A DNA stretch of 64,000 bases. It comes from Candidatus Aenigmatarchaeota archaeon. Its GTDB lineage: Archaea > Aenigmatarchaeota > Aenigmatarchaeia > QMZS01. The translations under genes and the position numbers were made by a program. Under the pieces are notes generated by a model, which had not been told where the DNA came from, ran no database searches, and worked only from the letters and a program-made list of their open reading frames with translations. This document shows positions 1 to 64,000 of this stretch, piece after piece; positions within the stretch are counted from its first letter, which is position 1; every line of letters starts with the position of its first letter. The stretch is taken from positions 124,001 through 188,000 of the forward strand of contig JAFGCN010000009.1 in assembly GCA_016932615.1 (NCBI GenBank), given 5' to 3'.

Positions 1-1
1 C

Positions 2-142
2 AATTGCAGGGTAAAACGAGGGATGCTGGACTATGTTTTCGGTGAGGTTATTCCCAATAAGGAAAGGTTCAAAATTGCGCAGGGCTGGGTGGGTGTGGGC
101 AGGAACGAGGCTATAAAAGATCTCCCTGAAAACAGCGCATAA
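2..142 (+). CDS. C-terminal end of an unidentified protein (partial)
   Basis: Only the last 46 codons lie in the window; the frame is open from base 2 to a TAA at 140-142. The tail is basic then acidic, with a Gly/Val-rich GWVGVG stretch near the end. I do not recognise the family from this fragment. The next gene starts one base after the stop, so the two are probably co-transcribed. Confidence 0.6.
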   Translation, partial: NCRVKRGMLDYVFGEVIPNKERFKIAQGWVGVGRNEAIKDLPENSA

Positions 143-143
143 A

Positions 144-314
144 ATGGGTTTTAGAAGTTTTTTGAGAGACCTACTTACTTTGTACTTGGGATACCAGGTA
201 ATAAAAAGTTACCTGTTTGGAGAGTTTTCATTCAGCATTATTCTACTTCTGGTTACAGTAGTCCTAATGGTTTTTACCCTCTGGTTTTTATTTGAAAAGC
301 TGGGTCTTGTCTGA
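144..314 (+). CDS. Small single-span membrane protein (56 aa), hypothetical
   Basis: The frame runs from an ATG one base after the preceding stop to a TGA at 312-314. It has an amphipathic, basic N-terminal part (MGFRSFLRDLLTLYLGYQ) and one strong hydrophobic helix at about residues 30-50 (SIILLLVTVVLMVF). A charged C-terminal tail of a few residues follows. The tight spacing implies translational coupling to the upstream gene. No family is recognisable at this length, and the function is unknown. Confidence 0.55.
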   Translation: MGFRSFLRDLLTLYLGYQVIKSYLFGEFSFSIILLLVTVVLMVFTLWFLFEKLGLV

Positions 315-432
315 GAAGCGGGTCAAAACTGTGATCGCTGCCGTTCTTCCCTCACAAGTTTTCACGGGCATAACCTCTTGAAAGAAGGTTTGTTTTTCTC
401 AGGAATTACGGATCGGCTTAAGCAACTGTAGT

Positions 433-1047
433 TCACTGTGCGGTGATGTGCTGGGTATGTAGGTTCGCTTCCAACGCCGACTGAGGTTTCACCTCTTTTA
501 AATTTTCCACTGTGTTTATATTTAAGAAATCCGCTGGATCGCTGAACGTAATTTTTTTGGTGCAATTACAGCCATCTATTACCGAATGCATACTTTCCTC
601 AAAATTCCGATTCTGGAATATATTTTTCCTATATACAGCACATAATGGCTCAAGACGATTTTCAAATATTGGAACGATACAATCCACACTTTCATCCAAT
701 TCAGATATAATCCTTGAAATGACCCTCTTATTGACTAAGGGCATGTCGCAAGCCACTACGAAAATAAACTTTTCCTCAACAGCGTTAAGTATTCCAGACA
801 AGCCCGCAATTGGCGAAAATATTTCGCAATTGTCCTCAAGTATTTTTATGTGGGGATTATCGATGATTTTTTCCACTTTTAAGTGCTGTTCTTTATTTTT
901 GACAACAACAACTGCCTTAAAAAAACATTCCTCCAGCAAATTTGCAAGTCGATTAATGACATAAGTTCCTCCTATATTTAGCAAAGCCTTATCCTTTCCA
1001 AATCTTTTTGAACGCCCGCCAGCCAAGATTACCCCACAAATCTCCAT
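433..1047 (-). CDS. mobA: Molybdenum cofactor guanylyltransferase MobA
   Basis: MobA transfers GMP from GTP to molybdopterin to make the guanine-dinucleotide form of the Mo/W cofactor used by DMSO-reductase-family enzymes. The protein is 204 aa, the usual MobA size. It opens with the nucleotide-binding loop LAGGRSKRFGKDKA (residues 8-21), where R15, G17 and K20 are signature positions, and carries the metal-binding ACDMPL motif around D101. The gene is divergent from a molybdopterin oxidoreductase with only 22 bp between start codons, so cofactor maturation and the apoenzyme are probably expressed together. A TATA-like TTTTATA lies about 18 nt before the ATG, and no Shine-Dalgarno is seen. 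The last 15 or so residues are polar and look non-essential. MobA is a confident family call; preference for Mo or W cannot be told. Confidence 0.92.
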   Translation of the reverse strand: MEICGVILAGGRSKRFGKDKALLNIGGTYVINRLANLLEECFFKAVVVVKNKEQHLKVEKIIDNPHIKILEDNCEIFSPIAGLSGILNAVEEKFIFVVACDMPLVNKRVISRIISELDESVDCIVPIFENRLEPLCAVYRKNIFQNRNFEESMHSVIDGCNCTKKITFSDPADFLNINTVENLKEVKPQSALEANLHTQHITAQ

Positions 1048-1069
1048 AATTGCTTATCCATATAAAATT
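1048..1069. promoter_or_regulatory. 22-bp divergent promoter region, mobA / molybdopterin enzyme
   Basis: The two start codons face away from each other across 22 bp, in the form CATAAT...ATTATG. The mobA side has a TTTTATA box centred near 1065. The plus-strand gene would have to use the weak CATAATTG region at 1045-1052, which includes mobA's own start codon. Both transcripts would be essentially leaderless. Confidence 0.5.
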
Positions 1070-3148
1070 ATGGGTGTGGGGGATAAGGTCTTTAAAAGTG
1101 CCTGTGGCATGTGCCATGGTGGATGCGGAGTTTTGGTTCATACGAAAGAAGGTAGGGTAATCTCTGTGGAGGGTGATCCAGACTCTCCGTTGAGTCGGGG
1201 AAGCATGTGTTCAAAAGGCAGGGCAAGCATAGAGCATTTGTACAATGAATGTCGTTTAAAATATCCATTGCAGAGAACTGGTAGGAGGGGCGAAGGAATG
1301 TGGGAGAGGGTCTCCTGGAATAATGCGCTAGAAACAATATCTAAAAATCTGAAGGGTATCCGGGACTCATTTGGACCCCATTGCGTTGCTTTTGGCCAAG
1401 GCACTGGCAGGCATCATTATCCTTTTGTTATAGAGTTTGCACATGAGTTTGGAAGCCCAAACTGGACCGAGCCCGGGTTAGCACAATGCTTTTTGCCAAG
1501 ACGGCTTGCAAGTGACTTAACCTATGGCGGTTTTGTCGTTTGTGATTATTATGGGGAGATCTTTCCAAAATGCATTCTGGTCTGGGGGCATAATCCCATA
1601 ATTTCCAATCCCGATGGTGAACTGGGTTTTAGATTTTTACAGGCCTTGGATAGGGGATGTAAGGTGGTGGCAATTGATCCTAGAAAAAGTGAGAGTGCTA
1701 AGACCGCTAACCTGTGGCTGCAGTTAAGGCCAGGAACAGATTGTGCCTTGGCATTGGCAATGATAAATACTATCCTGGAAGAAGGTATGTATGATGAGGC
1801 ATTTGTTAAAAAATGGACGTTTGGCTTTGATAAATTGAAGGAACATGTTGGAGACTTCACTCCGGAATGGGCTGAAGAGATAACCTGGGTGAATGCTGAG
1901 AAAATACGAGCGGCGGCTAGAATGTATGCGACTACAAAACCGGCATGCATCGAATGGGGTGTTGCTATAGAACAGACGCCAAATTCTTTACAGACCTGCC
2001 GGGCAGTTTCCATTTTGCGGGCCATAACAGGCAATCTTGATGTGCCGGGTGGAGATATATTTAGTGAGGTGGAGTTGCAAGGATTCCCCTTTTTCTGGGA
2101 TTCTAGAAAGTACCTGGTGGAAAGACCCTTGGGGGGATATAAGCTATTGGGGGCGGCACATTTCCCCACCATGTTGACTGCTATTAAGTCAGGCAATCCT
2201 TATCCGATCAAGGCTTTTTTGGTGTTTGGAAATAATACTCTTGCAACCTATGCAAACTCGAAAGAAGTATATAATGCTTTAATGGGCTTGGATTTTCTAG
2301 TAGTAGCCGACCTCTATATGACACCTACTGCTGAGCTTGCAGATATTGTTTTGCCGGCGGCTACCTGGTTGGAGGTAGATCATGTTTTAGGGGTTCCTTT
2401 TGGGTCTGCTAAGGCGATATTGGCTCAACAGAAAATTGTGGAAATGCATGAGTGTAGGCAGGATGAACAAATTTTAATCGACTTGGCTAAGCTTTTGGGA
2501 TTGCCATTAGGAAGACTGAGCCTGGAAACAATACATGATCACGTGCTTTCGCCGTTTTGTATGAATTTCAAAAGGTTGAAGGAATTGGGTCACTTATCGT
2601 TCACAAGCAAGTATCGGAAATATGAACCCTCCGGGTTTAATACCCCTTCAGGCAAGGTTGAGTTGTATTCCTCTCAACTGAAGAGGGAGGGGTTCAGTCC
2701 TCTTCCAAATTATGTAGAGCCACCCGAAAGTCCCATTTCCCGCCCCGACTTGATGAAAGAATATCCCCTTATTCTGACAACAGGTGGCCGAATTTTGGAA
2801 TTTTTTCATTCAGAAGGAAGACAGATTCCTTCTTTGAGAAAACATCATCCAGATCCCGTAGCACAGGTTAATCCGGAAACTGCGAAAAAATATGGTGTGG
2901 TCGATGGAAGCTGGATATTTATCGAAACTTTAAGAGGAAGAATAAAACAACGGGCCAGATTGACCGAAGATATCTGTCCGGAGGTTGTGCATGTGGAGCA
3001 TGGGTGGTGGTTTCCTGAAGAAAAAACCCCCTCTCATGGCATATGGAGGTCAAACGCAAATGTTCTCACCAATAATAATCCGCCCTACGACCCTGCAATT
3101 GGGACCTATCAATTGAGAGGTTTGCTTTGTAGGATTTATGCAGTATAG
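1070..3148 (+). CDS. Stand-alone molybdopterin/tungstopterin oxidoreductase, acetylene-hydratase-like
   Basis: This is a DMSO-reductase (MopB) family catalytic subunit of 692 aa. Cysteines 12, 15, 19 and 47 form the N-terminal 4Fe-4S site. C140, in the run GLAQCFLPRR, sits where the Mo/W-ligating Cys is expected. Further MopB landmarks are WGHNP near 174, DPRKS near 203, GGDIF near 331 and a C-terminal cofactor-binding domain from about 560 (TTGGRILEFFHSEGR). Spacing and length resemble the Pelobacter tungsten acetylene hydratase branch, which acts without a ferredoxin-like beta subunit or membrane anchor, and none is encoded nearby here. However, the residue after the second cluster Cys is His16, whereas acetylene hydratase has a catalytic Asp there. 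The reaction is therefore unknown. The lack of a Tat or Sec signal suggests a cytoplasmic enzyme. mobA is adjacent and divergent. Confidence 0.85.
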   Translation: MGVGDKVFKSACGMCHGGCGVLVHTKEGRVISVEGDPDSPLSRGSMCSKGRASIEHLYNECRLKYPLQRTGRRGEGMWERVSWNNALETISKNLKGIRDSFGPHCVAFGQGTGRHHYPFVIEFAHEFGSPNWTEPGLAQCFLPRRLASDLTYGGFVVCDYYGEIFPKCILVWGHNPIISNPDGELGFRFLQALDRGCKVVAIDPRKSESAKTANLWLQLRPGTDCALALAMINTILEEGMYDEAFVKKWTFGFDKLKEHVGDFTPEWAEEITWVNAEKIRAAARMYATTKPACIEWGVAIEQTPNSLQTCRAVSILRAITGNLDVPGGDIFSEVELQGFPFFWDSRKYLVERPLGGYKLLGAAHFPTMLTAIKSGNPYPIKAFLVFGNNTLATYANSKEVYNALMGLDFLVVADLYMTPTAELADIVLPAATWLEVDHVLGVPFGSAKAILAQQKIVEMHECRQDEQILIDLAKLLGLPLGRLSLETIHDHVLSPFCMNFKRLKELGHLSFTSKYRKYEPSGFNTPSGKVELYSSQLKREGFSPLPNYVEPPESPISRPDLMKEYPLILTTGGRILEFFHSEGRQIPSLRKHHPDPVAQVNPETAKKYGVVDGSWIFIETLRGRIKQRARLTEDICPEVVHVEHGWWFPEEKTPSHGIWRSNANVLTNNNPPYDPAIGTYQLRGLLCRIYAV

Positions 3149-3232
3149 GCAATTCCAAATCATCTGGGATAAGGGCAGTTTCCATCTCACCCCATATTTT
3201 TAAAAATCCCCCCCCAAACTTGAACGTTTTTC
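3149..3232. terminator. Convergent intergenic region with possible terminators
   Basis: The stops of the molybdopterin enzyme and the U32 gene face each other across 84 bp. The segment contains CATATTTTTAAAAAT, a run of eight C, and a CGTTTTTCTT tract. The T/A-rich tracts could end transcription from both sides; no strong hairpin is visible. Confidence 0.3.
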
Positions 3233-4147
3233 TTAAAGTTGGAAGTTTGTTCTGGATTGCAGGTCTTGAGTGGTAATTTCGAAAAGCAATTCTGGTGGTT
3301 CAAACACGATTCTGTCGAAAATGGAGATATTTTCTGGCAGCTTGTTGTTGCAGTAAAATTGCGTGTTTCCTTTTAGGAATAATTTAACATTGTTGATAGA
3401 ATAGCTGTATAGGGAGGTCAAGCACTCTCTATTGCATGGATTTTTACCCTTGACGAAGGGTTTTTTAAAGTAGTAGGCGGGGGACTTGCAAAATCTCGTT
3501 GTCGCAACCGGTACGAAGGGGTAGTAGAGTGACTTTTTTATGTTGAAGTCAGATTCAATACCCTGATAGACATTGTCCAATTCGATTCTTGAAATTTTAT
3601 TGCAGAGTATAAAATTTTTTAGTGTCTCACTTGCATCAATTCCAGATTGCTTAAGAATGGCGGTTGAGTAAGTGTCCAGATTGAAGAACTTTTCATCAAG
3701 AATTGCTTCTATCAAACTGGGGTCCTTTTTCTGCTTAGTCAGTAAGCGACCAATTGATAGCTTAAAGTCGTATTTTTGCCTCAGGTAGTGGAATACCCCC
3801 CAATCATTAAATATGATCTCGGCATTTTTTGGCTTAATCTGCTGCCAGAGCTCAAAAATTTCCTTGAGCTTATCCAAGGCCCGGTCTGTGACGTATGGCG
3901 TAAGCAGAGACATGCTCAGTGCATTCTTATTGCAGAATCCAACGGCTTTTTTAATTTCGGCTATGTCAGGTATCATTCTTTCACAAAATTCAGACCCGAA
4001 GTATATTCTTGAAAAAAGAACCTTGCCTGTCTGATCGAGTTTCTGAAGATATCGGTTTATTTTTTTGGATTCATTCAACTTAAGGATATATTTGCCGGCG
4101 ACTCTGCTAAAGCATTCTGTATTACCCACATATAGCGCATATTCCAT
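3233..4147 (-). CDS. U32 family protein, UbiV-like
   Basis: This is a U32 TIM-barrel protein with the four-cysteine arrangement of UbiV. Numbered from the longer start at 4189, these are a Cys in GSEFCERM (C69) and a C-terminal set C234, C252 and C256 in RFCKSP and CNREC. The last pair has the 4-residue spacing of E. coli UbiV. UbiU and UbiV are known to form a 4Fe-4S heterodimer that hydroxylates quinone precursors without O2. The partner here is the overlapping upstream gene. I place the start at the ATG one base after the partner's stop (304 aa), with a GGAAAG just upstream. An in-frame ATG at 4189 would add 14 residues and overlap the partner by 41 nt. No other quinone-biosynthesis gene is visible, so the substrate is open. 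Confidence 0.75.
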   Translation of the reverse strand: MEYALYVGNTECFSRVAGKYILKLNESKKINRYLQKLDQTGKVLFSRIYFGSEFCERMIPDIAEIKKAVGFCNKNALSMSLLTPYVTDRALDKLKEIFELWQQIKPKNAEIIFNDWGVFHYLRQKYDFKLSIGRLLTKQKKDPSLIEAILDEKFFNLDTYSTAILKQSGIDASETLKNFILCNKISRIELDNVYQGIESDFNIKKSLYYPFVPVATTRFCKSPAYYFKKPFVKGKNPCNRECLTSLYSYSINNVKLFLKGNTQFYCNNKLPENISIFDRIVFEPPELLFEITTQDLQSRTNFQL

Positions 4148-4148
4148 G

Positions 4149-5162
4149 CTATACTCTTTCCTTTTGAAAATAACAATATCTTTTTCCATATCTTTGGCAT
4201 ATTATTCCGCTCTTAAGCAGGGACATTAGCTGGAAGAGTGACCTGTCATCAAGTTGGTGGGGGACATTTTTCCGTGCCAATTCGAATCCCTGCTCAATGA
4301 GCGAATCTATACTTGATGAGACCGTCTTTACGAAAGTCTCTTTTGAGCTTATTTTTTTTGACAATCTCATTAGTTCTTTAACGAGGTATAAGGAGACATA
4401 GGATGCCTCTGTAGGATATTCTCGACCAGTAATCTTCAGGGAGTCAATTCCAATTTGCTGGTAGTCGTATAGGTTACAAAGTCTGCAGGTTGAAAGGTAT
4501 TCTGGAGGTATTTCTTCTTTAGCATTTATCCTGTAAAGATACTCCTTATGGCATAATGTAGGCAGTAGCGGATTGATGCCGTGTATCGAATGACAGGTAC
4601 CTTCTATATTTGGGCAATTAATGAAATAGTCTATGAAGGCCTCAATTTCAATTTGGGGATTGTTATTTCTAATAGATTGCACTTCTTCCAAGTATATGCC
4701 TCTGGGAAGAATGATTCTTGTAGCACCAAGATCCCGATAGAACTTTACGGTTTCAGAATTAAATACTGCAGAAAGCATACTTATATGGATGGGCAAGTCT
4801 GGGTGGTTCTTCCTCAATTCCAAAATTAGATTCAGATCCGTGACAATTAAGCCATCCAGCTCAAGTCTGGATATTTCATTTAGTTCCTTTAGGACATATC
4901 TGAATTGAAGTCTAGTGTAGTTTTCATTTAAGGTCAGGAATATTTTTTTGTTAAGTGAATGGGCAATCTTCAAAGCAAGCTTCAGTTCACCAATGCTTCT
5001 AAAGTTGCATCTAAAACTTGCATCATCCATGCATCTGCGGTTCGTATTGAGTAACAGGGTGGATTGATTTTGTTTTTTTACGCCACAATAAAATTCATCT
5101 GCCCCAATATGCGACAAAGGCTCTATCATATCCAGGTCTCTGAGGGGCACCAACACTTTCAT
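4149..5162 (-). CDS. U32 family protein, UbiU-like
   Basis: This 337-aa U32 protein contains the family's TIM-barrel hallmarks: DEFYCGV near the N-terminus, a barrel strand ending in ATRIILPRG (148-155), and GIDSLKITGR near 238-247. Cysteines C183 and C190 are seven apart, exactly as C169 and C176 in E. coli UbiU. They are followed by C204 and a CRLC pair (C226/C229), enough for one 4Fe-4S cluster. The UbiV-like gene follows within one base or overlapping, the order and pairing expected of a UbiU-UbiV heterodimer. A TTAAATA box on the minus strand (plus 5196-5202) lies about 37 nt before the ATG and could start a separate transcript. The alternative is a U32 RNA-modification (TrhP/RlhA-type) protein, but the tight pairing argues for the hydroxylase type. 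Confidence 0.75.
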   Translation of the reverse strand: MKVLVPLRDLDMIEPLSHIGADEFYCGVKKQNQSTLLLNTNRRCMDDASFRCNFRSIGELKLALKIAHSLNKKIFLTLNENYTRLQFRYVLKELNEISRLELDGLIVTDLNLILELRKNHPDLPIHISMLSAVFNSETVKFYRDLGATRIILPRGIYLEEVQSIRNNNPQIEIEAFIDYFINCPNIEGTCHSIHGINPLLPTLCHKEYLYRINAKEEIPPEYLSTCRLCNLYDYQQIGIDSLKITGREYPTEASYVSLYLVKELMRLSKKISSKETFVKTVSSSIDSLIEQGFELARKNVPHQLDDRSLFQLMSLLKSGIICQRYGKRYCYFQKERV

Positions 5163-5223
5163 AATATGCTGATTAATTACATTAGGGTATGTTGGTATTT
5201 AACCTTTCTGTGCTTTGGCAATT

Positions 5224-6240
5224 TTAGCCATTGCCTATGTGGCTCAGGTTTTCAATTGATTTTTTTGCGATATCCCGGCAATAATGGCACACAAAGCAAT
5301 TTTTATTGCAGCTGGTGACTTTTTTAAAAAAAGCTTCGTCAAAGTGGGAGCTGCTAATGTACCAATTGAATCGCCTATTGAACATCGGTATCGCACTTTC
5401 CAAGAGGTCAAGTATGTTCCCGGCATATTCTTCATGGAGATAGTCCATGACTCTCTGCAGAATCCATTTGCTTTCCATAGTCCTGCCAACGATTTTAATG
5501 TCGCGGGTTATTTTTCCGTATTTGGCAAGCCACTGGGGTAGTATCCAGTCAGAAGTTATGATTAGCTCTGGATAGAATTTTCGTAATCCTATGCACGACT
5601 CAGCGCACGGGTCAATCGAGATATTGCCTTCTTTAGAGGCATGCGAAGTAAAATTATTATGGAATTGCCTGAGTGGGCATTTCCAGATGCATCCTTCGTT
5701 TGCCATAATCCGGAGTCCTATTCCAAGTTTCTTAATTTCTTCCAGTGTCCTAAAGTCTCGATTTAACCCATTTAGTGTCAGGGTATCTGCCCCAATTTTT
5801 TTGAAGAAGCGAGCTTTTTCAAAAGAGTCAATGTCTGAAAATGCAGAAGCTGCAATACTTAAGCCGGGCAACTCTTTTTTGATTGTCTGAATATACGCCG
5901 GATTTGCAACAATCACTCCATCCAGACCATGCCCTTCATGCAGGGTTTTCAGGAACTTTAAGGTCTTGCTTACGTGCTCTATGGAATATTCCATTCTGCC
6001 TTCGCAGGTCGAATTAATCGCTAAATCCACTTTTAGTTCTTTTTTGTGGCAAAACCGAATGACCTTCATCAGCTCTCTAAGTGAAATTTCGCTGACCGTT
6101 CTGCCAGAACTGTAAATTTCCCTTGGCCCGGAGAGATATATTCCTTCGATTCGGTTGCCGTTAATGTTTTGAAGCCCAACAAGTTTCTTCAGAAGTGTGG
6201 GGTCGTTATTGTACGGAACCGAAAATCTGAAATCAGGCAT
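5224..6240 (-). CDS. Third U32-like iron-sulfur protein
   Basis: This 338-aa TIM-barrel protein is related to the U32/COG0826 group but distinct from its two neighbours. Visible landmarks are INSTCEGR near 77-84, NEGCIWKCPLRQFH in the middle, CAESC shortly after it, and a C-terminal cysteine cluster CNKNCFVCHYC. This is more cysteine-rich than UbiU or UbiV, so one or two Fe-S clusters are plausible. I chose the ATG at 6240 because the sequence from here fits the barrel's first strand; the open frame continues upstream but only over the divergent radical SAM gene. It is 22 bp from that gene's ATG and 61 bp upstream of the UbiU-like gene, so it probably leads the U32 operon. The reaction is unknown. 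Confidence 0.65.
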   Translation of the reverse strand: MPDFRFSVPYNNDPTLLKKLVGLQNINGNRIEGIYLSGPREIYSSGRTVSEISLRELMKVIRFCHKKELKVDLAINSTCEGRMEYSIEHVSKTLKFLKTLHEGHGLDGVIVANPAYIQTIKKELPGLSIAASAFSDIDSFEKARFFKKIGADTLTLNGLNRDFRTLEEIKKLGIGLRIMANEGCIWKCPLRQFHNNFTSHASKEGNISIDPCAESCIGLRKFYPELIITSDWILPQWLAKYGKITRDIKIVGRTMESKWILQRVMDYLHEEYAGNILDLLESAIPMFNRRFNWYISSSHFDEAFFKKVTSCNKNCFVCHYCRDIAKKSIENLSHIGNG

Positions 6241-6262
6241 AATAACTAATTCTAATTGGATT
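6241..6262. promoter_or_regulatory. 22-bp divergent promoter region, U32 operon / radical SAM
   Basis: It has the same layout as the mobA spacer: CATAAT at one end and ATTATG at the other, with 22 bp between start codons. The plus gene has ATAATAA centred about 21 nt before its ATG. The minus gene has CATAAT at the matching distance, overlapping the plus gene's start codon. Confidence 0.5.
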
Positions 6263-7252
6263 ATGATTAGTAGATATGATCTCCAGGTAGGGTATTCTTG
6301 CAACAACAATTGTGTCCATTGCTTTAACCGGGATCGGGTAGAGTCTCTTAACCGAGGCAGTTGCCCTTTAGATAAGACCTTCAAAGAAATAAGTGAGATA
6401 TTTGCTGAAGGTAGGCGACTTGGCATGGAAGAAATAGTGCTTACTGGAGGCGAACCTACGATAAGGCCGGATTTTTTCAAGTTGCTTGAACTTGCAGCAT
6501 TCACATTCAAGAAAGTTAGATTGCAGACAAATGCTCGGATTTTTTCCTCGCAAGATTTTGCAAGGAAAACTTTGGAAATTTCCCCCGGATTGCATTTTTT
6601 AATACCCTTCCACCACACAAATAGTGGTTGCTTTGATTCAATTACCCGGGTAAGGGGTTCTCACTCTCAAACACTACAAGGCATAAAGAATTTGCTTACT
6701 TTTGGTGCGAAAGATGTTTGCCTGAAAAGAGTGCTTCTGAAGCAAAATTATGCGGATTCGGAGAACTTCGTCAGATTGGCAAAGGATTTGGGGGCAAACC
6801 GCCTGGATTTTACTTTTGTTGAAGGTGGCGGCAACGCGAGAATCAACTGGTTTAAGCTTGCACCCCGTTATTTTGAAATTGAATCGTATATTAAGAGAGC
6901 CCTCGAACTGGCAAACCGCCTGGGGATTCCAGTTTCCTGCTACGATATCCCATTTTGTTTTTTGCAGGGCTATGAGCGCCACGTTTCTGAGACTTATAAC
7001 TATGTCATGCCCTATCTGAGGCACGAATTTCCCAAGAGAATAGCTGGTGAGAAAGAGGATATCATTACAGCCCTGGTTCTTGCGAGAAGGAAGAAGGCGG
7101 AGCAGTGCAAAGGATGCAGATTTTTCAAGGTTTGTGTGGGTGTTTGGAAAGAATATCTTGACTCTTATGGAGCTTCTGAATTTAAGCCAGTTTTGGGGGA
7201 ACCGGTAGATTCTTTGAAGAGACTTAATGCTGCGGTCGGCGCATTTAATTGA
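6263..7252 (+). CDS. Radical SAM enzyme with SPASM-like C-terminal cysteines (1)
   Basis: This 329-aa radical SAM protein has the S-adenosylmethionine cluster motif in GYSCNNNCVHC at residues 10-20 and a normal LTGGEPTIRPDF motif. A C-terminal CKGCRFFKVCVGVWKEYL block can bind an auxiliary Fe-S cluster, as in SPASM/twitch peptide-modifying enzymes. It is clearly paralogous to the enzyme at 8757-9680, down to the GVWKEYL ending. The ATG at 6263 is used because it gives the same distance to the cysteine motif as in the paralogue and has a TATA-like ATAATAA 21 nt upstream; a GTG at 6197 would overlap the divergent U32 gene. The beta-propeller gene follows after 18 nt. It probably modifies a peptide, but this is inferred from the family. 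Confidence 0.85.
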   Translation: MISRYDLQVGYSCNNNCVHCFNRDRVESLNRGSCPLDKTFKEISEIFAEGRRLGMEEIVLTGGEPTIRPDFFKLLELAAFTFKKVRLQTNARIFSSQDFARKTLEISPGLHFLIPFHHTNSGCFDSITRVRGSHSQTLQGIKNLLTFGAKDVCLKRVLLKQNYADSENFVRLAKDLGANRLDFTFVEGGGNARINWFKLAPRYFEIESYIKRALELANRLGIPVSCYDIPFCFLQGYERHVSETYNYVMPYLRHEFPKRIAGEKEDIITALVLARRKKAEQCKGCRFFKVCVGVWKEYLDSYGASEFKPVLGEPVDSLKRLNAAVGAFN

Positions 7253-7270
7253 TCTAATGCATACTTCTAT

Positions 7271-8599
7271 ATGGGGGCTCGGATGATGAGAAGTATTTTT
7301 GTTTTAAGTCTGGTGTTGGTTTCTTGTATTGCCATCTTGTTTTTTTCAGTTAAGGAGGATTTGGCTTATTCTGAAACCGGGTCTTCAAACCTCTCTTGTC
7401 CCATGTTTAAGTGCAATATTTATCGTACGGGAAATGTTGACTTTGATCCTGGTAAAAACGGCATAGATTTTGGCATGGAAACAAGAGGAAGTAACGCTCC
7501 GGAACACGCAGAAAGGAAATTTATCAAAAAAACAGATGCCTTTGATTCTTCTCCCTTATTTGTTGACTTGGATTTAGACGGCAATGATGAGGTAATAACC
7601 TTTTATAAGAACACCATTTATAATATTACTTTGAAATCGAGGACGTTTACTGAGTTCATCATGGCAGTAAAGTATAAAGAAAATCTGACTGAATTGGAAA
7701 AGCTGGAATTTGGCGAGGGCTATTTGCTTTTGTGGAAATTTGATTTGCCTGCTGAGACCCACACTTCCTTCTCGGTTGGGGATTTTGATGCAGATGGACA
7801 TCCAGAAATTGCTTTTGGGTGCGACGATGGCAATTTGTATGTCCTTACTTCCGAGGGAAATCTTTTGTTCAAGTTCAAAACACAAGCAGAGGTTAGGTCG
7901 ACACCAGCAATTGTAGACTTGGAAGGGGACAGCAAGCAAGAAGTAGTGTTTGGGTCCAATGACGGGAATCTCTATGTCTTGGATGCGGAGGGGAACCTAA
8001 AATGGAAGTTTAGTGCGGGTGGAGAGGTGGTAAGTTCTCCAACCGTTTCTGGTGATTATGTGTCGTTTGGTTCGGACGATTCTTATCTATATATTCTGAG
8101 CCGAGAAAATTCCACTCTGCACTGCAAATTTAAAACCCGGGGGGCTGTGCGGAGTTCTCCTTTGCATTATAAGCACCGCCTATTTTTTGGATCCGATGAT
8201 GGTTATATTTATGAGCTGTCTGAGGACTGTAGTTTAATCAATGCGTATGAGACGAGTGGTCGGGTCAGGGGTTCTCCTGCTGTTTTTGGAGATTATGTGG
8301 TAGTTGGGTCTGAGGACGGCTACTTATACTATCTGGGTGAGTCGGGGTTAAGGAGTATCTTTCTGGGCTCTCCAATATATTCAACTCCTTGCTCGGCTGA
8401 GGACTGGCACTTGGTTTCTGTCTCAGAAGGGCGGGTGTATGCTATTAATTTAACCTCAAAGGAGATTCGATGGGAAAACCTTCTTGCCAGGGAATTTTCT
8501 TGTTCTCCATCAATAGGAAATGGGGGTTTATTTTCTTGTTTTTATCTTCCGTACGAAGAAAATGACGAGTATGCCGGATTTTTTATCGCTGTCCGTTAG
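7271..8599 (+). CDS. Exported PQQ/FG-GAP-type beta-propeller protein
   Basis: This 442-aa protein has an N-terminal signal/anchor helix (MRSIFVLSLVLVSCIAILFF) followed by repeated propeller blades of the type SDDGNLYVL..GNLLFKFKT..VRSTPAIVD. At least six blades can be read between about residues 165 and 400; the N-terminal part (80-110) has a DLDLDGNDEV calcium-type FG-GAP loop. Such propellers are binding scaffolds on the cell surface; no quinoprotein catalytic residues can be assigned. It is 18 nt after the first radical SAM gene and probably co-transcribed, so it may be the extracellular partner or client of the modification locus. The same kind of blade recurs in the ectodomain of the HerA-fusion protein at 32065. 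Three ATGs occur close together; the first is used here. Confidence 0.75.
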   Translation: MGARMMRSIFVLSLVLVSCIAILFFSVKEDLAYSETGSSNLSCPMFKCNIYRTGNVDFDPGKNGIDFGMETRGSNAPEHAERKFIKKTDAFDSSPLFVDLDLDGNDEVITFYKNTIYNITLKSRTFTEFIMAVKYKENLTELEKLEFGEGYLLLWKFDLPAETHTSFSVGDFDADGHPEIAFGCDDGNLYVLTSEGNLLFKFKTQAEVRSTPAIVDLEGDSKQEVVFGSNDGNLYVLDAEGNLKWKFSAGGEVVSSPTVSGDYVSFGSDDSYLYILSRENSTLHCKFKTRGAVRSSPLHYKHRLFFGSDDGYIYELSEDCSLINAYETSGRVRGSPAVFGDYVVVGSEDGYLYYLGESGLRSIFLGSPIYSTPCSAEDWHLVSVSEGRVYAINLTSKEIRWENLLAREFSCSPSIGNGGLFSCFYLPYEENDEYAGFFIAVR

Positions 8600-8756
8600 C
8601 GTAAAGACTCTGCCGTAAACTGTACGAGCAATAATTGAGTTTGGTTGGAGGGCTTGAGAGGTATGGGTGGGAAGGGTCAATGGCGCTTACGCTTAAATTT
8701 TAATTTTTAGTTAAGAGGGTCTGGCTTCAGGAAACTAGTATTTGGTTATGACTATT

Positions 8757-9680
8757 ATGAAAAAAACAATCTCTAAGAATATCTGCTTTGGCTATGGATG
8801 CAATAACAACTGTCTTCACTGCATAATTGGATATGGGCAGAGGAAGCAATACCGAGATTTGACTACTGGTGAGGTGAAGGCTAAATTGGATCTGCTGGTA
8901 TGTGAAGGGATTGGGCAGGTAATTTTTATTGGGGGTGAAGTTGCCATCCGTAACGATTTCTTCGAATTATTGGAATATGCGAAAGATAAGGGGCTAAAGG
9001 TACATATTGAAACAAATGGGCGGGTTTTCTGCAAGGAAGCATATTCCAAGAGGTTTCTGGAAATAATGCCTGAGGCAAGTATGATGATCAGCTTTCATTC
9101 TGCGACACCAAGCATTCATGATAGTATAACGCAGGTTTCAGGGTCGTTTGAGCAGAGTGTCAGGGGTATAAGGAACCTGAAAAAATATGGTTTGAAGCAT
9201 CTGCAGATAAACTGTGTTGTCTCAAAGCTCAACTATTTCTGTCTGGAAGAAAACCTCAGATTATTTAAGGGTCTCGGTGCAAATGAGGTTCATTTTACAT
9301 TAATGAGGGTGGGGGGAAACGCAATAGATAATCTGGACCGGGTTTTTGTTCCAATTAGGGAGATTCGACCCCATCTGATAAAGGCATTAGAACTTGGGAA
9401 AGAATTGGGTGTGAAGGTTCTCACCTATGGGTTTCCGTATTGTGTGATTCCGAAACATGAACAGTCGGTCTTTGAGAAAAATTTTCTTGAAACCTTCAGA
9501 TTGGGTGCCACTTACATATTTGATGAGCCGACGGGTATCTTAGATTGGCAAAAAGAACGGATATCTATGAAGGCCAAGCCAAAAGACTGCCGGCGCTGCA
9601 AACTATTCGGCATTTGTGAAGGTGTTTGGAAGGAGTACCTGACTAAAAATCTCTTGGAAAAAGAGCTCGTGCCCCAGTAG
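8757..9680 (+). CDS. Radical SAM enzyme with SPASM-like C-terminal cysteines (2)
   Basis: This 307-aa paralogue of the enzyme at 6263 has the cluster motif in GYGCNNNCLHC and a C-terminal CRRCKLFGICEGVWKEYL. The usual GGEP motif is GGEV here (IGGEVAIRNDF), an uncommon change in the strand that contacts the SAM amino group. The ATG at 8757 places the cysteine motif as in the paralogue and follows ACTATT, with a possible TATA at 8735-8744. ATG 8748 and TTG 8742 are in-frame alternatives. It is convergent, 33 bp away, with the gene for the His-rich 119-aa protein, a likely substrate. The function as a peptide-modifying radical SAM enzyme is inferred from the family and the neighbour. Confidence 0.83.
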   Translation: MKKTISKNICFGYGCNNNCLHCIIGYGQRKQYRDLTTGEVKAKLDLLVCEGIGQVIFIGGEVAIRNDFFELLEYAKDKGLKVHIETNGRVFCKEAYSKRFLEIMPEASMMISFHSATPSIHDSITQVSGSFEQSVRGIRNLKKYGLKHLQINCVVSKLNYFCLEENLRLFKGLGANEVHFTLMRVGGNAIDNLDRVFVPIREIRPHLIKALELGKELGVKVLTYGFPYCVIPKHEQSVFEKNFLETFRLGATYIFDEPTGILDWQKERISMKAKPKDCRRCKLFGICEGVWKEYLTKNLLEKELVPQ

Positions 9681-9713
9681 TTCTTGGGGTTTTCGTTTGC
9701 TATATCTCAAGAC

Positions 9714-10073
9714 TCATCCGTAATTAAGTACAATATTGTTGCCGTGTGCAGCATTTGCGTCACGGTGGCTATTGCTTCCATGAGCTGAATCATTGCAATG
9801 GCTTGAGGGTACACCGTCTGCATTGGAGTGGGAAGTGCCGCTGCCATGCCAGCCGGAATACCCCGAAGCTCCATTGCTGTGGCCACTGCTGTGTCCAGGA
9901 TCACAATGGTCGTGTTTTGAGGAAATATTCGCCCCGGTCACCATATGTGAAACAACATTTAGGGCATCAAGGCCTGCAAGCATCGCCCCTAAGGAAATCA
10001 GCACCTGCTTTTGCGCCCCGCCCTTCTCTTCCAGTATGAATGACCTAAGCTCTTTTTTGATGGCTGGAATCAT
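9714..10073 (-). CDS. His/Ser/Gly/Asn-rich small protein, candidate RiPP precursor
   Basis: The 119-aa protein falls into two halves. Residues 1-51 are leader-like: an amphipathic start (MIPAIKKELRSFILEEKGGA) and a hydrophobic stretch at about 24-41. Residues 52-119 are almost entirely His, Ser, Gly, Asn and Ala, with ten His, two Cys (57, 93), one Trp and HxS-like steps such as GHSSGHSNG and SHSNAD. This resembles leader-plus-core precursors modified by radical SAM enzymes, for example the His-Xaa-Ser systems. Two radical SAM genes lie within 4 kb, one of them convergent at 33 bp. The minus strand is preferred because it has an ACTATAAT box 21 nt before an ATTATG start, whereas the competing plus-strand frames begin nowhere sensible. 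A metal-binding surface protein is the main alternative. Confidence 0.6.
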   Translation of the reverse strand: MIPAIKKELRSFILEEKGGAQKQVLISLGAMLAGLDALNVVSHMVTGANISSKHDHCDPGHSSGHSNGASGYSGWHGSGTSHSNADGVPSSHCNDSAHGSNSHRDANAAHGNNIVLNYG

Positions 10074-10087
10074 AATATATACTCCTC

Positions 10088-10101
10088 TTATTATAGTTTA
10101 G
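10088..10101 (-). promoter_or_regulatory. TATA-like promoter of the His-rich protein gene
   Basis: On the minus strand the sequence reads AAACTATAATAAGAGG. Its centre is about 21 nt before the ATG at 10073, the spacing seen for other apparently leaderless genes in this window. Confidence 0.5.
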
Positions 10102-10141
10102 CCAAGTTCTTGCGGCACTATATTTTATCGGGAAATTATGT

Positions 10142-13100
10142 ATGGGGGCGCTTTTGGCGGCATCCTGTTTATCCAGGTATGCCCTTTTGGAAGGAGTGCG
10201 TAAATGCCGGTTGCTGCTGGCGCTTATTTTGCTTGCTGCACTGGCATTATTTGGCTATAATGGCCTTACGGGCTATTTTTTATTTTCTCAAGCCATTCCT
10301 CCTTCTGAAGTTTCAGGCGCTATTTCCGATAAGGATTTAGTTTCTTTGCAGGACGGGGTTTTTGCAGACCTCGGCTTCGAAAACCAGACTATTTTCTCAG
10401 CAACATTTGAGGTGGCCTCTTCTGGAAACTACCTCCTTGCCCTAGGAGCTTATTGCAATGATTCTTTAGGCCTGAGAATATTTCACCATTCCGATTGCAT
10501 ATATGATTCCGGACTTGAAAGCAGAGTTGAGGTGCCTTTAGAGCTTTCAGAAGGAAACCATACCTTTGAGTTCTATGTTGAGCAGCATTCTCCTGAAGTT
10601 CCTAGGACCTCTCCGGCAGTTATGACGGGATTTTTTCTGGAAGGTGAAGAGAATTTGGGGGAGGAAGGAGGCGGCGAAGGCGATTCGACAGAGCCCGAAA
10701 GTGGCACCAAAGAAACTGAAAACTCGGGGCCTTCAACAGAATCAGATGCTTCTTCAGATGAATGTGCTTCTTGTGGTGATTCTTCCTCTTCTTCTGAGGT
10801 TTTGTCCTATGAAGATTCTGAACCTTCGGCAGATAAAGGATTAGAATCTGAGGATGCGCCCGTTAGCGAAGAGGAATTGGATTTAACTGAACGGGATCTG
10901 CAGGATTCCACTTCAATAGTGGATGAGGAAAGCAGCCCTCTGGAAGATGCAGAAGAGGGCTCTGAAGGGCTTCCGGTGGTTGATATCATCCCAGAGACTC
11001 CCTTGGCAGAGGACTCTTCCCCGGGGTCAGGATATGATGAGGTTAACCAGAATGCTGGCGAGACTGTATCTGAAGAGAGTGAGCCCTTGCTACAGCATGC
11101 GGCCGATTTTAATGATTCGAAGGTTTCGGGCGAGGGCGCGGAATTGGAACCCTTGAATATTTCTGAGTTAAATCTAACGGATGATGTGGGCTTTGAAGAG
11201 GAGGAAAACCTGCCAGGAGATAATATGCTGCAGAATGATACTGAGAGCAATTTGAGTGAATCTGGCGATGTGAATGGTTCTGCCTCTGGCTCTGGTGAGC
11301 TGCCAGTTGAGTTGACGGAGGAGCCCGGTGAGGAATTGGCTGGGGATTCGGGCGTATTAGACACAAACCTTTCCGAGCCGCCAGGAAATGTCTCTGGCGA
11401 AGTCGAGAGCCAGCGCATACTTTTAAGGATAGACTATATTCTGCTTTTGCCAAAACAGGAAATTCCTTCACAGGAAAACCTTACTGGGCTGGCTCCTGAG
11501 AACGATACCTTCATAAACCAGACTCTGCAAAATGAAACTCCGGAATTACTTAATGAAACTAACGAAACTTTCCTGATTAATGAAACTGCACTCCTAAATG
11601 ATACTGAGTTTCCCAGTCAGGAGCCAAAGTTCATTGTTGAGTCAGAGTTGATACAGGGAGAAGTTTTATTGGGGCATCCAGTTTCCTGGAAGAAAATTAT
11701 CAAGCTCTCCAATCCATCAAACCAGACCCTTTCTGAAGAGCTTCTCTTGGAAGTTCCCGCAGATGCCCTGGAGGTTAGGGTTTTCCTGAACGGGGACGAA
11801 ATTCCCTATGAGGAACCAATGGGTGTTTTGGTTGTTTCCGAAGAATCTGCCTTGGTTGAGGTTGAATTTGAGACAGCACCACTGGAAGTTGAGCTTTTTG
11901 AAGATGAAATTCTGCTGTCCGAAGTTTTGCCTCCGGAGGCAGAAAATATCGAGGTCTTTGAGAGGGGACAGAGAAAGCATGTTTTTCGGACAAGGTTGGA
12001 TGTTGATAAGAGGATTGTGCTCCGGGAGAAAAAGCTGCGCCTTTCACAAAAGTCCTCTCTTCCTTACCAAAATGTCTCCCTCAACATTTCGGACTTTTTT
12101 GGAGACCTTGAGGGGAAATTGGAAGTTGGCTCAGGAAATAATGCCTTTTTAGCGGATTCCGGGCCTGGAAGGGATAGGCAAATACTGATTTCGGAGATTT
12201 CCGGGATAAAGGACCTTCCGGAGCAGGCAGAGGGCAGGCCGGAGAAAAAATCTCCGGGAAGAATGAGCTCTTTTTCCGAAGACCCGGGTGAAGTTTTGCC
12301 TTCAGACCTCTTGGAGAATGGCTCTCAGGAAAATTTTACGGGAGCTGAGCTTGTTCTGGTGCCAGGAGGTGGCGAGAATGGCACGGTGGTGATTTCCTTG
12401 ACTGGACAGGCCATTCAGGGTAGGGCTGCTGTGGGAGAGCCCGTGACGTGGAACCTATCCTATGAATCATTGCAGGTTTTATATGAAACTTCTGCACCTA
12501 GCACAGAGGTAAAAACTAGGTCTGGAGGAATCCTAGTGCGCGTGTTTTCCAATGTCTCAATGCACTATCAAAATGTTTCTGCTTCTGTGGCTCTCCCAAA
12601 CAGTGCTTCTCAGCCCAAGATATATCACCTTCGTGATGGAGTAAGAGTGGAGGTTACCACGCAGCCAGAGTACTCGGTAGACTACCTGGACCAAAACAAT
12701 GATTCTCTTTATGACCTGCTTGTGTGGGATGTTCCTCAGCTTTCGGAGCAGGAGTTTGAGATAGACCTTGTCATACTGAATGTGCAGTCTTACCCGATAG
12801 TGGGTCTTAATTGGACGGTCATGTTTAACACAACGGGTACTGCAAACCTGACCATAACCGCTGTAGATGGAACAACCTGGACCAATTTTTCTGAGCTTTC
12901 CAGCGACGAAAGCCCGGAATACGGCTATGACCTGAAGTTTTTGGAATTGAGGTGTGGCGACGAGCCAGTCGCCTATGGATGGCAAGGGGATTCTGTTTTT
13001 GTGGAGAACTATTCCTGCAATTCAACCGGATTTGAAACTTCAAAAGTCCTTAGCGCAGGAAAGCACGACATTGAGTTTAAGTTTGGGGAGGTCATTGCCT

Positions 13101-13771
13101 ATGCTCACAACAATGCCTTGACAGAGGAGCCCTGGTGTTATGACGGCTCGGGGTATGACTGCAAAGTTAATTGTACGCACAGGGCATATGTGTGCGACAA
13201 TCAGACATGGAATTCCACTTGCCGAATTGTCATGTATGATCGGAGGGGATACTGCAATGACAGCACGGCATTAGAAAGCACCATAGACATGACCTCATGC
13301 ACAAACTGGGACAATCCTGAGGCCTGCCTTCAGGTAGGAACTTTACCGAACTATTTCTATGCCTGGGCACATCACCAGGACCAGGGCTCTTCCACCAGCT
13401 TATATATGAACACCACAGACAACATGAATGGCGACACCTGCCAGGGCCACTGTGAGTGCAAGGCAGGGCAAAGCAGATGGGCAATTGGCGGAGAGACGGC
13501 AAGCACGAACTGCTGCGGTGATGATGCAAGCGAGTACCGGATTGTTTCCAACTATGGCACGGGGATGGACGGCTCACCAGACAATACCGACGCCTGCTGC
13601 ACGGCAAGCAACAAATGTGTGGATAATGGCAGTTGCTATAGTTCCACAGCATCTTTTGATGCAGACGGCGACGGCGACACCGATTACTGCAATGCTGGGA
13701 CCTGGGTTGACTGCAACTCTGCAGCAAACTGCCCGTCAGGCATGACTTGCAGTTCCAACAACTGCGTGTAA
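10142..13771 (+). CDS. Membrane-anchored acidic surface protein with C-terminal Cys-rich module
   Basis: This 1209-aa protein has an N-terminal hydrophobic helix (about 23-50) without a clear cleavage site. A first small beta domain follows, then about 250 residues that are very rich in Glu, Ser and Asp (170-420) and probably form a stalk. Two beta domains come next, each beginning with a (V/L)GxPVxW motif (LGHPVSW near 512, VGEPVTW near 767), a motif also present in the proteins at 28052 and 42659. A domain starting YPIVGLNWTV then leads to a roughly 210-aa Cys-rich module (from 13136) ending in a Ca-type loop, DADGDGDTDYC, and a CSSNNC terminus. The next gene carries the last two parts in the same order. 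N-glycosylation sequons are dense. It is a surface protein of unknown ligand. Confidence 0.8.
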   Translation: MGALLAASCLSRYALLEGVRKCRLLLALILLAALALFGYNGLTGYFLFSQAIPPSEVSGAISDKDLVSLQDGVFADLGFENQTIFSATFEVASSGNYLLALGAYCNDSLGLRIFHHSDCIYDSGLESRVEVPLELSEGNHTFEFYVEQHSPEVPRTSPAVMTGFFLEGEENLGEEGGGEGDSTEPESGTKETENSGPSTESDASSDECASCGDSSSSSEVLSYEDSEPSADKGLESEDAPVSEEELDLTERDLQDSTSIVDEESSPLEDAEEGSEGLPVVDIIPETPLAEDSSPGSGYDEVNQNAGETVSEESEPLLQHAADFNDSKVSGEGAELEPLNISELNLTDDVGFEEEENLPGDNMLQNDTESNLSESGDVNGSASGSGELPVELTEEPGEELAGDSGVLDTNLSEPPGNVSGEVESQRILLRIDYILLLPKQEIPSQENLTGLAPENDTFINQTLQNETPELLNETNETFLINETALLNDTEFPSQEPKFIVESELIQGEVLLGHPVSWKKIIKLSNPSNQTLSEELLLEVPADALEVRVFLNGDEIPYEEPMGVLVVSEESALVEVEFETAPLEVELFEDEILLSEVLPPEAENIEVFERGQRKHVFRTRLDVDKRIVLREKKLRLSQKSSLPYQNVSLNISDFFGDLEGKLEVGSGNNAFLADSGPGRDRQILISEISGIKDLPEQAEGRPEKKSPGRMSSFSEDPGEVLPSDLLENGSQENFTGAELVLVPGGGENGTVVISLTGQAIQGRAAVGEPVTWNLSYESLQVLYETSAPSTEVKTRSGGILVRVFSNVSMHYQNVSASVALPNSASQPKIYHLRDGVRVEVTTQPEYSVDYLDQNNDSLYDLLVWDVPQLSEQEFEIDLVILNVQSYPIVGLNWTVMFNTTGTANLTITAVDGTTWTNFSELSSDESPEYGYDLKFLELRCGDEPVAYGWQGDSVFVENYSCNSTGFETSKVLSAGKHDIEFKFGEVIAYAHNNALTEEPWCYDGSGYDCKVNCTHRAYVCDNQTWNSTCRIVMYDRRGYCNDSTALESTIDMTSCTNWDNPEACLQVGTLPNYFYAWAHHQDQGSSTSLYMNTTDNMNGDTCQGHCECKAGQSRWAIGGETASTNCCGDDASEYRIVSNYGTGMDGSPDNTDACCTASNKCVDNGSCYSSTASFDADGDGDTDYCNAGTWVDCNSAANCPSGMTCSSNNCV
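13658..13771 (+). repeat. 114-bp duplicated gene end, copy 1
   Basis: The last 114 bp of this gene and the next (14788-14901) are nearly identical, differing at roughly eight positions, most of them silent. The rest of the shared module is far more diverged, which suggests gene conversion or a recent local duplication. Confidence 0.85.
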
Positions 13772-13794
13772 ACCTTTCCTAAATAGGTATTATT

Positions 13795-14901
13795 ATGGTG
13801 GCTGTTCAAAGGAGGCAGATTCTGGCAGCGTTTGCGGTAGTTACAATTGGGATGGGCATTCTTTATTTTGGGGGATCAGGATTCTTGCAGGGCTTTTTCG
13901 TTGGACCAGATGAGGCCGAGCCGGTAAACCTATGGATAGTCAATCACCAGAGTTACCCAAATATTGGGGGGAACTGGACTGTCGTGTTTTTTACGAATGG
14001 CACAGCGAACCTTACGGTACGCCCAATAAACGGGACCTATTATGGAGAAGATATTAACTTCCTTGAAGTCCGCTGTATGGGGAAGCTAGTAGCGCCGACA
14101 TACCTTGGCGAATATGTATTTTTTGAAAATTACTTCTGCGAAGGCGCAAGCACAGAAACTTCGCAGGTTGTAAGCTTTGGGCGGCATGATATAGAGTTTT
14201 CGTTTGGCACCATCTTGGATATCGCCCATAATGGGGCCTTATATACTCTACCCCGTAACTGCGTAGACGGCTCAGGTGAAACCTGTAGCGATTACTGCTC
14301 CCTCAGGGTTTATGTTTGCGACACGGCATCCCCCTGCACCACCCGAATAGTCATGACCGAAAAGAGAGGCAGTTGTTCTGACAGCACATGGTATGAGCAG
14401 GCGTTTGACCCCTCATCATGCACTAATTTTGACAACCCGGAGGTGTGCCTTGGAGCTGGCTCAAACCCGAACTATTTTTATATATGGGCAAGAAGCGGAG
14501 ATTATGAACAAACCTCAAATATAGGCCAGCTTTATGCCTTTTCCACAAATGACCTTGATGGTGACACCTGCCAGGGCCATTGTGACTGTATAGCAGGCCA
14601 ACTTCGTTGGAATATTGGGGGGGAAGTAGCATCTACAAGCTGCTGCGGCGATGATTCTGGGGAGTATCGAGTGCAACAGGTATTTGGGACGGGAATGGAT
14701 GGTTTGGCAGACGAAACAGATGCCTGCTGCACGGCAAGCAATTCGTGCGTTAATTATGGCAACTGCTATTCGACGGCTTCCAGCGTTGATGCAGACGGCG
14801 ACGGCGACACAGATTACTGCAATGCTGGAACCTGGGTTGACTGCAACTCTGCAGCAAACTGCCCATCAGGCATGACTTGCACTTCGAATAATTGCGTGTA
14901 A
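13795..14901 (+). CDS. Surface protein with Cys-rich module (short paralogue)
   Basis: This 368-aa protein has an N-terminal membrane helix (about 9-32). A domain beginning YPNIGGNWTV follows, then the Cys-rich module from 14259 onward. It is essentially the C-terminal third of the upstream 1209-aa protein given its own anchor. Conserved module landmarks are C-x-DGSG, PNYFYIWA, DTCQGHC, CCGDD, GTGMD, ACC, DADGDGDTDYC and a C-x5-C-x4-C-x5-C end. The many paired cysteines imply disulfides and an extracytoplasmic location. The start is an ATTATG; a CTAAATAG box lies only about 13 nt upstream, so the promoter is not certain. A T-rich tract follows the stop. Confidence 0.82.
   Translation: MVAVQRRQILAAFAVVTIGMGILYFGGSGFLQGFFVGPDEAEPVNLWIVNHQSYPNIGGNWTVVFFTNGTANLTVRPINGTYYGEDINFLEVRCMGKLVAPTYLGEYVFFENYFCEGASTETSQVVSFGRHDIEFSFGTILDIAHNGALYTLPRNCVDGSGETCSDYCSLRVYVCDTASPCTTRIVMTEKRGSCSDSTWYEQAFDPSSCTNFDNPEVCLGAGSNPNYFYIWARSGDYEQTSNIGQLYAFSTNDLDGDTCQGHCDCIAGQLRWNIGGEVASTSCCGDDSGEYRVQQVFGTGMDGLADETDACCTASNSCVNYGNCYSTASSVDADGDGDTDYCNAGTWVDCNSAANCPSGMTCTSNNCV
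14788..14901 (+). repeat. 114-bp duplicated gene end, copy 2
   Basis: Second copy of the near-identical segment at 13658-13771. It encodes the calcium-type loop and the terminal four-cysteine motif. Confidence 0.85.
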
Positions 14902-14921
14902 TTCTTCTTATTTGGTTTTTT
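14902..14921 (+). terminator. T-rich terminator-like tract
   Basis: Directly after the stop is TTCTTCTTATTTGG followed by a run of six T (14916-14921). T-rich tracts of this kind are the usual archaeal termination signal. Confidence 0.4.
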
Positions 14922-15262
14922 GCCCCATTAGCTTGATGCCCACAGCGCTTCAGAATTTTTGAGACAGAGCGGCATTTTAACATATCCTCTAAGGGACTGA
15001 AACCTTGGACCCAAAGCCATTTTCTCTGAAGGGGCATATTCTGCCAAATCTGCAGGTTATGGACTATCTTCATCGGGAGTTTTCATTTTAGTGTGATCGG
15101 TTCACGTCCAGGATTGCCTTTGGCATTGAAACGATTTGGGATCATTCCCCATCCAGCACCAGTACCGTTTAATAGGCGGTCTGGCTCTGGTTTGTCCACT
15201 TATTGCCTTTAACTATAGAATGCAAATTTAGTTATTGGATGGACATATGTGTCCAACAGACC
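14922..15262. other. Intergenic region upstream of the regulator-adhesin operon
   Basis: I see no convincing gene in these 341 bases; the open frames are short and lack sensible starts. It is the longest gene-free stretch in the window outside the tRNA introns. The last 30 bases hold the palindrome and promoter described separately. The remainder could carry regulatory sites that I cannot define. Confidence 0.5.
15235..15256 (+). promoter_or_regulatory. Palindromic operator-like site before the winged-HTH genes
   Basis: The core GGACATATGTGTCC (15241-15254) has inverted arms GGACA/TGTCC, and TTGGA/TCCAA arms flank it. It begins about 22 nt before the ATG at 15263, where the TATA element is expected, and a further GGACAT half-site follows at 15265. 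Placement over the promoter suggests autorepression by the winged-HTH proteins encoded next. Confidence 0.45.
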
Positions 15263-15466
15263 ATGGACATAGAGCATAGAATACTTGAAATATTGGAAAA
15301 AAACAGTGAAGGGGTTACCTTACTGGAGCTTGCCAGCTGGATTGAGGTGCACAGGCATACGCTGACAAAGTATGTCTACAAGCTGGAGGGTGAAAACCGG
15401 ATAAAGATAAGGAAGGTGGGCATTGCCAAGCTCTGCTATCTGGCGGATAGGGGGTGCAGCAGATGA
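15263..15466 (+). CDS. Small winged-HTH DNA-binding protein (1)
   Basis: This 67-aa protein is little more than a helix-turn-helix: IEHRILEILEKNSEGVTL, then LASWIEVHRHTLTKYVYKLE as the recognition region, then a short wing (IKIRKVGIAKLCYL). It resembles MarR/ArsR-type and archaeal DUF-type wHTH regulators stripped to the core. The ATG at 15263 begins just where the domain starts; earlier in-frame starts would add a stretch that covers the palindrome. It overlaps the next wHTH gene by an ATGA, so the two are translated together. Confidence 0.7.
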   Translation: MDIEHRILEILEKNSEGVTLLELASWIEVHRHTLTKYVYKLEGENRIKIRKVGIAKLCYLADRGCSR

Positions 15467-15726
15467 ATGGAATCGAGAAGCGGATTGTAGAGCTTTTGAA
15501 AACTGAACGTGGCGGTCTTAATATTTCCTCTATTTCGAGGCGCCTTGGAGTCGAGAGAGTGACTCTCACAAACCACCTTTACCGGCTCATGGGGAGCAAA
15601 ACAATAAGGATGCACCCCACAGGGAATGAAAAATTGTGTTTTCTTGAGGATACCTTGGCAAAGGACTGCCTGCAAAGAAATGTTCTGCCCTTATTATTGG
15701 CAGAGGGGTTTGAAGATGGTGACTAA
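15463..15726 (+). CDS. Small winged-HTH DNA-binding protein (2)
   Basis: This 87-aa paralogue of the preceding protein has GIEKRIVELLKTERGGLN, then ISRRLGVERVTLTNHLYRLM as recognition helix, and a wing (IRMHPTGNEKLCFLED). About 20 extra C-terminal residues could be a dimerisation helix. It starts in the ATGA overlap with gene 1 and its last 11 nt overlap the start of the 3925-aa adhesin gene. Three genes are therefore coupled in a row, and the regulators are made whenever the adhesin is. A homo- or heterodimeric autoregulator is the simplest reading. Confidence 0.7.
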   Translation: MNGIEKRIVELLKTERGGLNISSISRRLGVERVTLTNHLYRLMGSKTIRMHPTGNEKLCFLEDTLAKDCLQRNVLPLLLAEGFEDGD

Positions 15727-18700
15727 GTGGGCTTTTTTTGGGATTCTGGTTCTTGTTGCAGTCTGTTCAATGCCTCTTATTGTCTGGGGGCAGGTTTGTG
15801 GCGACGGTTCAGGATCAGACTGCTCTACCAACTGCTCTAACCGAGTCTATGTTTGTGATGCCGATAGCTCCTGCTCAACTTACCAAGTGATGAATCAGGA
15901 AACGATAGCATGTTCTGACTCTACCTGGGCAGACAGCCAGTTTGACCCTTCGTCAAGCACAAACTGGGACAATACCGGAAGCTGCCTTGTAGGCAGGATT
16001 CCAAATTATTTTTATGGTTGGGCAATGGAAGATGATTATGACGATACTGGAACCCTGCGCTTATTCTCGACAAATGATATGGACGGCGACCTGTATACCC
16101 AGCACTGCAGCTGCCTGAAGGGTACTGGGTTTTGGGCTTTAGGGGGTGAATTGGCTTCCTCGTATTGTTGCGGCGATGATATTGATGAGCACAAGATTAC
16201 GTCTACTGCAGGTACTGGAATGGATTTGTCTCTGCTCGACTCGACTGCCTGTTGCGACCGTTCAACAGACTGCACGTATGAGGACGTCTGCACTGGCAGG
16301 GACTCTGATAGTGATGCTGACGGCGATGATGATGAGGATGTCTGCACTTATTCTACCACAAAAACTGACACCTTTGACACCAAGAATACTTCTTTTTGGA
16401 CTTTTGACGACAGTTTCCAGACCGTGCCATTTGACCTGAGCGGCGAGAACGTGCTTAAGATGTGGGGGAATGGCACGTCTTATAAAACGGTGTATCAGAC
16501 AACACCTGACATTACTGACGGTGAGGAAGTGTATCTTGAATTCCAGCGGACGGCCACTAGCAGCTGGCATATCGCTGCTTTGGAACCGTCTGACAGTTCT
16601 CTTCGATGGTGCCTTCAGGAGGATAATAGTGGAAATATCCGGGTTCAGTACTATGACGGTGTCGGGTGGTACAACCCAAAGACCTTAATTTCAGGTGCTG
16701 AAACGGGAGTGTGGTATGGCGCGATTCTTGGAGTTGACGGGGGAAATGCCTACATGAAGGTATGGAAGCTCAGTAACCCTTCAGTGTATGGAGAGTATTC
16801 TCACAGGATGCATCCCGGTGTTACCTGGAGGTTTAGGGCCTGGCAATATCAAACAACAGTTGGATATATCGACAACTTCCAGATAAGGACTTCAAGCGTC
16901 TGGAAGGACTGTGCAATCGATGCACACTGCAAGATGGGGCAGTACTGCTCCTCAAATAATTGCGCGAGCGTCGCGAACCCCGAAAGCGTTCCTGATGCCA
17001 AGACAGACCAGCCTCTTAATTCAGAGCTTGGCGAAGTAAACGTTTCGCTTTCGGGAACGCTTCCTACTGGCTACAGTTACCTTCTGTCGGAAATCTATCC
17101 TTATCCCCGAAACCTCACCTTCACAACTTCTTCTTCATATGCGCACACTTCCCTCGAAGACAATTTGAATTACTGCTATCGCTCAAGGGTTCAGGATAAA
17201 CTCAATGGCTATGACCATCACAGTGACTGGGATTACGGCTCCCTTTCAAGCGGGCTTGTAGGGCACTGGATTTTTGAGGAAGGGACGGGCACAACGGTGC
17301 ACGACCAGTCGGGGAACAGCCGCACCGGGACTGCTGTTGGGAGCCCTACCTGGCAGAGCAATACGATTGCTGGCGATTATTGCATGGATTTTGACGGGAC
17401 AGATTCATATGTCCAGGTTACGGACGCTTCTTCACTGCGGCTTACGGGCACAGATTTCTCTATTGAGTTTTTTGCCAAGCTGAACGAAACGCCTAGTGTA
17501 TGGAGAGGCGTTCTTTTCAAGACTGACTATGCTGGGGGCTGGATGGTCTATCATGATGGCTCTCGCATGGCACTAAGAATCTATCAGGCCGCAAGCACAA
17601 GTGACGAGGTCAATATCCTTAATAGCGAACTTAACCTTAATGGTTGGAACCATGTGGCTTATACCTACAAATCCTCCACAAAGGAATTAAAGGCTTACCT
17701 TAATGGGAAATATCTGCGCGGTGGCACTTACCAAAATACCACTGTGGGTTCTTATACGGGAAACCTCTTCATGGGGTCTTCAGGGACAACAGCAAACTCG
17801 CAGAACTTCCCCGGAAACCTGGATGACGTGCGTATCTACACACGCATATTATCAGAAACCGAAATTGAGGCCTCAGCTATGGAGGGGCAATGGAGAAATG
17901 GCGCCTCAATGTCTGCAACGGTCTGCGACTCGACCCCCGACAGGACTGGACCCTCTACTTCCAACCTTACTGCCGAAGGTGACAACACCAATAACTTGGT
18001 GCAGCTGAACTGGACCTGGTCAGATGATGAGATAATGCCGGATGCCGACAATAACGGGCTTGTCGGCAGGTGGGACTTTGAGGAAGGAATTGGGCTTATT
18101 GCAAAGGACAATTCCGGAAACGGATATGATGGAAATCTTACTAATGGTCCTGCCTGGATTTCGGGGGTTCACGGGGACTTTGCGCTGGATTTTGATGGAG
18201 TAAATAAGTATGTTGATCTTGGCAATCCCTCATCTTTTCCGAACGGTACTTCTGCGAGGACGATGTGCGCATGGGCGAAAACGAATACTGTATCGAGCAA
18301 CTACCGATGGGTTTTTGCATATGGCAGTGCTTCAGTAAGCCAAGCGATGTTTATAGGGTTGAATGGTGCGACTCTATATGGTGGAGGATACGGCGATGAC
18401 GTTACCTTTTCGAATTTCTGGGAAATCAACGTATGGAAACATGTTTGCTTGGTTTACGATGGGACCTACGCAAGCCTTTATGGTAATGGTGTTCTTTTAT
18501 CTGGGCCTACTGCAAAAACATGGAGCCTTATTAAAAGCAAGGCATATGTCGGAAGGCAGATAAATGATGCTGAATATTGGAATGGCACAATCGACGACAT
18601 CCGAATCTACAACCGAACTCTTTCAGCAGACGAAATCAGGAACCTGATGCTTGTCGGCCAGTGGCACTTCGATGAGGGGGCTGGCTTCAATATCGCTGAT

Positions 18701-21700
18701 GCAAGCGGCTCCAAGAATAATGCCGCCTTTTTGAACGTAACGACTTACACTCCCGACTCGAGCGGCTACATCAAAGACTGGCTTATTGTCGGGCCTTTTG
18801 ACAATTATGCAAGGGACGGAAATTACAATGATGTCTATGACAACACGGGAGGTAATGATGCAGGTGACTCGGTCTGCACGGTCAGGGACATTGATGCCCT
18901 TGGCGGAGAAGCGACTGTAACACCATATTCTGGTGCCGGGCCGTACACAGGGTGCTCTGCAATTGGCGGCAACAATACCTGCTCCACTACAAATGTCTAC
19001 TGGGCAAAGCAAAATGACGCTGACACCTATATAGACTTTGATGGAATCTATGCCGTAAACCAGTATGTGTTTGCCTACGGCTTTGCCTATGTCTATGCCC
19101 CGACTGCCCGGATTGCCCAGGCAAGATTCGGCTCGGACGATGGAATTCAGGTCTGGGTGAATGGCGACAAGGTGCACCAGGGGTATTACGCAAGGGGCTC
19201 GATTGCAGACAGCAACATAGAGACCGTAACTCTCCGGAGCGGCTGGAACCGTGTGATGGTAAAAGTCGATGAGGGCTGGGGCGGCTGGGGCTTTCACTTT
19301 CGATTCACCTACCCCAACGGCACGGCCATGACGGACCTCAAGATTTCGCTTGACAGGCCGGAGCCGACATGGAATTCCACTGGAATGTTTGGAGGCGCGA
19401 TGACTTTTGACGGGGTTGATGATTACCAGGCAATTGATTCTACTGCGGGGAAATTCCTTGATTCTTTCACAATTGAGGCGATGATAAAGACCACCGACAC
19501 GTCGGGCAGAGACACAATTGTCGGAAGGAACACAGCGGCAGGAGGCAATGTCATGATTCTTTGCACCTATAGCGGAAAACTTGACGCTTTTAACGGAACT
19601 GCAGACATCGACAGCCAGATAAGCGTTGCAGATGGAAACTGGCACCATGTCGCGCTGAGGTATAACCTTTCCAACAAGGAAGTTGCCCTTTATCTGGATG
19701 GGGAAAAGGTCAAGTCCGATATGAACGGCATGGTCGCTTTTTCAGCCACAGATAAGGTTTCAATCGGCCAGGAATGGGACACAACAACTCCTTCAGATTT
19801 TTTCCAGGGAGAGCTCGACGAAGTACGAATCTGGTCGCGGGCGCTCAGTGATGCTGAGATCCAGGGCCGGTCGAAATATGGGCTTTTCAGGACGAATGTG
19901 AGCGGCGGGAATTACACGCCGGTTTCAGGATTTTGGGATGATTTTGAGACCGACCTGAGCGGCTGGACTATATACTCTACTTCCTCCACTTCTGTAAACC
20001 GAACCACCTCAAGCAAATATCTTTCCGGCTCAAAGTCGGTGGAAGTCTATCAGACTGTGGATGACGGGGATACCTATATTCTAAAGAATTTCAGCATAGA
20101 AGGCAATTATCGGGTGGAAGGATATTTTTACGACAATACTTCCCTTACAGGCACGATTGTCGCCAGACCTGCTGATGGCGATGCGACTGCGGCCATGATG
20201 GGTGTGGCCACAGGAACCTCTTCGACGAATTATGTTTATCGAATAAGCAGCACATGGTATGTTTCTGGAGTCTCAAGAAGCACGGGTTGGCATAAGTTCA
20301 CCTGGATCTCTGATGGGTCATCCACTAAAGGGTATATGGATGATATCTTCGTAAATGAATGGACTGATGTACAAAGTCTCCAGTATTTCTATTACGGTTC
20401 CTGGTGGGCAGTCAGCGGTCCTGGCTTCTATTTTGATGACCTTACGGTCACTCCTCTAGTCTTGGACAACAACCTCTCAGACACCGACGGAAATGACTCT
20501 TCTGCCCCGGACACGCAAGCTGCGCCAAATGTCACTGCGCACAGCTCCTCGCAGCTAAATGTCTCCTGGTCTTCGGTTTCTGATAACGGAAACTCGTACT
20601 ATTATTATATTGAGTCCTATGATAGCGAAGGCAATGTCAAGGGGATGGGGGACGTTGCCATATTTTCTTCGACTAGTGGTACTAACTGGATGCCCGTTTC
20701 TGAAAAGAATGATGTTAGGGATTACCTTCTAAGCAATCTCGATATGGGTGCCGTGGCGTATGACTACGATGAGCAGGATGACCTAATAGATTGGATGGAT
20801 GCGAGAATGACCGACTCGCATCCAGATATTCTTCTTGTGTTGGATATGGGACCTGAACAGGTCTATAATTGCGAAACCGACGGTTCTAAGATGGAAGAAT
20901 GGTACGAGAATGGAAATATAATTATCTGGACAGGTGATTGGTCGTTTTATGGCCGGATAAATGCTACGGGTGATGAAGTGAATGGTTGCACAGAGGGAAT
21001 AAATTATATCTCCGACAACGCTTTAGATATTATTTCAAGTTCGGATACAACCACCCGTACGAGTTCGGGGGCGACCTACACGCCTTCCATGAATTCTTCT
21101 TATTTGACTCACCGGCCGGTAGGATTGACGGATACGGCAAAAGCAAGTGAGGTTGAGGTATTTGCCTATCAGAATGTCACTTGGCGGGATTCTGCGTTAT
21201 ACAAGGCAAAAGGTACTGCGGGTTATGGATATTTCTTCCAGTATGGTATGGTTTACGACACTTCTCTTCCCAGAAAAGAAGTCTTGGAAGAATTTATTGA
21301 AAATTTTTTGGAGGGAAATATCTGGACGAATATTGTAAACGCAACCGTCATAACCGGCATGCACTCGACAGGACCCTACTATGTCAACGAAACCACCGAC
21401 CATACCAATGCCACTGATTATGGGTGGGGAACTGCAACTTCTTATCAGGATATAGACCTTGCACCAAACACACAGTATTGCTATGCGGTAACGGCAAGGG
21501 ACAATGCGCTAAATGTCGCAAGCTACTCAAGCGAAACCTGCAAGTACACTCTTGCAAATATTCCTACCAACCTGAGCGCAATAGGACTTAACCCCACTCA
21601 AATCTTTGTCCAGTGGAATGCCAATGGAAACCCTGCCGGGACATACTACAACCTCTCCAGGAACAACACTTCGGTCTATGAGGATACCGGAACCGGTACC

Positions 21701-24700
21701 ACTGATTCATATCTTACCTGCAATACCCAATACACCTATAAGGTGATGGCCAAAAACGGGGATGGCGTATACACGGCAAACACAAGCGAAGTCTCGGCAT
21801 ATACTCTACCCGAAGACCCCGTTCTGAATTCGACAACGCACAATGTTTCTGAGGTCACGATGAATAATCTCATCAACTTTACAGCAACTACTTCCACTCC
21901 GGGATGCGCCAGCCACTTCCATTACCTTTGGGACACGAATCCGAGGTCGGTAGTTTCCTCAAGCGATGCCCAGTGGGACGGCTTAGAAACGCAGCTGAAC
22001 GCCACCTGGGATGGAAACTGGTACCTTCATGCTATTTCTCACAATGGTGACCATGTCCAGAGCATAGGAGGCACGATTCATTTAGGTCCCTTTATAGTGA
22101 ACACAACCCCAATTGAACTCAACTTTGTAGAGCCAACCCACCCAGACCAGTACAATACACAGGAAAATTATGCAGAGATAAATACGACAATACTCTACAA
22201 GGCGAACATAGATGCCTTAAAGTTCAACTGGAACGGGACAAACTATACGATTTATGATGAAGACCTGATCTTGGGGCTTAACTTCAACAATGTTTCTGAA
22301 ATTGGAGAGAATGACTCCTTAGCGGTGGATGTTTCTCACTACCGAAACGACGGCACGATTTACGGCGCAAACTACACAGAAGGGAAGTACAATCTGGGAT
22401 TGCAGTTTGACGGAACGGGTGACTATGTTGATTGCGGGAATGATTCGAGTCTTGGTCCTACAGGGAATCTAACCTTAATGTCGTGGTTATATCTTTCAAG
22501 TTTGCCTTCGGACTACAAAGGGATTATAGAGGGACAGCAGCCATATTATCGCTATTTATTGTACATCAGCGCATCGAACCGGCCAGAAATATTTGTCCAA
22601 ACTGATGCAGGTGCCTATTACACTGATGAGGTGGGACATACAGAAACTCTGAATTTGGGTTGGAATCATATTGTTGGGGTCTACAATGGTACCGACTTAG
22701 CAGTATATCTGAATGGTGGGTTGTCCTATAATCGTTCTGCTTCAGGAAGCATACTGGCGGATGGTGGGGGTCTAAGGATTGGGCGGTATGATGCTACAGG
22801 ACATTTTTTCAACGGAACAATCGACGAAGTCCGCATATACAACCGCTCCCTCAACTCAAGCGAAATCTGGCTCCTCTACCAGTCCGAGCTTGCAAAGTAC
22901 GAGCCCGACAAGTACAGGTTTTACGCAAACCTTACTGACCTTGTAAACGGGACTTACACATATTACGCCTGGGGAAACGACACTGCTGGAAACCAGGATT
23001 TCACTGATGGGGCGATGTACCGGACGCTTTATGTTGGCGCGGTTTCAAAATTTTCCGTTTACCTCAACGCCCCTGCAAACGACACGAACACCAGCAACAA
23101 TATGCCGGACTTCAACTTCACAGTCAATGGGTCCAAACTGACCTATTCCTGTACTCTTTTCGTGAACGAAAGCAGCTATGGAATGAATGCCTCAGTCCAG
23201 AACAACACCCCCACAATTATCACCGCAGATGACTTCCTTCCTGACGGGCTTCTTGAGTGGTATATCAACTGTACCTCTGCAGGTATTGTCAACCTTAGTG
23301 AAATAAGGCAAATCACCGTTGACAATACCACCCCGGTGACCACAGCGAGTGCAGTAAATAACGACTCAACACCTTACACTTTCAACACTTGGACAAGCTC
23401 GAACTACGTGAATGTTACGCTTAACTGCAATGACGGAAGCGGCTTTGGGTGTGACACGACGATGTTCTGCACTGATACGACGAATACCTGCACGCCTGTC
23501 TGGCTTTACGGTTCGTGGAGCTACCGGACGCCGATATCGATATCCAACACAGCGGAGAATCTGACGGATTATCAGGTCAGGATTGACCTGAACTCGTCGA
23601 ATGTAGGTTTGGGGTTCAATTGGACGGAGGACATGAACGCGACAAGGTTCACTTATTATAATTCGACATCCGGCACCGAAACCGAATGCTCCTACTGGAT
23701 AGAATCCTGGAACGCAACAACCCAGAATGCAACTATCTGGGTCAAGGTGCCGTTCCTTGAGAAAGACACGAGCACGACAGTATATATGTATTACAACAAT
23801 AGCGGCGTGAGTACAACAAGCAGTGCGGATAGTACCTTCCTCCTGTTTGATGATTTTAACGACGCCAGTCTCGACACGGACAAGTGGCAGTCTTATTCTT
23901 GCGGTGCAGGTTCGGTATCTGAAACTGGAGGTTATCTGCGACTGGTCCAGGGAGGAAGCAATAGTGCCCGTCCATACCTGAGATCAAAGAATGAGATTTC
24001 TTATGATGACCTTATAATCGAGTATAAAGGTATGCTTGAGGATGGAGATGGATCCAATGCCGGCCAGGTGGGGTCTTTGTTGCATTGGGACGGGTTGGGG
24101 GGAGGAACGTATTGCGTTCCAAACAATGGCTTTAGAATTTATATGGATGAGGCAATAACCACGTTCCGAATGTCAAGAGATATCGGCGCATCTGAAACGG
24201 ATCTGGACTATTATGGGTATTATGCGAATACCTCATGGCATGATTATTCGTTTTCCTACTTTGACGATGATTTGGAGGGCAAAATTGATGGGTCGAGTTT
24301 GATAACTGCGTCAGACAGCACCTCTTTTAGCAACCGTTATGTCGGCTTTTTAGGTAGAGAGGCACAATCAAGTTCAAGGATAGATGATGTCCGTGTCCGC
24401 AAATACGCCTCACCCGAACCATCATCCTCAGTCGGCTCGGAGGAGTCTCCGTCCAATATCCATATAAGTGACGAAGGCGTCTCATATATACGATTCCGCT
24501 CAAACGACACTTTGGGAAATGTCGAGTCGATAAAAAACGAAACCATAAGGATAGACACCATTGCGCCTGTCCTGAACTTCACTGACCCAACAGAGGACAA
24601 CGCGACAATAATCAACCGAAACTGGACAGAGGCAAATATCTCAATCGAAGAGCCAAACCCCGACAATTTCGTGTTTAACTGGAACGGCACCAACCACACG

Positions 24701-27493
24701 TTTGACGCCGATGCAGGAAATGGATCAATTACCTATTCCGGCGACAATGAAGACCTTGTCCTGGCATTGAACTTCAACGAGGGCACAGGAAACACGACAG
24801 AGGACTTCTCAAATTACGGCAACAACGGGACTTTCAAGGGTACTGGAGAGCCTGCCTGGACGACGGATGGGAGGTTCGGTTCGGCTTTGAAGTTTGATGG
24901 TGTGGATGATTATGTTGTCGTCGGTGAGGATAAACTCGATAATTCCTCTCAAGGGACTGCTGAAGCATGGATTAAATTGGAGGGTTTGACTGCCGCAAGT
25001 TATAAAATTCTGGGTTACGGGGGGGACGCAGATAATTCGGGTGTTTTTGGTTTGGAGATAAGGAATACTGGCGGCAATTGTTATTTCGGTTTTGTCGATC
25101 GGGAGGGTCCGGCCACCGATTTGGATATAACTCGTGGCAGTACGGTTCTAACAACGGAGGTATGGTATCATGTCGTTTGGTGGTCGAACGGAACTGTCTG
25201 GAGGTTATATGTGAACGGAAAAGAAGAGACGTTAACTGATATAAATGGCGATGGTAAGAATGACGGTGATTGGTTTGCCGACGTGAATACTGTCGGTTCG
25301 CCGTCTTATACCTCAATAGGTGCCGTATTTTGGGACAGGGCCTGGCTGGATTTTATTAACGGCACAATCGACGACGTCAGAATCTACAATCGTTCCTTAA
25401 CCGCAGAGGAAATAATGCTCCACTACGAATCCTCATTACAGAAATACTCTGACACTCAATGGCAGTTCTACTCAAACATAACAGGATTAACCGAGGGCAC
25501 CTACACTTACTATGGCTGGGCGAATGACACTCTGGGAAGCGGAGCTTACACAATCAACTACACCGAGACAAGCCCAAGATACCTTTATGTTGATATGACT
25601 GCCCCAACTCTGCTCCTTCTAACCCTAAACGACACCTCACCCGTAGCAGCAGGAAACGTAACCTTCACACTTGACTTCTCCGAAGCCATGAACGAGACTG
25701 TAAACCCGACAGTGAAGATAAAGAACTCAAGCGAATATACGATAACCGCCCTCGGCTGGTTTAACTCCACAAGATGGGTTGGCTGGTACAACTTCACTAC
25801 AGGGACAGGTGACGGAAACTACACAATCAACGTCACCGCAGCAGAAGACCTGGCAGGAAACACGATGGAGGAAGACACTAGCAACTCTTTCATTCTGGAC
25901 ACCACCGCCCCGACAGTCCAAATCGTTTCGCCAGAAAACACAACTTACGGAATAACTTCAGTCGACCTCAACTACACGGCAACCGATTCCGGCTCTGGAA
26001 TTTCCGCCTGCTGGTACTCGCTTGATGGAGAAGCCAACCAAACCTTAACCGACTGCGCAAACACAACTCTTTCCGACCTCTCGGATGGCGAGCATAACCT
26101 AACCGTATGGGCAAACGACACTGCAGGAAACCTGGGCTTTGACACAGTATACTTCAATGTCTCTACCCTGGACCTTTACCTTTCGAAGTCTTTTGTGCCC
26201 GACCTTCTGGTATCTTATGAAGTGGAAAACCTGAATGTCACAACTACCCTGAAAATCAACAAATCCTCAACTGAGGTAAGCTTCTTCAACTTCACCGATG
26301 AAGTGCCTTGGGACTTCTCGCTTGACCAGTCGTCAATACGCCTTGTCCTGAAAAAGTACAGCCCATACTCTGAAACTAACGTGACGGAAAACGTGACGAT
26401 AGATATAATTGACCTGCCGGGCGAAAACAACACCCGGATTGAGATAAACTGCTCGAACACAAGCGCATGTTTTGGCTCGTACCTCTCAGAAAACGACTCT
26501 CTTGTCCTGACTTACCTAATGAACTCCTCAGCGCTTGAGCCAGACTCCTCGCGCTCGACGATAACAACTGGAAACATCAGCAGTCCGGACGGAAGCCACG
26601 CAAACAGGACGCTTAACACCACCATCACCTGTGCGGAAGTGGTTCTCAGGGGATATAAGGACCTCACCGTAGACCTGGCAAACCCACAGAACATCTCTGC
26701 AAGAATTGTCGTGACTTCCATTGGCGGGACCGTAGGGAACATTCTGTTTTCGGATTACCTTCCAGAGGGCTCGACAATCTACGACCTGCAGGTTTACTGG
26801 TACAATGGCACTTACAATGCTCTCACTGAAAGCGACGACTACAATGTCACCGTTGATAGCGTGACTCTACCAGGCAATTACGATGGGGAGGTTTATATCT
26901 ACAACTTCACGGTGGCAGGGGTTACCTGGCCGGGGCAGCTTGGAAACAACGAGTCAATAATTATCAACTACTCGTTCTGGGTGCTTGGAGGCGGGCAGTG
27001 GGACCTTCCGACAATAATCTCCGCCTATGACCCCATCTACAACAGGACTGTCAAGACGGAAATGTACGCAAACGCAAATGTGCCTTCATTTGACGTAATC
27101 CTGGAGATACTTACAAAGAAAGTCGAGCCGGGAGAGCTTGCAAAGGGGCTTCTTCGGATAATAAATGTGGGCGGGCCAAGGGCCAAGGTAGATGTCTATT
27201 CGAATTACGCAATAAAGACCTTTGAGGGGAGGACAATAAACGAGAAAAGCGAGACTCTTGCCGTCGTGGAGCAGAAGGAAAAGCTCCTTGAGCTGGAAGT
27301 GCCGGAAAGCACGGAGTCAGGAAAGTATGTCTTCGAAAGCTACGTTTCCTATGTCGGAAGGGAGGCGCTATCAACTGAAACTTTTGAAGTCATAGGCGAG
27401 GAAAAGCCGGGATTCCTTAAGGAATATGGGCTTTACATCCTTATCGGGCTTCTGGTCGCCATAAACCTTGTCGTGCTTATGAGGAAGAAATAA
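15716..27493 (+). CDS. Giant modular surface adhesin (3925 aa)
   Basis: The signal peptide is at about 1-25 (WAFFGILVLVAVCSMPLIVWG) and a single C-terminal membrane anchor (LYILIGLLVAINLVVLM) is followed by RKK. Domain order: Cys-rich module (27-225); a beta-sandwich (230-420); five LamG-type domains, each ending in the signature DxVRIYxRxLS, at about 512-718, 779-975, 979-1385, 2182-2392 and 3010-3240; Fn3 and Ig-like domains between; a DUF2341 domain (about 2594-2700) with a following sandwich; and a conserved C-terminal region shared with the protein at 28052 (GYKDL motif). Several domains are inserted inside others. LamG and DUF2341 are known carbohydrate- or protein-binding folds. The start at 15716 is preceded by GAGGGG and overlaps the regulator gene by 11 nt. 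It probably acts in attachment to other cells or to polysaccharide. Confidence 0.85.
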   Translation: MVTKWAFFGILVLVAVCSMPLIVWGQVCGDGSGSDCSTNCSNRVYVCDADSSCSTYQVMNQETIACSDSTWADSQFDPSSSTNWDNTGSCLVGRIPNYFYGWAMEDDYDDTGTLRLFSTNDMDGDLYTQHCSCLKGTGFWALGGELASSYCCGDDIDEHKITSTAGTGMDLSLLDSTACCDRSTDCTYEDVCTGRDSDSDADGDDDEDVCTYSTTKTDTFDTKNTSFWTFDDSFQTVPFDLSGENVLKMWGNGTSYKTVYQTTPDITDGEEVYLEFQRTATSSWHIAALEPSDSSLRWCLQEDNSGNIRVQYYDGVGWYNPKTLISGAETGVWYGAILGVDGGNAYMKVWKLSNPSVYGEYSHRMHPGVTWRFRAWQYQTTVGYIDNFQIRTSSVWKDCAIDAHCKMGQYCSSNNCASVANPESVPDAKTDQPLNSELGEVNVSLSGTLPTGYSYLLSEIYPYPRNLTFTTSSSYAHTSLEDNLNYCYRSRVQDKLNGYDHHSDWDYGSLSSGLVGHWIFEEGTGTTVHDQSGNSRTGTAVGSPTWQSNTIAGDYCMDFDGTDSYVQVTDASSLRLTGTDFSIEFFAKLNETPSVWRGVLFKTDYAGGWMVYHDGSRMALRIYQAASTSDEVNILNSELNLNGWNHVAYTYKSSTKELKAYLNGKYLRGGTYQNTTVGSYTGNLFMGSSGTTANSQNFPGNLDDVRIYTRILSETEIEASAMEGQWRNGASMSATVCDSTPDRTGPSTSNLTAEGDNTNNLVQLNWTWSDDEIMPDADNNGLVGRWDFEEGIGLIAKDNSGNGYDGNLTNGPAWISGVHGDFALDFDGVNKYVDLGNPSSFPNGTSARTMCAWAKTNTVSSNYRWVFAYGSASVSQAMFIGLNGATLYGGGYGDDVTFSNFWEINVWKHVCLVYDGTYASLYGNGVLLSGPTAKTWSLIKSKAYVGRQINDAEYWNGTIDDIRIYNRTLSADEIRNLMLVGQWHFDEGAGFNIADASGSKNNAAFLNVTTYTPDSSGYIKDWLIVGPFDNYARDGNYNDVYDNTGGNDAGDSVCTVRDIDALGGEATVTPYSGAGPYTGCSAIGGNNTCSTTNVYWAKQNDADTYIDFDGIYAVNQYVFAYGFAYVYAPTARIAQARFGSDDGIQVWVNGDKVHQGYYARGSIADSNIETVTLRSGWNRVMVKVDEGWGGWGFHFRFTYPNGTAMTDLKISLDRPEPTWNSTGMFGGAMTFDGVDDYQAIDSTAGKFLDSFTIEAMIKTTDTSGRDTIVGRNTAAGGNVMILCTYSGKLDAFNGTADIDSQISVADGNWHHVALRYNLSNKEVALYLDGEKVKSDMNGMVAFSATDKVSIGQEWDTTTPSDFFQGELDEVRIWSRALSDAEIQGRSKYGLFRTNVSGGNYTPVSGFWDDFETDLSGWTIYSTSSTSVNRTTSSKYLSGSKSVEVYQTVDDGDTYILKNFSIEGNYRVEGYFYDNTSLTGTIVARPADGDATAAMMGVATGTSSTNYVYRISSTWYVSGVSRSTGWHKFTWISDGSSTKGYMDDIFVNEWTDVQSLQYFYYGSWWAVSGPGFYFDDLTVTPLVLDNNLSDTDGNDSSAPDTQAAPNVTAHSSSQLNVSWSSVSDNGNSYYYYIESYDSEGNVKGMGDVAIFSSTSGTNWMPVSEKNDVRDYLLSNLDMGAVAYDYDEQDDLIDWMDARMTDSHPDILLVLDMGPEQVYNCETDGSKMEEWYENGNIIIWTGDWSFYGRINATGDEVNGCTEGINYISDNALDIISSSDTTTRTSSGATYTPSMNSSYLTHRPVGLTDTAKASEVEVFAYQNVTWRDSALYKAKGTAGYGYFFQYGMVYDTSLPRKEVLEEFIENFLEGNIWTNIVNATVITGMHSTGPYYVNETTDHTNATDYGWGTATSYQDIDLAPNTQYCYAVTARDNALNVASYSSETCKYTLANIPTNLSAIGLNPTQIFVQWNANGNPAGTYYNLSRNNTSVYEDTGTGTTDSYLTCNTQYTYKVMAKNGDGVYTANTSEVSAYTLPEDPVLNSTTHNVSEVTMNNLINFTATTSTPGCASHFHYLWDTNPRSVVSSSDAQWDGLETQLNATWDGNWYLHAISHNGDHVQSIGGTIHLGPFIVNTTPIELNFVEPTHPDQYNTQENYAEINTTILYKANIDALKFNWNGTNYTIYDEDLILGLNFNNVSEIGENDSLAVDVSHYRNDGTIYGANYTEGKYNLGLQFDGTGDYVDCGNDSSLGPTGNLTLMSWLYLSSLPSDYKGIIEGQQPYYRYLLYISASNRPEIFVQTDAGAYYTDEVGHTETLNLGWNHIVGVYNGTDLAVYLNGGLSYNRSASGSILADGGGLRIGRYDATGHFFNGTIDEVRIYNRSLNSSEIWLLYQSELAKYEPDKYRFYANLTDLVNGTYTYYAWGNDTAGNQDFTDGAMYRTLYVGAVSKFSVYLNAPANDTNTSNNMPDFNFTVNGSKLTYSCTLFVNESSYGMNASVQNNTPTIITADDFLPDGLLEWYINCTSAGIVNLSEIRQITVDNTTPVTTASAVNNDSTPYTFNTWTSSNYVNVTLNCNDGSGFGCDTTMFCTDTTNTCTPVWLYGSWSYRTPISISNTAENLTDYQVRIDLNSSNVGLGFNWTEDMNATRFTYYNSTSGTETECSYWIESWNATTQNATIWVKVPFLEKDTSTTVYMYYNNSGVSTTSSADSTFLLFDDFNDASLDTDKWQSYSCGAGSVSETGGYLRLVQGGSNSARPYLRSKNEISYDDLIIEYKGMLEDGDGSNAGQVGSLLHWDGLGGGTYCVPNNGFRIYMDEAITTFRMSRDIGASETDLDYYGYYANTSWHDYSFSYFDDDLEGKIDGSSLITASDSTSFSNRYVGFLGREAQSSSRIDDVRVRKYASPEPSSSVGSEESPSNIHISDEGVSYIRFRSNDTLGNVESIKNETIRIDTIAPVLNFTDPTEDNATIINRNWTEANISIEEPNPDNFVFNWNGTNHTFDADAGNGSITYSGDNEDLVLALNFNEGTGNTTEDFSNYGNNGTFKGTGEPAWTTDGRFGSALKFDGVDDYVVVGEDKLDNSSQGTAEAWIKLEGLTAASYKILGYGGDADNSGVFGLEIRNTGGNCYFGFVDREGPATDLDITRGSTVLTTEVWYHVVWWSNGTVWRLYVNGKEETLTDINGDGKNDGDWFADVNTVGSPSYTSIGAVFWDRAWLDFINGTIDDVRIYNRSLTAEEIMLHYESSLQKYSDTQWQFYSNITGLTEGTYTYYGWANDTLGSGAYTINYTETSPRYLYVDMTAPTLLLLTLNDTSPVAAGNVTFTLDFSEAMNETVNPTVKIKNSSEYTITALGWFNSTRWVGWYNFTTGTGDGNYTINVTAAEDLAGNTMEEDTSNSFILDTTAPTVQIVSPENTTYGITSVDLNYTATDSGSGISACWYSLDGEANQTLTDCANTTLSDLSDGEHNLTVWANDTAGNLGFDTVYFNVSTLDLYLSKSFVPDLLVSYEVENLNVTTTLKINKSSTEVSFFNFTDEVPWDFSLDQSSIRLVLKKYSPYSETNVTENVTIDIIDLPGENNTRIEINCSNTSACFGSYLSENDSLVLTYLMNSSALEPDSSRSTITTGNISSPDGSHANRTLNTTITCAEVVLRGYKDLTVDLANPQNISARIVVTSIGGTVGNILFSDYLPEGSTIYDLQVYWYNGTYNALTESDDYNVTVDSVTLPGNYDGEVYIYNFTVAGVTWPGQLGNNESIIINYSFWVLGGGQWDLPTIISAYDPIYNRTVKTEMYANANVPSFDVILEILTKKVEPGELAKGLLRIINVGGPRAKVDVYSNYAIKTFEGRTINEKSETLAVVEQKEKLLELEVPESTESGKYVFESYVSYVGREALSTETFEVIGEEKPGFLKEYGLYILIGLLVAINLVVLMRKK

Positions 27494-28039
27494 ATGGGCG
27501 CGCACACTTTCCAGGGGGTTTTTGTAAGGGCGTTTTCGGCATTTTTGCTTTTTACAATTGTCTGCGCACAGGCCGCCTTCGCGGAAAGTATCTGCGCGCT
27601 AGAGCTTTCAAAGGAATCCTATCTTGAAGGAGACGACCTGGCCGCGATTCTCACCATAGACACGGAAAATGCAGAAAATGAATCCTCCTACTTTTTAAGC
27701 TACCGCATAGAGAAGGGGGGCGCAAAAAGCCCAATTTTCCAGAAAAGCCAGACTCTTTCAATCAAGGGCGAGCGGACGATTGTCATCGAGCAAAAGCTTG
27801 GCTTAGACTACCCGTCAGGGAAGTATTTCTTTATCGCTGACGTCAAGGGTCCGGACGGTGAAGCAACCCTTGAAAAAAGCTTTTCTATTGGAAAAGAGGG
27901 AAACAGCACACCCCTGGTTGCCATAGCTTTAGCCCTTTTGGCAGTTCTCACCGTTATTGCCTATTTAAAATCCAGAAAACCACCCACATTATCACAAGAG
28001 GCGCAAGAGGGCTTGGCACAAGGGAATATATATAAGTAG
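27494..28039 (+). CDS. Small exported Ig-like protein with C-terminal anchor
   Basis: This 181-aa protein has a signal peptide (about 1-30, ending AAFAES). One Ig-like beta domain follows (about 34-135; YLEGDDLAAILTIDTEN, DYPSGKYFFIADV), then a C-terminal membrane helix (about 141-158) and a short cytoplasmic tail. Its ATG directly abuts the adhesin stop, so it is translated as part of the same operon. The domain resembles the final Ig-like domain of the adhesin just before its anchor, so it may be a membrane-proximal accessory or a duplicated stalk-base unit. Confidence 0.7.
   Translation: MGAHTFQGVFVRAFSAFLLFTIVCAQAAFAESICALELSKESYLEGDDLAAILTIDTENAENESSYFLSYRIEKGGAKSPIFQKSQTLSIKGERTIVIEQKLGLDYPSGKYFFIADVKGPDGEATLEKSFSIGKEGNSTPLVAIALALLAVLTVIAYLKSRKPPTLSQEAQEGLAQGNIYK
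28025..28036 (+). promoter_or_regulatory. TATA box inside the end of the preceding gene
   Basis: A TATATATAA sequence is centred about 20-22 nt before the ATG at 28052. It doubles as the final codons of the upstream gene. The next gene can therefore be transcribed independently and leaderless despite lying only 12 nt downstream. Confidence 0.65.
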
Positions 28040-28051
28040 AGTAGTTGTATT

Positions 28052-31000
28052 ATGGAGCAAAGACTCATACTCTCTTTTGCCATTCTGTTGTCATTAGCTC
28101 TTATTCTGCCACCGGCACTTGCATTTGTTGGCCCCGTTTCTTACCTTACCGAGACGGTTTATGCAGATTACTACGCGAATGGCACCGCTTCGTCTGACAC
28201 ATTTGCGCAGTGCAATGATAATGTAAACCCCTGTAAGTTCGGGTTTGTCGAAGTGGCGCTTCCTAACGCTAATGACACGCTCCAGACCGTCAGGGTGACT
28301 CTTTCAGGCACGACAGGGACAAACCTTGCGCAGGCAAGAGGATATCAGGGAACCGTCACTTCATATCCGACAATCTGGGGCAAGACCAAGATCTATGTAA
28401 ATGATACCGTTTTCGGGGCAGACCAAAATTATTACAAGATTACTGACGGCGACCTTGCGCCTGCAATAGTGCTGAATGTTACAAGCTACACGAATGACCG
28501 TGGCGGGTATGACTTTTATGATTATGACAATATCGGTCCCGGTGGGTCGAACAATACGATGAACTTCACGATTACTGCCTACAACCCTTCAACATCCACG
28601 GGGCTTGATGCAGTCACTATACTGATTCTGTTTGACACGGACACGAATGGCGGCGCTGATTCCCTGAACATTACCTCTGCCACGCCGGGAACTGTCCAGG
28701 ATTCTGACAGCGACGGGTACAATGATCGCATAAACTGGACGGGCACAATTGCTGCATCAGGCACACAGCAGTTTAATATCTCTGCAACGCTTATCGAAAC
28801 AGTAAATATTGCAAATGGGGTCACAAACCTCACGCTTGACTACAACAACTCCCAAAAGGGGCTTAAGGCAATTTATAATAAGACTTCTGCCCTTACGGGC
28901 ATAACAATAACCGCAGCTACTGCCCGGGGCTCCATCCGGCAGGGAATCGACATGGCCGAAAGAAGCGGCGGAGGCATATGGGATGCAAGGGGCTTTATCC
29001 ACGTGCTGTCTTCGAACTCAAGCCAGGTGGGTGCAGGGACGATGCTCACATATAACATTTCCGATTGGCAGATTTACAATGTAAGTGTTACCACGGGTAA
29101 CATGGACAATCTCCTCCAGAGCGGAACCTACACCCCTGCAAACTTTACTGCTAATTACGGGCGGCTTTATACCGATTCTGCTACGTTTTCCAGCAATAAC
29201 TCTCGTGTCCAGATTGATGGAAATAAGCCGTACCTTGCCTCGTCATTTAACTGGAGTGTTTACTGGAATGATACTTACAAGTACTATGTTTCATACATAA
29301 ACACGACTCTTGACCTTCCCACGCTTTACAAGGTCGACCAGATTCCTTCCCTTAGCTTGGGGGGATACCTGCTTGTGGGCTCTGCGACAACTGTCAATGT
29401 CACCTACATAAGCGAGTATCAGGGTGACATGGAAGCGACAATAAAGAACATGACTATCTTAAGCGTTGTGCCCAGGAACACGACACTGGGTGCGCAGAGA
29501 ACCCCTCTTAACATCACGAACACCACAATTGTCGTTTCCTGGTGGAACACGACTTCCCTTGCCTGGGAAACAATAAAAACCGGAAATGGGACAAGCGACG
29601 GCGTTACCGTTACAATAACCCAGCCAAGCGGAGGGAGCAACGGTCTTGTCCAGGTCACTATTGCAAACTTCAGCCAGACCAAGATTAACAAATACCTTGC
29701 CCAGGGAGAGAAAATACAGCTCTTCTATGGGGTTGACGATTCTACGGACCTTGAAACGGGAGACTCCTTCCAGTTTAGCGCAAACTCGACCATTACCTCC
29801 CTAAGCGGTACACCTGAGACAGAAGCGCCAAGCCCCCAGACTATAGCAAGCTCCGGCAGGCAACTTGTCGGTTACAAGGACTTGTTTGTCGCAAATCCTG
29901 CTACCCCGACCCTTGTTAACGGAACTTTGGTAGTTCAGGTTTTTGGAGGGGACATATCGAATATAAAGTTTATTGATTACGTCCCTAACGGAACAAACTT
30001 CAGCTGCTCTACAAATGCGATACTTTTCTACAATTCCACAGACGGAAGCACCTGGGCAACCTCTACAGACATTTCCGTAAATGATACCGGCTACCTGACG
30101 CTTGCCGACGGCACGGTAGTCAGGTCCTGCGAGTACACAAGCGCAAATGGCCTTGGCTGGACCCTTGGAAGCAGCAAGGCGGTTAGGGTCATGTACCAGG
30201 TAAACATCACAAGCCCTGGGCTTTATGAGGTTCCAATGGGAATCGCTGGTTTCGACCCTGCCACAGGGCAAGGCATAAGCACTACCGTCTACGGTGTAGT
30301 GAGGATAAGCGTCCCTGAACCGGAAGTTCCGCCGATTATCACAGAGGGTGGCTTTTTGGTGGCCAAATCAGTCCAGGTCGGAAACCCCGTTGTCTGGGTG
30401 AAGAGCTTTGAAGTGTTCAGTCCCAACTCCAAGTTTGTTGATGCTGAATTCTCAACTGAGGTCTTTGAGGACACCACTGCAGGTTATGTTTCCTATATTG
30501 ACGAAATGGGTCAGGAAAAGAAAGAGGAGGTGGCTTTTGTCACAAAGGACGGAAAGCGCCAGATGGTCTGGTCAACAAAACTCTACCCTCAAGAGACAAG
30601 GAACTATGACCTGAGGATACTTACCCCTCCGGTTCTTGAAACTGACAGGGATATTGAGGTTCTTGGGGTTATTGAGGAGAAAATGGTTGAGCTAAGGATG
30701 TCTGTCTTCATGAGGAGCATGGCGCAGGAAGAGTACACCGATGTTCAGCTTAACCTGCCAATTTCCGCTTCAAGTGTCCTGAGCATAACTGATGGTGAAG
30801 GAAACCCTATTTCTTACACCGGTGACAGCACGATAAAGGCAATTATCCCTTCCTTTGGCCCTCAGGCCATAAAGGAATTGGTTATCCGTTACAAGCAGTC
30901 CTACCCAAAAATCATTGTAACTCCTAACCGGGACAGGTATGACCCCAACTCCATAGTCAGCCTAGATATACTCGTCATTCATGGTGGCGAGGAAGTAAAC

Positions 31001-31360
31001 TACCCTTACCTTGAAACAGAGGTTTACACTCCTGACCGGGATACAGTTTACGCAAACATACAGCAGCTTGACAAGCTTGAGCCGATAACAAAAACAAGCC
31101 TGTCCGAGAGTTTTACCGTGCCTTTAAACGCTCCTGCTGGAAGGTATATTGCAGAGAGCCGGCTTAGAAGCGACATGGCCACGCTTGCAACCGGCACAGG
31201 AAATTTTTATGTCGGGGGAGGCGGAAGCGCTGTGGGGAGCTGGATGGGTTACATTATGCTTCTTTTGGCGCTGGGCATACTCTACTTTGGCGTTAAGAGG
31301 ATACGCAGCGAGACCCGCAGGGTCTCAGAGAGTAGCATTCCTGCGAGCCAGAATGCATAG
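28052..31360 (+). CDS. Large anchored surface protein (1102 aa), paralogue of 42659-45688
   Basis: It has an N-terminal signal (about 5-25, LSFAILLSLALILPPALAF) and a C-terminal membrane helix (GYIMLLLALGILYFGV) preceded by GGGGS and followed by a basic tail. The ectodomain is all beta and Asn/Thr-rich, with many sequons. Landmarks shared with the protein at 42659 are SYLxE near the mature N-terminus, DSDxDGYND (a calcium-type loop, about 220) and IRQG (about 293). Both also have a VGxPVxWxKSxEVxxPN motif (here near 776) that begins a membrane-proximal tandem of beta domains. A GYKDL region near 610 also occurs in the 3925-aa adhesin. Size, anchoring and composition would suit a major surface-layer component; no S-layer family motif is recognised. 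Confidence 0.75.
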   Translation: MEQRLILSFAILLSLALILPPALAFVGPVSYLTETVYADYYANGTASSDTFAQCNDNVNPCKFGFVEVALPNANDTLQTVRVTLSGTTGTNLAQARGYQGTVTSYPTIWGKTKIYVNDTVFGADQNYYKITDGDLAPAIVLNVTSYTNDRGGYDFYDYDNIGPGGSNNTMNFTITAYNPSTSTGLDAVTILILFDTDTNGGADSLNITSATPGTVQDSDSDGYNDRINWTGTIAASGTQQFNISATLIETVNIANGVTNLTLDYNNSQKGLKAIYNKTSALTGITITAATARGSIRQGIDMAERSGGGIWDARGFIHVLSSNSSQVGAGTMLTYNISDWQIYNVSVTTGNMDNLLQSGTYTPANFTANYGRLYTDSATFSSNNSRVQIDGNKPYLASSFNWSVYWNDTYKYYVSYINTTLDLPTLYKVDQIPSLSLGGYLLVGSATTVNVTYISEYQGDMEATIKNMTILSVVPRNTTLGAQRTPLNITNTTIVVSWWNTTSLAWETIKTGNGTSDGVTVTITQPSGGSNGLVQVTIANFSQTKINKYLAQGEKIQLFYGVDDSTDLETGDSFQFSANSTITSLSGTPETEAPSPQTIASSGRQLVGYKDLFVANPATPTLVNGTLVVQVFGGDISNIKFIDYVPNGTNFSCSTNAILFYNSTDGSTWATSTDISVNDTGYLTLADGTVVRSCEYTSANGLGWTLGSSKAVRVMYQVNITSPGLYEVPMGIAGFDPATGQGISTTVYGVVRISVPEPEVPPIITEGGFLVAKSVQVGNPVVWVKSFEVFSPNSKFVDAEFSTEVFEDTTAGYVSYIDEMGQEKKEEVAFVTKDGKRQMVWSTKLYPQETRNYDLRILTPPVLETDRDIEVLGVIEEKMVELRMSVFMRSMAQEEYTDVQLNLPISASSVLSITDGEGNPISYTGDSTIKAIIPSFGPQAIKELVIRYKQSYPKIIVTPNRDRYDPNSIVSLDILVIHGGEEVNYPYLETEVYTPDRDTVYANIQQLDKLEPITKTSLSESFTVPLNAPAGRYIAESRLRSDMATLATGTGNFYVGGGGSAVGSWMGYIMLLLALGILYFGVKRIRSETRRVSESSIPASQNA

Positions 31361-31396
31361 AATAGTTTGGCCCAGGGAAAGTGAAATAGTGGTAAG

Positions 31397-31732
31397 ATGA
31401 TAGATATAACGGGCTACGTGGCTCTTTTTGGGATAGACCTGTTCAATATTGCGCTGAGTAAGCTGGTCCTCATAATGTGCGTGATTGTCCTTCTGTTTCT
31501 TTTCGTCCTTGAAGCGGAATTCCGCCAGATAAGGAAACTTGCAAAAAAGATGGACGATGAGGAGCTGATACTTTCAAGGGACTTGAGGGAGCTTAGAGAC
31601 TCGGTTAAGGAGCTTGGGTCATTTATGAGCGAGAACTACGGCATCGAAAAGCCGCTGGGAAATTCCTCAGAAAAGACAAAATCCGAAGAAGAGCAAAAGC
31701 CGCATGAGGATGCGCATAAAGAGGGGTCATGA
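31397..31732 (+). CDS. Small membrane/coiled-coil protein (111 aa)
   Basis: The N-terminal part carries one or two hydrophobic segments, the strongest at about 20-40 (LSKLVLIMCVIVLLFLFVL). A charged coiled coil follows (EAEFRQIRKLAKKMDDEEL, about 41-75), then an acidic-basic mixed tail. It is clearly homologous to the next gene through the FL-E-E-Q-K-K-MDDEE segment. It ends in an ATGA overlap with that gene. Its position directly upstream of the HerA-fusion gene suggests a small inner-membrane component of the same apparatus. No enzymatic motif is seen. Confidence 0.65.
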   Translation: MIDITGYVALFGIDLFNIALSKLVLIMCVIVLLFLFVLEAEFRQIRKLAKKMDDEELILSRDLRELRDSVKELGSFMSENYGIEKPLGNSSEKTKSEEEQKPHEDAHKEGS

Positions 31733-32022
31733 TTATGGAAGACAACACCATAATGGTTTTTTTGGGGGTAATGTTCTGCACGCTGATATACGGCGCCTAC
31801 AATGGGCTGGTTGTGCAGTATCCAAATGTTCTCCTCATACTCCTTGGGGCGGTCATAGTGTACCTTTTCCTCCTCGAAACAGAGCTAAAACAGCTTAAAA
31901 AAATCGCATTCAAGATGGATGATGAGGAATCGATGTTCACCAAGTCTGTGGGCGAGCTCAAGGCGGAAATAGAGTCCCTTAAAGAAACCGCGGTTTCCTC
32001 GAAAATGCATTCCAGGCGCTAA
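31729..32022 (+). CDS. Small membrane/coiled-coil protein (97 aa), tandem paralogue
   Basis: It has two hydrophobic segments at about 8-26 and 32-50 (PNVLLILLGAVIVYLFLLE), then the coiled-coil block ETELKQLKKIAFKMDDEES and more heptads to about 85. The KMDDEE core matches the upstream paralogue. The start is taken at the ATGA overlap; an ATG two codons later in an ATTATG context is equally possible. The 42 bp before the HerA-fusion start hold that gene's own TATA element. Confidence 0.65.
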   Translation: MIMEDNTIMVFLGVMFCTLIYGAYNGLVVQYPNVLLILLGAVIVYLFLLETELKQLKKIAFKMDDEESMFTKSVGELKAEIESLKETAVSSKMHSRR

Positions 32023-32038
32023 GAGCGGGGCTTTTGGC

Positions 32039-32050
32039 GATATAATTAAA
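32039..32050 (+). promoter_or_regulatory. TATA-like promoter of the HerA-fusion gene
   Basis: GATATAATTAAA is centred about 21 nt before an ATTATG start at 32065. No Shine-Dalgarno is present. Confidence 0.55.
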
Positions 32051-32064
32051 AATGCATTTTTATT

Positions 32065-35000
32065 ATGGCTAAAAGCACTACAAGTGTAATTGCTGTCTTT
32101 TTCATGTTCCTTTTGGCGGCAGTGCTCGAGGTTGGCCTCATATATTCCTTTGGGGGAGTGCAGCAATCATTTACCCTGGACCTCAACACCTCTCTATTAA
32201 ACTATTCTCTAAGCAGGTTCAGCGATGCCTCCACGACGCAGGAATTTGATTTCCAGAATGAGTCAGATTACCATGCTTTCTATGTATCCCTTCCGAAAAA
32301 TTCAACCGTGAGCGCATTTTCCCTGAACCTTACGGGGCTGATAACTACCGTTTACATAAGGGATGTGGTTTACCTTTCAGGCGTTGAAGTTGGGCATATG
32401 AGGGGGCTTTCAATCGGAAACGTCGTTGGTGGCTTGGAAAATGAGATTGTGTCCGGGCGGAGCACAGTGTCCCAAGCGCTTCCAAGCTTATTTGTAATCA
32501 ACGGAAGCAGTGGGAGCAACATCTGGAATTACTCGCTTAGCCCTGTTTATGAGGTTGGCTCGACTGTTGTTGGAAATGTCACGGACAGTTCCGGAAACGA
32601 AGTAGTTTTTGGCTCTTCAAACAAGAAAGTGATGCTTTTGTCCTCTTCCGGCTCTCTTCTTTGGGAATACGAGACGGGAAACGAAGTTTCCTCTGTTGCA
32701 ATAGATTCACTTGGCTATTCCACAAACTACGTTGTTGCAGGCTCCAAGGACGAGAAGGTTTACGTCCTTAATTCCACAGGCGGGGTTTTGTGGAACTACT
32801 CGACAAATTCCTCCATTGCTTCAATCGCAGTAGGAGACCTTACCTCAGATGAGGGCAGGGAAATCGCAGTGGGCACAGGCACAAGAATAGTTATCCTTAA
32901 CCGGACCGGGAGCAGGGTCTTTGAGTACAACTGGGCAAAAAGCATAAGCGCGCTTGCAGTCGGAAATATCTCGGATGATGCTGGCGATGAGCTTGTGATT
33001 GGAGATATGGATTATCAGGTGGCGGCTTTTTCGGTAAGCGACTCAAACCTAACACTTCTCTGGAATTATACTGCGGGGGCGCAGGTAAACAGCGTTTCGA
33101 TTGGCGAAGCGGTAACCGACTTTTCCGGGAATGAAGTCGTTGCAGGAACCCATGAACCGAAGGTTTATGCTTTCTCCAATAATGGGACAAAGATTTGGGA
33201 GTTTGTCACTCAGACTTTTGTTTTTACTGTTGCAATCGGAAACGTGACTGAAGATTCCGGAAACGAGGTTGGGGCTGGAGATGGCCACCTGTATATTTTC
33301 AACTTCGATTATTTCCCGACTAACCTGAAGCTTGATATCGGAAATGACTCTGTTGCGGACTGGAACTCAAGCTATGTAAAACTCCGGTCTTCAGAGATTG
33401 CAAACGGCACCTCAGTAGTATCTGCAATAAACAGCTACCTTCAGAACAACTGCTCGCCCGATGCTTCCGGAAACTGCCTTGTCCCAATGGTTTTTCACTC
33501 GGACTTTAAGGGCAAGCTTAACCTGTCGGCTCTTAACGTGGTGTACTTCTACAATACCTCCTCTCTTTTTTCAAAGCCATTCGCAAATGTCTGGTCAAGG
33601 ACCAGCGGAGTTTCTTCCGGAGAGCAGGTTGGAAACAGGACATACAACCTTTCATTTTCAGGAGTCCCTGCTGAAAATGTTTCCATAAGCTACCTGGCCG
33701 TTGACCCGAACGCGACAAGGTGCGATTTTAACAGAACGGCAAGGGCAGTTACAACCGTTTCTGGAACTAAGGTGTGCGATATATCCTCGACGCCGCTTTT
33801 TTTCGCTGCAAACCAGTCGATAGACACTCCGGCAAGCACCTACTTTTTCTGGTATGAAGGTATGGGATATGGAATCCCAATAGATATCCAAAACTCGACG
33901 GGATATTATTCTACCGGAGGGGCTCCCGAAAACTATAATTGGGCAGTCAACCTCAGCGTTAACGGGACCAGCGAAGAATTTACAAACATTATACTCAACT
34001 GGACGGTAAACTATACGGGAATCAAGGGAGAAGAATTTCTGAAGGTAATGGACGCTTCCGCCTGCGACCTGACACCAAACTTCACACAGGATGACTGCGA
34101 CTCGGCAAGCCCGGCATACAACTTTACGAAAAACTGCACGAATTTCAACTACACTGTTTGCAAGAAGTACCTTGGCACGGCAATGTTTTTCAAGTGGGTA
34201 CAGAGTGCGCTTCCCGCCTCCAGCCAGTCAATTTATGTTGCCGGCGGCTCGTATAACCTGAGGCCAAACCTGACCAATATGTCTGTTACCCCCAACTCAA
34301 CCCTGTGGGGAGGAAACCTCACCTTCTCGGTTTATGTAAACGATACAGAGTCTGATTTTGTCAATGTAACTCTATGGGTAAAGAACCTGACCAACTGGTC
34401 AAGGGTCGCATCACTTATCACTACTGGCGGGCTTTTGGAATTCAATGTTTCCTCGAACAAGAGCTGGGTTGGAAATGCGGAATACCTGTTTGAGTACTAC
34501 GACTATAATTCCACAGCCCCGGAGGGAATCCACTTTCCTGCAAACTCCACTTCAGGAAACCTTACTGTTGAAAGGCATCTTGCAGAGCTGGTCTATGATT
34601 CTTTTTCGCAGGGGAACGGCACGACTCTTTTTCGAAACAGCTCCACAGAGCTAGTATTGTTTGTAAATGACACCAACCTTTCCGAAGGTGTGCCTTTCGC
34701 TTCCTGCGCACTCTGGGTGGGCGGGATGCTTTCAGGCACAAACCTTACAAACTCCAGCGGCTACTGCAGGATAGCTCTTCACCCCAATCAAAGCTTTAGC
34801 CCTGGACAGAAGAATTGGATAATGGGGATTTTAAGTGACCCTTCCTATGAGGATGCCAATTCGACAGGCCTTGACATTACGCTTCGTGGATGGATTCGGC
34901 CGAATGTAACAAACTCAGAAAACTTTTCCTATTATCGCGGGATTGCTTCGGTTTTCAGGGCCGAGTTGCTGGATGAGTTCGGCGGGATTGTTTCAACCGA

Positions 35001-38000
35001 CCAGTACAGTTGTGCCTTTGACCTTAATGCTACAGGAATTGGGTCAAATAATACTCTGCTGGGAAACTGCTCTGTTTACTATTCTGCGGGCTGCCTTGGA
35101 ATAGATTCTGCAGTTGGCCAAAAACAACTTGGCGTGCAGATTGCCCGAACCGGGGGCGAGGATTATTACAATATTTCTTCTGCAAGCGCAGGGCGAACGG
35201 TTATTCTCAGGGACCGCCTGAATCTCTCAATTGTCAGCCCAGAGGACCAGAATTATTATGTGGGGGAATTTGTTAACCTTACTGCTGTTGTGAATGACTC
35301 CTGTACAGTGCTTAGCGGGGTGTCGCTCAACTGGACGCTTGTGAGAAAGAGCGTTTTGAACGTAACCTTCTCAGACCTTAGCGGGCAGGAACGGCAGAAT
35401 TACACAGTGGTCCTTCCAGGGTCGCTTTTTTCTTCAGGGGGCTACAACCTCTCGGACTGGCGGGTAAACAATACGCATCTTTTGTTTGACGGAAGCGAAG
35501 TTCCGTTTTCCATTTACCAGTGGACAACTGCTTTCAAGACAACCGAGAACAAGAGCAAGATTTACATGGATGATTACTCGGAGATTGTTTTTCGCGTGAA
35601 CCTGTCTGCATGGCAGAGCAAGACTTATACTCTTAACCTGACCTGGCAGGAGCCGGTTCAGTATGGGAATCTAACTTACAATCTATTTAATGCAGATTTT
35701 GGCACAGGAAACTTTTCGGACTGGAGCCCTTCGATTTGCAACCGGATTGTTGGATGCAATGGAGAAGTTTCTTTTGACGGGAACGTAAGTTACGCGAATA
35801 TTTCTGCAAATGACGGCTATACGGTGCTCAGCCAGAACCTGCCCGGATTCAACTTTTCTGAGCAGTTTTACATAAGGTACAAGGCCTGGGGGGACTTTAA
35901 TTCCACGATGTACCCTGGGCAATTCTACATCCTTTTGGGGAACTATTCCTGCAACCTTACTTCGGAAATAAGGGCTCTGGCAGACGGGACTGGATATGTC
36001 TCCCTGCCTGAAAACTGGACGCTTTCCAACTGCACTGGTGCTTCAATTTCCTCTGCAAATAATGTTTCGATAGTGCTTCTCGACTTAGGCGACGGAGGTG
36101 GCGACCCGTCGAACGTCAATGCGCTTATCGACTATGTCTGCTTTGGAAACTCAAGCGGATCCTGCATCGACTTTGATGAGGGGCAGTCACTTGCTCGGTC
36201 GCTTAACACAAAGAAGGAATTGGGCCTGGCAAGCAATTACACCTTTAGTGGAATGGATGAGGTCGGAAGGAGGAAGATTCTGGCGGAAGCGACTAGGGAA
36301 TATTACTTGTCTGCAACATTAGGCACGCTTTTCAACCTCACGGGATTTTCAAAGCTCCAGGCCTTTAATGTAAGCTCGATTTATTGCACTTCAGATCCCC
36401 TCAATGGCTCAAGCTTTGTGTGCATGAGCAATGCCACTGTGGACCTTGTGGCGAAGGTTGGAAACAATTTCACGGAAGAACCGATATACAACCACACAAT
36501 TGTTTTTTCAAATAATTCCTCGTCCATTGGAAGCAACGCTTCCAATTTTGCCGGGCGGGCATACTTTGGCATGACACTTGGAAACGCGTCGAACTACACA
36601 TTTTACGCAAACATTTCCTCACAGCCGGAAATTTTTTATAACTCAAGCAACTTGTCGGGCATGGAGATATTCATACTTATCGACAGCGGGGTGACTACTG
36701 GAAACATTACGTTGAATTCAACAAGCGCAGTTGTCCAGAGTGTGGCACTCGACAGCAACTACACGCTCCCCCTTCTCTGGGAGCTCAACAATACAGGTCT
36801 CAGCGGCATGTATGACATTCGCGTAAGCACGAATAATATTTCCGGGATAGCTGTCTCCCCGGTAGTCTGCCTTCCACTGGCATCAGGGATGAACTGCACA
36901 AGGAACGTCAATGTAACCGTAACTTACCTGACGGCTCCGGGAAATTATACCTTGGTTTTCAATGCCAGCTGGCAGAATGGGGACGCAAGCAGGTCGAACA
37001 CCACGAAAGGCCTTACGCTGGCTGTTGAAACTAGCAAGAAGGTCCGCTTTGAGGAAGAAAACGCGACGCTTAACGTTCCAGTGACGACAACTGGCGCAAT
37101 AAACCTTACTCTTTTGAACTATGGAAATATAAACCTCAGCAGCGTCTATTTCAACCTTTCCGGCACGGATACAGAAGCAGTTATCAACTGGAGCAGCTTT
37201 TCAGCCAACTACACTAACCTGTCGCTTGGCGGCTCGTACAACCTGACTCTTCAGTTCCAGATTCCTGCAAATGCGACTACCCGGGAATACTGGCTTAATG
37301 TTACCGCCACGATACCGGGGTGCACAGGGAACTGCTCGGCGACTCTTCCTTTCATTTTGAACGTGACGCCCCTTGACTGGAACATTGCGCCGGAAACAAA
37401 CCTGTCAAAGGTAGTCGGGCTTAAGCAGGAGCTTAACAAATTTGGCGAGCTTGAGATTACAAATACCCTTAACAGCACACTTGACTTCAACCTGACAATC
37501 ACGCCAAATAACGGCACTTCTATAGAATTCCTGACGCTTAACAGAAGCATTTTCCAGACTACCTCTCAGGTAACCGTTGGGCCTGTTTCTTCCAGAGTAG
37601 TGGAAATTTTTTACAACACCAGCATTTCGCCAAACACTACCGGCACATACAACTACACGCTTCTTTTGGAGAGTAATGTGGCTAACATTACTCCTGCTTC
37701 AAGGTCGCTTGGGCTTTATTTTGAGGTCATAAACTTTACCGTAGACATTTACTCTCCGACAGAGTTAAGCCCCGCGGGCCAGCCAGACCCAGTCGAAGCA
37801 AATGAAACCCTGGTGATAGATGTCGAGGCAAAGCTGGGGGCGACTCCGCTTTCGAACAATATTTCCTGGAATGTTTCCGTGGGCGGGCAGGTGTGCCAGA
37901 ACACGAGTGCCCCAGAGTACAATACTTCCACAAGCAGGTGGATTCTCCGCTGCGCTTACCCAGACATCCCCCTAAATCCCATATACAATGACCTTGAGGT

Positions 38001-41000
38001 CACGGGAACTTATGAACTTCTTGGAGTTGACCTGTCGGACGTGGAGGAAAATGCCGTAATCTACAAGGATGTTCTTGAGCCATGGTTTTCGAATGTCAGC
38101 GCTTCTTTTGTCAATATGCTTTCTAACTTAAGCGAGGTTTCCTTTGAGGTGAACGTGACAGACAACAAAAACATTTCCTCTGTCTGGGCGGTAGTCACCC
38201 GGCCGGATGGCGTGAATATCTCGCTTGGGGCAGGAAATTATTCTGCAACCCCAAGGTCATTTGGGGATTTCGACAGCTACAAATATACATTTACAATGCA
38301 CAACCCGAACCTGAACGGAGACTACGACATAACTGTCTATGCAATAGACACCGAAGCCCACCAGAACAGCACAACCGGCTGGTTTGATGTATTTATCCCT
38401 GTGCAGGTCTGGGGAAACTTTACCAATTCGAAAGGAGAAGCCATAAGCGCGAACATGAGCTTTTACAGGAGCGGATACAACCAGACACTGCCCTACCGAA
38501 TGGAAAACAAAACCCTTGCAGGCGCTCCTTACAACTGGACGCTTCACAAGCGGCTTTATGACGTCAAGCTTAACATGTTTGGGCATGAGATGGTGGTGGC
38601 TGGCGCCGACTTCAACATAACGCAGAATGATACCCAAAATCCGTTTTTGTTCGACTATTTTGCAAACAAGTCCTCGGAAGACATCTCGAATATCCTTCTG
38701 CCTGACACCGCAAACCGCCAGAGCATCCTTCTTGCCTTTGCACTTGAAAGTGACCTTAACCTTACGGGCGCAAACTTCTCGGTGCGCTACGGAGATGCCC
38801 TGAATGCAGGAAGCTTCTCGGAGGACCTTCTTGAGGTTTTCGTCTGCGAGGACTGGAATTACACTGCCAGGACGTGCAACTCCGGGGAATTCTCATATCT
38901 TGCCGGGACGTCTGCACTGTCTTCCTCGAACCCGGACATTTCCGCAAATGTGTTTAACTTCTCTTCAAGCCACCTTTCGGCATACGCAATCGCAGAAAGC
39001 TCATACCCATACAAGTGGGGAGTTGCTCCGGACTCGCCATCAACCCCTCCTGCGGCATCTGGTTCCAGTAGCAGCAGCGATTCCGGGGAGGATAGCGGCC
39101 CTGTAGTCGTGTGCGGAAACGGCGTCTGTGAGCTAGGGGAAAACTCCGACAACTGCCCAGAGGACTGCTCAAAGGATTTCCCTCTTGAGGTTGACACAAA
39201 CCTTGGCGATGTCCGCCTTTTCCCGGGAGAAGGAAGGCAGTATTGGATATCACTGAAAAATAATTTCGGAAAAAACCTTTCAGTTTCTCTATCCTTAAGC
39301 GAAAACCTGCTGGAGTTTGTTTCGCTGGATGTGGATTCGCTTAACGTGACCGCTCACGAAAAGAAAATACTTAACCTTTCGCTGAATGCCCCGCAAAACA
39401 TAAGTGTTGGAACTTATGGAGGTTACGTAGTTCTCATGTCTGGAGAGTCGAAGCTAAGCCTTCCGGTCACCATAAGGATACTTGAGCTTCCGGCGGCTAC
39501 TTTCACGGTGAACGTCAACATGAGGTCTGCCCAGATTGCTCCTGACGGAAAGCTAGAGTTCAATGTGCAGCTTACAAACCTTGGAGAGAAGGAGCTTTAC
39601 CCAATAACGCTCACCTACTATGTAAAAGACCCGCAAAACAACGAAGTTTTCAGGTCCAACCGGACAAATATCACGCTTCAGACAACTGTCCTCGTGTCCG
39701 AAAGCTTTCCGATGAACCTGAGCGAAGAAGGAACTTACACGCTTGAGGTGTGGGCTAATTATTATGGAAAGAATATAGATATGGGTGTGGTGACTTTTGA
39801 TGTCTTAAGGCCCCTTTTCCAGTCCCCTCTTACAGTGGGGCTTATTGTACTCGTTTTGGCGCTTATCTGCCTTGTCCTTGGAACTTACCTGTACAGATAC
39901 TACCGCATGTGGAGAAAGGAGAAGGAAAAGCAGCAGAGGTACCTTTACCCTCTTGACTATAATACTATCCCAAAGGAGGGCTTCAACGTCGGAAAGTTTG
40001 CCGCAAGGGACAATGTGTTTTATTATGATCCTAGAGACCTTTCAACCCACCTGATAGCTGCAGGAGCAACGGGCTCGGGAAAGTCAGTTGCCGCTTCCCT
40101 TTTTGCCGAGGAAGCGCTTGACAAGAAGATTCCGGTAATCGTCTTTGACCCGACCAGCCAGTGGACAGGGTTTGTAAAGCCGTGCAAGGACAATAACCTT
40201 CTCAGCAGGTACCCTCGATTTGGGATGACCGAGTTTGACATAAAGTCCTATCCGGGCCTTATCTATGATGTCGAAACTCCGACTTTCAATCTGGATATAA
40301 AGAAGTTCATAAACCCGGGGGAGATTACCGTCTTCTGCCTGGGACGGCTTAAGCCTGGTGAATATGATGTTGCCGTAAACAACATAATAGCCACTCTTTT
40401 CAAGGAGAGCTGGGAGGAGAGCACTGAGCTTAAGGTCATCCTTGTCTTTGATGAGGTGCACCGGCTTTTGGAAAAGTACGGCGGCTCTGGCGGCTACGTT
40501 GCTCTTGAAAAGGCTGCAAGGGAGTTCAGGAAGTGGGGAATCGGCGTAATCATGTGTTCCCAGGTCCTGGCAGATTTCAAGGAGGCAATAGCCGGTAACG
40601 TACTCACAGAAATTCAGCTTAACACCAAATCCCTTACAGATATCGACAAGGTTAAGACAAAGTACGGTGAGAAGTATGCTGAGAGGATTGCAAGAATGGG
40701 CGTCGGGGCCGGGCTTGTGCAGCACCCGAAGTACAATAACGGAAAGCCCTTCTTTATCGAGTTCAGGCCGACAAAGCATAACCCCCACAAGATTACCGAT
40801 GAGGAGCTCGCATTATACAAGAATTACACGGAGCGGCTTGACAAGCTGTCAGCGAAGATAGAGGAGATGAAGAAAAATGGAGTCTATACGGAGAACTATG
40901 AGATAGACTACAAGCTTGCCGTGGACAAGCTAAAAAGAGGAAACTTCAGGATGTCTGAAATATATATTTCGTCCCTTGAAAGGGCCCTTGAAAAAGTATG

Positions 41001-41001
41001 A
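32065..41001 (+). CDS. Giant surface protein fused to a cytoplasmic HerA-like ATPase (2978 aa)
   Basis: A single uninterrupted frame encodes all of the following. (1) An N-terminal signal-anchor helix (about 7-30). (2) A beta-propeller at about 95-430 with blades of the form VGNVTxDSGNEVVxGS..KVYVL. (3) About 1900 residues of Asn/Thr-rich Ig-like domains with dense sequons. (4) A disulfide motif CGNGVCELGENSDNCPEDC near 2350, after a Ser/Gly linker. (5) Two membrane-proximal beta domains. (6) A membrane helix at about 2588-2610 followed by a basic segment. (7) An ATPase domain with Walker A GATGSGKS (2667-2674, K2673), Walker B VILVFDE (D2796, E2797) and a MCSQ sensor-like motif. HerA/VirB4-type ATPases are hexameric motors that translocate DNA or protein. 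The fusion predicts an ATP-driven ring whose subunits each carry a huge extracellular arm. This ATPase has no NurA partner here. Confidence 0.85.
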   Translation: MAKSTTSVIAVFFMFLLAAVLEVGLIYSFGGVQQSFTLDLNTSLLNYSLSRFSDASTTQEFDFQNESDYHAFYVSLPKNSTVSAFSLNLTGLITTVYIRDVVYLSGVEVGHMRGLSIGNVVGGLENEIVSGRSTVSQALPSLFVINGSSGSNIWNYSLSPVYEVGSTVVGNVTDSSGNEVVFGSSNKKVMLLSSSGSLLWEYETGNEVSSVAIDSLGYSTNYVVAGSKDEKVYVLNSTGGVLWNYSTNSSIASIAVGDLTSDEGREIAVGTGTRIVILNRTGSRVFEYNWAKSISALAVGNISDDAGDELVIGDMDYQVAAFSVSDSNLTLLWNYTAGAQVNSVSIGEAVTDFSGNEVVAGTHEPKVYAFSNNGTKIWEFVTQTFVFTVAIGNVTEDSGNEVGAGDGHLYIFNFDYFPTNLKLDIGNDSVADWNSSYVKLRSSEIANGTSVVSAINSYLQNNCSPDASGNCLVPMVFHSDFKGKLNLSALNVVYFYNTSSLFSKPFANVWSRTSGVSSGEQVGNRTYNLSFSGVPAENVSISYLAVDPNATRCDFNRTARAVTTVSGTKVCDISSTPLFFAANQSIDTPASTYFFWYEGMGYGIPIDIQNSTGYYSTGGAPENYNWAVNLSVNGTSEEFTNIILNWTVNYTGIKGEEFLKVMDASACDLTPNFTQDDCDSASPAYNFTKNCTNFNYTVCKKYLGTAMFFKWVQSALPASSQSIYVAGGSYNLRPNLTNMSVTPNSTLWGGNLTFSVYVNDTESDFVNVTLWVKNLTNWSRVASLITTGGLLEFNVSSNKSWVGNAEYLFEYYDYNSTAPEGIHFPANSTSGNLTVERHLAELVYDSFSQGNGTTLFRNSSTELVLFVNDTNLSEGVPFASCALWVGGMLSGTNLTNSSGYCRIALHPNQSFSPGQKNWIMGILSDPSYEDANSTGLDITLRGWIRPNVTNSENFSYYRGIASVFRAELLDEFGGIVSTDQYSCAFDLNATGIGSNNTLLGNCSVYYSAGCLGIDSAVGQKQLGVQIARTGGEDYYNISSASAGRTVILRDRLNLSIVSPEDQNYYVGEFVNLTAVVNDSCTVLSGVSLNWTLVRKSVLNVTFSDLSGQERQNYTVVLPGSLFSSGGYNLSDWRVNNTHLLFDGSEVPFSIYQWTTAFKTTENKSKIYMDDYSEIVFRVNLSAWQSKTYTLNLTWQEPVQYGNLTYNLFNADFGTGNFSDWSPSICNRIVGCNGEVSFDGNVSYANISANDGYTVLSQNLPGFNFSEQFYIRYKAWGDFNSTMYPGQFYILLGNYSCNLTSEIRALADGTGYVSLPENWTLSNCTGASISSANNVSIVLLDLGDGGGDPSNVNALIDYVCFGNSSGSCIDFDEGQSLARSLNTKKELGLASNYTFSGMDEVGRRKILAEATREYYLSATLGTLFNLTGFSKLQAFNVSSIYCTSDPLNGSSFVCMSNATVDLVAKVGNNFTEEPIYNHTIVFSNNSSSIGSNASNFAGRAYFGMTLGNASNYTFYANISSQPEIFYNSSNLSGMEIFILIDSGVTTGNITLNSTSAVVQSVALDSNYTLPLLWELNNTGLSGMYDIRVSTNNISGIAVSPVVCLPLASGMNCTRNVNVTVTYLTAPGNYTLVFNASWQNGDASRSNTTKGLTLAVETSKKVRFEEENATLNVPVTTTGAINLTLLNYGNINLSSVYFNLSGTDTEAVINWSSFSANYTNLSLGGSYNLTLQFQIPANATTREYWLNVTATIPGCTGNCSATLPFILNVTPLDWNIAPETNLSKVVGLKQELNKFGELEITNTLNSTLDFNLTITPNNGTSIEFLTLNRSIFQTTSQVTVGPVSSRVVEIFYNTSISPNTTGTYNYTLLLESNVANITPASRSLGLYFEVINFTVDIYSPTELSPAGQPDPVEANETLVIDVEAKLGATPLSNNISWNVSVGGQVCQNTSAPEYNTSTSRWILRCAYPDIPLNPIYNDLEVTGTYELLGVDLSDVEENAVIYKDVLEPWFSNVSASFVNMLSNLSEVSFEVNVTDNKNISSVWAVVTRPDGVNISLGAGNYSATPRSFGDFDSYKYTFTMHNPNLNGDYDITVYAIDTEAHQNSTTGWFDVFIPVQVWGNFTNSKGEAISANMSFYRSGYNQTLPYRMENKTLAGAPYNWTLHKRLYDVKLNMFGHEMVVAGADFNITQNDTQNPFLFDYFANKSSEDISNILLPDTANRQSILLAFALESDLNLTGANFSVRYGDALNAGSFSEDLLEVFVCEDWNYTARTCNSGEFSYLAGTSALSSSNPDISANVFNFSSSHLSAYAIAESSYPYKWGVAPDSPSTPPAASGSSSSSDSGEDSGPVVVCGNGVCELGENSDNCPEDCSKDFPLEVDTNLGDVRLFPGEGRQYWISLKNNFGKNLSVSLSLSENLLEFVSLDVDSLNVTAHEKKILNLSLNAPQNISVGTYGGYVVLMSGESKLSLPVTIRILELPAATFTVNVNMRSAQIAPDGKLEFNVQLTNLGEKELYPITLTYYVKDPQNNEVFRSNRTNITLQTTVLVSESFPMNLSEEGTYTLEVWANYYGKNIDMGVVTFDVLRPLFQSPLTVGLIVLVLALICLVLGTYLYRYYRMWRKEKEKQQRYLYPLDYNTIPKEGFNVGKFAARDNVFYYDPRDLSTHLIAAGATGSGKSVAASLFAEEALDKKIPVIVFDPTSQWTGFVKPCKDNNLLSRYPRFGMTEFDIKSYPGLIYDVETPTFNLDIKKFINPGEITVFCLGRLKPGEYDVAVNNIIATLFKESWEESTELKVILVFDEVHRLLEKYGGSGGYVALEKAAREFRKWGIGVIMCSQVLADFKEAIAGNVLTEIQLNTKSLTDIDKVKTKYGEKYAERIARMGVGAGLVQHPKYNNGKPFFIEFRPTKHNPHKITDEELALYKNYTERLDKLSAKIEEMKKNGVYTENYEIDYKLAVDKLKRGNFRMSEIYISSLERALEKV

Positions 41002-41065
41002 TGCCGAAATGCCGAAATAACCGCGACAACTCCTATCTTGAGTGGGTTGTTGGCGGATTTTGATT

Positions 41066-42607
41066 ATGTCTGGAGAAGAATCTTCCGGGGGAAGCGGCGG
41101 AGACGATAACGTTATCTCCGCAGAAGAGTTCAGGGACCTTGAGTCTGATGAAAAGAAAAGCGAAAGCCAAAAGGGAGGGCTCTTTGGCATGTTTAAAAAG
41201 ACCCCCCCGCCTTCAGCTTCCGTGCCTCACGTCGGAGGCGGAGATTCGGAAAAAGACCCTTTGGTTGAAGTGAGCATGAAAGTCGAGCGCCTCTCAAGTC
41301 GGTTTGAGATGCTTGAGGAGGCAAGAAAGCATACTGACGAGCGCCTGTTTGAAATGGCTGAGAAGATTGGCGAGCTTCGCTCAACAGTTGTCGAGCGAGA
41401 CAGGGCGTTCAATGATATCGCCTCCAAGTTCGAAAGGATTTCTGACATTACCGAGGGCCTTGAGCCGGACAAAATCAGAAAGGACCTTGCAAAAAAAGAC
41501 CAGCAGATTGAGCAGGTCAAAGCCCAGGTCGAGTCGGACTCGGAGAAAATTGCTGTTTCTCTCAAGAAAATCAAGGACATGAATGACATAATTGACCAGA
41601 TAAAGGGCTTTAAGGACCTGGTGTCTGTTGCCGACGAGCTTGGAAAGAAGATAAAAATCGTGGAAGGCCTCAAGGCGGAAACCGAAAAGACCGCAGGGAA
41701 GTTTGAGAGCCGGCTTTACCAGTTTAATGAGTCCCTCAGCCGCTTACAGGGAAGCATCACTAAGGTTGAGGCAAACGACGAAACCTTGAAGGAGCTTTTG
41801 AGAACTGTCGATGCCCTTTCGCTTCGCGTCGAAAAGGCGCTTAGCAAAACAGACTTTGATTCAAGCGAGAAAGCGCTTGACAGCAAGTTTTCTGAGCTAA
41901 GGTTTGACACTGAGTCTAAGCTCCAGAAGGTCCTGGATGCTTTTAAGAAGGTGGATGAAGTGACGGGCGAAGCCGCTTACAAGGCGCTTAACAAAAAAAT
42001 CGATGACTTTCAGAGGGATTACTCCCAGTACAAAAAAGACCTCGAGGCGCGGCTTTTGAAAATGCCTGCTTCCTCAAAATCCTCTGCCCAGATTGCTGCT
42101 TCCCCGGATGGCGGTTATGAAGAGGACATTCCTGACAAGAAGCTGGGCGAGGGTGGGGTTTTTGGAGACACTGAATTAATGCTTGTCGAGAAAATGAAGA
42201 AGATGATAGAGGATAACAACGAAAAACACAGCCAGCACATGGCGGACCTTGAGCTGAGGATTCTGGAGCTTTCGAAAAGCGTTTACCATAGGATAGAAAG
42301 GCGCGTGGTTAAGGAATCTAAGACTACGAGAGATGCAGTCAGAAACCTGGTAGCTTCCGGGTCTGAAGAATCTGGATTTTTTTCAAAGCGCGCTTCTATC
42401 CCGGTTCAGGCCCGCCCGGATGAGCCGATCCTGGATATGTCCTCCCTGGTAAAGGATATTTATTTCTACCTTGACTCAGGCAACTATTCCGAAGCCAAGG
42501 CAGGGTTCATAAAACTGCTCTCGATCTACGAGCGCCAAGAGTCCAGCAACCCATTTATCCTTGCAAAAATAACCGACCTTCACAAAAGGATAAAGCAGAT
42601 TAGCTAA
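41066..42607 (+). CDS. Cytoplasmic coiled-coil protein (513 aa)
   Basis: A Ser/Gly/Asp-rich N-terminus (about 1-70) precedes a long series of heptads (about 75-330) and further coiled coil near 370-430. A compact C-terminal helical domain of about 70 residues follows (MSSLVKDIYFYLDSGNYSEAKAGFIKLLSIYERQ), which looks like a tetratricopeptide-type repeat. There is no signal peptide or membrane segment, so it is cytoplasmic. It starts 64 bp after the HerA-fusion gene on the same strand. Its shape suits a scaffold or tether beneath the membrane apparatus. The start is the ATTATG at 41066; an in-frame GTG at 41042 is less likely. Confidence 0.65.
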   Translation: MSGEESSGGSGGDDNVISAEEFRDLESDEKKSESQKGGLFGMFKKTPPPSASVPHVGGGDSEKDPLVEVSMKVERLSSRFEMLEEARKHTDERLFEMAEKIGELRSTVVERDRAFNDIASKFERISDITEGLEPDKIRKDLAKKDQQIEQVKAQVESDSEKIAVSLKKIKDMNDIIDQIKGFKDLVSVADELGKKIKIVEGLKAETEKTAGKFESRLYQFNESLSRLQGSITKVEANDETLKELLRTVDALSLRVEKALSKTDFDSSEKALDSKFSELRFDTESKLQKVLDAFKKVDEVTGEAAYKALNKKIDDFQRDYSQYKKDLEARLLKMPASSKSSAQIAASPDGGYEEDIPDKKLGEGGVFGDTELMLVEKMKKMIEDNNEKHSQHMADLELRILELSKSVYHRIERRVVKESKTTRDAVRNLVASGSEESGFFSKRASIPVQARPDEPILDMSSLVKDIYFYLDSGNYSEAKAGFIKLLSIYERQESSNPFILAKITDLHKRIKQIS

Positions 42608-42658
42608 ACCCGGGGGGTTTCCCTGCTTTTCTTACCCTTTTTAAACAATTCCATATCG
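42608..42658. terminator. Convergent terminator region
   Basis: It is 51 bp between two convergent stops. On the plus strand it contains ACCCGGGGGGTTT, then CTTTTCTTACCCTTTTT, a pyrimidine-rich tract suitable for plus-strand termination. Confidence 0.4.
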
Positions 42659-45600
42659 CTATTTCCGGGATATCTTTTTTATCTCTTCATCCAGCGTTTT
42701 TCTGCGGTAAATTTTTTTGCAGGCGATTACAAGAGCGATGACAAGCAGCATCAGGAAAATTAACCAGGGCAACTCCATATTTTCCGAGCAGTTTATTTCG
42801 ATTTTTTCCTCTGAGGCAAGTATTGTCTTAAAGCCGGACCTGTAGAATGCGTAAAGAGTGTAGTTTCCGGTTTCACACTTGAAGAGAGGTATCTTAAGCT
42901 CTGTTCGGGTTGGAATATTTTCAAGAGCCATAATATCTGCGTAGATGAGCCCTTTTGACTCGCCCGGGCCAACTAATTCAATCTCAAGGTAGCCGTGCGT
43001 ATCCTGCGGGACAACTATCATGTTTCCGGAAATATCTTCCCTGCATTGGTAGCTTTTCCGGTCAAGATTGATTATTATCTTTGGAGGCCTTTCCCAGGTG
43101 GTGAGGTTTACGGTTACGTTCTCGCCTGCTTTGATGAGTGGTATCTGGACGGTTATCTCCCCGTTTCTGAAGGTATAGTTATAGTTACAAGCTATCACAT
43201 CATCGGCATAGCTGATAAAGGTCACATTTTCGTAATCAAGCTTTGCAAAGTTTTCGAGCGTGATAAGTGTGTTGAACTTTATGCTTCCGTTTGTTATGCT
43301 TATCATCTCTGAGTCTCTTTTCACTTCGAGCACCGGGGCAGTTACTGCCTCCACGAAGTAGGTCTGCGTTTCGTTTTTTCCAATTTCGACAAGGAAGTCT
43401 ATGCGCCCTTTTTCGTAGAGGTGGGCGATTTCATGAGTGCTCTGGCCTTCCGAGAGCTTTATGTGAGAGCTAAGTATTTCCGGAAGCACTTTTGTGGAGT
43501 ATCCCTGCTTTACGCTTCTCTCGTTTGGGTTTTTGACTTCAATTGACTTGAGCCACTTTACCGGAACCCCCACCTGGACTCCAAACTTCTCCCAGGAACT
43601 TTCCTTTACTATCAGGTTTTTAAGTGTCCAGTGCTCGCGGCGCACGGTTGTTTGGACGTCTTCAAAGAAATAGCTGTCTTCGTAATAGTTGTAGCCATAT
43701 GCCCGGGTTATGAGCGTGCTGGTTCCAAGAGGAAGTTCAGCAAAGTAGGTTATTGTGACCTTGTCGTCATGCTGCAGCGTGAATGTTTCTGTCGGAGGGG
43801 AAACAATTTCCGCAATGTACTCCCTGTAGCTTTGGTTTTCAATTCTTTTTATCCCTCCCTCACGTAGGCTTGCGTTCAGAAGGTAAAATATGTTGTTTCT
43901 TTCAAGGACAATCTTTATTTTTCTCGTGTCCAGCTCGGAATTTTCCGGGGAGTAAATGAAAAAGACCGGGCTTCTTAGGCCTTTGCTTCCGGTGTCAACT
44001 ACTTTGTACGTTACATTGTTGAAAAGAAGAGATTCAGTGATGAACAAGTCCTGGGCGTCGAGCCGCATTATCTCTAGAATGGGTTTTAAGGGCATACCTG
44101 TCCCACCGCCTCCGCCTCCTGAAGAGGGCGGCTTTCCTGTACCGGGTACAAGGATTTCCCTAAGGAGTGTCTTTTTGACGGGAGTTCCGCTGAGCGTTTT
44201 TGCTGTGGCTTCTTCCGTGAAGAAGTATGTGGCTGTAGACTCCTGATTTCCTTTTGCAAGCGTATACTGCAAATAGACTACTGAGTTAAGGTCCAGGGAT
44301 AGGTTTTTGACAGTTATTTCGTAATTCCCGGAGTTGATGTTGACGCTTGAGATGTTTAGTTCTGTTATGTTTGAGCCATCCCGTTTGAATGCAGCAAGGT
44401 CTGACAAATCCCACTCGCTGCTATAGGTCGTGTTGAAAATGGCTTCCCCGAGCTTTAGGTTTGCGTGTCCAATGTGCCGTATTTCGTCAGTTACACCCAA
44501 CAAAACGCCGTCATCATTGTTCTGAATGAGGTTAATTCTTTTGTCGATAGCTATGTCCATCTGGTAGAGTGTTGGCATAGCCATGGCCTCTTCCACAATC
44601 CCCCGGTAAATCGAGCTGCCCCACATAACTTTCCAGTCAAAGAAGGCGGAGTAGTATATGTTTTTGCTTATGGACTCGTCGAATGCTCCTCCCGAAGGAA
44701 CATCAGTGTAGTATTCGCTTGTGTACGCCGTGTCGCCAGGGACAAGGTTAGTGCTTGTCGCGCCTTCTGCTGCTGGGGTGTCCGAGCCGATCTCATAAAG
44801 GGACCAGCCGTCAACAATGTAGACTGTTCCGTATGCGATGTTTTTCATAAACCCCCTGACCGTCCAGTTCATTTTTGGCGTTATCTGCACGCCCTGCCTT
44901 ATGTTTGCCCGGGAGTACCTGTTTGAAATGGTCGTTCCGCTAAAGGTCGTTCCCTGGGTATAATTTGTGCTGGTCTGGCTGGAGTCGGTATCCACGCTTA
45001 GAAGGTCTGCCTCGTAGTTATGCCCCCCGCTTATGTTTGCCACTATCGTGATGTTTGCGGACCGGTGCAGGTTTCCAAGCCACGCAGCTTTATCGTTGTA
45101 GCCGTCAAGGTCGCTGTCGGATATCTGCACGGCCCCGTTCGTGGCATTGGCTTCAAAAATGTGCATGGAGTCCGCCTGAAAATAGGTGTTTCTTCTGGCC
45201 TGAAAGGTCAGGGACACGTCGTTCATCGGGTCAGTTGCGTTCAGCATTATGAAGAAGGTAACTGTGTTCTCTCCGGGGCCAAGGTCACTTCCCCCAAGGA
45301 AGTTAGAAATGTTCATTTGCAGGGAGATGTTTTTGCTTGAGTTGAACCAGTAGCTTGTCGTGGCGTTGCTTGCATTAGTGAATACATAAAGTTTCGTCCG
45401 GTCACCCGCTAGGGGAGAAGCTGCAACGGCTGCAAAAGAAGTAGTGTTCTGAAGATTTGTGCCGTTTGTCGAAGAAAGCGTTATGACAATGTTCTGCAGG
45501 ACATCCCGGTTGTTTGCAAGCTCGACTTCAACACTTCCGATATTACTTTCCGAAATGGTTGTTCCGTCATAATTCACGCTTTTTGCCACTTTTTCTATCA

Positions 45601-45688
45601 AGTATGAGGTGGGGTTTGCGTAAACAGTGTTAAGGGCAAGCAGCCCGACAATAAGGATAAAAACGGCTCTTAAAGCGCCATTTGCCAT
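42659..45688 (-). CDS. Large anchored surface protein (1009 aa), paralogue of 28052-31360
   Basis: It has a signal peptide (about 6-24), an Asn/Thr-rich beta ectodomain and a C-terminal membrane helix (LPWLIFLMLLVIALVIAC) with a basic tail. Alignment by eye with the protein at 28052 shows the same order of landmarks: SYLIEKVA, VEVELxNxxDxLQNIxITLS, DSDLDGYNDKAAW, NIRQGV, then VGVPVKWLKSIEVKNPN and APVLEVKRDSE. A GGGGGG linker interrupts the middle. It lies on the opposite strand from its neighbours and diverges from the pilin-like genes at 45746. It could be an alternative surface-layer subunit, perhaps expressed under different conditions. Confidence 0.75.
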   Translation of the reverse strand: MANGALRAVFILIVGLLALNTVYANPTSYLIEKVAKSVNYDGTTISESNIGSVEVELANNRDVLQNIVITLSSTNGTNLQNTTSFAAVAASPLAGDRTKLYVFTNASNATTSYWFNSSKNISLQMNISNFLGGSDLGPGENTVTFFIMLNATDPMNDVSLTFQARRNTYFQADSMHIFEANATNGAVQISDSDLDGYNDKAAWLGNLHRSANITIVANISGGHNYEADLLSVDTDSSQTSTNYTQGTTFSGTTISNRYSRANIRQGVQITPKMNWTVRGFMKNIAYGTVYIVDGWSLYEIGSDTPAAEGATSTNLVPGDTAYTSEYYTDVPSGGAFDESISKNIYYSAFFDWKVMWGSSIYRGIVEEAMAMPTLYQMDIAIDKRINLIQNNDDGVLLGVTDEIRHIGHANLKLGEAIFNTTYSSEWDLSDLAAFKRDGSNITELNISSVNINSGNYEITVKNLSLDLNSVVYLQYTLAKGNQESTATYFFTEEATAKTLSGTPVKKTLLREILVPGTGKPPSSGGGGGGTGMPLKPILEIMRLDAQDLFITESLLFNNVTYKVVDTGSKGLRSPVFFIYSPENSELDTRKIKIVLERNNIFYLLNASLREGGIKRIENQSYREYIAEIVSPPTETFTLQHDDKVTITYFAELPLGTSTLITRAYGYNYYEDSYFFEDVQTTVRREHWTLKNLIVKESSWEKFGVQVGVPVKWLKSIEVKNPNERSVKQGYSTKVLPEILSSHIKLSEGQSTHEIAHLYEKGRIDFLVEIGKNETQTYFVEAVTAPVLEVKRDSEMISITNGSIKFNTLITLENFAKLDYENVTFISYADDVIACNYNYTFRNGEITVQIPLIKAGENVTVNLTTWERPPKIIINLDRKSYQCREDISGNMIVVPQDTHGYLEIELVGPGESKGLIYADIMALENIPTRTELKIPLFKCETGNYTLYAFYRSGFKTILASEEKIEINCSENMELPWLIFLMLLVIALVIACKKIYRRKTLDEEIKKISRK

Positions 45689-45745
45689 AATACATTTAAG
45701 TTTTTGATTAATCTATATCCGCGCATATATGCTCTCTAAGCGGTT
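45689..45745. promoter_or_regulatory. Divergent promoter region
   Basis: The minus-strand gene has AGATTAA/GATATAG about 25 nt before its ATG. The plus-strand gene has CATATATG (45723-45730) about 19 nt before its ATG. Both lack Shine-Dalgarno sequences. Confidence 0.5.
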
Positions 45746-46843
45746 ATGTACTTTGTAAGGTTATTTATGGGCTCTATGAAGGGCGGCATGCTTGAATGGG
45801 TGATTGGCCCTCCTCTTCTGGTGTTTATAGGCATATTTATCCTCTCGATGATAGGCGCGGCGTATGTACGCACTCTGGCGGCGGGACCTCCAATAGAAGT
45901 ACAGACTTATGCAGAGTACAGGTGGATGAATATTTTACCCTCTTCTGCCCTTTCCGTGCTTACCGCTAATGAGTATTCCCAGGAGGCGCTTGAGGCGCTT
46001 GCTCTTTGCAAGGAGGTAACCACGCCGCTGATACTTCCCAGAGCGCGATTTATCGAATATTTTTCGGGAAATGATGAAATAAACGCCGCTTCTTTGGGGG
46101 CGCTGGACAGGCAGCTTCAGGTTTTGGAGAGCTCTTATAACCGCGGCTCTGAGGTTAAGCGGGAATTCAAAATGATAAAGGATTCTCAGGGGCTTGTTTT
46201 GGTTTATGGCCTTGACCGGATGCTTTCTGACGCTGAATCGGGATATGGGTCGCTTGTGACAGTTTATCCGGAGGACTACCCCTACAAGTGCTCTCAGATG
46301 GGCCTTCCGGTTTTCTCGAACGAGGAGGAAAACGCAAGGGTTTCCGTGGTTGTCTGCTGCCTGGATATAAGGGGCTGCTCAGATTATTTTGCAACTCCCG
46401 GAAGGGACGAGTGCAGCCCAAAAGACCCCTGCGGCGTTGGCCCCTGCAGAATCATCCAGCCGGTTGGAGAGGAGAGAGCGTGCGTCTTCAATGCCCCGCC
46501 CAAGGTGACCTTTGCCATGCGGATTTTGGGAGATACCGCATGGAGGGAAGGGGAGAAATTTTCGCTTGAGTTTGCAAAAGGCACGGAGAAAACAGTTGAG
46601 TTTCAGGCAACAGCGCTTGAAGACTCATCCGTGAAATTTATCACTCTTGATTATGGGGATAGTGTTCCGGAATCCAGGACAGGAAACACTCCTCCGGCTG
46701 CAGGAACTCCCATAAGCCCGGAAACTTATAGCTTTTCGCACACCTACCAGAACCCCGGCACTTACACGGCAAAACTCAGGATTGAGGATGACGGCGGGAA
46801 TGTAGTGGTTCGCGATATGGAGCTTGAGATTGATTCAATATGA
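45746..46843 (+). CDS. Pilin-like anchored protein with C-terminal PKD domain
   Basis: This 365-aa protein has a short N-terminus ending MKGGMLEW, then one hydrophobic helix (VIGPPLLVFIGIFILSMIGAA, about 19-39), the arrangement of an archaeal class III (type IV pilin) signal. The ectodomain contains several Cys (SPKDPCGVGPC). A final PKD-type domain (about 270-365) is recognised by FITLDYGD, YSFSHTYQNPGTYTAKLRI and DDGG. The next gene begins at or just after its stop. A minor pilin, or an anchored component of a pilus-like structure, is the likely role. Signal-peptidase processing is inferred, not shown. Confidence 0.68.
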   Translation: MYFVRLFMGSMKGGMLEWVIGPPLLVFIGIFILSMIGAAYVRTLAAGPPIEVQTYAEYRWMNILPSSALSVLTANEYSQEALEALALCKEVTTPLILPRARFIEYFSGNDEINAASLGALDRQLQVLESSYNRGSEVKREFKMIKDSQGLVLVYGLDRMLSDAESGYGSLVTVYPEDYPYKCSQMGLPVFSNEEENARVSVVVCCLDIRGCSDYFATPGRDECSPKDPCGVGPCRIIQPVGEERACVFNAPPKVTFAMRILGDTAWREGEKFSLEFAKGTEKTVEFQATALEDSSVKFITLDYGDSVPESRTGNTPPAAGTPISPETYSFSHTYQNPGTYTAKLRIEDDGGNVVVRDMELEIDSI

Positions 46844-46926
46844 GGGAGAGTGCTGTTTTTGGAAAATCTGGGGCCAGTTGGGCGGACAGAACCGGGAGTG
46901 GGTGGTTTTCTGGAAAGGGATGCCGC

Positions 46927-48582
46927 ATGAAAGGGGTTGCGGTTTCAGCCCAGCTTATGCTTATCCTGACGCTGGTCTTCCTGGGAACCATGATTCTTCT
47001 TGGAACCAGCACCAGCTCTACTCCAGTTTACTACAAAAATCTTGCAGAGAGCAAGTTTGCTGACCTTCTCATGAAGTATGAGCTCATAAAATCAAACATC
47101 AGGGATTCCCTTGAGGGAGAGTCGAGCCGGATGTTTTCTGCAATGGGCGATTATCCAATAGAGTGGTCCACAGTTGAAAGCGCTGCGCCTAGTGATGACG
47201 AGTGGTCCATCCTCTATAAGGAGAAGCTTTCAAGTGCCGCTCAGGGCTACCTTAACTCAGCGTCAAACTCGGACTTCGAGTGGATAGAAATTTCGGAGAA
47301 GGAAAGCACAGTTACCTATGACTCTTCTGGCCCCAAGGTCGAATGGCACTATAAGTACAACATTAATATTCAGAACGTGATTCCGGATGAGGATATAGCC
47401 AACAAGATAAACTCCGAGGAGGAGGTTTCAATAACCTATGATGATTTTCTGAATCTTGATGGCGCGTGGCACTGCGCAAAGGATTACTTTGCCAAATCTG
47501 CCTCCAGCGAAGGGGCTTTTTACTTTACTGAAATGTCCGACTACTTTTTAAACCAGGGCCTCGGGCAAAAGCTTAACCAGATAAAGCCGGATTCCTGCAG
47601 CGGCTTTAAGACCACCATGTCTGTTTTTAATGGAATTTCCTGCCCCGGTGGAACCTGCAGGCAGAGCCAAATGAAGCCCGTAGGGATAATCCTTCTAATA
47701 GAGCCATCCGGAAGCGGCAGGGGCGCTGTTTCGTTTATTCACAGGTATTCCAATTTCGCGGCGGGAAGCCCAAGCGCTTCCGGCGCTACAGGGCAGCCGT
47801 GCTCTCTTGGCTCCGAGTGCGGTACCCTGGACTGCGTGGGAGAGGTTTGCGGCAAGTGTCTGGAGGCATTTGAAAATTCGCTTTGCTCTCCTTCGGGCAC
47901 TGGCCACCCCCCGGCAACTCACCGTTGCTACCGTGTTCTTTCCGGCTCGGGCAGCTATGAATACCGCTGCCTTCAGAACAAAGCATCCATTGGGCTTACG
48001 GACGGAACAAGGTGGTTTTTGAGCGGGCAGTCAATAAAGGTGAACTGCGCCCTGGAGGACGGGAGGTTTGAGGTCGGCGTCAGCGGCGCAACGTCAGACA
48101 CAATTTCCGTTTCAAAAGTTTTGTTCAATGGAGTTGAGGTTAGCAGCGGAACGCAGAAAATAGAGCTTTGCGACACGGACGAAGTGCCTCCCGTGAACGG
48201 CCGGATTGAGGTTTACCTGGAGGAGGGAGGAGATGCCTACCGCGCTTTTGAGACGGGCGTGAGGTTTGCATTAAGTGAATGCGAAGATGAGGTTTCAAGC
48301 AAGCTTGGGGAGTATGTGTACAGCTTTGGCGAATCGGACTATGAAGAACTTCGCCGTGGAATAGAAACGGCGGTGCGGGATGTTGCAAGGGGGGCTTCCT
48401 GCGAGGGATACAGGGTTTATGTGTCTGAAGTTATGTTTTCCTGCGGCTCTGATATAAGCGCCTGCTCCGGGACCACCACCTGGGACAGGGAGAAATATTC
48501 TCCTGTTACTGTGGAGTTTGAGGATGAAAGCACAGGCAATGTGGCGTTTCGGTCAACTTATATTATCTCATATTCACCTTAG
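46927..48582 (+). CDS. Pilin-like Cys-containing surface protein
   Basis: From the ATG at 46927 the protein (551 aa) starts MKGVAVSAQLMLILTLVFLG. This is a lysine-glycine followed by an uninterrupted hydrophobic helix, fitting prepilin peptidase cleavage after KG. A GGAAAGGGAT lies 7 nt upstream. An in-frame ATG at 46840 overlaps the previous stop as ATGA and would add a 29-residue Ser/Gly/Arg-rich extension; that arrangement favours coupling, so the start is not settled. The large ectodomain has Cys-rich patches around 285-360 (CSLGSECGTLDCVGEVCGKC) and beta-type C-terminal parts. The gene sits between another pilin-like gene and a tiny membrane protein, opposite a secretion ATPase. Confidence 0.68.
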   Translation: MKGVAVSAQLMLILTLVFLGTMILLGTSTSSTPVYYKNLAESKFADLLMKYELIKSNIRDSLEGESSRMFSAMGDYPIEWSTVESAAPSDDEWSILYKEKLSSAAQGYLNSASNSDFEWIEISEKESTVTYDSSGPKVEWHYKYNINIQNVIPDEDIANKINSEEEVSITYDDFLNLDGAWHCAKDYFAKSASSEGAFYFTEMSDYFLNQGLGQKLNQIKPDSCSGFKTTMSVFNGISCPGGTCRQSQMKPVGIILLIEPSGSGRGAVSFIHRYSNFAAGSPSASGATGQPCSLGSECGTLDCVGEVCGKCLEAFENSLCSPSGTGHPPATHRCYRVLSGSGSYEYRCLQNKASIGLTDGTRWFLSGQSIKVNCALEDGRFEVGVSGATSDTISVSKVLFNGVEVSSGTQKIELCDTDEVPPVNGRIEVYLEEGGDAYRAFETGVRFALSECEDEVSSKLGEYVYSFGESDYEELRRGIETAVRDVARGASCEGYRVYVSEVMFSCGSDISACSGTTTWDREKYSPVTVEFEDESTGNVAFRSTYIISYSP

Positions 48583-48585
48583 ATT

Positions 48586-48741
48586 ATGGAAATGTCTGCA
48601 AAGCTTGTGGTCGAAATCGTGCTTTTCCTGATTGTGATTTCAGTAGTCCTGTATGTTTTCATAGATAAGATGATTCTTGGGGGCACGAACTCCATATTCG
48701 GCATTGGCGCGGACTGGCTCAAAAAGGTTTTTAACGTTTAG
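48586..48741 (+). CDS. Tiny pilin-like membrane protein (51 aa)
   Basis: It begins three bases after the previous stop, in an ATTATG context. The sequence MEMSAKLVVEIVLFLIVISVV starts one hydrophobic helix (about 7-27), followed by a DKM..GGTNSIFGIGADWLKKVF tail that looks amphipathic. Size and layout suit a very small pilin-like subunit or a holin-like accessory peptide. It is likely the last gene of the 45746 operon. Confidence 0.55.
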   Translation: MEMSAKLVVEIVLFLIVISVVLYVFIDKMILGGTNSIFGIGADWLKKVFNV

Positions 48742-48804
48742 CTTGCTTAGTGAAATTTATAAGAAGGGCTGTTGGATGTTGGCTGCAGGTGCCTCTACAA
48801 GCAA

Positions 48805-51087
48805 CTATTCAAAGGGGTTTTCAGTAAGGGGATTTACGCCATGCCCTTCAGTTTTTATATACTCCTTGAACCAGGCAAGCCACCTTTGGTAAATCTCCTT
48901 TGTGTCAAGCGTTCCGGTCTCTTTCTTTACATTCTCGCTCATGATGTGAAACATGTTGTTGGAGAGCACTACCGTGTTTGCCTCCATAAGCTCCGGGTTG
49001 TTTGTCTGGATTGCCATATCGGCAACGGTTTTCATCACGTTTGCCCTCAAGGTAATGTTTCCCCAGACAGAATCCCACTCGTTTCTCCACTCCTTTACGT
49101 TTCGGGCGATTGAGTTTATAAGCTCGCTTTCGCCTGCAAGAAGGGTCGGCGTCGGCTCAAGCTCGTCGGTCTTTGCATTGTACTCCATCAGGTTTATGAA
49201 CCCTTTTTCCTTTGCGGGGTCGGACTGCCAGTGCTTTCGGACCTCGGTTATCTCGACAGTCCTCCTGAATGACCTCATCCCGTCAGCGGATTTCAGCGAG
49301 TTGTTGATTACCACCAGGTCAGTTGCCTTAAATGAAGTGGGCGGGACTTTTAGGTCGTTAACGACCCTGTCGAAGAGCCCGAATGCGCTGTCGCCGTGGA
49401 TGGTTCCTGCAACGACGTTAGCCATAGCGCCGATACGCATTGCCTCGTAAAGGGCCAGGGCCTCCTTGCTTCTTACCTCACCGATAATAAGGCAGGAGTC
49501 TCCAAGACGAAGCGATACTCGAAGGGCTTCTTCTGCAGGGAGCTCTGTTTCAACCATAGTAATTACTGACCTTGATTTGAGCCGGGTGACATTGTAGCCA
49601 AGCTCCCTGAATTTGGTGAGGGGAAGCTCAAGCGTGTCCTCGACAGAGATTATCCTTTTGTTTTTCATTATCTGCGTGATGATAGCCGCCAAAAGAGAGG
49701 TTTTTCCGGCGCTTCTGGTTCCACCAACAAGTAGAGTCCTTCCGCCGTCGACAATAAACCATAATAGGCCTGCGGCAAGGGGAGTCATCATCTTCTGCGT
49801 AAGGAAAAGCGGCATTGTCCAGGGCCTTTCACGGTGCCGCCTTAGCGCAAAGCCAAGGCCCCCCGGGGATAGCGACTGCATTATCGCGCAAATCCTTGCC
49901 CGGCCGCCGGGGATGGAAAGCTCAGTGTCGAGAACAGGGTTTGCCTCATCAAGCGGCCGGCCGGAGGAAAGGCGAAGGCGGGTGGCGAGAAGCTCTGCGT
50001 CTTCGGGAGTGAGAACGATGTTTGTCCTGCATTCGCCGAACTTTCCGTGCAGAAGGTAGATTGGAGAAGTGCCTGGCGGGGCGTTTACGTAAACATCCTG
50101 CACGTTGTCGTCAGAAAGTATAAGCTCCAGTATCCCGATTCCTGCAGTGTACCTGACAAGAACCCTTGCAATAATCTTGAGGCGGTCATCTTCCAAAGTC
50201 ATGTTGTCCTGTGACGCGATTTCCCTGAGCATGTCAAGCCCGATGTTGTAGAAGCTTTGCCTTACCTCTTCGGAAGCAAGCTCTTCACGCTCCATTGGGC
50301 GGTGGTTTGCCATGTACCTCCTTGCCTTGTCGAGAAGATTGTATTCGTCCTCCTCAAGCCGGAATTCTATTGGCACGAGCTGGTAAAGGCACCTCACTTC
50401 CCGGGGTATTCTATATATCTCGACTTTTGCGTCAGTTACCTTGTAGCTGTCAATAAGCTCCGACTGGTCGGGAGGCGTTGCCATGTATTTCGTGTAGGTG
50501 AACCTCGGCCTTACTGAAGGTATGAATAGCTGCCGGTAGATAGTCCTCTCGCCTACCTTGTAGCCAGGAAGAAGGTCCTGGGCTTTTCTTATGAGCTTTG
50601 TCTCCTCGAGGAGGTCTCTTAGAGGAATGAGCGCATTATTAAGGTAGTGGGCATAGCAATCTTTGCATATTCCTTTTGTCCTTTCAGAGAGGACTTTCAG
50701 ATGGCGTATTTTTCGTATTAGCTTTACATAAGCGCCTACCGGGTCGGACTTCAGCTTTATCAGCACGAGGTTTCGGAGAAAATCCAGCCGCTCGGAAACG
50801 CACCTGTCGCACTTGGTTGTCACAAGGTTTCCATAAGAAGTAGTCTTGAGGTCGCGGGTCGACCTTTCGATTGCCCTTGCGATTTCGACAAGCATCTGGG
50901 TCTGCTCAAAGTCGTACTCGTATTCCCTGTCCTTTACAAGTATGATTGCATTTGCATCCTTTACTGCCATTAGGTGGTTTATTACGGCGGACATGCATTG
51001 GGGGAAGTCCTCTATGGAAGAGCTGTAGATGCACTTCATGCAGTCGATTTTAAGAATATTGTTTTTGAAAGTGTACTCGCAGGGCAT
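48805..51087 (-). CDS. Type II/IV secretion (VirB11/GspE-type) ATPase
   Basis: This 760-aa motor ATPase has Walker A GGTRSAGKTS (455-464), Walker B CLIIGEVRSKE and the His box GTIHGDS, the hallmarks of ATPases that power archaeal pili, archaella and type II secretion. The N-terminal 250 residues are specific and cysteine-rich: C3, C16, C19, C29, then CDRC and CKDC, probably structural zinc sites. The C-terminal extension after the ATPase core is about 140 residues. Such ATPases normally work with a GspF/TadC-type polytopic platform, but none is visible in the window. It is flanked by pilin-like genes on one side and coiled-coil genes on the other, all on the opposite strand. The promoter region contains AAATTATATC about 15-18 nt before the ATG. 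Confidence 0.88.
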   Translation of the reverse strand: MPCEYTFKNNILKIDCMKCIYSSSIEDFPQCMSAVINHLMAVKDANAIILVKDREYEYDFEQTQMLVEIARAIERSTRDLKTTSYGNLVTTKCDRCVSERLDFLRNLVLIKLKSDPVGAYVKLIRKIRHLKVLSERTKGICKDCYAHYLNNALIPLRDLLEETKLIRKAQDLLPGYKVGERTIYRQLFIPSVRPRFTYTKYMATPPDQSELIDSYKVTDAKVEIYRIPREVRCLYQLVPIEFRLEEDEYNLLDKARRYMANHRPMEREELASEEVRQSFYNIGLDMLREIASQDNMTLEDDRLKIIARVLVRYTAGIGILELILSDDNVQDVYVNAPPGTSPIYLLHGKFGECRTNIVLTPEDAELLATRLRLSSGRPLDEANPVLDTELSIPGGRARICAIMQSLSPGGLGFALRRHRERPWTMPLFLTQKMMTPLAAGLLWFIVDGGRTLLVGGTRSAGKTSLLAAIITQIMKNKRIISVEDTLELPLTKFRELGYNVTRLKSRSVITMVETELPAEEALRVSLRLGDSCLIIGEVRSKEALALYEAMRIGAMANVVAGTIHGDSAFGLFDRVVNDLKVPPTSFKATDLVVINNSLKSADGMRSFRRTVEITEVRKHWQSDPAKEKGFINLMEYNAKTDELEPTPTLLAGESELINSIARNVKEWRNEWDSVWGNITLRANVMKTVADMAIQTNNPELMEANTVVLSNNMFHIMSENVKKETGTLDTKEIYQRWLAWFKEYIKTEGHGVNPLTENPFE

Positions 51088-51187
51088 AACTAGATAGATA
51101 TAATTTATGATTTAGTGAACTTTATGCCTCTGCCCCACTTCAGGGGTTTTCCCGAAGGGCACACTTGTTTTGCATCTGGATAATGGA

Positions 51188-51199
51188 TAATATATAAAT
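51188..51199 (+). promoter_or_regulatory. TATA box of the 51214 operon
   Basis: ATAATATATAAATG is centred about 20 nt before an ATTATG start, the same TATATAA-to-ATG distance as at 28025. Confidence 0.6.
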
Positions 51200-51213
51200 G
51201 GCTAAAACATATT

Positions 51214-51618
51214 ATGGGTGATAATGCTCAGGATGCTTTAGTTCTTCAAGAGCTTGTCCGGCGGGCCAACAGCCACACTCAGCGGCTCAGGACTCTTGAC
51301 GAGCAATTCAGGACATTCAACACGAAATTCGAGACAATCGACCAGCAAAAGCTAAAGACAGAGTCTCTTGTTTCGGAGAGGTTTTCAAAGGTGGAAAAGC
51401 AACTTTCAGAAATCGAGCAAACGCTTGCCGAGTTAAAAAATGACCTCCTTAAAGTCCACGAAAAGGAAAAGCTGTTCGCAAAGAAAACTGAAGTAGAGGA
51501 GCTTTCTGAGCTGATAAATCTTTTGTCCCCGATTAAGCACGAGTTCGTGACATGGAATGAATTCAATCGGGAGATGAAAAAACTTAAAGCTGACGATGCA
51601 CTTACCGTTCGGTCATAA
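51214..51618 (+). CDS. Small coiled-coil protein (134 aa)
   Basis: It is almost entirely heptad-patterned from about residue 8 to 95 (RTLDEQFRTFNTKFETIDQQ and SERFSKVEKQLSEIEQTLAE). A short C-terminal domain follows with VEELSELINLLSPIKHEFVTWNEF. There is no signal or membrane helix, so it is cytoplasmic. It overlaps the next gene by 23 nt and shares its transcript. A loose analogy is the FlaC/D/E-type cytoplasmic adaptor of archaella, but sequence identity to those is not evident. Confidence 0.62.
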   Translation: MGDNAQDALVLQELVRRANSHTQRLRTLDEQFRTFNTKFETIDQQKLKTESLVSERFSKVEKQLSEIEQTLAELKNDLLKVHEKEKLFAKKTEVEELSELINLLSPIKHEFVTWNEFNREMKKLKADDALTVRS

Positions 51619-52465
51619 GGGTGAAGAAACCGGGACTATCCCGATAGAGGATGTAAAGCGTCTCAAGTCCCAGGGAAAGGCAGACAGAGAGATAATAGTA
51701 GAGTTGAAAAAGCAGGGCCACTCTTTCGAGTCGATAGAAAAGGCGATGCTTCAGGTTTTAAGAAACAGCCCCGGCCAGCAGCCGCTTCAGGGCGGCATGA
51801 ACCCCGGGATGAACCCGGGAATGGCTCCCCGGCCAGGAATGGGCCCTGGAGGTCCGCCTCAGCAGAGGGGGCCAATGGGGCCTCCAATGGGCGGCCAGCA
51901 GGGATTCCAGGGAGGGGGCGGACCCGGAATGGCTGGCGCAAGGCTGCCTTACCCTCAGCAGGGTATGCAGGGGGGACCGCCTCAGGGAATGGTGCAGCGT
52001 CCAATGGGCATGGCTCCCCAGCAGATGCCGCCCCAGGCGCCAAACCTTGCGACAAGGGAAACGCTGATGCCTCAGCCGAATATGAATATCCAGGTTGGTG
52101 GCGGCGTTGTCCCTTTGGAGGCAGAGGCAGGGAACCCGACAGACATAATAGAGGAGGTTGTCGAAGGAGTCGTCGAGGAAAAGTTCGAGAAGGCCGACCA
52201 GAAGTTTGAGTTTTTGAATAAGGAGCTTGGCAAGATTCGCGAGGAAAACGAGTCCCTGAAAAACCTGATGCTTTCTTCCCTTCAGAAGAGGGACAAGAAT
52301 CTGGACGAGCTTAAGCAGAGCTTATCCGCAACCAAGGAGGAGCTTGAAGATATGGTCATAAAATGCAACGCGCTTGAAAAGGCATTCAAGCAGTTCCTGC
52401 CGGAGCTTGCGGAAAAGGTGCGAACGCAAAATACTGAGAAGAAGGTTGAAACGACTCCGCAATAG
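51596..52465 (+). CDS. Pro/Gly/Met/Gln-rich coiled-coil protein (289 aa)
   Basis: An N-terminal helical segment (about 10-55; IPIEDVKRLKSQGKADREII, LKKQGHSFESIEKAMLQVL) resembles a small UBA-like fold. A low-complexity stretch of about 90 residues of Gly, Pro, Met and Gln follows (60-150). A C-terminal coiled coil then runs from about 185 to 275. It is cytoplasmic. The start overlaps the upstream gene by 23 nt, implying coupled translation. The flexible linker between a compact head and a coiled coil suggests a tether or assembly factor. I recognise no family. Confidence 0.65.
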   Translation: MHLPFGHKGEETGTIPIEDVKRLKSQGKADREIIVELKKQGHSFESIEKAMLQVLRNSPGQQPLQGGMNPGMNPGMAPRPGMGPGGPPQQRGPMGPPMGGQQGFQGGGGPGMAGARLPYPQQGMQGGPPQGMVQRPMGMAPQQMPPQAPNLATRETLMPQPNMNIQVGGGVVPLEAEAGNPTDIIEEVVEGVVEEKFEKADQKFEFLNKELGKIREENESLKNLMLSSLQKRDKNLDELKQSLSATKEELEDMVIKCNALEKAFKQFLPELAEKVRTQNTEKKVETTPQ

Positions 52466-52511
52466 TTATCCCTATAGAAAGAATCAAATACAATACTTTT
52501 GAGGATATATT

Positions 52512-54095
52512 ATGGTTGATTTTGGACGTCCTGAACTTGGCTTTAGGTTTCACCATGCTGTGGAAATACTAAATGACGCAATCAGAAACGAGCCCGCCCT
52601 TAGGAAATTCAGGGAAAAGAATTTTATCGTGAAAGACGAAACTATCCTGAATCATGACCATCAACTAAATGAGATGTGCAAGGTCTTGGGTTATTCTTAT
52701 CTGCCCCATAATGCTAATAAGGTAGTTTCTGAGATATGGAATATTTACGGTGCCGTATTTGAGTTTGTAGATCACTTCGAGCGGGATGGCTACTCCAAGG
52801 CAGGGGGACCTTCAGACGTTTTATGGAAAACCGACTCGGTTAATGTACTTTCCGAACTGCGCCAGCGCCTTGCTGGAGAGGGAATTACAGAGCAGCACCT
52901 CACTGCCGCCCTTTCCGGTTTTGGGGGGCATGGCGGCGGAGGTGGAGGGGGCGCCGCTCCGGCTGGCTCGAACCCGGCAGAAGGCGCGGCGCATGAAGCA
53001 AAAAACGCAGCGGAAAAAGCTGAGGAAGCTGCGGAAAAGGTAGAGGAAGAAGAAAAGAAGCTCGAGCTTGATGAGAAGAAAATTAAGGAAGAGGAAGAAG
53101 AGCTTAAGAAAACATTTGACAGCATAGAAAAGCACAAGCTGCACAACCTCGAGCAAAAGGAGATAAAGGAAATCGAATCGGGGGGCAAGAGGTCCTTTAG
53201 GAGGTTTTCTCTAGGTACTGTCCGTTTGATGAGCAAGATTCACTTCGACGCGTTTTTGACTCTTGGAGGAATGCTTTTTGGAGGATACCTGACTGTCGGG
53301 GGCTACTTTGTGATGGGTCTTCCCGTCTTTATTGCCTCTGCGCTTATCGGGTGGAGGAACGGATACTTCCGCAACATTGTAAACTCATTTTTGAGGCCTG
53401 CAGGGGACTTTGCGATGAGCAGCATTCCGCTTTCGATACTTGTGTTTATTGCTGGCTGGTACTTCGTGAGGTTTTTCACAATGGCGGCAAATATCGAGAT
53501 GTTTGACACCTTCCAGTTTTCCCTCATTGCTTTTGCTAATACCTTATTTTTGATTTACCTTTGGGTTGGAGCGACTCCCAAGGACACATTGCCAGTAATG
53601 TTGCCAAGAAAAGAGCCAGCGCCGTCGGGTTCCGGTGGAGGAACTCCTGCTTCGGCAAGCCCGGCAGATAAGAGGGGCGCCGAAGAGAAGACTGAGGATG
53701 GAGTGAATGGGGGTTCTGAAGGAGGGTCTAAGGAGGGTGGACCTCCAGTGGTCAGGAGACTTGGTGGAACCTCCAAGAGTGTGGGTTCAGATGCTTATTT
53801 GGACCAGCAGGACATATCCCCCGAAGAAAGGGCGCTTAGGGAACAGGAAATAGAGAACAAAATGCAGAGGGAGATGCGTGATTTCAATAATGAGCAGGAG
53901 AAGCGTACAGAGCAGAAAATGGAGTCTGCCTTTGCGGGTCTTGAAATGATGGAAAAACAGGCAGAGGAAGAGAAAAAGCTTGAGGAAGAGCGGCTCAAGA
54001 AGGAGCGAGAGGCATTTAGGGAAGAAAAGGAAATGGTAGACAAAACAGTTTCGGAGGCAAGGAGAGCGCAAAGGTCTCCTAACTCCGGGTGGTGA
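52512..54095 (+). CDS. Four-helix membrane protein with coiled-coil arms (527 aa)
   Basis: Cytoplasmic N-terminal domain (about 1-135; FGRPELGFRFHHAVEILNDA), a Gly-rich linker (140-155) and a strongly charged coiled coil (155-215) precede four hydrophobic segments (about 246-266, 268-288, 300-325 and 333-354). A Ser/Gly/Pro linker and a second long coiled coil (about 430-515) rich in EEEKK-type heptads follow. This is not the GspF/TadC platform fold, but it could play that role in this locus. The TATA-like AAATACA lies about 23 nt before an ATTATG start. The next gene begins within three bases of its stop. Confidence 0.65.
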   Translation: MVDFGRPELGFRFHHAVEILNDAIRNEPALRKFREKNFIVKDETILNHDHQLNEMCKVLGYSYLPHNANKVVSEIWNIYGAVFEFVDHFERDGYSKAGGPSDVLWKTDSVNVLSELRQRLAGEGITEQHLTAALSGFGGHGGGGGGGAAPAGSNPAEGAAHEAKNAAEKAEEAAEKVEEEEKKLELDEKKIKEEEEELKKTFDSIEKHKLHNLEQKEIKEIESGGKRSFRRFSLGTVRLMSKIHFDAFLTLGGMLFGGYLTVGGYFVMGLPVFIASALIGWRNGYFRNIVNSFLRPAGDFAMSSIPLSILVFIAGWYFVRFFTMAANIEMFDTFQFSLIAFANTLFLIYLWVGATPKDTLPVMLPRKEPAPSGSGGGTPASASPADKRGAEEKTEDGVNGGSEGGSKEGGPPVVRRLGGTSKSVGSDAYLDQQDISPEERALREQEIENKMQREMRDFNNEQEKRTEQKMESAFAGLEMMEKQAEEEKKLEEERLKKEREAFREEKEMVDKTVSEARRAQRSPNSGW

Positions 54096-54097
54096 CT

Positions 54098-55894
54098 ATG
54101 GTAGACCAAACCGTTTTCATTGTGGGGGGCGTAGTTTTTGTCGTAATCTTAGTTTACCTTATTTCCATACGGGACCGGCTATATTTCAAAAAGACCGATG
54201 CTGATTCCTACTGGAGAGGCGCGGGAAGAGAGCCATATAACCGGTCGCTTCCGAACGCAACAATCTGCGGCATTATAATTTCGCTTTGCACGATGCTTTT
54301 TTTGAACTACTTCCATGACTGGAACGGGCTTGGGGGGATGGTTGTAATTGACGCAGTCCTTGTTTTGCTTGTCGCTTACCCCGCGAGAAATCCCCTTCTT
54401 GCTGTTGGCGTCTTGGCTGCTTTTGTCCTTCCTGTCGGCTACTTTGGCTACGGTACTTATGCTGAATATATAATCACGCCCCTGACAGAAGCGACGGGAG
54501 TCGAAAATTTCGATGAGCTGAAAACAATGACCTCGCACACGCTTCACTGCACACTTCTCATAATGACCGACCAGCAGGCATACGATGAGGAGTGCGTGAT
54601 GAATGACCAGCAAAAGGAGGTCGAGCAGCAGCCCGAAGACCTGGGGCTTGAAGTTACCGGCAAAAGAATCTTCCCTGAAAAGGAAATCGCTGCCGGCGAC
54701 CCGATTGAGATTTCCCTTGAGTTTGAAAACCAGGGCGGCTATGAGGCAAAAAACGTGGAGATTTCGGTAGACACGACTGAAGACGTGAAATTCAGGGTCT
54801 GCGAGGAAGAGGTATTCAAGGAAGTCCTAAGTAAGCCGAGCCAGAAACACGAGCTTGTAAGGCCGACCGAGAACGGCCAATACCGGCTTATTGGCAAGGT
54901 TTCTGACCCCTGGATGATTGACAACTGCACATACGCAAAAAACAAGCCGTTTATAACCGCGAAAATGAGGACCCTTTTCTCGTATGACTATGAGACTGAG
55001 GCAAAGCTGCCTCTTGAGATAATAAAGAGTTTGAATGAAACCCACCAGTATAATGTTGTTACTGCAAAGGAAGCGGCAGCTCCGATGGCAATTCTCATGC
55101 ACACTACAACTCCTCTTTCCGCGGAAGACACCGACTACAATTACCGTATAATACAGGTGCGGCTCCAGAAGGACTATGACGGCGGAACGATAACTTTCAG
55201 GGGCAAGTATGACACTATGGACAGCATCTACCGGGTTGGCGATGGGGCTTTGGATACACTTTACAAAGCATATGAGGATTACCCCGAAAACCCCATTTCA
55301 TCTGAGTGGAAATGGATTAAGGGTTCTGAGTATTATGACTTCTGCGTTGACAAGGCAGACCCCACAAAGAGGATTTCCGCAAAAGACGCGCTTGACTGCG
55401 CAAGTGAGCATTATCAGTCATGTCAGGATGGTGAAGACCCTGCAAAAACAATTGCCGCAACCGATGCAGAGGACTGCCACAATAAGCGGGGAACGCCGGT
55501 GATAATTACCGGAGAGCCGATTTACAAGGCAAGGGCGCAAATGGAAAGGTCCGGGACGGTTATGGATGAAGTGACAATTACTTGCGCGGGCGGCGACAAC
55601 TGCCAATACCTTGCGCTAAGCTGCAATGGCCAGGCAAGCGAAGAAGAAGGAACCGGCGGCTGCATCTGCCAGGACGGGGTATGCACGATCAAGTATGTTG
55701 GCGGCAAAGGAGACCTCAGGCTGGAAAAGAAGGGCGACCCGGAAATATTATACGGGCGGCTGAAGGTTGAGGTCACTGGGTTCCCTGACGATGGCCTGTC
55801 CAATACAATCACAGTAGATCTCCGGGCAAAGGCGACGTATAATGTGCTTTACGATGACGCAACCACTATGACTATTATAAGCCCCCACCAGTAA
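54098..55894 (+). CDS. Polytopic membrane protein with large Cys-containing ectodomain (598 aa)
   Basis: It has four N-terminal hydrophobic segments (about 7-25, 50-66, 76-94 and 98-117), then about 470 residues that should be extracytoplasmic. These begin with an Ig/CARDB-like domain (GLEVTGKRIFPEKEIAAGDP, EISLEFENQGGYEAKNVEI). Near 425-470 there is a short tandem repeat with the frame C-x3-DP-x-K-x-I-x-A-x-DA-x-DC. A Cys-rich CICQDGVCTIKY segment lies near 520. GTG codons at 54089 and 54092 are possible earlier starts. The order, a four-helix protein followed by a four-helix protein with an ectodomain, suggests the two form a membrane complex with the upstream coiled-coil proteins. Confidence 0.65.
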   Translation: MVDQTVFIVGGVVFVVILVYLISIRDRLYFKKTDADSYWRGAGREPYNRSLPNATICGIIISLCTMLFLNYFHDWNGLGGMVVIDAVLVLLVAYPARNPLLAVGVLAAFVLPVGYFGYGTYAEYIITPLTEATGVENFDELKTMTSHTLHCTLLIMTDQQAYDEECVMNDQQKEVEQQPEDLGLEVTGKRIFPEKEIAAGDPIEISLEFENQGGYEAKNVEISVDTTEDVKFRVCEEEVFKEVLSKPSQKHELVRPTENGQYRLIGKVSDPWMIDNCTYAKNKPFITAKMRTLFSYDYETEAKLPLEIIKSLNETHQYNVVTAKEAAAPMAILMHTTTPLSAEDTDYNYRIIQVRLQKDYDGGTITFRGKYDTMDSIYRVGDGALDTLYKAYEDYPENPISSEWKWIKGSEYYDFCVDKADPTKRISAKDALDCASEHYQSCQDGEDPAKTIAATDAEDCHNKRGTPVIITGEPIYKARAQMERSGTVMDEVTITCAGGDNCQYLALSCNGQASEEEGTGGCICQDGVCTIKYVGGKGDLRLEKKGDPEILYGRLKVEVTGFPDDGLSNTITVDLRAKATYNVLYDDATTMTIISPHQ

Positions 55895-55901
55895 GTATAA
55901 T

Positions 55902-56264
55902 ATGGCTGAAGATTCCGTCGAGGGCTACAAGCAGGCAATACTTGTGAGGACTGACCTGAAGATGGGAAAGGGAAAGATTGCCGCCCAGGCGTCGCACGCA
56001 AGTCTGGCTGCCTATGAAAAGGTGGATTCCAGAATAAAGCGCAAATGGAAGGCGCAGGGCTGCAAGAAGATTGTTCTTAAGGTGAATGGCGAAAAAGAGC
56101 TTTTGGCTTTTCGGCGCATGGCGGGAGAGAGGGGCCTGCCAAATGAGCTGATAATGGACGCGGGCCTGACTCAGATACCTTCTTCAACAATAACCTGCCT
56201 TGGGATAGGGCCTGCCGAGGAGGAAAGAGTTGATAAACTGGTCGGCAATTTGAAGCTATTGTAG
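55902..56264 (+). CDS. pth2: Peptidyl-tRNA hydrolase, Pth2 type
   Basis: This enzyme cleaves peptidyl-tRNAs released from stalled ribosomes. At 120 aa it is a typical Pth2. The catalytic N-terminal motif (R)TDLKMGKGKIAAQASHA is at about 14-31, where the conserved Lys, Gln, Ser and His lie. LPNELIMDAGLTQIPSSTITCLGIGP in the C-terminal half is the second family block, split here by its normal spacing. It starts 7 nt after the upstream stop in a TATAATATG context and is followed at 9 nt by dphB, a small translation-related pair. Pth2 is the archaeal/eukaryotic form. Confidence 0.95.
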   Translation: MAEDSVEGYKQAILVRTDLKMGKGKIAAQASHASLAAYEKVDSRIKRKWKAQGCKKIVLKVNGEKELLAFRRMAGERGLPNELIMDAGLTQIPSSTITCLGIGPAEEERVDKLVGNLKLL

Positions 56265-56273
56265 GATAATTTT

Positions 56274-56990
56274 ATGCTATACCTGATTGGAGCGGGGCTG
56301 TGGGATGAGGGAGACATAGCCCTCAAAGGTCTTGAAGCTGCCCGGAAGTGCAGCAGGGTTTATTTTGAGAGGTACACAAGCTTGTGGAAGGGAGACCTTG
56401 AAAAGATTGGGCTGAAGGCAGAGGATTTTGCCAGGCCTGACATGGAGGATAATATGTCAAAACTCATTGGCGAGGCAAAGGAAAAAGATGTATGTGTTCT
56501 CGTGCCGGGTGACCCCCTGATTGCCACGACGCACTCGTCAATCATTACTGAAGCCAGAAAGGAGGGCGTTAAGGTGGAAGTAATCCACTCAAGCTCCATA
56601 TTTTCAGCCCTTGGCGAGACGGGCCTGCAGGTCTACAAGTTTGGCAGGACTGCCACGATTCCCCACTACGAGACCGATGCGCCATATAAGATTTTGGAGC
56701 AGAACCTGTGGATAGGGGCGCACTCTCTCTTTTTGCTGGATATTCAGGGCCAGGAGCTTATGAAGTGCTCGGAAGGGCTAAAGAAGCTTCTTGAGATGGA
56801 GGGGCGGGGCAAAAAGGGCATAATCTCCGAGGACACGGAAGTGCTTGTCTTTTGCAGGGCAGGAAGCCCCGAAAAAGCGCTGAAGTGGGGCAAAGTCCGG
56901 GATTTTCTTGATTTTGACTGCACATTATGCGTGATTATTGTCCCGGGGCCGCTTCATTTTGCTGAGAGGGAGTACTTAGAGCAGCTTTAA
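56274..56990 (+). CDS. dphB: Diphthine synthase (diphthamide methyltransferase)
   Basis: DphB uses S-adenosylmethionine to methylate the modified His of elongation factor 2 during diphthamide synthesis, a pathway restricted to archaea and eukaryotes. The 238-aa protein has the tetrapyrrole-methylase-like fold: LYLIGAGLWDEGDIALKGLEA at the start, VLVPGDPLIATTHSS (about 81-95), IHSSSIFSALGETGLQ (about 104-119) and YKFGRTATIP. The length is near the usual 250-265. It follows pth2 by 9 nt and is probably co-transcribed. Confidence 0.95.
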   Translation: MLYLIGAGLWDEGDIALKGLEAARKCSRVYFERYTSLWKGDLEKIGLKAEDFARPDMEDNMSKLIGEAKEKDVCVLVPGDPLIATTHSSIITEARKEGVKVEVIHSSSIFSALGETGLQVYKFGRTATIPHYETDAPYKILEQNLWIGAHSLFLLDIQGQELMKCSEGLKKLLEMEGRGKKGIISEDTEVLVFCRAGSPEKALKWGKVRDFLDFDCTLCVIIVPGPLHFAEREYLEQL

Positions 56991-57067
56991 AGATGGGGTT
57001 TTAAGTTTATTTCCTAACCTACTTTATGCCCCTGTAGTCTAGCTCGGTCCAGGATATCGCCCTTTCG

Positions 57068-57166
57068 AGCAGGCCCTTCTTTGAAAAGGAGGCCTGGCGC
57101 ACCCAAGAAAACATATTTCAAGGGATGGGAAAGGTTTGAGGCCGAACAGGCCGATGACAAGGAGAC
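57068..57166 (+). other. Canonical anticodon-loop intron of tRNA-Glu
   Basis: About 99 nt inserted between G37 and A38. It contains an AGGCC...GGCCT hairpin at 57071-57095. Boundaries are set by restoring the anticodon stem. Confidence 0.75.
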
Positions 57167-57181
57167 AGGCGGAGACCCGGG

Positions 57182-57272
57182 GTCATTCCTTCTTTTAGAA
57201 AAAGAAGGTCTGACAACTCCAAGAAAAGGAGGTTACCGCTTCGCGAAATTCAGACGTGAAGTGGGTAGGGAA
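57182..57272 (+). other. T-loop intron of tRNA-Glu
   Basis: 91 nt between the T stem and T loop. It contains TTCTTTTAGAAAAAGAA inside a CCTTC/GAAGG hairpin, at the same offset as in the tRNA-Ser T-loop intron. The exact junction may shift by one base. Confidence 0.72.
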
Positions 57273-57333
57273 TTCAAATCCCGGCAGGGGCAAATTTCAA
57301 ATTCAGTCTTTTAAACTAAATAGTGATTTATAG

Positions 57334-57525
57334 ATGGAAGGAACAGTAAAATTCTTCAATGTAATGAAGAACTTTGGGTTCATAAGCGGTGAAGACGGAA
57401 AGGACTACTTTGTTCACTCAAGCGCGTTGAAAGAAGGCACTATGCTTGGCGAGGGAGACAAGGTTTCTTTTGAGCCGGTACGAGGCGACAAAGGAATGAA
57501 GGCAGAAAAAGTTCAGAAATTATAG
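57334..57525 (+). CDS. Cold-shock domain protein (CspA family)
   Basis: This 63-aa single cold-shock domain has RNP1-like NFGFISGEDGKDYFVHSSAL and RNP2-like elements, beginning MEGTVKFFN. It binds single-stranded RNA/DNA as a chaperone. CspA-type proteins are common in bacteria and only patchily found in archaea, so transfer from bacteria is possible. It lies 41 bp after the tRNA-Glu gene, with TTTTAAA about 22 nt before the ATG. A hairpin with a T run downstream may terminate the transcript. Confidence 0.93.
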   Translation: MEGTVKFFNVMKNFGFISGEDGKDYFVHSSALKEGTMLGEGDKVSFEPVRGDKGMKAEKVQKL

Positions 57526-57604
57526 TTCTAGTGCGGAAATATAGTTTTGAGACAAATGAGTTTAGTTTTGGTTTTTGCAGGTTTTTTGAAGTATTGGGTT
57601 TTGG

Positions 57605-57628
57605 CTCGTCCCTGAAGGACGGGGTTTT
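57605..57628 (+). terminator. Hairpin plus T run downstream of the cold-shock gene
   Basis: CTCGTCC and GGACGGG pair around a CTGAA loop, followed by GTTTT. It lies about 80 bp after the stop. It may act as a terminator or processing site. Confidence 0.4.
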
Positions 57629-57708
57629 GTCAGCCCGTGGGCAAATGGTTGCCTGTCCAGTTTGCATTATCTGCCTTGAATTTTCGACAAAAAACGACAT
57701 AATGCGCG

Positions 57709-57716
57709 TTTAAATA
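57709..57716 (+). promoter_or_regulatory. TATA-like box of the 57737 gene
   Basis: TTTAAATA is centred about 24 nt before an ATTATG start. Confidence 0.5.
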
Positions 57717-57736
57717 CCCTCGGGCACGGTCTGATT

Positions 57737-58231
57737 ATGGAAGAAAAAACTTCTGGAGGGGATTTTCCGGTTCCGGCAGCTGAAAGGCCAGAGAGCCCGA
57801 AGTACGCCTCCCAGAGTTCGGATGCTGAAGAACTTATGAAACAGATTATCGCTCTGAAGAATGAAATGGTTGACTACTGGGCTGACCGGAGGGGGGACGC
57901 TTCGGACGTAATCGGGAAGTTTTTTGGTGAAAGAGAGTACGGGTATGTTTTTACGGACAGAAGGGGATCACCTTTGGGCTATTACACCATAAAGGTCGAT
58001 TCAACAGGCAGGATCGTGGGCTACCGGGACGGGATTTCCGAAAATTCGGTCATGGTAGTTGAGGTTCCTTACGACCTTACGCGGGATATTGTCGAGGACA
58101 TTTATGAGGATTCCAGATTCCCGAGGGATTGGATTTCGGCGACGATGAAGAAGGCTCCAAAGGTCGTTTCGGGGCTCAGGAAGGGCAAGGTAAAGGTTCG
58201 ATCCGCTTCCCACTACAAGGGCAGAATCTAG
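57737..58231 (+). CDS. Hypothetical soluble protein (164 aa)
   Basis: The N-terminal 30 residues are polar and probably disordered. A helix follows (SDAEELMKQIIALKNEMVDYWADRRG). Then comes a small alpha/beta domain with YGYVFTDRRGSPLGYYTIKVDSTGRIVGYRDG, VMVVEVPYDLTRDIVEDIYEDS and a basic C-terminus (KGKVKVRSASHYKGR). There is no signal or membrane segment. The basic tail hints at nucleic-acid contact, but I recognise no family. Confidence 0.6.
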   Translation: MEEKTSGGDFPVPAAERPESPKYASQSSDAEELMKQIIALKNEMVDYWADRRGDASDVIGKFFGEREYGYVFTDRRGSPLGYYTIKVDSTGRIVGYRDGISENSVMVVEVPYDLTRDIVEDIYEDSRFPRDWISATMKKAPKVVSGLRKGKVKVRSASHYKGRI

Positions 58232-58270
58232 GTTGGGGGTCTGGTTTGTTAAATAGCAGCGAGTATTATT

Positions 58271-58954
58271 ATGGCTAGGAGAATTCCGGCAATTTCTGCT
58301 AAAACGGCATTTCCTGCAATACTTGCCCTTGTTTTTATCCTGGCGGCATCCTTTTGCATCCAGATGTACAACGAAAATGCGCCTTTTCCAGGCATTTCGA
58401 AAACCCCTTCGGGCACAGATGACCTGAAAAATGGCCTTGGCAATGGAGAAACTTCTTCCAGCGGCCAGAATTCTGGAGAATCGGGTGAAGAAGGCGATGA
58501 AGATGATGAAGAGGAAGAAGAAGGAGATGATAGTAGAGGCACTGGGGGAGCTCCCGGCGGAGGCGGAGGAGCTTCGGGTGATGGCGGCGGAGGTGGCGGC
58601 GCACCTTCAGCAATAATAAACTTTACTAATATCGAAGACCCGGACCCGAAAATCAGGGTAATTTCCTCCTACAAGTGCGGCTCTGACATATGTTTTCAGG
58701 TAAAGGCCGCAGACGACAACCTTGTGGATATTTCCATGTCGGGGCTTGAAACCTATATAAACAGCGAACCGGTGTCCCCTATCGACTGGGAGGGTGGTGT
58801 AAGCGGCTCTTCGTGCATTTCAACGGAATTTCTTGAGCCGGGGCAGAGCTGTTTTGGCAAGATACTTTCCGCAGAGTGCCTTTCAACGGACATCTTCAGG
58901 GTTATTATTCCACTGGGCTTCGAGGCCTGGTCATATATATCCGAATGCGGCTGA
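58271..58954 (+). CDS. Anchored protein with acidic/Gly linker and Cys-containing domain
   Basis: This 227-aa protein has an N-terminal membrane helix (about 11-30, TAFPAILALVFILAASFCI). An extreme low-complexity linker follows (about 50-115), first Glu/Asp runs (GEEGDEDDEEEEEGDD) and then Gly/Ala/Ser. The C-terminal domain of about 110 residues has six cysteines (YKCGSDICFQV, SSCIST, QSCFG, AECLS, SECG). The domain should be extracytoplasmic and disulfide-bonded. A GTTAAATAG box lies about 19 nt before an ATTATG start. The function is unknown. Confidence 0.62.
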   Translation: MARRIPAISAKTAFPAILALVFILAASFCIQMYNENAPFPGISKTPSGTDDLKNGLGNGETSSSGQNSGESGEEGDEDDEEEEEGDDSRGTGGAPGGGGGASGDGGGGGGAPSAIINFTNIEDPDPKIRVISSYKCGSDICFQVKAADDNLVDISMSGLETYINSEPVSPIDWEGGVSGSSCISTEFLEPGQSCFGKILSAECLSTDIFRVIIPLGFEAWSYISECG

Positions 58955-59036
58955 TTTTGCCCAAAAAACTAGAATTAAGAACTTTTCAATTTAAGTTATG
59001 CCGAGGTGGCGGAGCGGTTAACGCGCCTGGCTTGAG

Positions 59037-59138
59037 TGAAGCTTTTCTTTCCAAAGAAAAGCCCCATGCGCAAAAGAAAGGATTATTCGAAAAAGCCCCG
59101 GGCTTTTTCATAAATCCGGCGCACTTAAAGCCTAGGAA
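59037..59138 (+). other. Canonical anticodon-loop intron of tRNA-Ser
   Basis: About 102 nt between positions 37 and 38. It carries two hairpins: CTTTTCTTT/AAAGAAAAG and GAAAAAGCCC/GGGCTTTTTC. Confidence 0.75.
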
Positions 59139-59164
59139 ACCAGGTTCCCACAAGGAGCGCAGGT

Positions 59165-59255
59165 AAAGACTTTCTTTTAGAAAAAGAAAGTCCTTAACGT
59201 CAAAGAAAACCAAATTCGCATATCACCGCGAAGTTGGCTGATTGGCGGTCTGCAA
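59165..59255 (+). other. T-loop intron of tRNA-Ser
   Basis: About 91 nt in the T loop. A perfect GACTTTC/GAAAGTC stem encloses TTTTAGAAAAA. It aligns without net gaps to the T-loop intron of tRNA-Glu. Confidence 0.72.
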
Positions 59256-59294
59256 TCGAATCCTGCCCTCGGCGATTATATTTCTCTCTAAATT

Positions 59295-59864
59295 ATGGAC
59301 GACACAGAAAGAGCCATTGGCGTGCTAAAGCTGGGGGGAGTTATCGCTTACCCAACGGACACAGTCTACGGCCTTGGTGCAAACATCTTTGATGAGAATG
59401 CCATCAGGCGCGTTTTTGAAGTTAAAAGAAGGCCGCTTGGTAAGCCCATTTCGGTCATGGTTTCAGGCATTGAGATGCTTGAGCGGGTCGCTTACCTGTC
59501 GCCTGAAAACCGCAGTATTGCCAAAGAGCTTCTTCCGGGGCCGGTAACACTCATACTTCCTGCGACAGAATTTGTCTCGACCCTTCTGACGGGCGGCACG
59601 GGGACAATCGGGGTGCGCTGGATTGAAAGCGATACAGTAAACAAAATTATCCTTGGCGCGGGCTTTCCGATAACAGCAACTTCGGCAAACTTGGCTGGAG
59701 GGTCGGACGCAAAGACGCCTGAAGAGCTGGCCGTGGAGCCGGATTTTGTTTTAACCGGAAACTGCGGGCTTGGGCAGCCCTCGACAGTGGTTGACCTGGT
59801 CGGAAAAAGAATCCTGAGGGAAGGCGCAGGGCTTGAAAAGGTAAAGCAGGCCTTAGAAGAATAG
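59295..59864 (+). CDS. tsaC: L-threonylcarbamoyladenylate synthase (TsaC/YrdC family)
   Basis: It makes threonylcarbamoyl-AMP from Thr, bicarbonate and ATP, the first step of the t6A37 modification of ANN-decoding tRNAs. The 189-aa protein is the YrdC domain alone, without the C-terminal Sua5 domain that many archaeal versions have. Signatures are GGVIAYPTDTVYGLGANI (14-31), KRRPLGKPISVMV (44-56), LPGPVTLIL (75-83) and TSANLAGGSDAKTPEEL. It starts 20 bp after tRNA-Ser and is 30 bp before the cyclophilin gene. Confidence 0.92.
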   Translation: MDDTERAIGVLKLGGVIAYPTDTVYGLGANIFDENAIRRVFEVKRRPLGKPISVMVSGIEMLERVAYLSPENRSIAKELLPGPVTLILPATEFVSTLLTGGTGTIGVRWIESDTVNKIILGAGFPITATSANLAGGSDAKTPEELAVEPDFVLTGNCGLGQPSTVVDLVGKRILREGAGLEKVKQALEE

Positions 59865-59894
59865 AAGGTCTATTTTTAAATTGCAGATTAACTT

Positions 59895-60548
59895 ATGGCG
59901 AAAAGGCGCGTTCATGCAAAGGCAGAAACAGGTACTTTGAAAGAGCAGGAGGAAAAGCCAAAAAAACCAAACAACCTGAAAATTGCCTTGTTGGGCCTGC
60001 TTGTGTTTATAATTATTTTTGGAGCATTTTTTATGGCAGGAAAAACCGCGCCTGGAAACGAAAATGCAGCCAAAAGAGTGCTTCTTGAGACTAATATGGG
60101 AAACATCACGATAGAGCTTTATTCCAATATGCCGATAACTGCCGGAAACTTCGAGAACCTTGTCAAAAATGGCACTTATGATGGGACAGTATTTCACAGG
60201 GTCATAGCCGACTTTATGATTCAGGGCGGCGACCCTACAGGAACCGGCTACGGCGACCCGAAGATTCCAAAAATCCAGGATGAGTTCGTGAACGGAAGCA
60301 CAAATGTCAGGGGAACCATTTCAATGGCAAACACAGGCCAGCCGAATTCCGGCTCAAGCCAGTTTTTCATAAACCTTGTTGACAATACCTTTCTAGACTG
60401 GGACAAGCCCCCTGCATCGAGCAGGCACCCGGTTTTCGGAAAAGTCGTCGAGGGTATGGACGTCGTGGACAAAATTGGAAAAGTCCAGACCGGTCCTGGC
60501 GACAGGCCGGCAAATGAAGTCAAAATCATCCGCGCTACCGTAATTTAG
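59895..60548 (+). CDS. Membrane-anchored cyclophilin-type peptidyl-prolyl isomerase
   Basis: This 217-aa protein has a basic N-terminus, one membrane helix (about 32-53, KIALLGLLVFIIIFGAFFMAG) and a cyclophilin domain (about 65-217). It carries the catalytic-region motif FHRVIADFMIQGGDPTGTGYG and SGSSQFFINL. HPVFGKVVEGMDVVDKI is the typical end block. The anchor places the isomerase outside the membrane, where it could assist folding of the many exported beta-rich proteins in this locus; that link is inference. TATTTTTAAA lies about 18 nt before the ATG. Confidence 0.92.
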   Translation: MAKRRVHAKAETGTLKEQEEKPKKPNNLKIALLGLLVFIIIFGAFFMAGKTAPGNENAAKRVLLETNMGNITIELYSNMPITAGNFENLVKNGTYDGTVFHRVIADFMIQGGDPTGTGYGDPKIPKIQDEFVNGSTNVRGTISMANTGQPNSGSSQFFINLVDNTFLDWDKPPASSRHPVFGKVVEGMDVVDKIGKVQTGPGDRPANEVKIIRATVI

Positions 60549-60669
60549 CTTATTTTGGGCTTAAACGACCTCAATTGGAAAGGATGAGTGCTGGGTCTGC
60601 CAAAACTGCGCCCAATTGTAAGGGAGAAGCTAAAGGAGATAAATTTGAAGATTTAACAGGTCTGCCAGT

Positions 60670-61380
60670 TTAGCGAAGTACTGCTCTTAGTGGCTCTCTG
60701 TGGGAATATGTTTGGTCAAGGAGAGCTATGCCACCATTAAATTTGGAAGCTGTTTCTGGAGCGTAAATGAATGACAGTTCCTCCCCGTAAGGCCCCGGCT
60801 TTTTAACCACCTGTTCTGATAGATCTGCCAATGTACCGAAGAGGCATAAGGTCTGCAAGGCAGTTTTTCCTTTTGAATGACCGCATCTTTTTGAACTTTC
60901 TTCAGGCCTGCTTAAGGCCACCTGGTCTTTTGAGAAGTTGGAATACCCCCTACCCCCAAAACTATGCAGCATATCTAATGGAGGGGCGTATTCCTCGCTA
61001 CTATTCAAGGCACCCACCAGATAGGTATTTGTACCCTTTGCAAGGAGTATGCCTTCAAGGCCAGGATAGTCTTTGTTTCTTAGGGCATCAATGCTAGGTT
61101 TCACTAGGTCCAAAACCTGTTTTTTTAGCATATCTGTGCTTCCTTCTAGCAATTCCAATACGGGCTTTCCCTCAAAGGCACTAAGGTTAACGAGTTCTCT
61201 GGGAGTAAGAAATGCTTCACAACCATAATCTTCCCAAGTAAAGGTATCGGTCAGATGTCCTCCTCCCCACTCCAGTTGTGGCTTGGAAGAATCTTTGCAA
61301 GAGAACATGCGCTCGTAAGATTCCGTCTTGGGGAAGGCGATACCAACAAACTCGTACTGAACACCCTTTGATTTCATCAT
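60670..61380 (-). CDS. Hypothetical soluble protein (236 aa)
   Basis: There is no signal or membrane segment. Visible features are YEFVGIAFPKTESYERMF near the start, a Gly/His WGGGHLTDTFTWEDYGCEAFL segment, and a central helical stretch (VLELLEGSTDMLKKQVLDLV). The end (GPYGEELSFIYAPETASKF, ALLDQTYSHREPLRAVL) looks globular. Two adjacent ATGs begin the gene. A TATA-like ATTTATA lies about 24 nt upstream on the minus strand. It is convergent with the cyclophilin gene. No family is recognised. Confidence 0.62.
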   Translation of the reverse strand: MMKSKGVQYEFVGIAFPKTESYERMFSCKDSSKPQLEWGGGHLTDTFTWEDYGCEAFLTPRELVNLSAFEGKPVLELLEGSTDMLKKQVLDLVKPSIDALRNKDYPGLEGILLAKGTNTYLVGALNSSEEYAPPLDMLHSFGGRGYSNFSKDQVALSRPEESSKRCGHSKGKTALQTLCLFGTLADLSEQVVKKPGPYGEELSFIYAPETASKFNGGIALLDQTYSHREPLRAVLR

Positions 61381-61398
61381 AACTTAATCCTGAATGCA

Positions 61399-61410
61399 GG
61401 TATAAATGGT
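61399..61410 (-). promoter_or_regulatory. TATA-like promoter of the 60670-61380 gene
   Basis: On the minus strand ACCATTTATACC is centred about 24 nt before the start codon. Confidence 0.5.
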
Positions 61411-61513
61411 GTCTTGGATTTGTGTTTCTGGCGTAACTTTTTTGTATTTGACTTATCGTGTCGCGGGATTGGAAGGCGAACCTGTTAAATTTGAATATTC
61501 TGACTAATGTTAT

Positions 61514-61613
61514 GCCCTAGTAGCTCAGCTGGTTGAAGCTTGCCTTCAGGCTTCCGGCAAAGAGCGCGGGTTTCGTAAACCCGAGGTCGGGGGTTCGATC
61601 CCCCCCTAGGGCT
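61514..61613 (+). tRNA. tRNA-Thr (CGU) with a D-loop insertion
   Basis: Acceptor GCCCTAG (61514-61520) pairs with CTAGGGC (61606-61612); discriminator U61613 fits threonine; CCA is not encoded. The D stem is GCTC/GAGC. The anticodon stem CGGGT/ACCCG encloses TTCGTAA, giving anticodon CGT. The T arm is GGGGG-TTCGATC-CCCCC. The D loop spans 35 nt (61527-61561) instead of 8-9 and begins with the normal AGCTGGT. About 26 nt are therefore inserted before A21, with internal pairing (GAAGC/GCTTC, TTGCC/GGCAA). A short non-canonical intron is the likely explanation. Confidence 0.87.
61534..61560 (+). other. Putative short D-loop intron of tRNA-Thr
   Basis: About 26-27 nt in excess of a normal D loop, able to fold on itself. 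Exact splice points cannot be set by eye. Confidence 0.6.
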
Positions 61614-61722
61614 ATAATGTTTATCATGAGGACATTTCACCCGTAATGCTCCCGTTATGCAATCATCTTCGAAAGTCCGAAATGATATATAACGTTTGAG
61701 GCAGTTATGATTATAGGATAAA

Positions 61723-64000
61723 ATGTCCAAAATATTTTTCGATGGGGGCAGTATTTCAAAAATTTTCCTTGCCTTCCTATTTGCGTTTTCACTTAATATT
61801 GCCTCGGTATCTGCGGCTTCTATATCAGGCCAATTTGAAGTGTCTGACACTATTACAAACCTAGGCACTGTGGACTCAAGCAGGATTTCAAATATAATTT
61901 TGGACCGGGGGAGCGATGTGGTCTGGAGGGTATACCCTACGGGATACTGGAACTTGGGAGAATATCACTTCTATGCAAAACTGGACAAGGTTTCAGGTAA
62001 GATTTACCTCCTTGCAAATTCTTCAAGCGAAGGCTCAGCCCTGGGTGTCATGATGCCTTCCATAAATCTGCAGGATCGTTTTGGCCTTAGCCAGACCCCA
62101 GACTACACGCATTTTTGCGCTCAATATGATTCCACAAAGACTCTTTCTTATGATGTGCTTGCTCAGACGGTTACAAGCCTAGCCTCCAGTGGTGCAATAG
62201 GGTCCGGAGCAACTCTATCAAAGGCACCGGTTTACAAAAGCAACTTCACGGACGGAGTTTATGTGCTCGGGTACTACATTTCTGCTTCTGAATTCGATGC
62301 TACCTCAAACAGCTTCCACAACTGGCCTTGGGGCACTGGAAGTGACGCATGCAAGTACTCAATTCTCTTTCCGATATGCGAATATAGCGAGGGTTCTGTA
62401 AGTGTGACCTTCAATATCGATAGCAGCCCAAGAAACTACCTGGTGTATGGTAGCCTATACAATGACAACAATGAGAATACTTATTACCGGTATAATGGCG
62501 TCACATGGTTGCAGCGAAGCTACTGGGGACTGACCAATCAGGTAAGGTATGGCTCTTCTTCGGGCTATCCCCAGCAAATAGAATTGTATGCAAGCAAGAC
62601 CTGGTCAACAGTACACCCTTCAACTTGGATAGTGCTCGATACTGATTCAGTCAGTGTAACTGGAACTCTGGCTGGGCAGGGCCCAACCAGTGTCAATGAA
62701 GCTGAAGCCCCAGACGTGCTTTACAAATTTAGCGTCACGAAAGCACCTCTTGATTGGCTTGAGGGCTCGGTGAGGAGAACAATAATAATAAACAACAGCG
62801 AGAGTTCCGAGGATCTTGCAAATTATCCTGTGTTGCTGCAGGTTCCTTATGATTTTTTCATGAGGCAGGATTATGGCGACCTTAGGTTTACTGACCTTGG
62901 CGAAAGCCCGTTAAATTACTGGATAGAGTCTTACAACGTAAGCTCTGCCGTTGTGTGGGTAAAGATTCCATCAATTCCTGCTGGTGGAGAGACATCCATT
63001 TATATGTATTATGGTAACTCGACTCTCACGAACATTGGCAATGGCAACTTGGTTTTCCCTTTCTTTGAGGATTTCAATGACGGAAGTCTGGATCCATACT
63101 GGACCAAAGTCAATTCAGAGGCCAATATTTTTGAGAATAATGGGTATCTGGAGACTCCGGAATGCGGGGTTCCGGGAGAGGCAGACTGCAAATATGGATA
63201 TGCTTTTGTTTACATGAACGCCGCTTCCAATGGAATCAGTATTAATCAGCCATTCAGGATAAAGCTGAAGACCTGGAACAAGGAGGACAGCGCTGGCGGT
63301 GAAGGGGCAGGAACTTTCATGTTCCGGGAAGTGCCTTACGTTGGAATTAACCCTAATGCAGTCTATTTTTTGCATGGTGACCGGAATAATTATCCGGGGT
63401 TCTATGAAGGCCATGATGGGCCACTGAGTTTTGGAATTTACTCGCCGATGCAGGATAGGTGGATTTCTGAAGAATTCCTATATGACGGGAGTGGAATGGG
63501 TCTTTGGTTTGACGGGACAAAAAGAAGCACCACTGCATGGGCTTCTGCTGAGGGGTACGTTTCTCTTGGAAATTCAATAGGCAGCGATTCCTATTCGACA
63601 GACAACAATAAATGGGACGACCTATTCATGATGCAGGTGGCATCAAAAGAGCCAGTCGTGAAGCTTGGAGATATTGAAACTGGCGATGGAACAGAGGAAC
63701 CCATTCAGAACATAATTTCCGCAAATATTTTGCTTTTTGATGAGGAATATAACCCACTATATTCCAGTATTGGTCAAGAAGAATCCACCGCATATTTGAC
63801 TTTGAAAAAACCGCATTACTTAGATATCTTAGTCAATGGTACCGTTTCTACAGATTCGCAGATTAGTGTAGAACTTTATCAGGGGAGCACGCTTAAATTT
63901 TCGGAAGACTTGGACACAATAATACAGCAGGAGGGTTCATATGCCTATATAAAATCGGGTGAGATTTTCTCTGTTCCGGAAAGCGCAGGCATTGGCTCTG
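61723..64000 (+). CDS. Large secreted DUF2341 surface protein (partial, runs off the window)
   Basis: The frame is open from the ATG at 61723 to the window end (about 759 codons) and continues beyond it. The N-terminus is a signal peptide (FLAFLFAFSLNIASVSAAS). The first 330 residues are beta-rich and hydrophilic with no recognised family. From about residue 345 (SVRRTIIINNSESSEDLANY) a DUF2341 domain runs to the YMYYGNST motif, followed by a sandwich domain starting FFEDFNDGSLDPYW. This pair, DUF2341 then FxxDFNDxSLD, also occurs inside the 3925-aa adhesin at about 23500-24450, so the two share modules. The start is upstream-spaced 109 bp from tRNA-Thr. It is a surface or secreted protein, probably an adhesin or glycan-binding protein. 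Confidence 0.8.
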   Translation, partial: MSKIFFDGGSISKIFLAFLFAFSLNIASVSAASISGQFEVSDTITNLGTVDSSRISNIILDRGSDVVWRVYPTGYWNLGEYHFYAKLDKVSGKIYLLANSSSEGSALGVMMPSINLQDRFGLSQTPDYTHFCAQYDSTKTLSYDVLAQTVTSLASSGAIGSGATLSKAPVYKSNFTDGVYVLGYYISASEFDATSNSFHNWPWGTGSDACKYSILFPICEYSEGSVSVTFNIDSSPRNYLVYGSLYNDNNENTYYRYNGVTWLQRSYWGLTNQVRYGSSSGYPQQIELYASKTWSTVHPSTWIVLDTDSVSVTGTLAGQGPTSVNEAEAPDVLYKFSVTKAPLDWLEGSVRRTIIINNSESSEDLANYPVLLQVPYDFFMRQDYGDLRFTDLGESPLNYWIESYNVSSAVVWVKIPSIPAGGETSIYMYYGNSTLTNIGNGNLVFPFFEDFNDGSLDPYWTKVNSEANIFENNGYLETPECGVPGEADCKYGYAFVYMNAASNGISINQPFRIKLKTWNKEDSAGGEGAGTFMFREVPYVGINPNAVYFLHGDRNNYPGFYEGHDGPLSFGIYSPMQDRWISEEFLYDGSGMGLWFDGTKRSTTAWASAEGYVSLGNSIGSDSYSTDNNKWDDLFMMQVASKEPVVKLGDIETGDGTEEPIQNIISANILLFDEEYNPLYSSIGQEESTAYLTLKKPHYLDILVNGTVSTDSQISVELYQGSTLKFSEDLDTIIQQEGSYAYIKSGEIFSVPESAGIGS

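Follow-up and report, generated by a model that had tools for sequence, protein, structure and literature searches.

The giant frame in the window (the whole stretch of 64,000 nucleotides that was analysed) runs through 2,978 codons without a stop and encodes a protein of 2,978 residues, in which a signal peptide or anchor, a beta-propeller, a probably Ig-like ectodomain and a membrane helix are joined to a cytoplasmic P-loop ATPase of the HerA clade, as a sequence-only reading of this DNA had held (Table 1). The protein belongs to the DPANN family of giant surface ATPases (SPEARE-type), and a conserved coiled-coil partner gene, C0, is the main addition to what was known of these giants. The conserved two-gene locus joins an arm on the cell surface to a motor of translocase type and is a concrete, testable candidate for the open question of how DPANN archaea exchange material with their hosts. 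The architecture is already known but little understood, and the earlier statement that no system of this kind had been described is wrong, as the parts of PMC6642349 and PMC10266531 on the SPEARE or giant proteins of Nanohaloarchaeota make clear. Relative to those parts of the papers, the new points are the C0 partner, the assignment of the motor as HerA-like without a HAS barrel instead of the type IV label, and the second ATPase as a tandem paralogue; the published assignment is thereby corrected, the partner protein is named and the family is extended well beyond Nanohaloarchaeota.

Table 1. Features of the giant gene and its partner, with positions in the window.
Feature	Positions	Strand	Basis
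Giant surface protein with cytoplasmic HerA-clade ATPase, 2,978 aa	32065..41001	+	Open frame; collinear homologues over about 3,000 aa
N-terminal signal peptide or signal anchor, residues 1-26	32065..32142	+	Hydrophobic segment 8-26
Beta-propeller, residues about 131-415	32455..33309	+	Pfam PQQ_2 1.1e-12; Beta-prop_ACSF4 2e-24, below curated cut-off
Long sequon-rich ectodomain, probably tandem Ig-like domains	33310..39084	+	Sequon excess over shuffles; weak Ig-like Pfam matches
Cys motif CGNGVCELGENSDNCPEDC, residues 2350-2368	39112..39168	+	Position; pattern present in 19 of 61 homologues
Pair of beta-sandwich domains (Ig-like/CARDB-like) next to the membrane, residues 2366-2587	39160..39825	+	AlphaFold2 model, mean pLDDT 86.9
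Transmembrane helix and cytoplasmic extension, residues 2588-2623	39826..39933	+	Hydrophobicity; 36-residue helix in model
HerA-clade RecA-type motor, residues 2624-2911	39934..40797	+	Invariant motifs in 65 homologues; Z 26.0 to Sulfolobus HerA
Helical tail at the C-terminus, residues 2912-2978	40798..40998	+	Model helices 547-572, 578-592 and 596-612 (model numbering)
C0 partner, coiled-coil protein, 521 aa, no signal or membrane helix seen	41042..42607	+	Conserved adjacent gene; all-helical core model

The frame lies well within a contig of 221,408 bases, in a 1.26 Mb genome of 29 contigs that is 97% complete. Over about 3,000 residues the whole protein aligns by blastp with homologues at 31-45% identity, among them 44% (L038), 36-37% (L012, L041, L042 and L043) and 31-33% (L048, L049 and L092), indicating that ectodomain, helix and ATPase have remained one chain in different families and also outside the phylum. 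The sequence-only reading had proposed this fusion of a surface arm to a HerA-family ATPase, and had named an assembly join or frameshift between the two parts, or homologues always encoded as two genes, as grounds against it. The full-length collinear homologues, together with the contrast in sequons between ectodomain and cytoplasmic part, rule out a chance frame, a join or a frameshift, and the fusion is conserved across many genomes. Nor are there two genes by rule, since nearly all homologues are single genes; the sole exception is an ATPase of 385 residues (G001:C53, 16776-17930), split from ectodomain remnants that lie directly upstream in another frame. The frame break that parts the two at this locus (L053, 15901-17930) has the appearance of decay or truncation of one copy.

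The giant has just two hydrophobic segments, one at residues 8-26 and the other at about 2580-2610. The ectodomain contains 166 N-x-S/T sequons in 2,576 residues, compared with 49 +/- 6 in shuffled sequences and 58 for the reversed motif, and the cytoplasmic part contains 1 in 357 residues; pooled over all loci, the rate is 5.31 per 100 outside and 0.15 inside. This pattern in the sequence fits an ectodomain that would be N-glycosylated outside the cell and an ATPase that would lie in the cytoplasm. The stretch of roughly 1,900 residues that had been read as Ig-like domains probably is a tandem array of them, as indicated by weak Pfam matches, by two modelled domains and by the Ig array modelled in a published nanohaloarchaeal relative (in part of PMC10266531); the claim holds for the stretch as a whole and not for each domain individually. 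The laminin-G domain that part of PMC6642349 reports in the SPEARE ectodomain is not among the Pfam matches of the giant at E up to 1, and the parts of PMC10266531 at hand describe none either. A separate secreted beta-propeller protein of 442 residues is encoded at 7271-8599 of the window (Beta-prop_ACSF4, 3.7e-37), and the giant has its own propeller.

Matches to DUF87 and HerA_C follow the second hydrophobic segment (Pfam, E 1e-9 to 3e-8), with Walker A (GATGSGKS) at residues 2667-2674 and Walker B (VILVFDE) at residues 2791-2797. The 65 aligned cores, short paralogues included, share both Walker motifs, a REFRKWG motif and further residues without variation. DUF87 and HerA_C match all 65 cores and ResIII matches 44, and this weak ResIII similarity explains the older 'restriction' annotation; the commonest NCBIfam similarity is to CedD, in 65 of 65 and far below its cut-off (score 34 against 600). 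An AlphaFold2 model of residues 2366-2978 (mean pLDDT 86.9, pTM 0.63) comprises a pair of beta-sandwiches, a helix of 36 residues, a RecA-type motor and a tail of helices. Its first fold neighbour by VIA-align 2 is Sulfolobus HerA (Z 26.0, 252 residues aligned, rmsd 2.9), the scores of VirB4, TrwB and FtsK being Z 23.6, 19.3 and 17.7, so that profile search and modelled fold both bear out HerA as the nearest motor family. The end of the long helix and Walker A are about 44 residues apart in the model (residues 258 to 302), with two short strands between them, which is too few for a complete HAS barrel. As modelled, the ATPase is HerA-like, with a RecA motor carrying Walker A, Walker B and an arginine motif, but has no room for the N-terminal HAS barrel.

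Giants of this kind were named SPEARE by Hamm et al. 2019 (PMC6642349), which in the parts at hand reports the detection of one of them by proteomics in a host-dependent culture and notes similar intracellular parts in Aenigmarchaeota. The window giant has the features that define SPEARE, namely a signal, a large adhesive-type ectodomain, a C-terminal transmembrane helix and a conserved intracellular ATPase. Part of PMC10266531 describes nanohaloarchaeal giants with a signal, Ig-like and propeller domains, a transmembrane helix and a VirB4/TraG-like ATPase, ascribes a VirB4 N-domain to a second ATPase encoded downstream, and proposes a role in secretion. The giants of genomes G172 and G324 are 8,880 and 9,409 residues long, exactly the two lengths given there, and we infer from this agreement, and from the second ATPase in tandem, that the two genomes are those of the published strains. 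In the ATPase tree, a clade of 22 rows with support 100/99 holds the window ATPase and the rows of family f49, and the ATPases of G172 and G324 fall in one supported clade with that of the window. In G172 the second ATPase protein begins with a signal-like segment, followed by a short ectodomain, a transmembrane helix and the same ATPase, and in the tree it clusters with giants of the family to which it belongs; what was published as a 'second ATPase' is a short paralogue of the giant, in tandem with it. Such a tandem arrangement is found in three single-contig genomes of family f49.

The order of ectodomain, transmembrane helix and HerA-type ATPase, for which the sequence-only reading had suggested a survey, recurs widely. 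Of 156 genomes of the phylum, 55 carry the ATPase family, as do 89 of the 392 archaeal genomes sampled, and most of the frames are thousands of residues long. Roughly two thirds of the phylum's sampled genomes have no ATPase match, many of these genomes being incomplete, and many of the short frames of the family are located at contig ends. A search for plasmid relatives gave no match. The largest frame checked, in G249 (L107-L108, G249:C8), has 12,128 residues from its first start codon, and others reach 11,259 (G034), 11,248 (G037) and 10,835 (G258). The frame of 12,128 residues exceeds the 9,409 residues stated in part of PMC10266531 for the largest protein of cultivated archaea.

C0 lies directly downstream of the ATPase gene in the same orientation, the distance being in most cases no more than 155 nt. 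When 156 genomes were searched by profile, 63 of 73 ATPase matches had C0 within 5 kb, and 63 of 71 strong C0 matches lay near an ATPase; both genes occur in 48 genomes, the ATPase alone in 7 and C0 alone in 3 (Fisher p 7.6e-29, uncorrected for phylogeny and with a profile built from ATPase-adjacent copies of C0). A core of 211 residues is modelled as long helices throughout. No known family accommodates C0, which has only scattered coiled-coil matches, such as DUF1664 and BLOC1_2, those of the window copy falling below curated cut-offs, and the parts of PMC6642349 and PMC10266531 at hand do not mention it. Apart from C0, no gene family is common to the majority of loci examined. The giant gene has on either side a surface protein of family C2 (28052-31360 and 42659-45688), the two being related to each other, and several further genomes have relatives of them next to the giant. 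Another large frame of the window (15626-27493; 3,955 residues), with a C-terminal membrane helix, a short lysine-rich tail and no ATPase, resembles large surface proteins of the ordinary kind. A type II/IV secretion-type ATPase (PF00437) is encoded on the minus strand at 48805-51087; a conserved tie to type IV pilus genes was rejected, T2SSE relatives being found only at the window and in G001 among the loci examined. At many loci of the longer-giant clade, C0 is followed by a further large surface protein (family C1; L060, 749-6700, and relatives), and at L060 the cytoplasmic tail of that protein and C0 share a short helical repeat, as judged by eye.

The hypothesis that we favour, to which we assign about an even chance, is that a HerA-type ring beneath the arm carries out contact-dependent, ATP-driven translocation with C0 as its cytoplasmic partner. 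The long glycosylated arm, with its propeller near the tip, would probably grip another cell, and a single membrane helix would join it to the cytoplasmic motor. The motor probably acts as a ring together with C0, and this ring would drive DNA or protein across the envelope upon contact, DNA being the somewhat likelier cargo in view of the kinship with HerA and CedD. The hypothesis is favoured by the collinear homologues and their wide spread, the sequon contrast, the invariant catalytic motifs, a fold nearest to HerA translocases, the CedD similarity, the clade shared with the published giants and the C0 partner; ring assembly, cell contact and translocation are inferred, as is the hexamer with six arms over a pore, for transfer or uptake, that the sequence-only reading had proposed. 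Against it, no channel component was found in the genome of the source organism, which has no match to PF03135 (VirB4 N-domain; the control genome, Caulobacter, matched) or, at 97% completeness, to PF04610 (VirB6), although a divergent channel could escape such a search. A pore made of one helix per subunit would be thin, and pilus-type ATPase genes lie near the giant only at the window and one other locus among those examined. We know of no host for the source organism, which also counts against translocation. A wider proposal, put forward tentatively, is that giant arm and C0 together make up a widespread and self-contained DPANN machine that transports on contact and is distinct from type IV secretion, the short paralogue serving as a second, optional subunit of the motor.

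The motor itself bears on the proposal, in part of PMC10266531, that nanohaloarchaeal giants are effector-secreting 'straws' within a type IV secretion system. In its favour are kinship with the VirB4 fold (Z 23.6) and, in three single-contig f49 genomes, a further ATPase in tandem with the giant. However, PF03135 is absent from the matches listed for the 65 cores, the published second ATPase among them (25 of 27 families, E up to 0.001); contrary to that account, no match to it was found in the second ATPase of G172 either, with E allowed up to 1. This ATPase is closely paralogous and has an ectodomain itself, HerA and not VirB4 is the nearest motor, and the window's genome has neither VirB4 N-domain nor VirB6 match. 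The type IV label is therefore not supported, and a straw of this kind appears unlikely. Less probable still is a force-generating adhesion device, in which the ATPase would pull, cluster or position the arms through the coiled-coil partner with no cargo crossing the membrane. The conservation and cytoplasmic nature of C0 and the missing channel component would suit such a device, but the HerA/FtsK motors known to us translocate polymers through a ring, and we know of no precedent for this role. A membrane-anchored device for chromosome handling or DNA degradation, with the arm as a passive part of the surface layer (compare the 'restriction' reading in PMC6642349), is improbable, since the kinship with HerA and weak ResIII similarity are offset by the lack of any nuclease family among the Pfam matches listed for the core and of any family except C0 common to most loci examined.

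Compared with known systems, the motor resembles VirB4/TraG and VirD4/TrwB in fold (Z 23.6 and 19.3) and differs from VirB4 in that the VirB4 N-domain was not found. It is closest to the DNA translocase HerA in fold (Z 26.0) and in its DUF87/HerA_C matches, and is unlike HerA in being anchored in the membrane, attached to a giant ectodomain and devoid of a complete HAS barrel. CedB and CedD of the crenarchaeal Ced DNA-import system, CedD being required for DNA import in Saccharolobus, are likewise HerA-type ATPases with a transmembrane anchor (PMC11868833), and CedD similarity extends to all 65 cores; the giants score 34 against the CedD cut-off of 600, and Ced has no giant ectodomain. The window protein differs from the SPEARE giants (BNXNv_0298 and SVXNc_0300) in length (2,978 against 8,880-9,409 residues), in phylum and in standing as a single giant, the nanohaloarchaeal loci having in addition a short paralogue in tandem. 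It shares with them, as far as the published parts describe them, the signal, the propeller and Ig ectodomain, the transmembrane helix and the same ATPase family, its ATPase being 52-54% identical to those of G172, with a C0 gene nearby in both.
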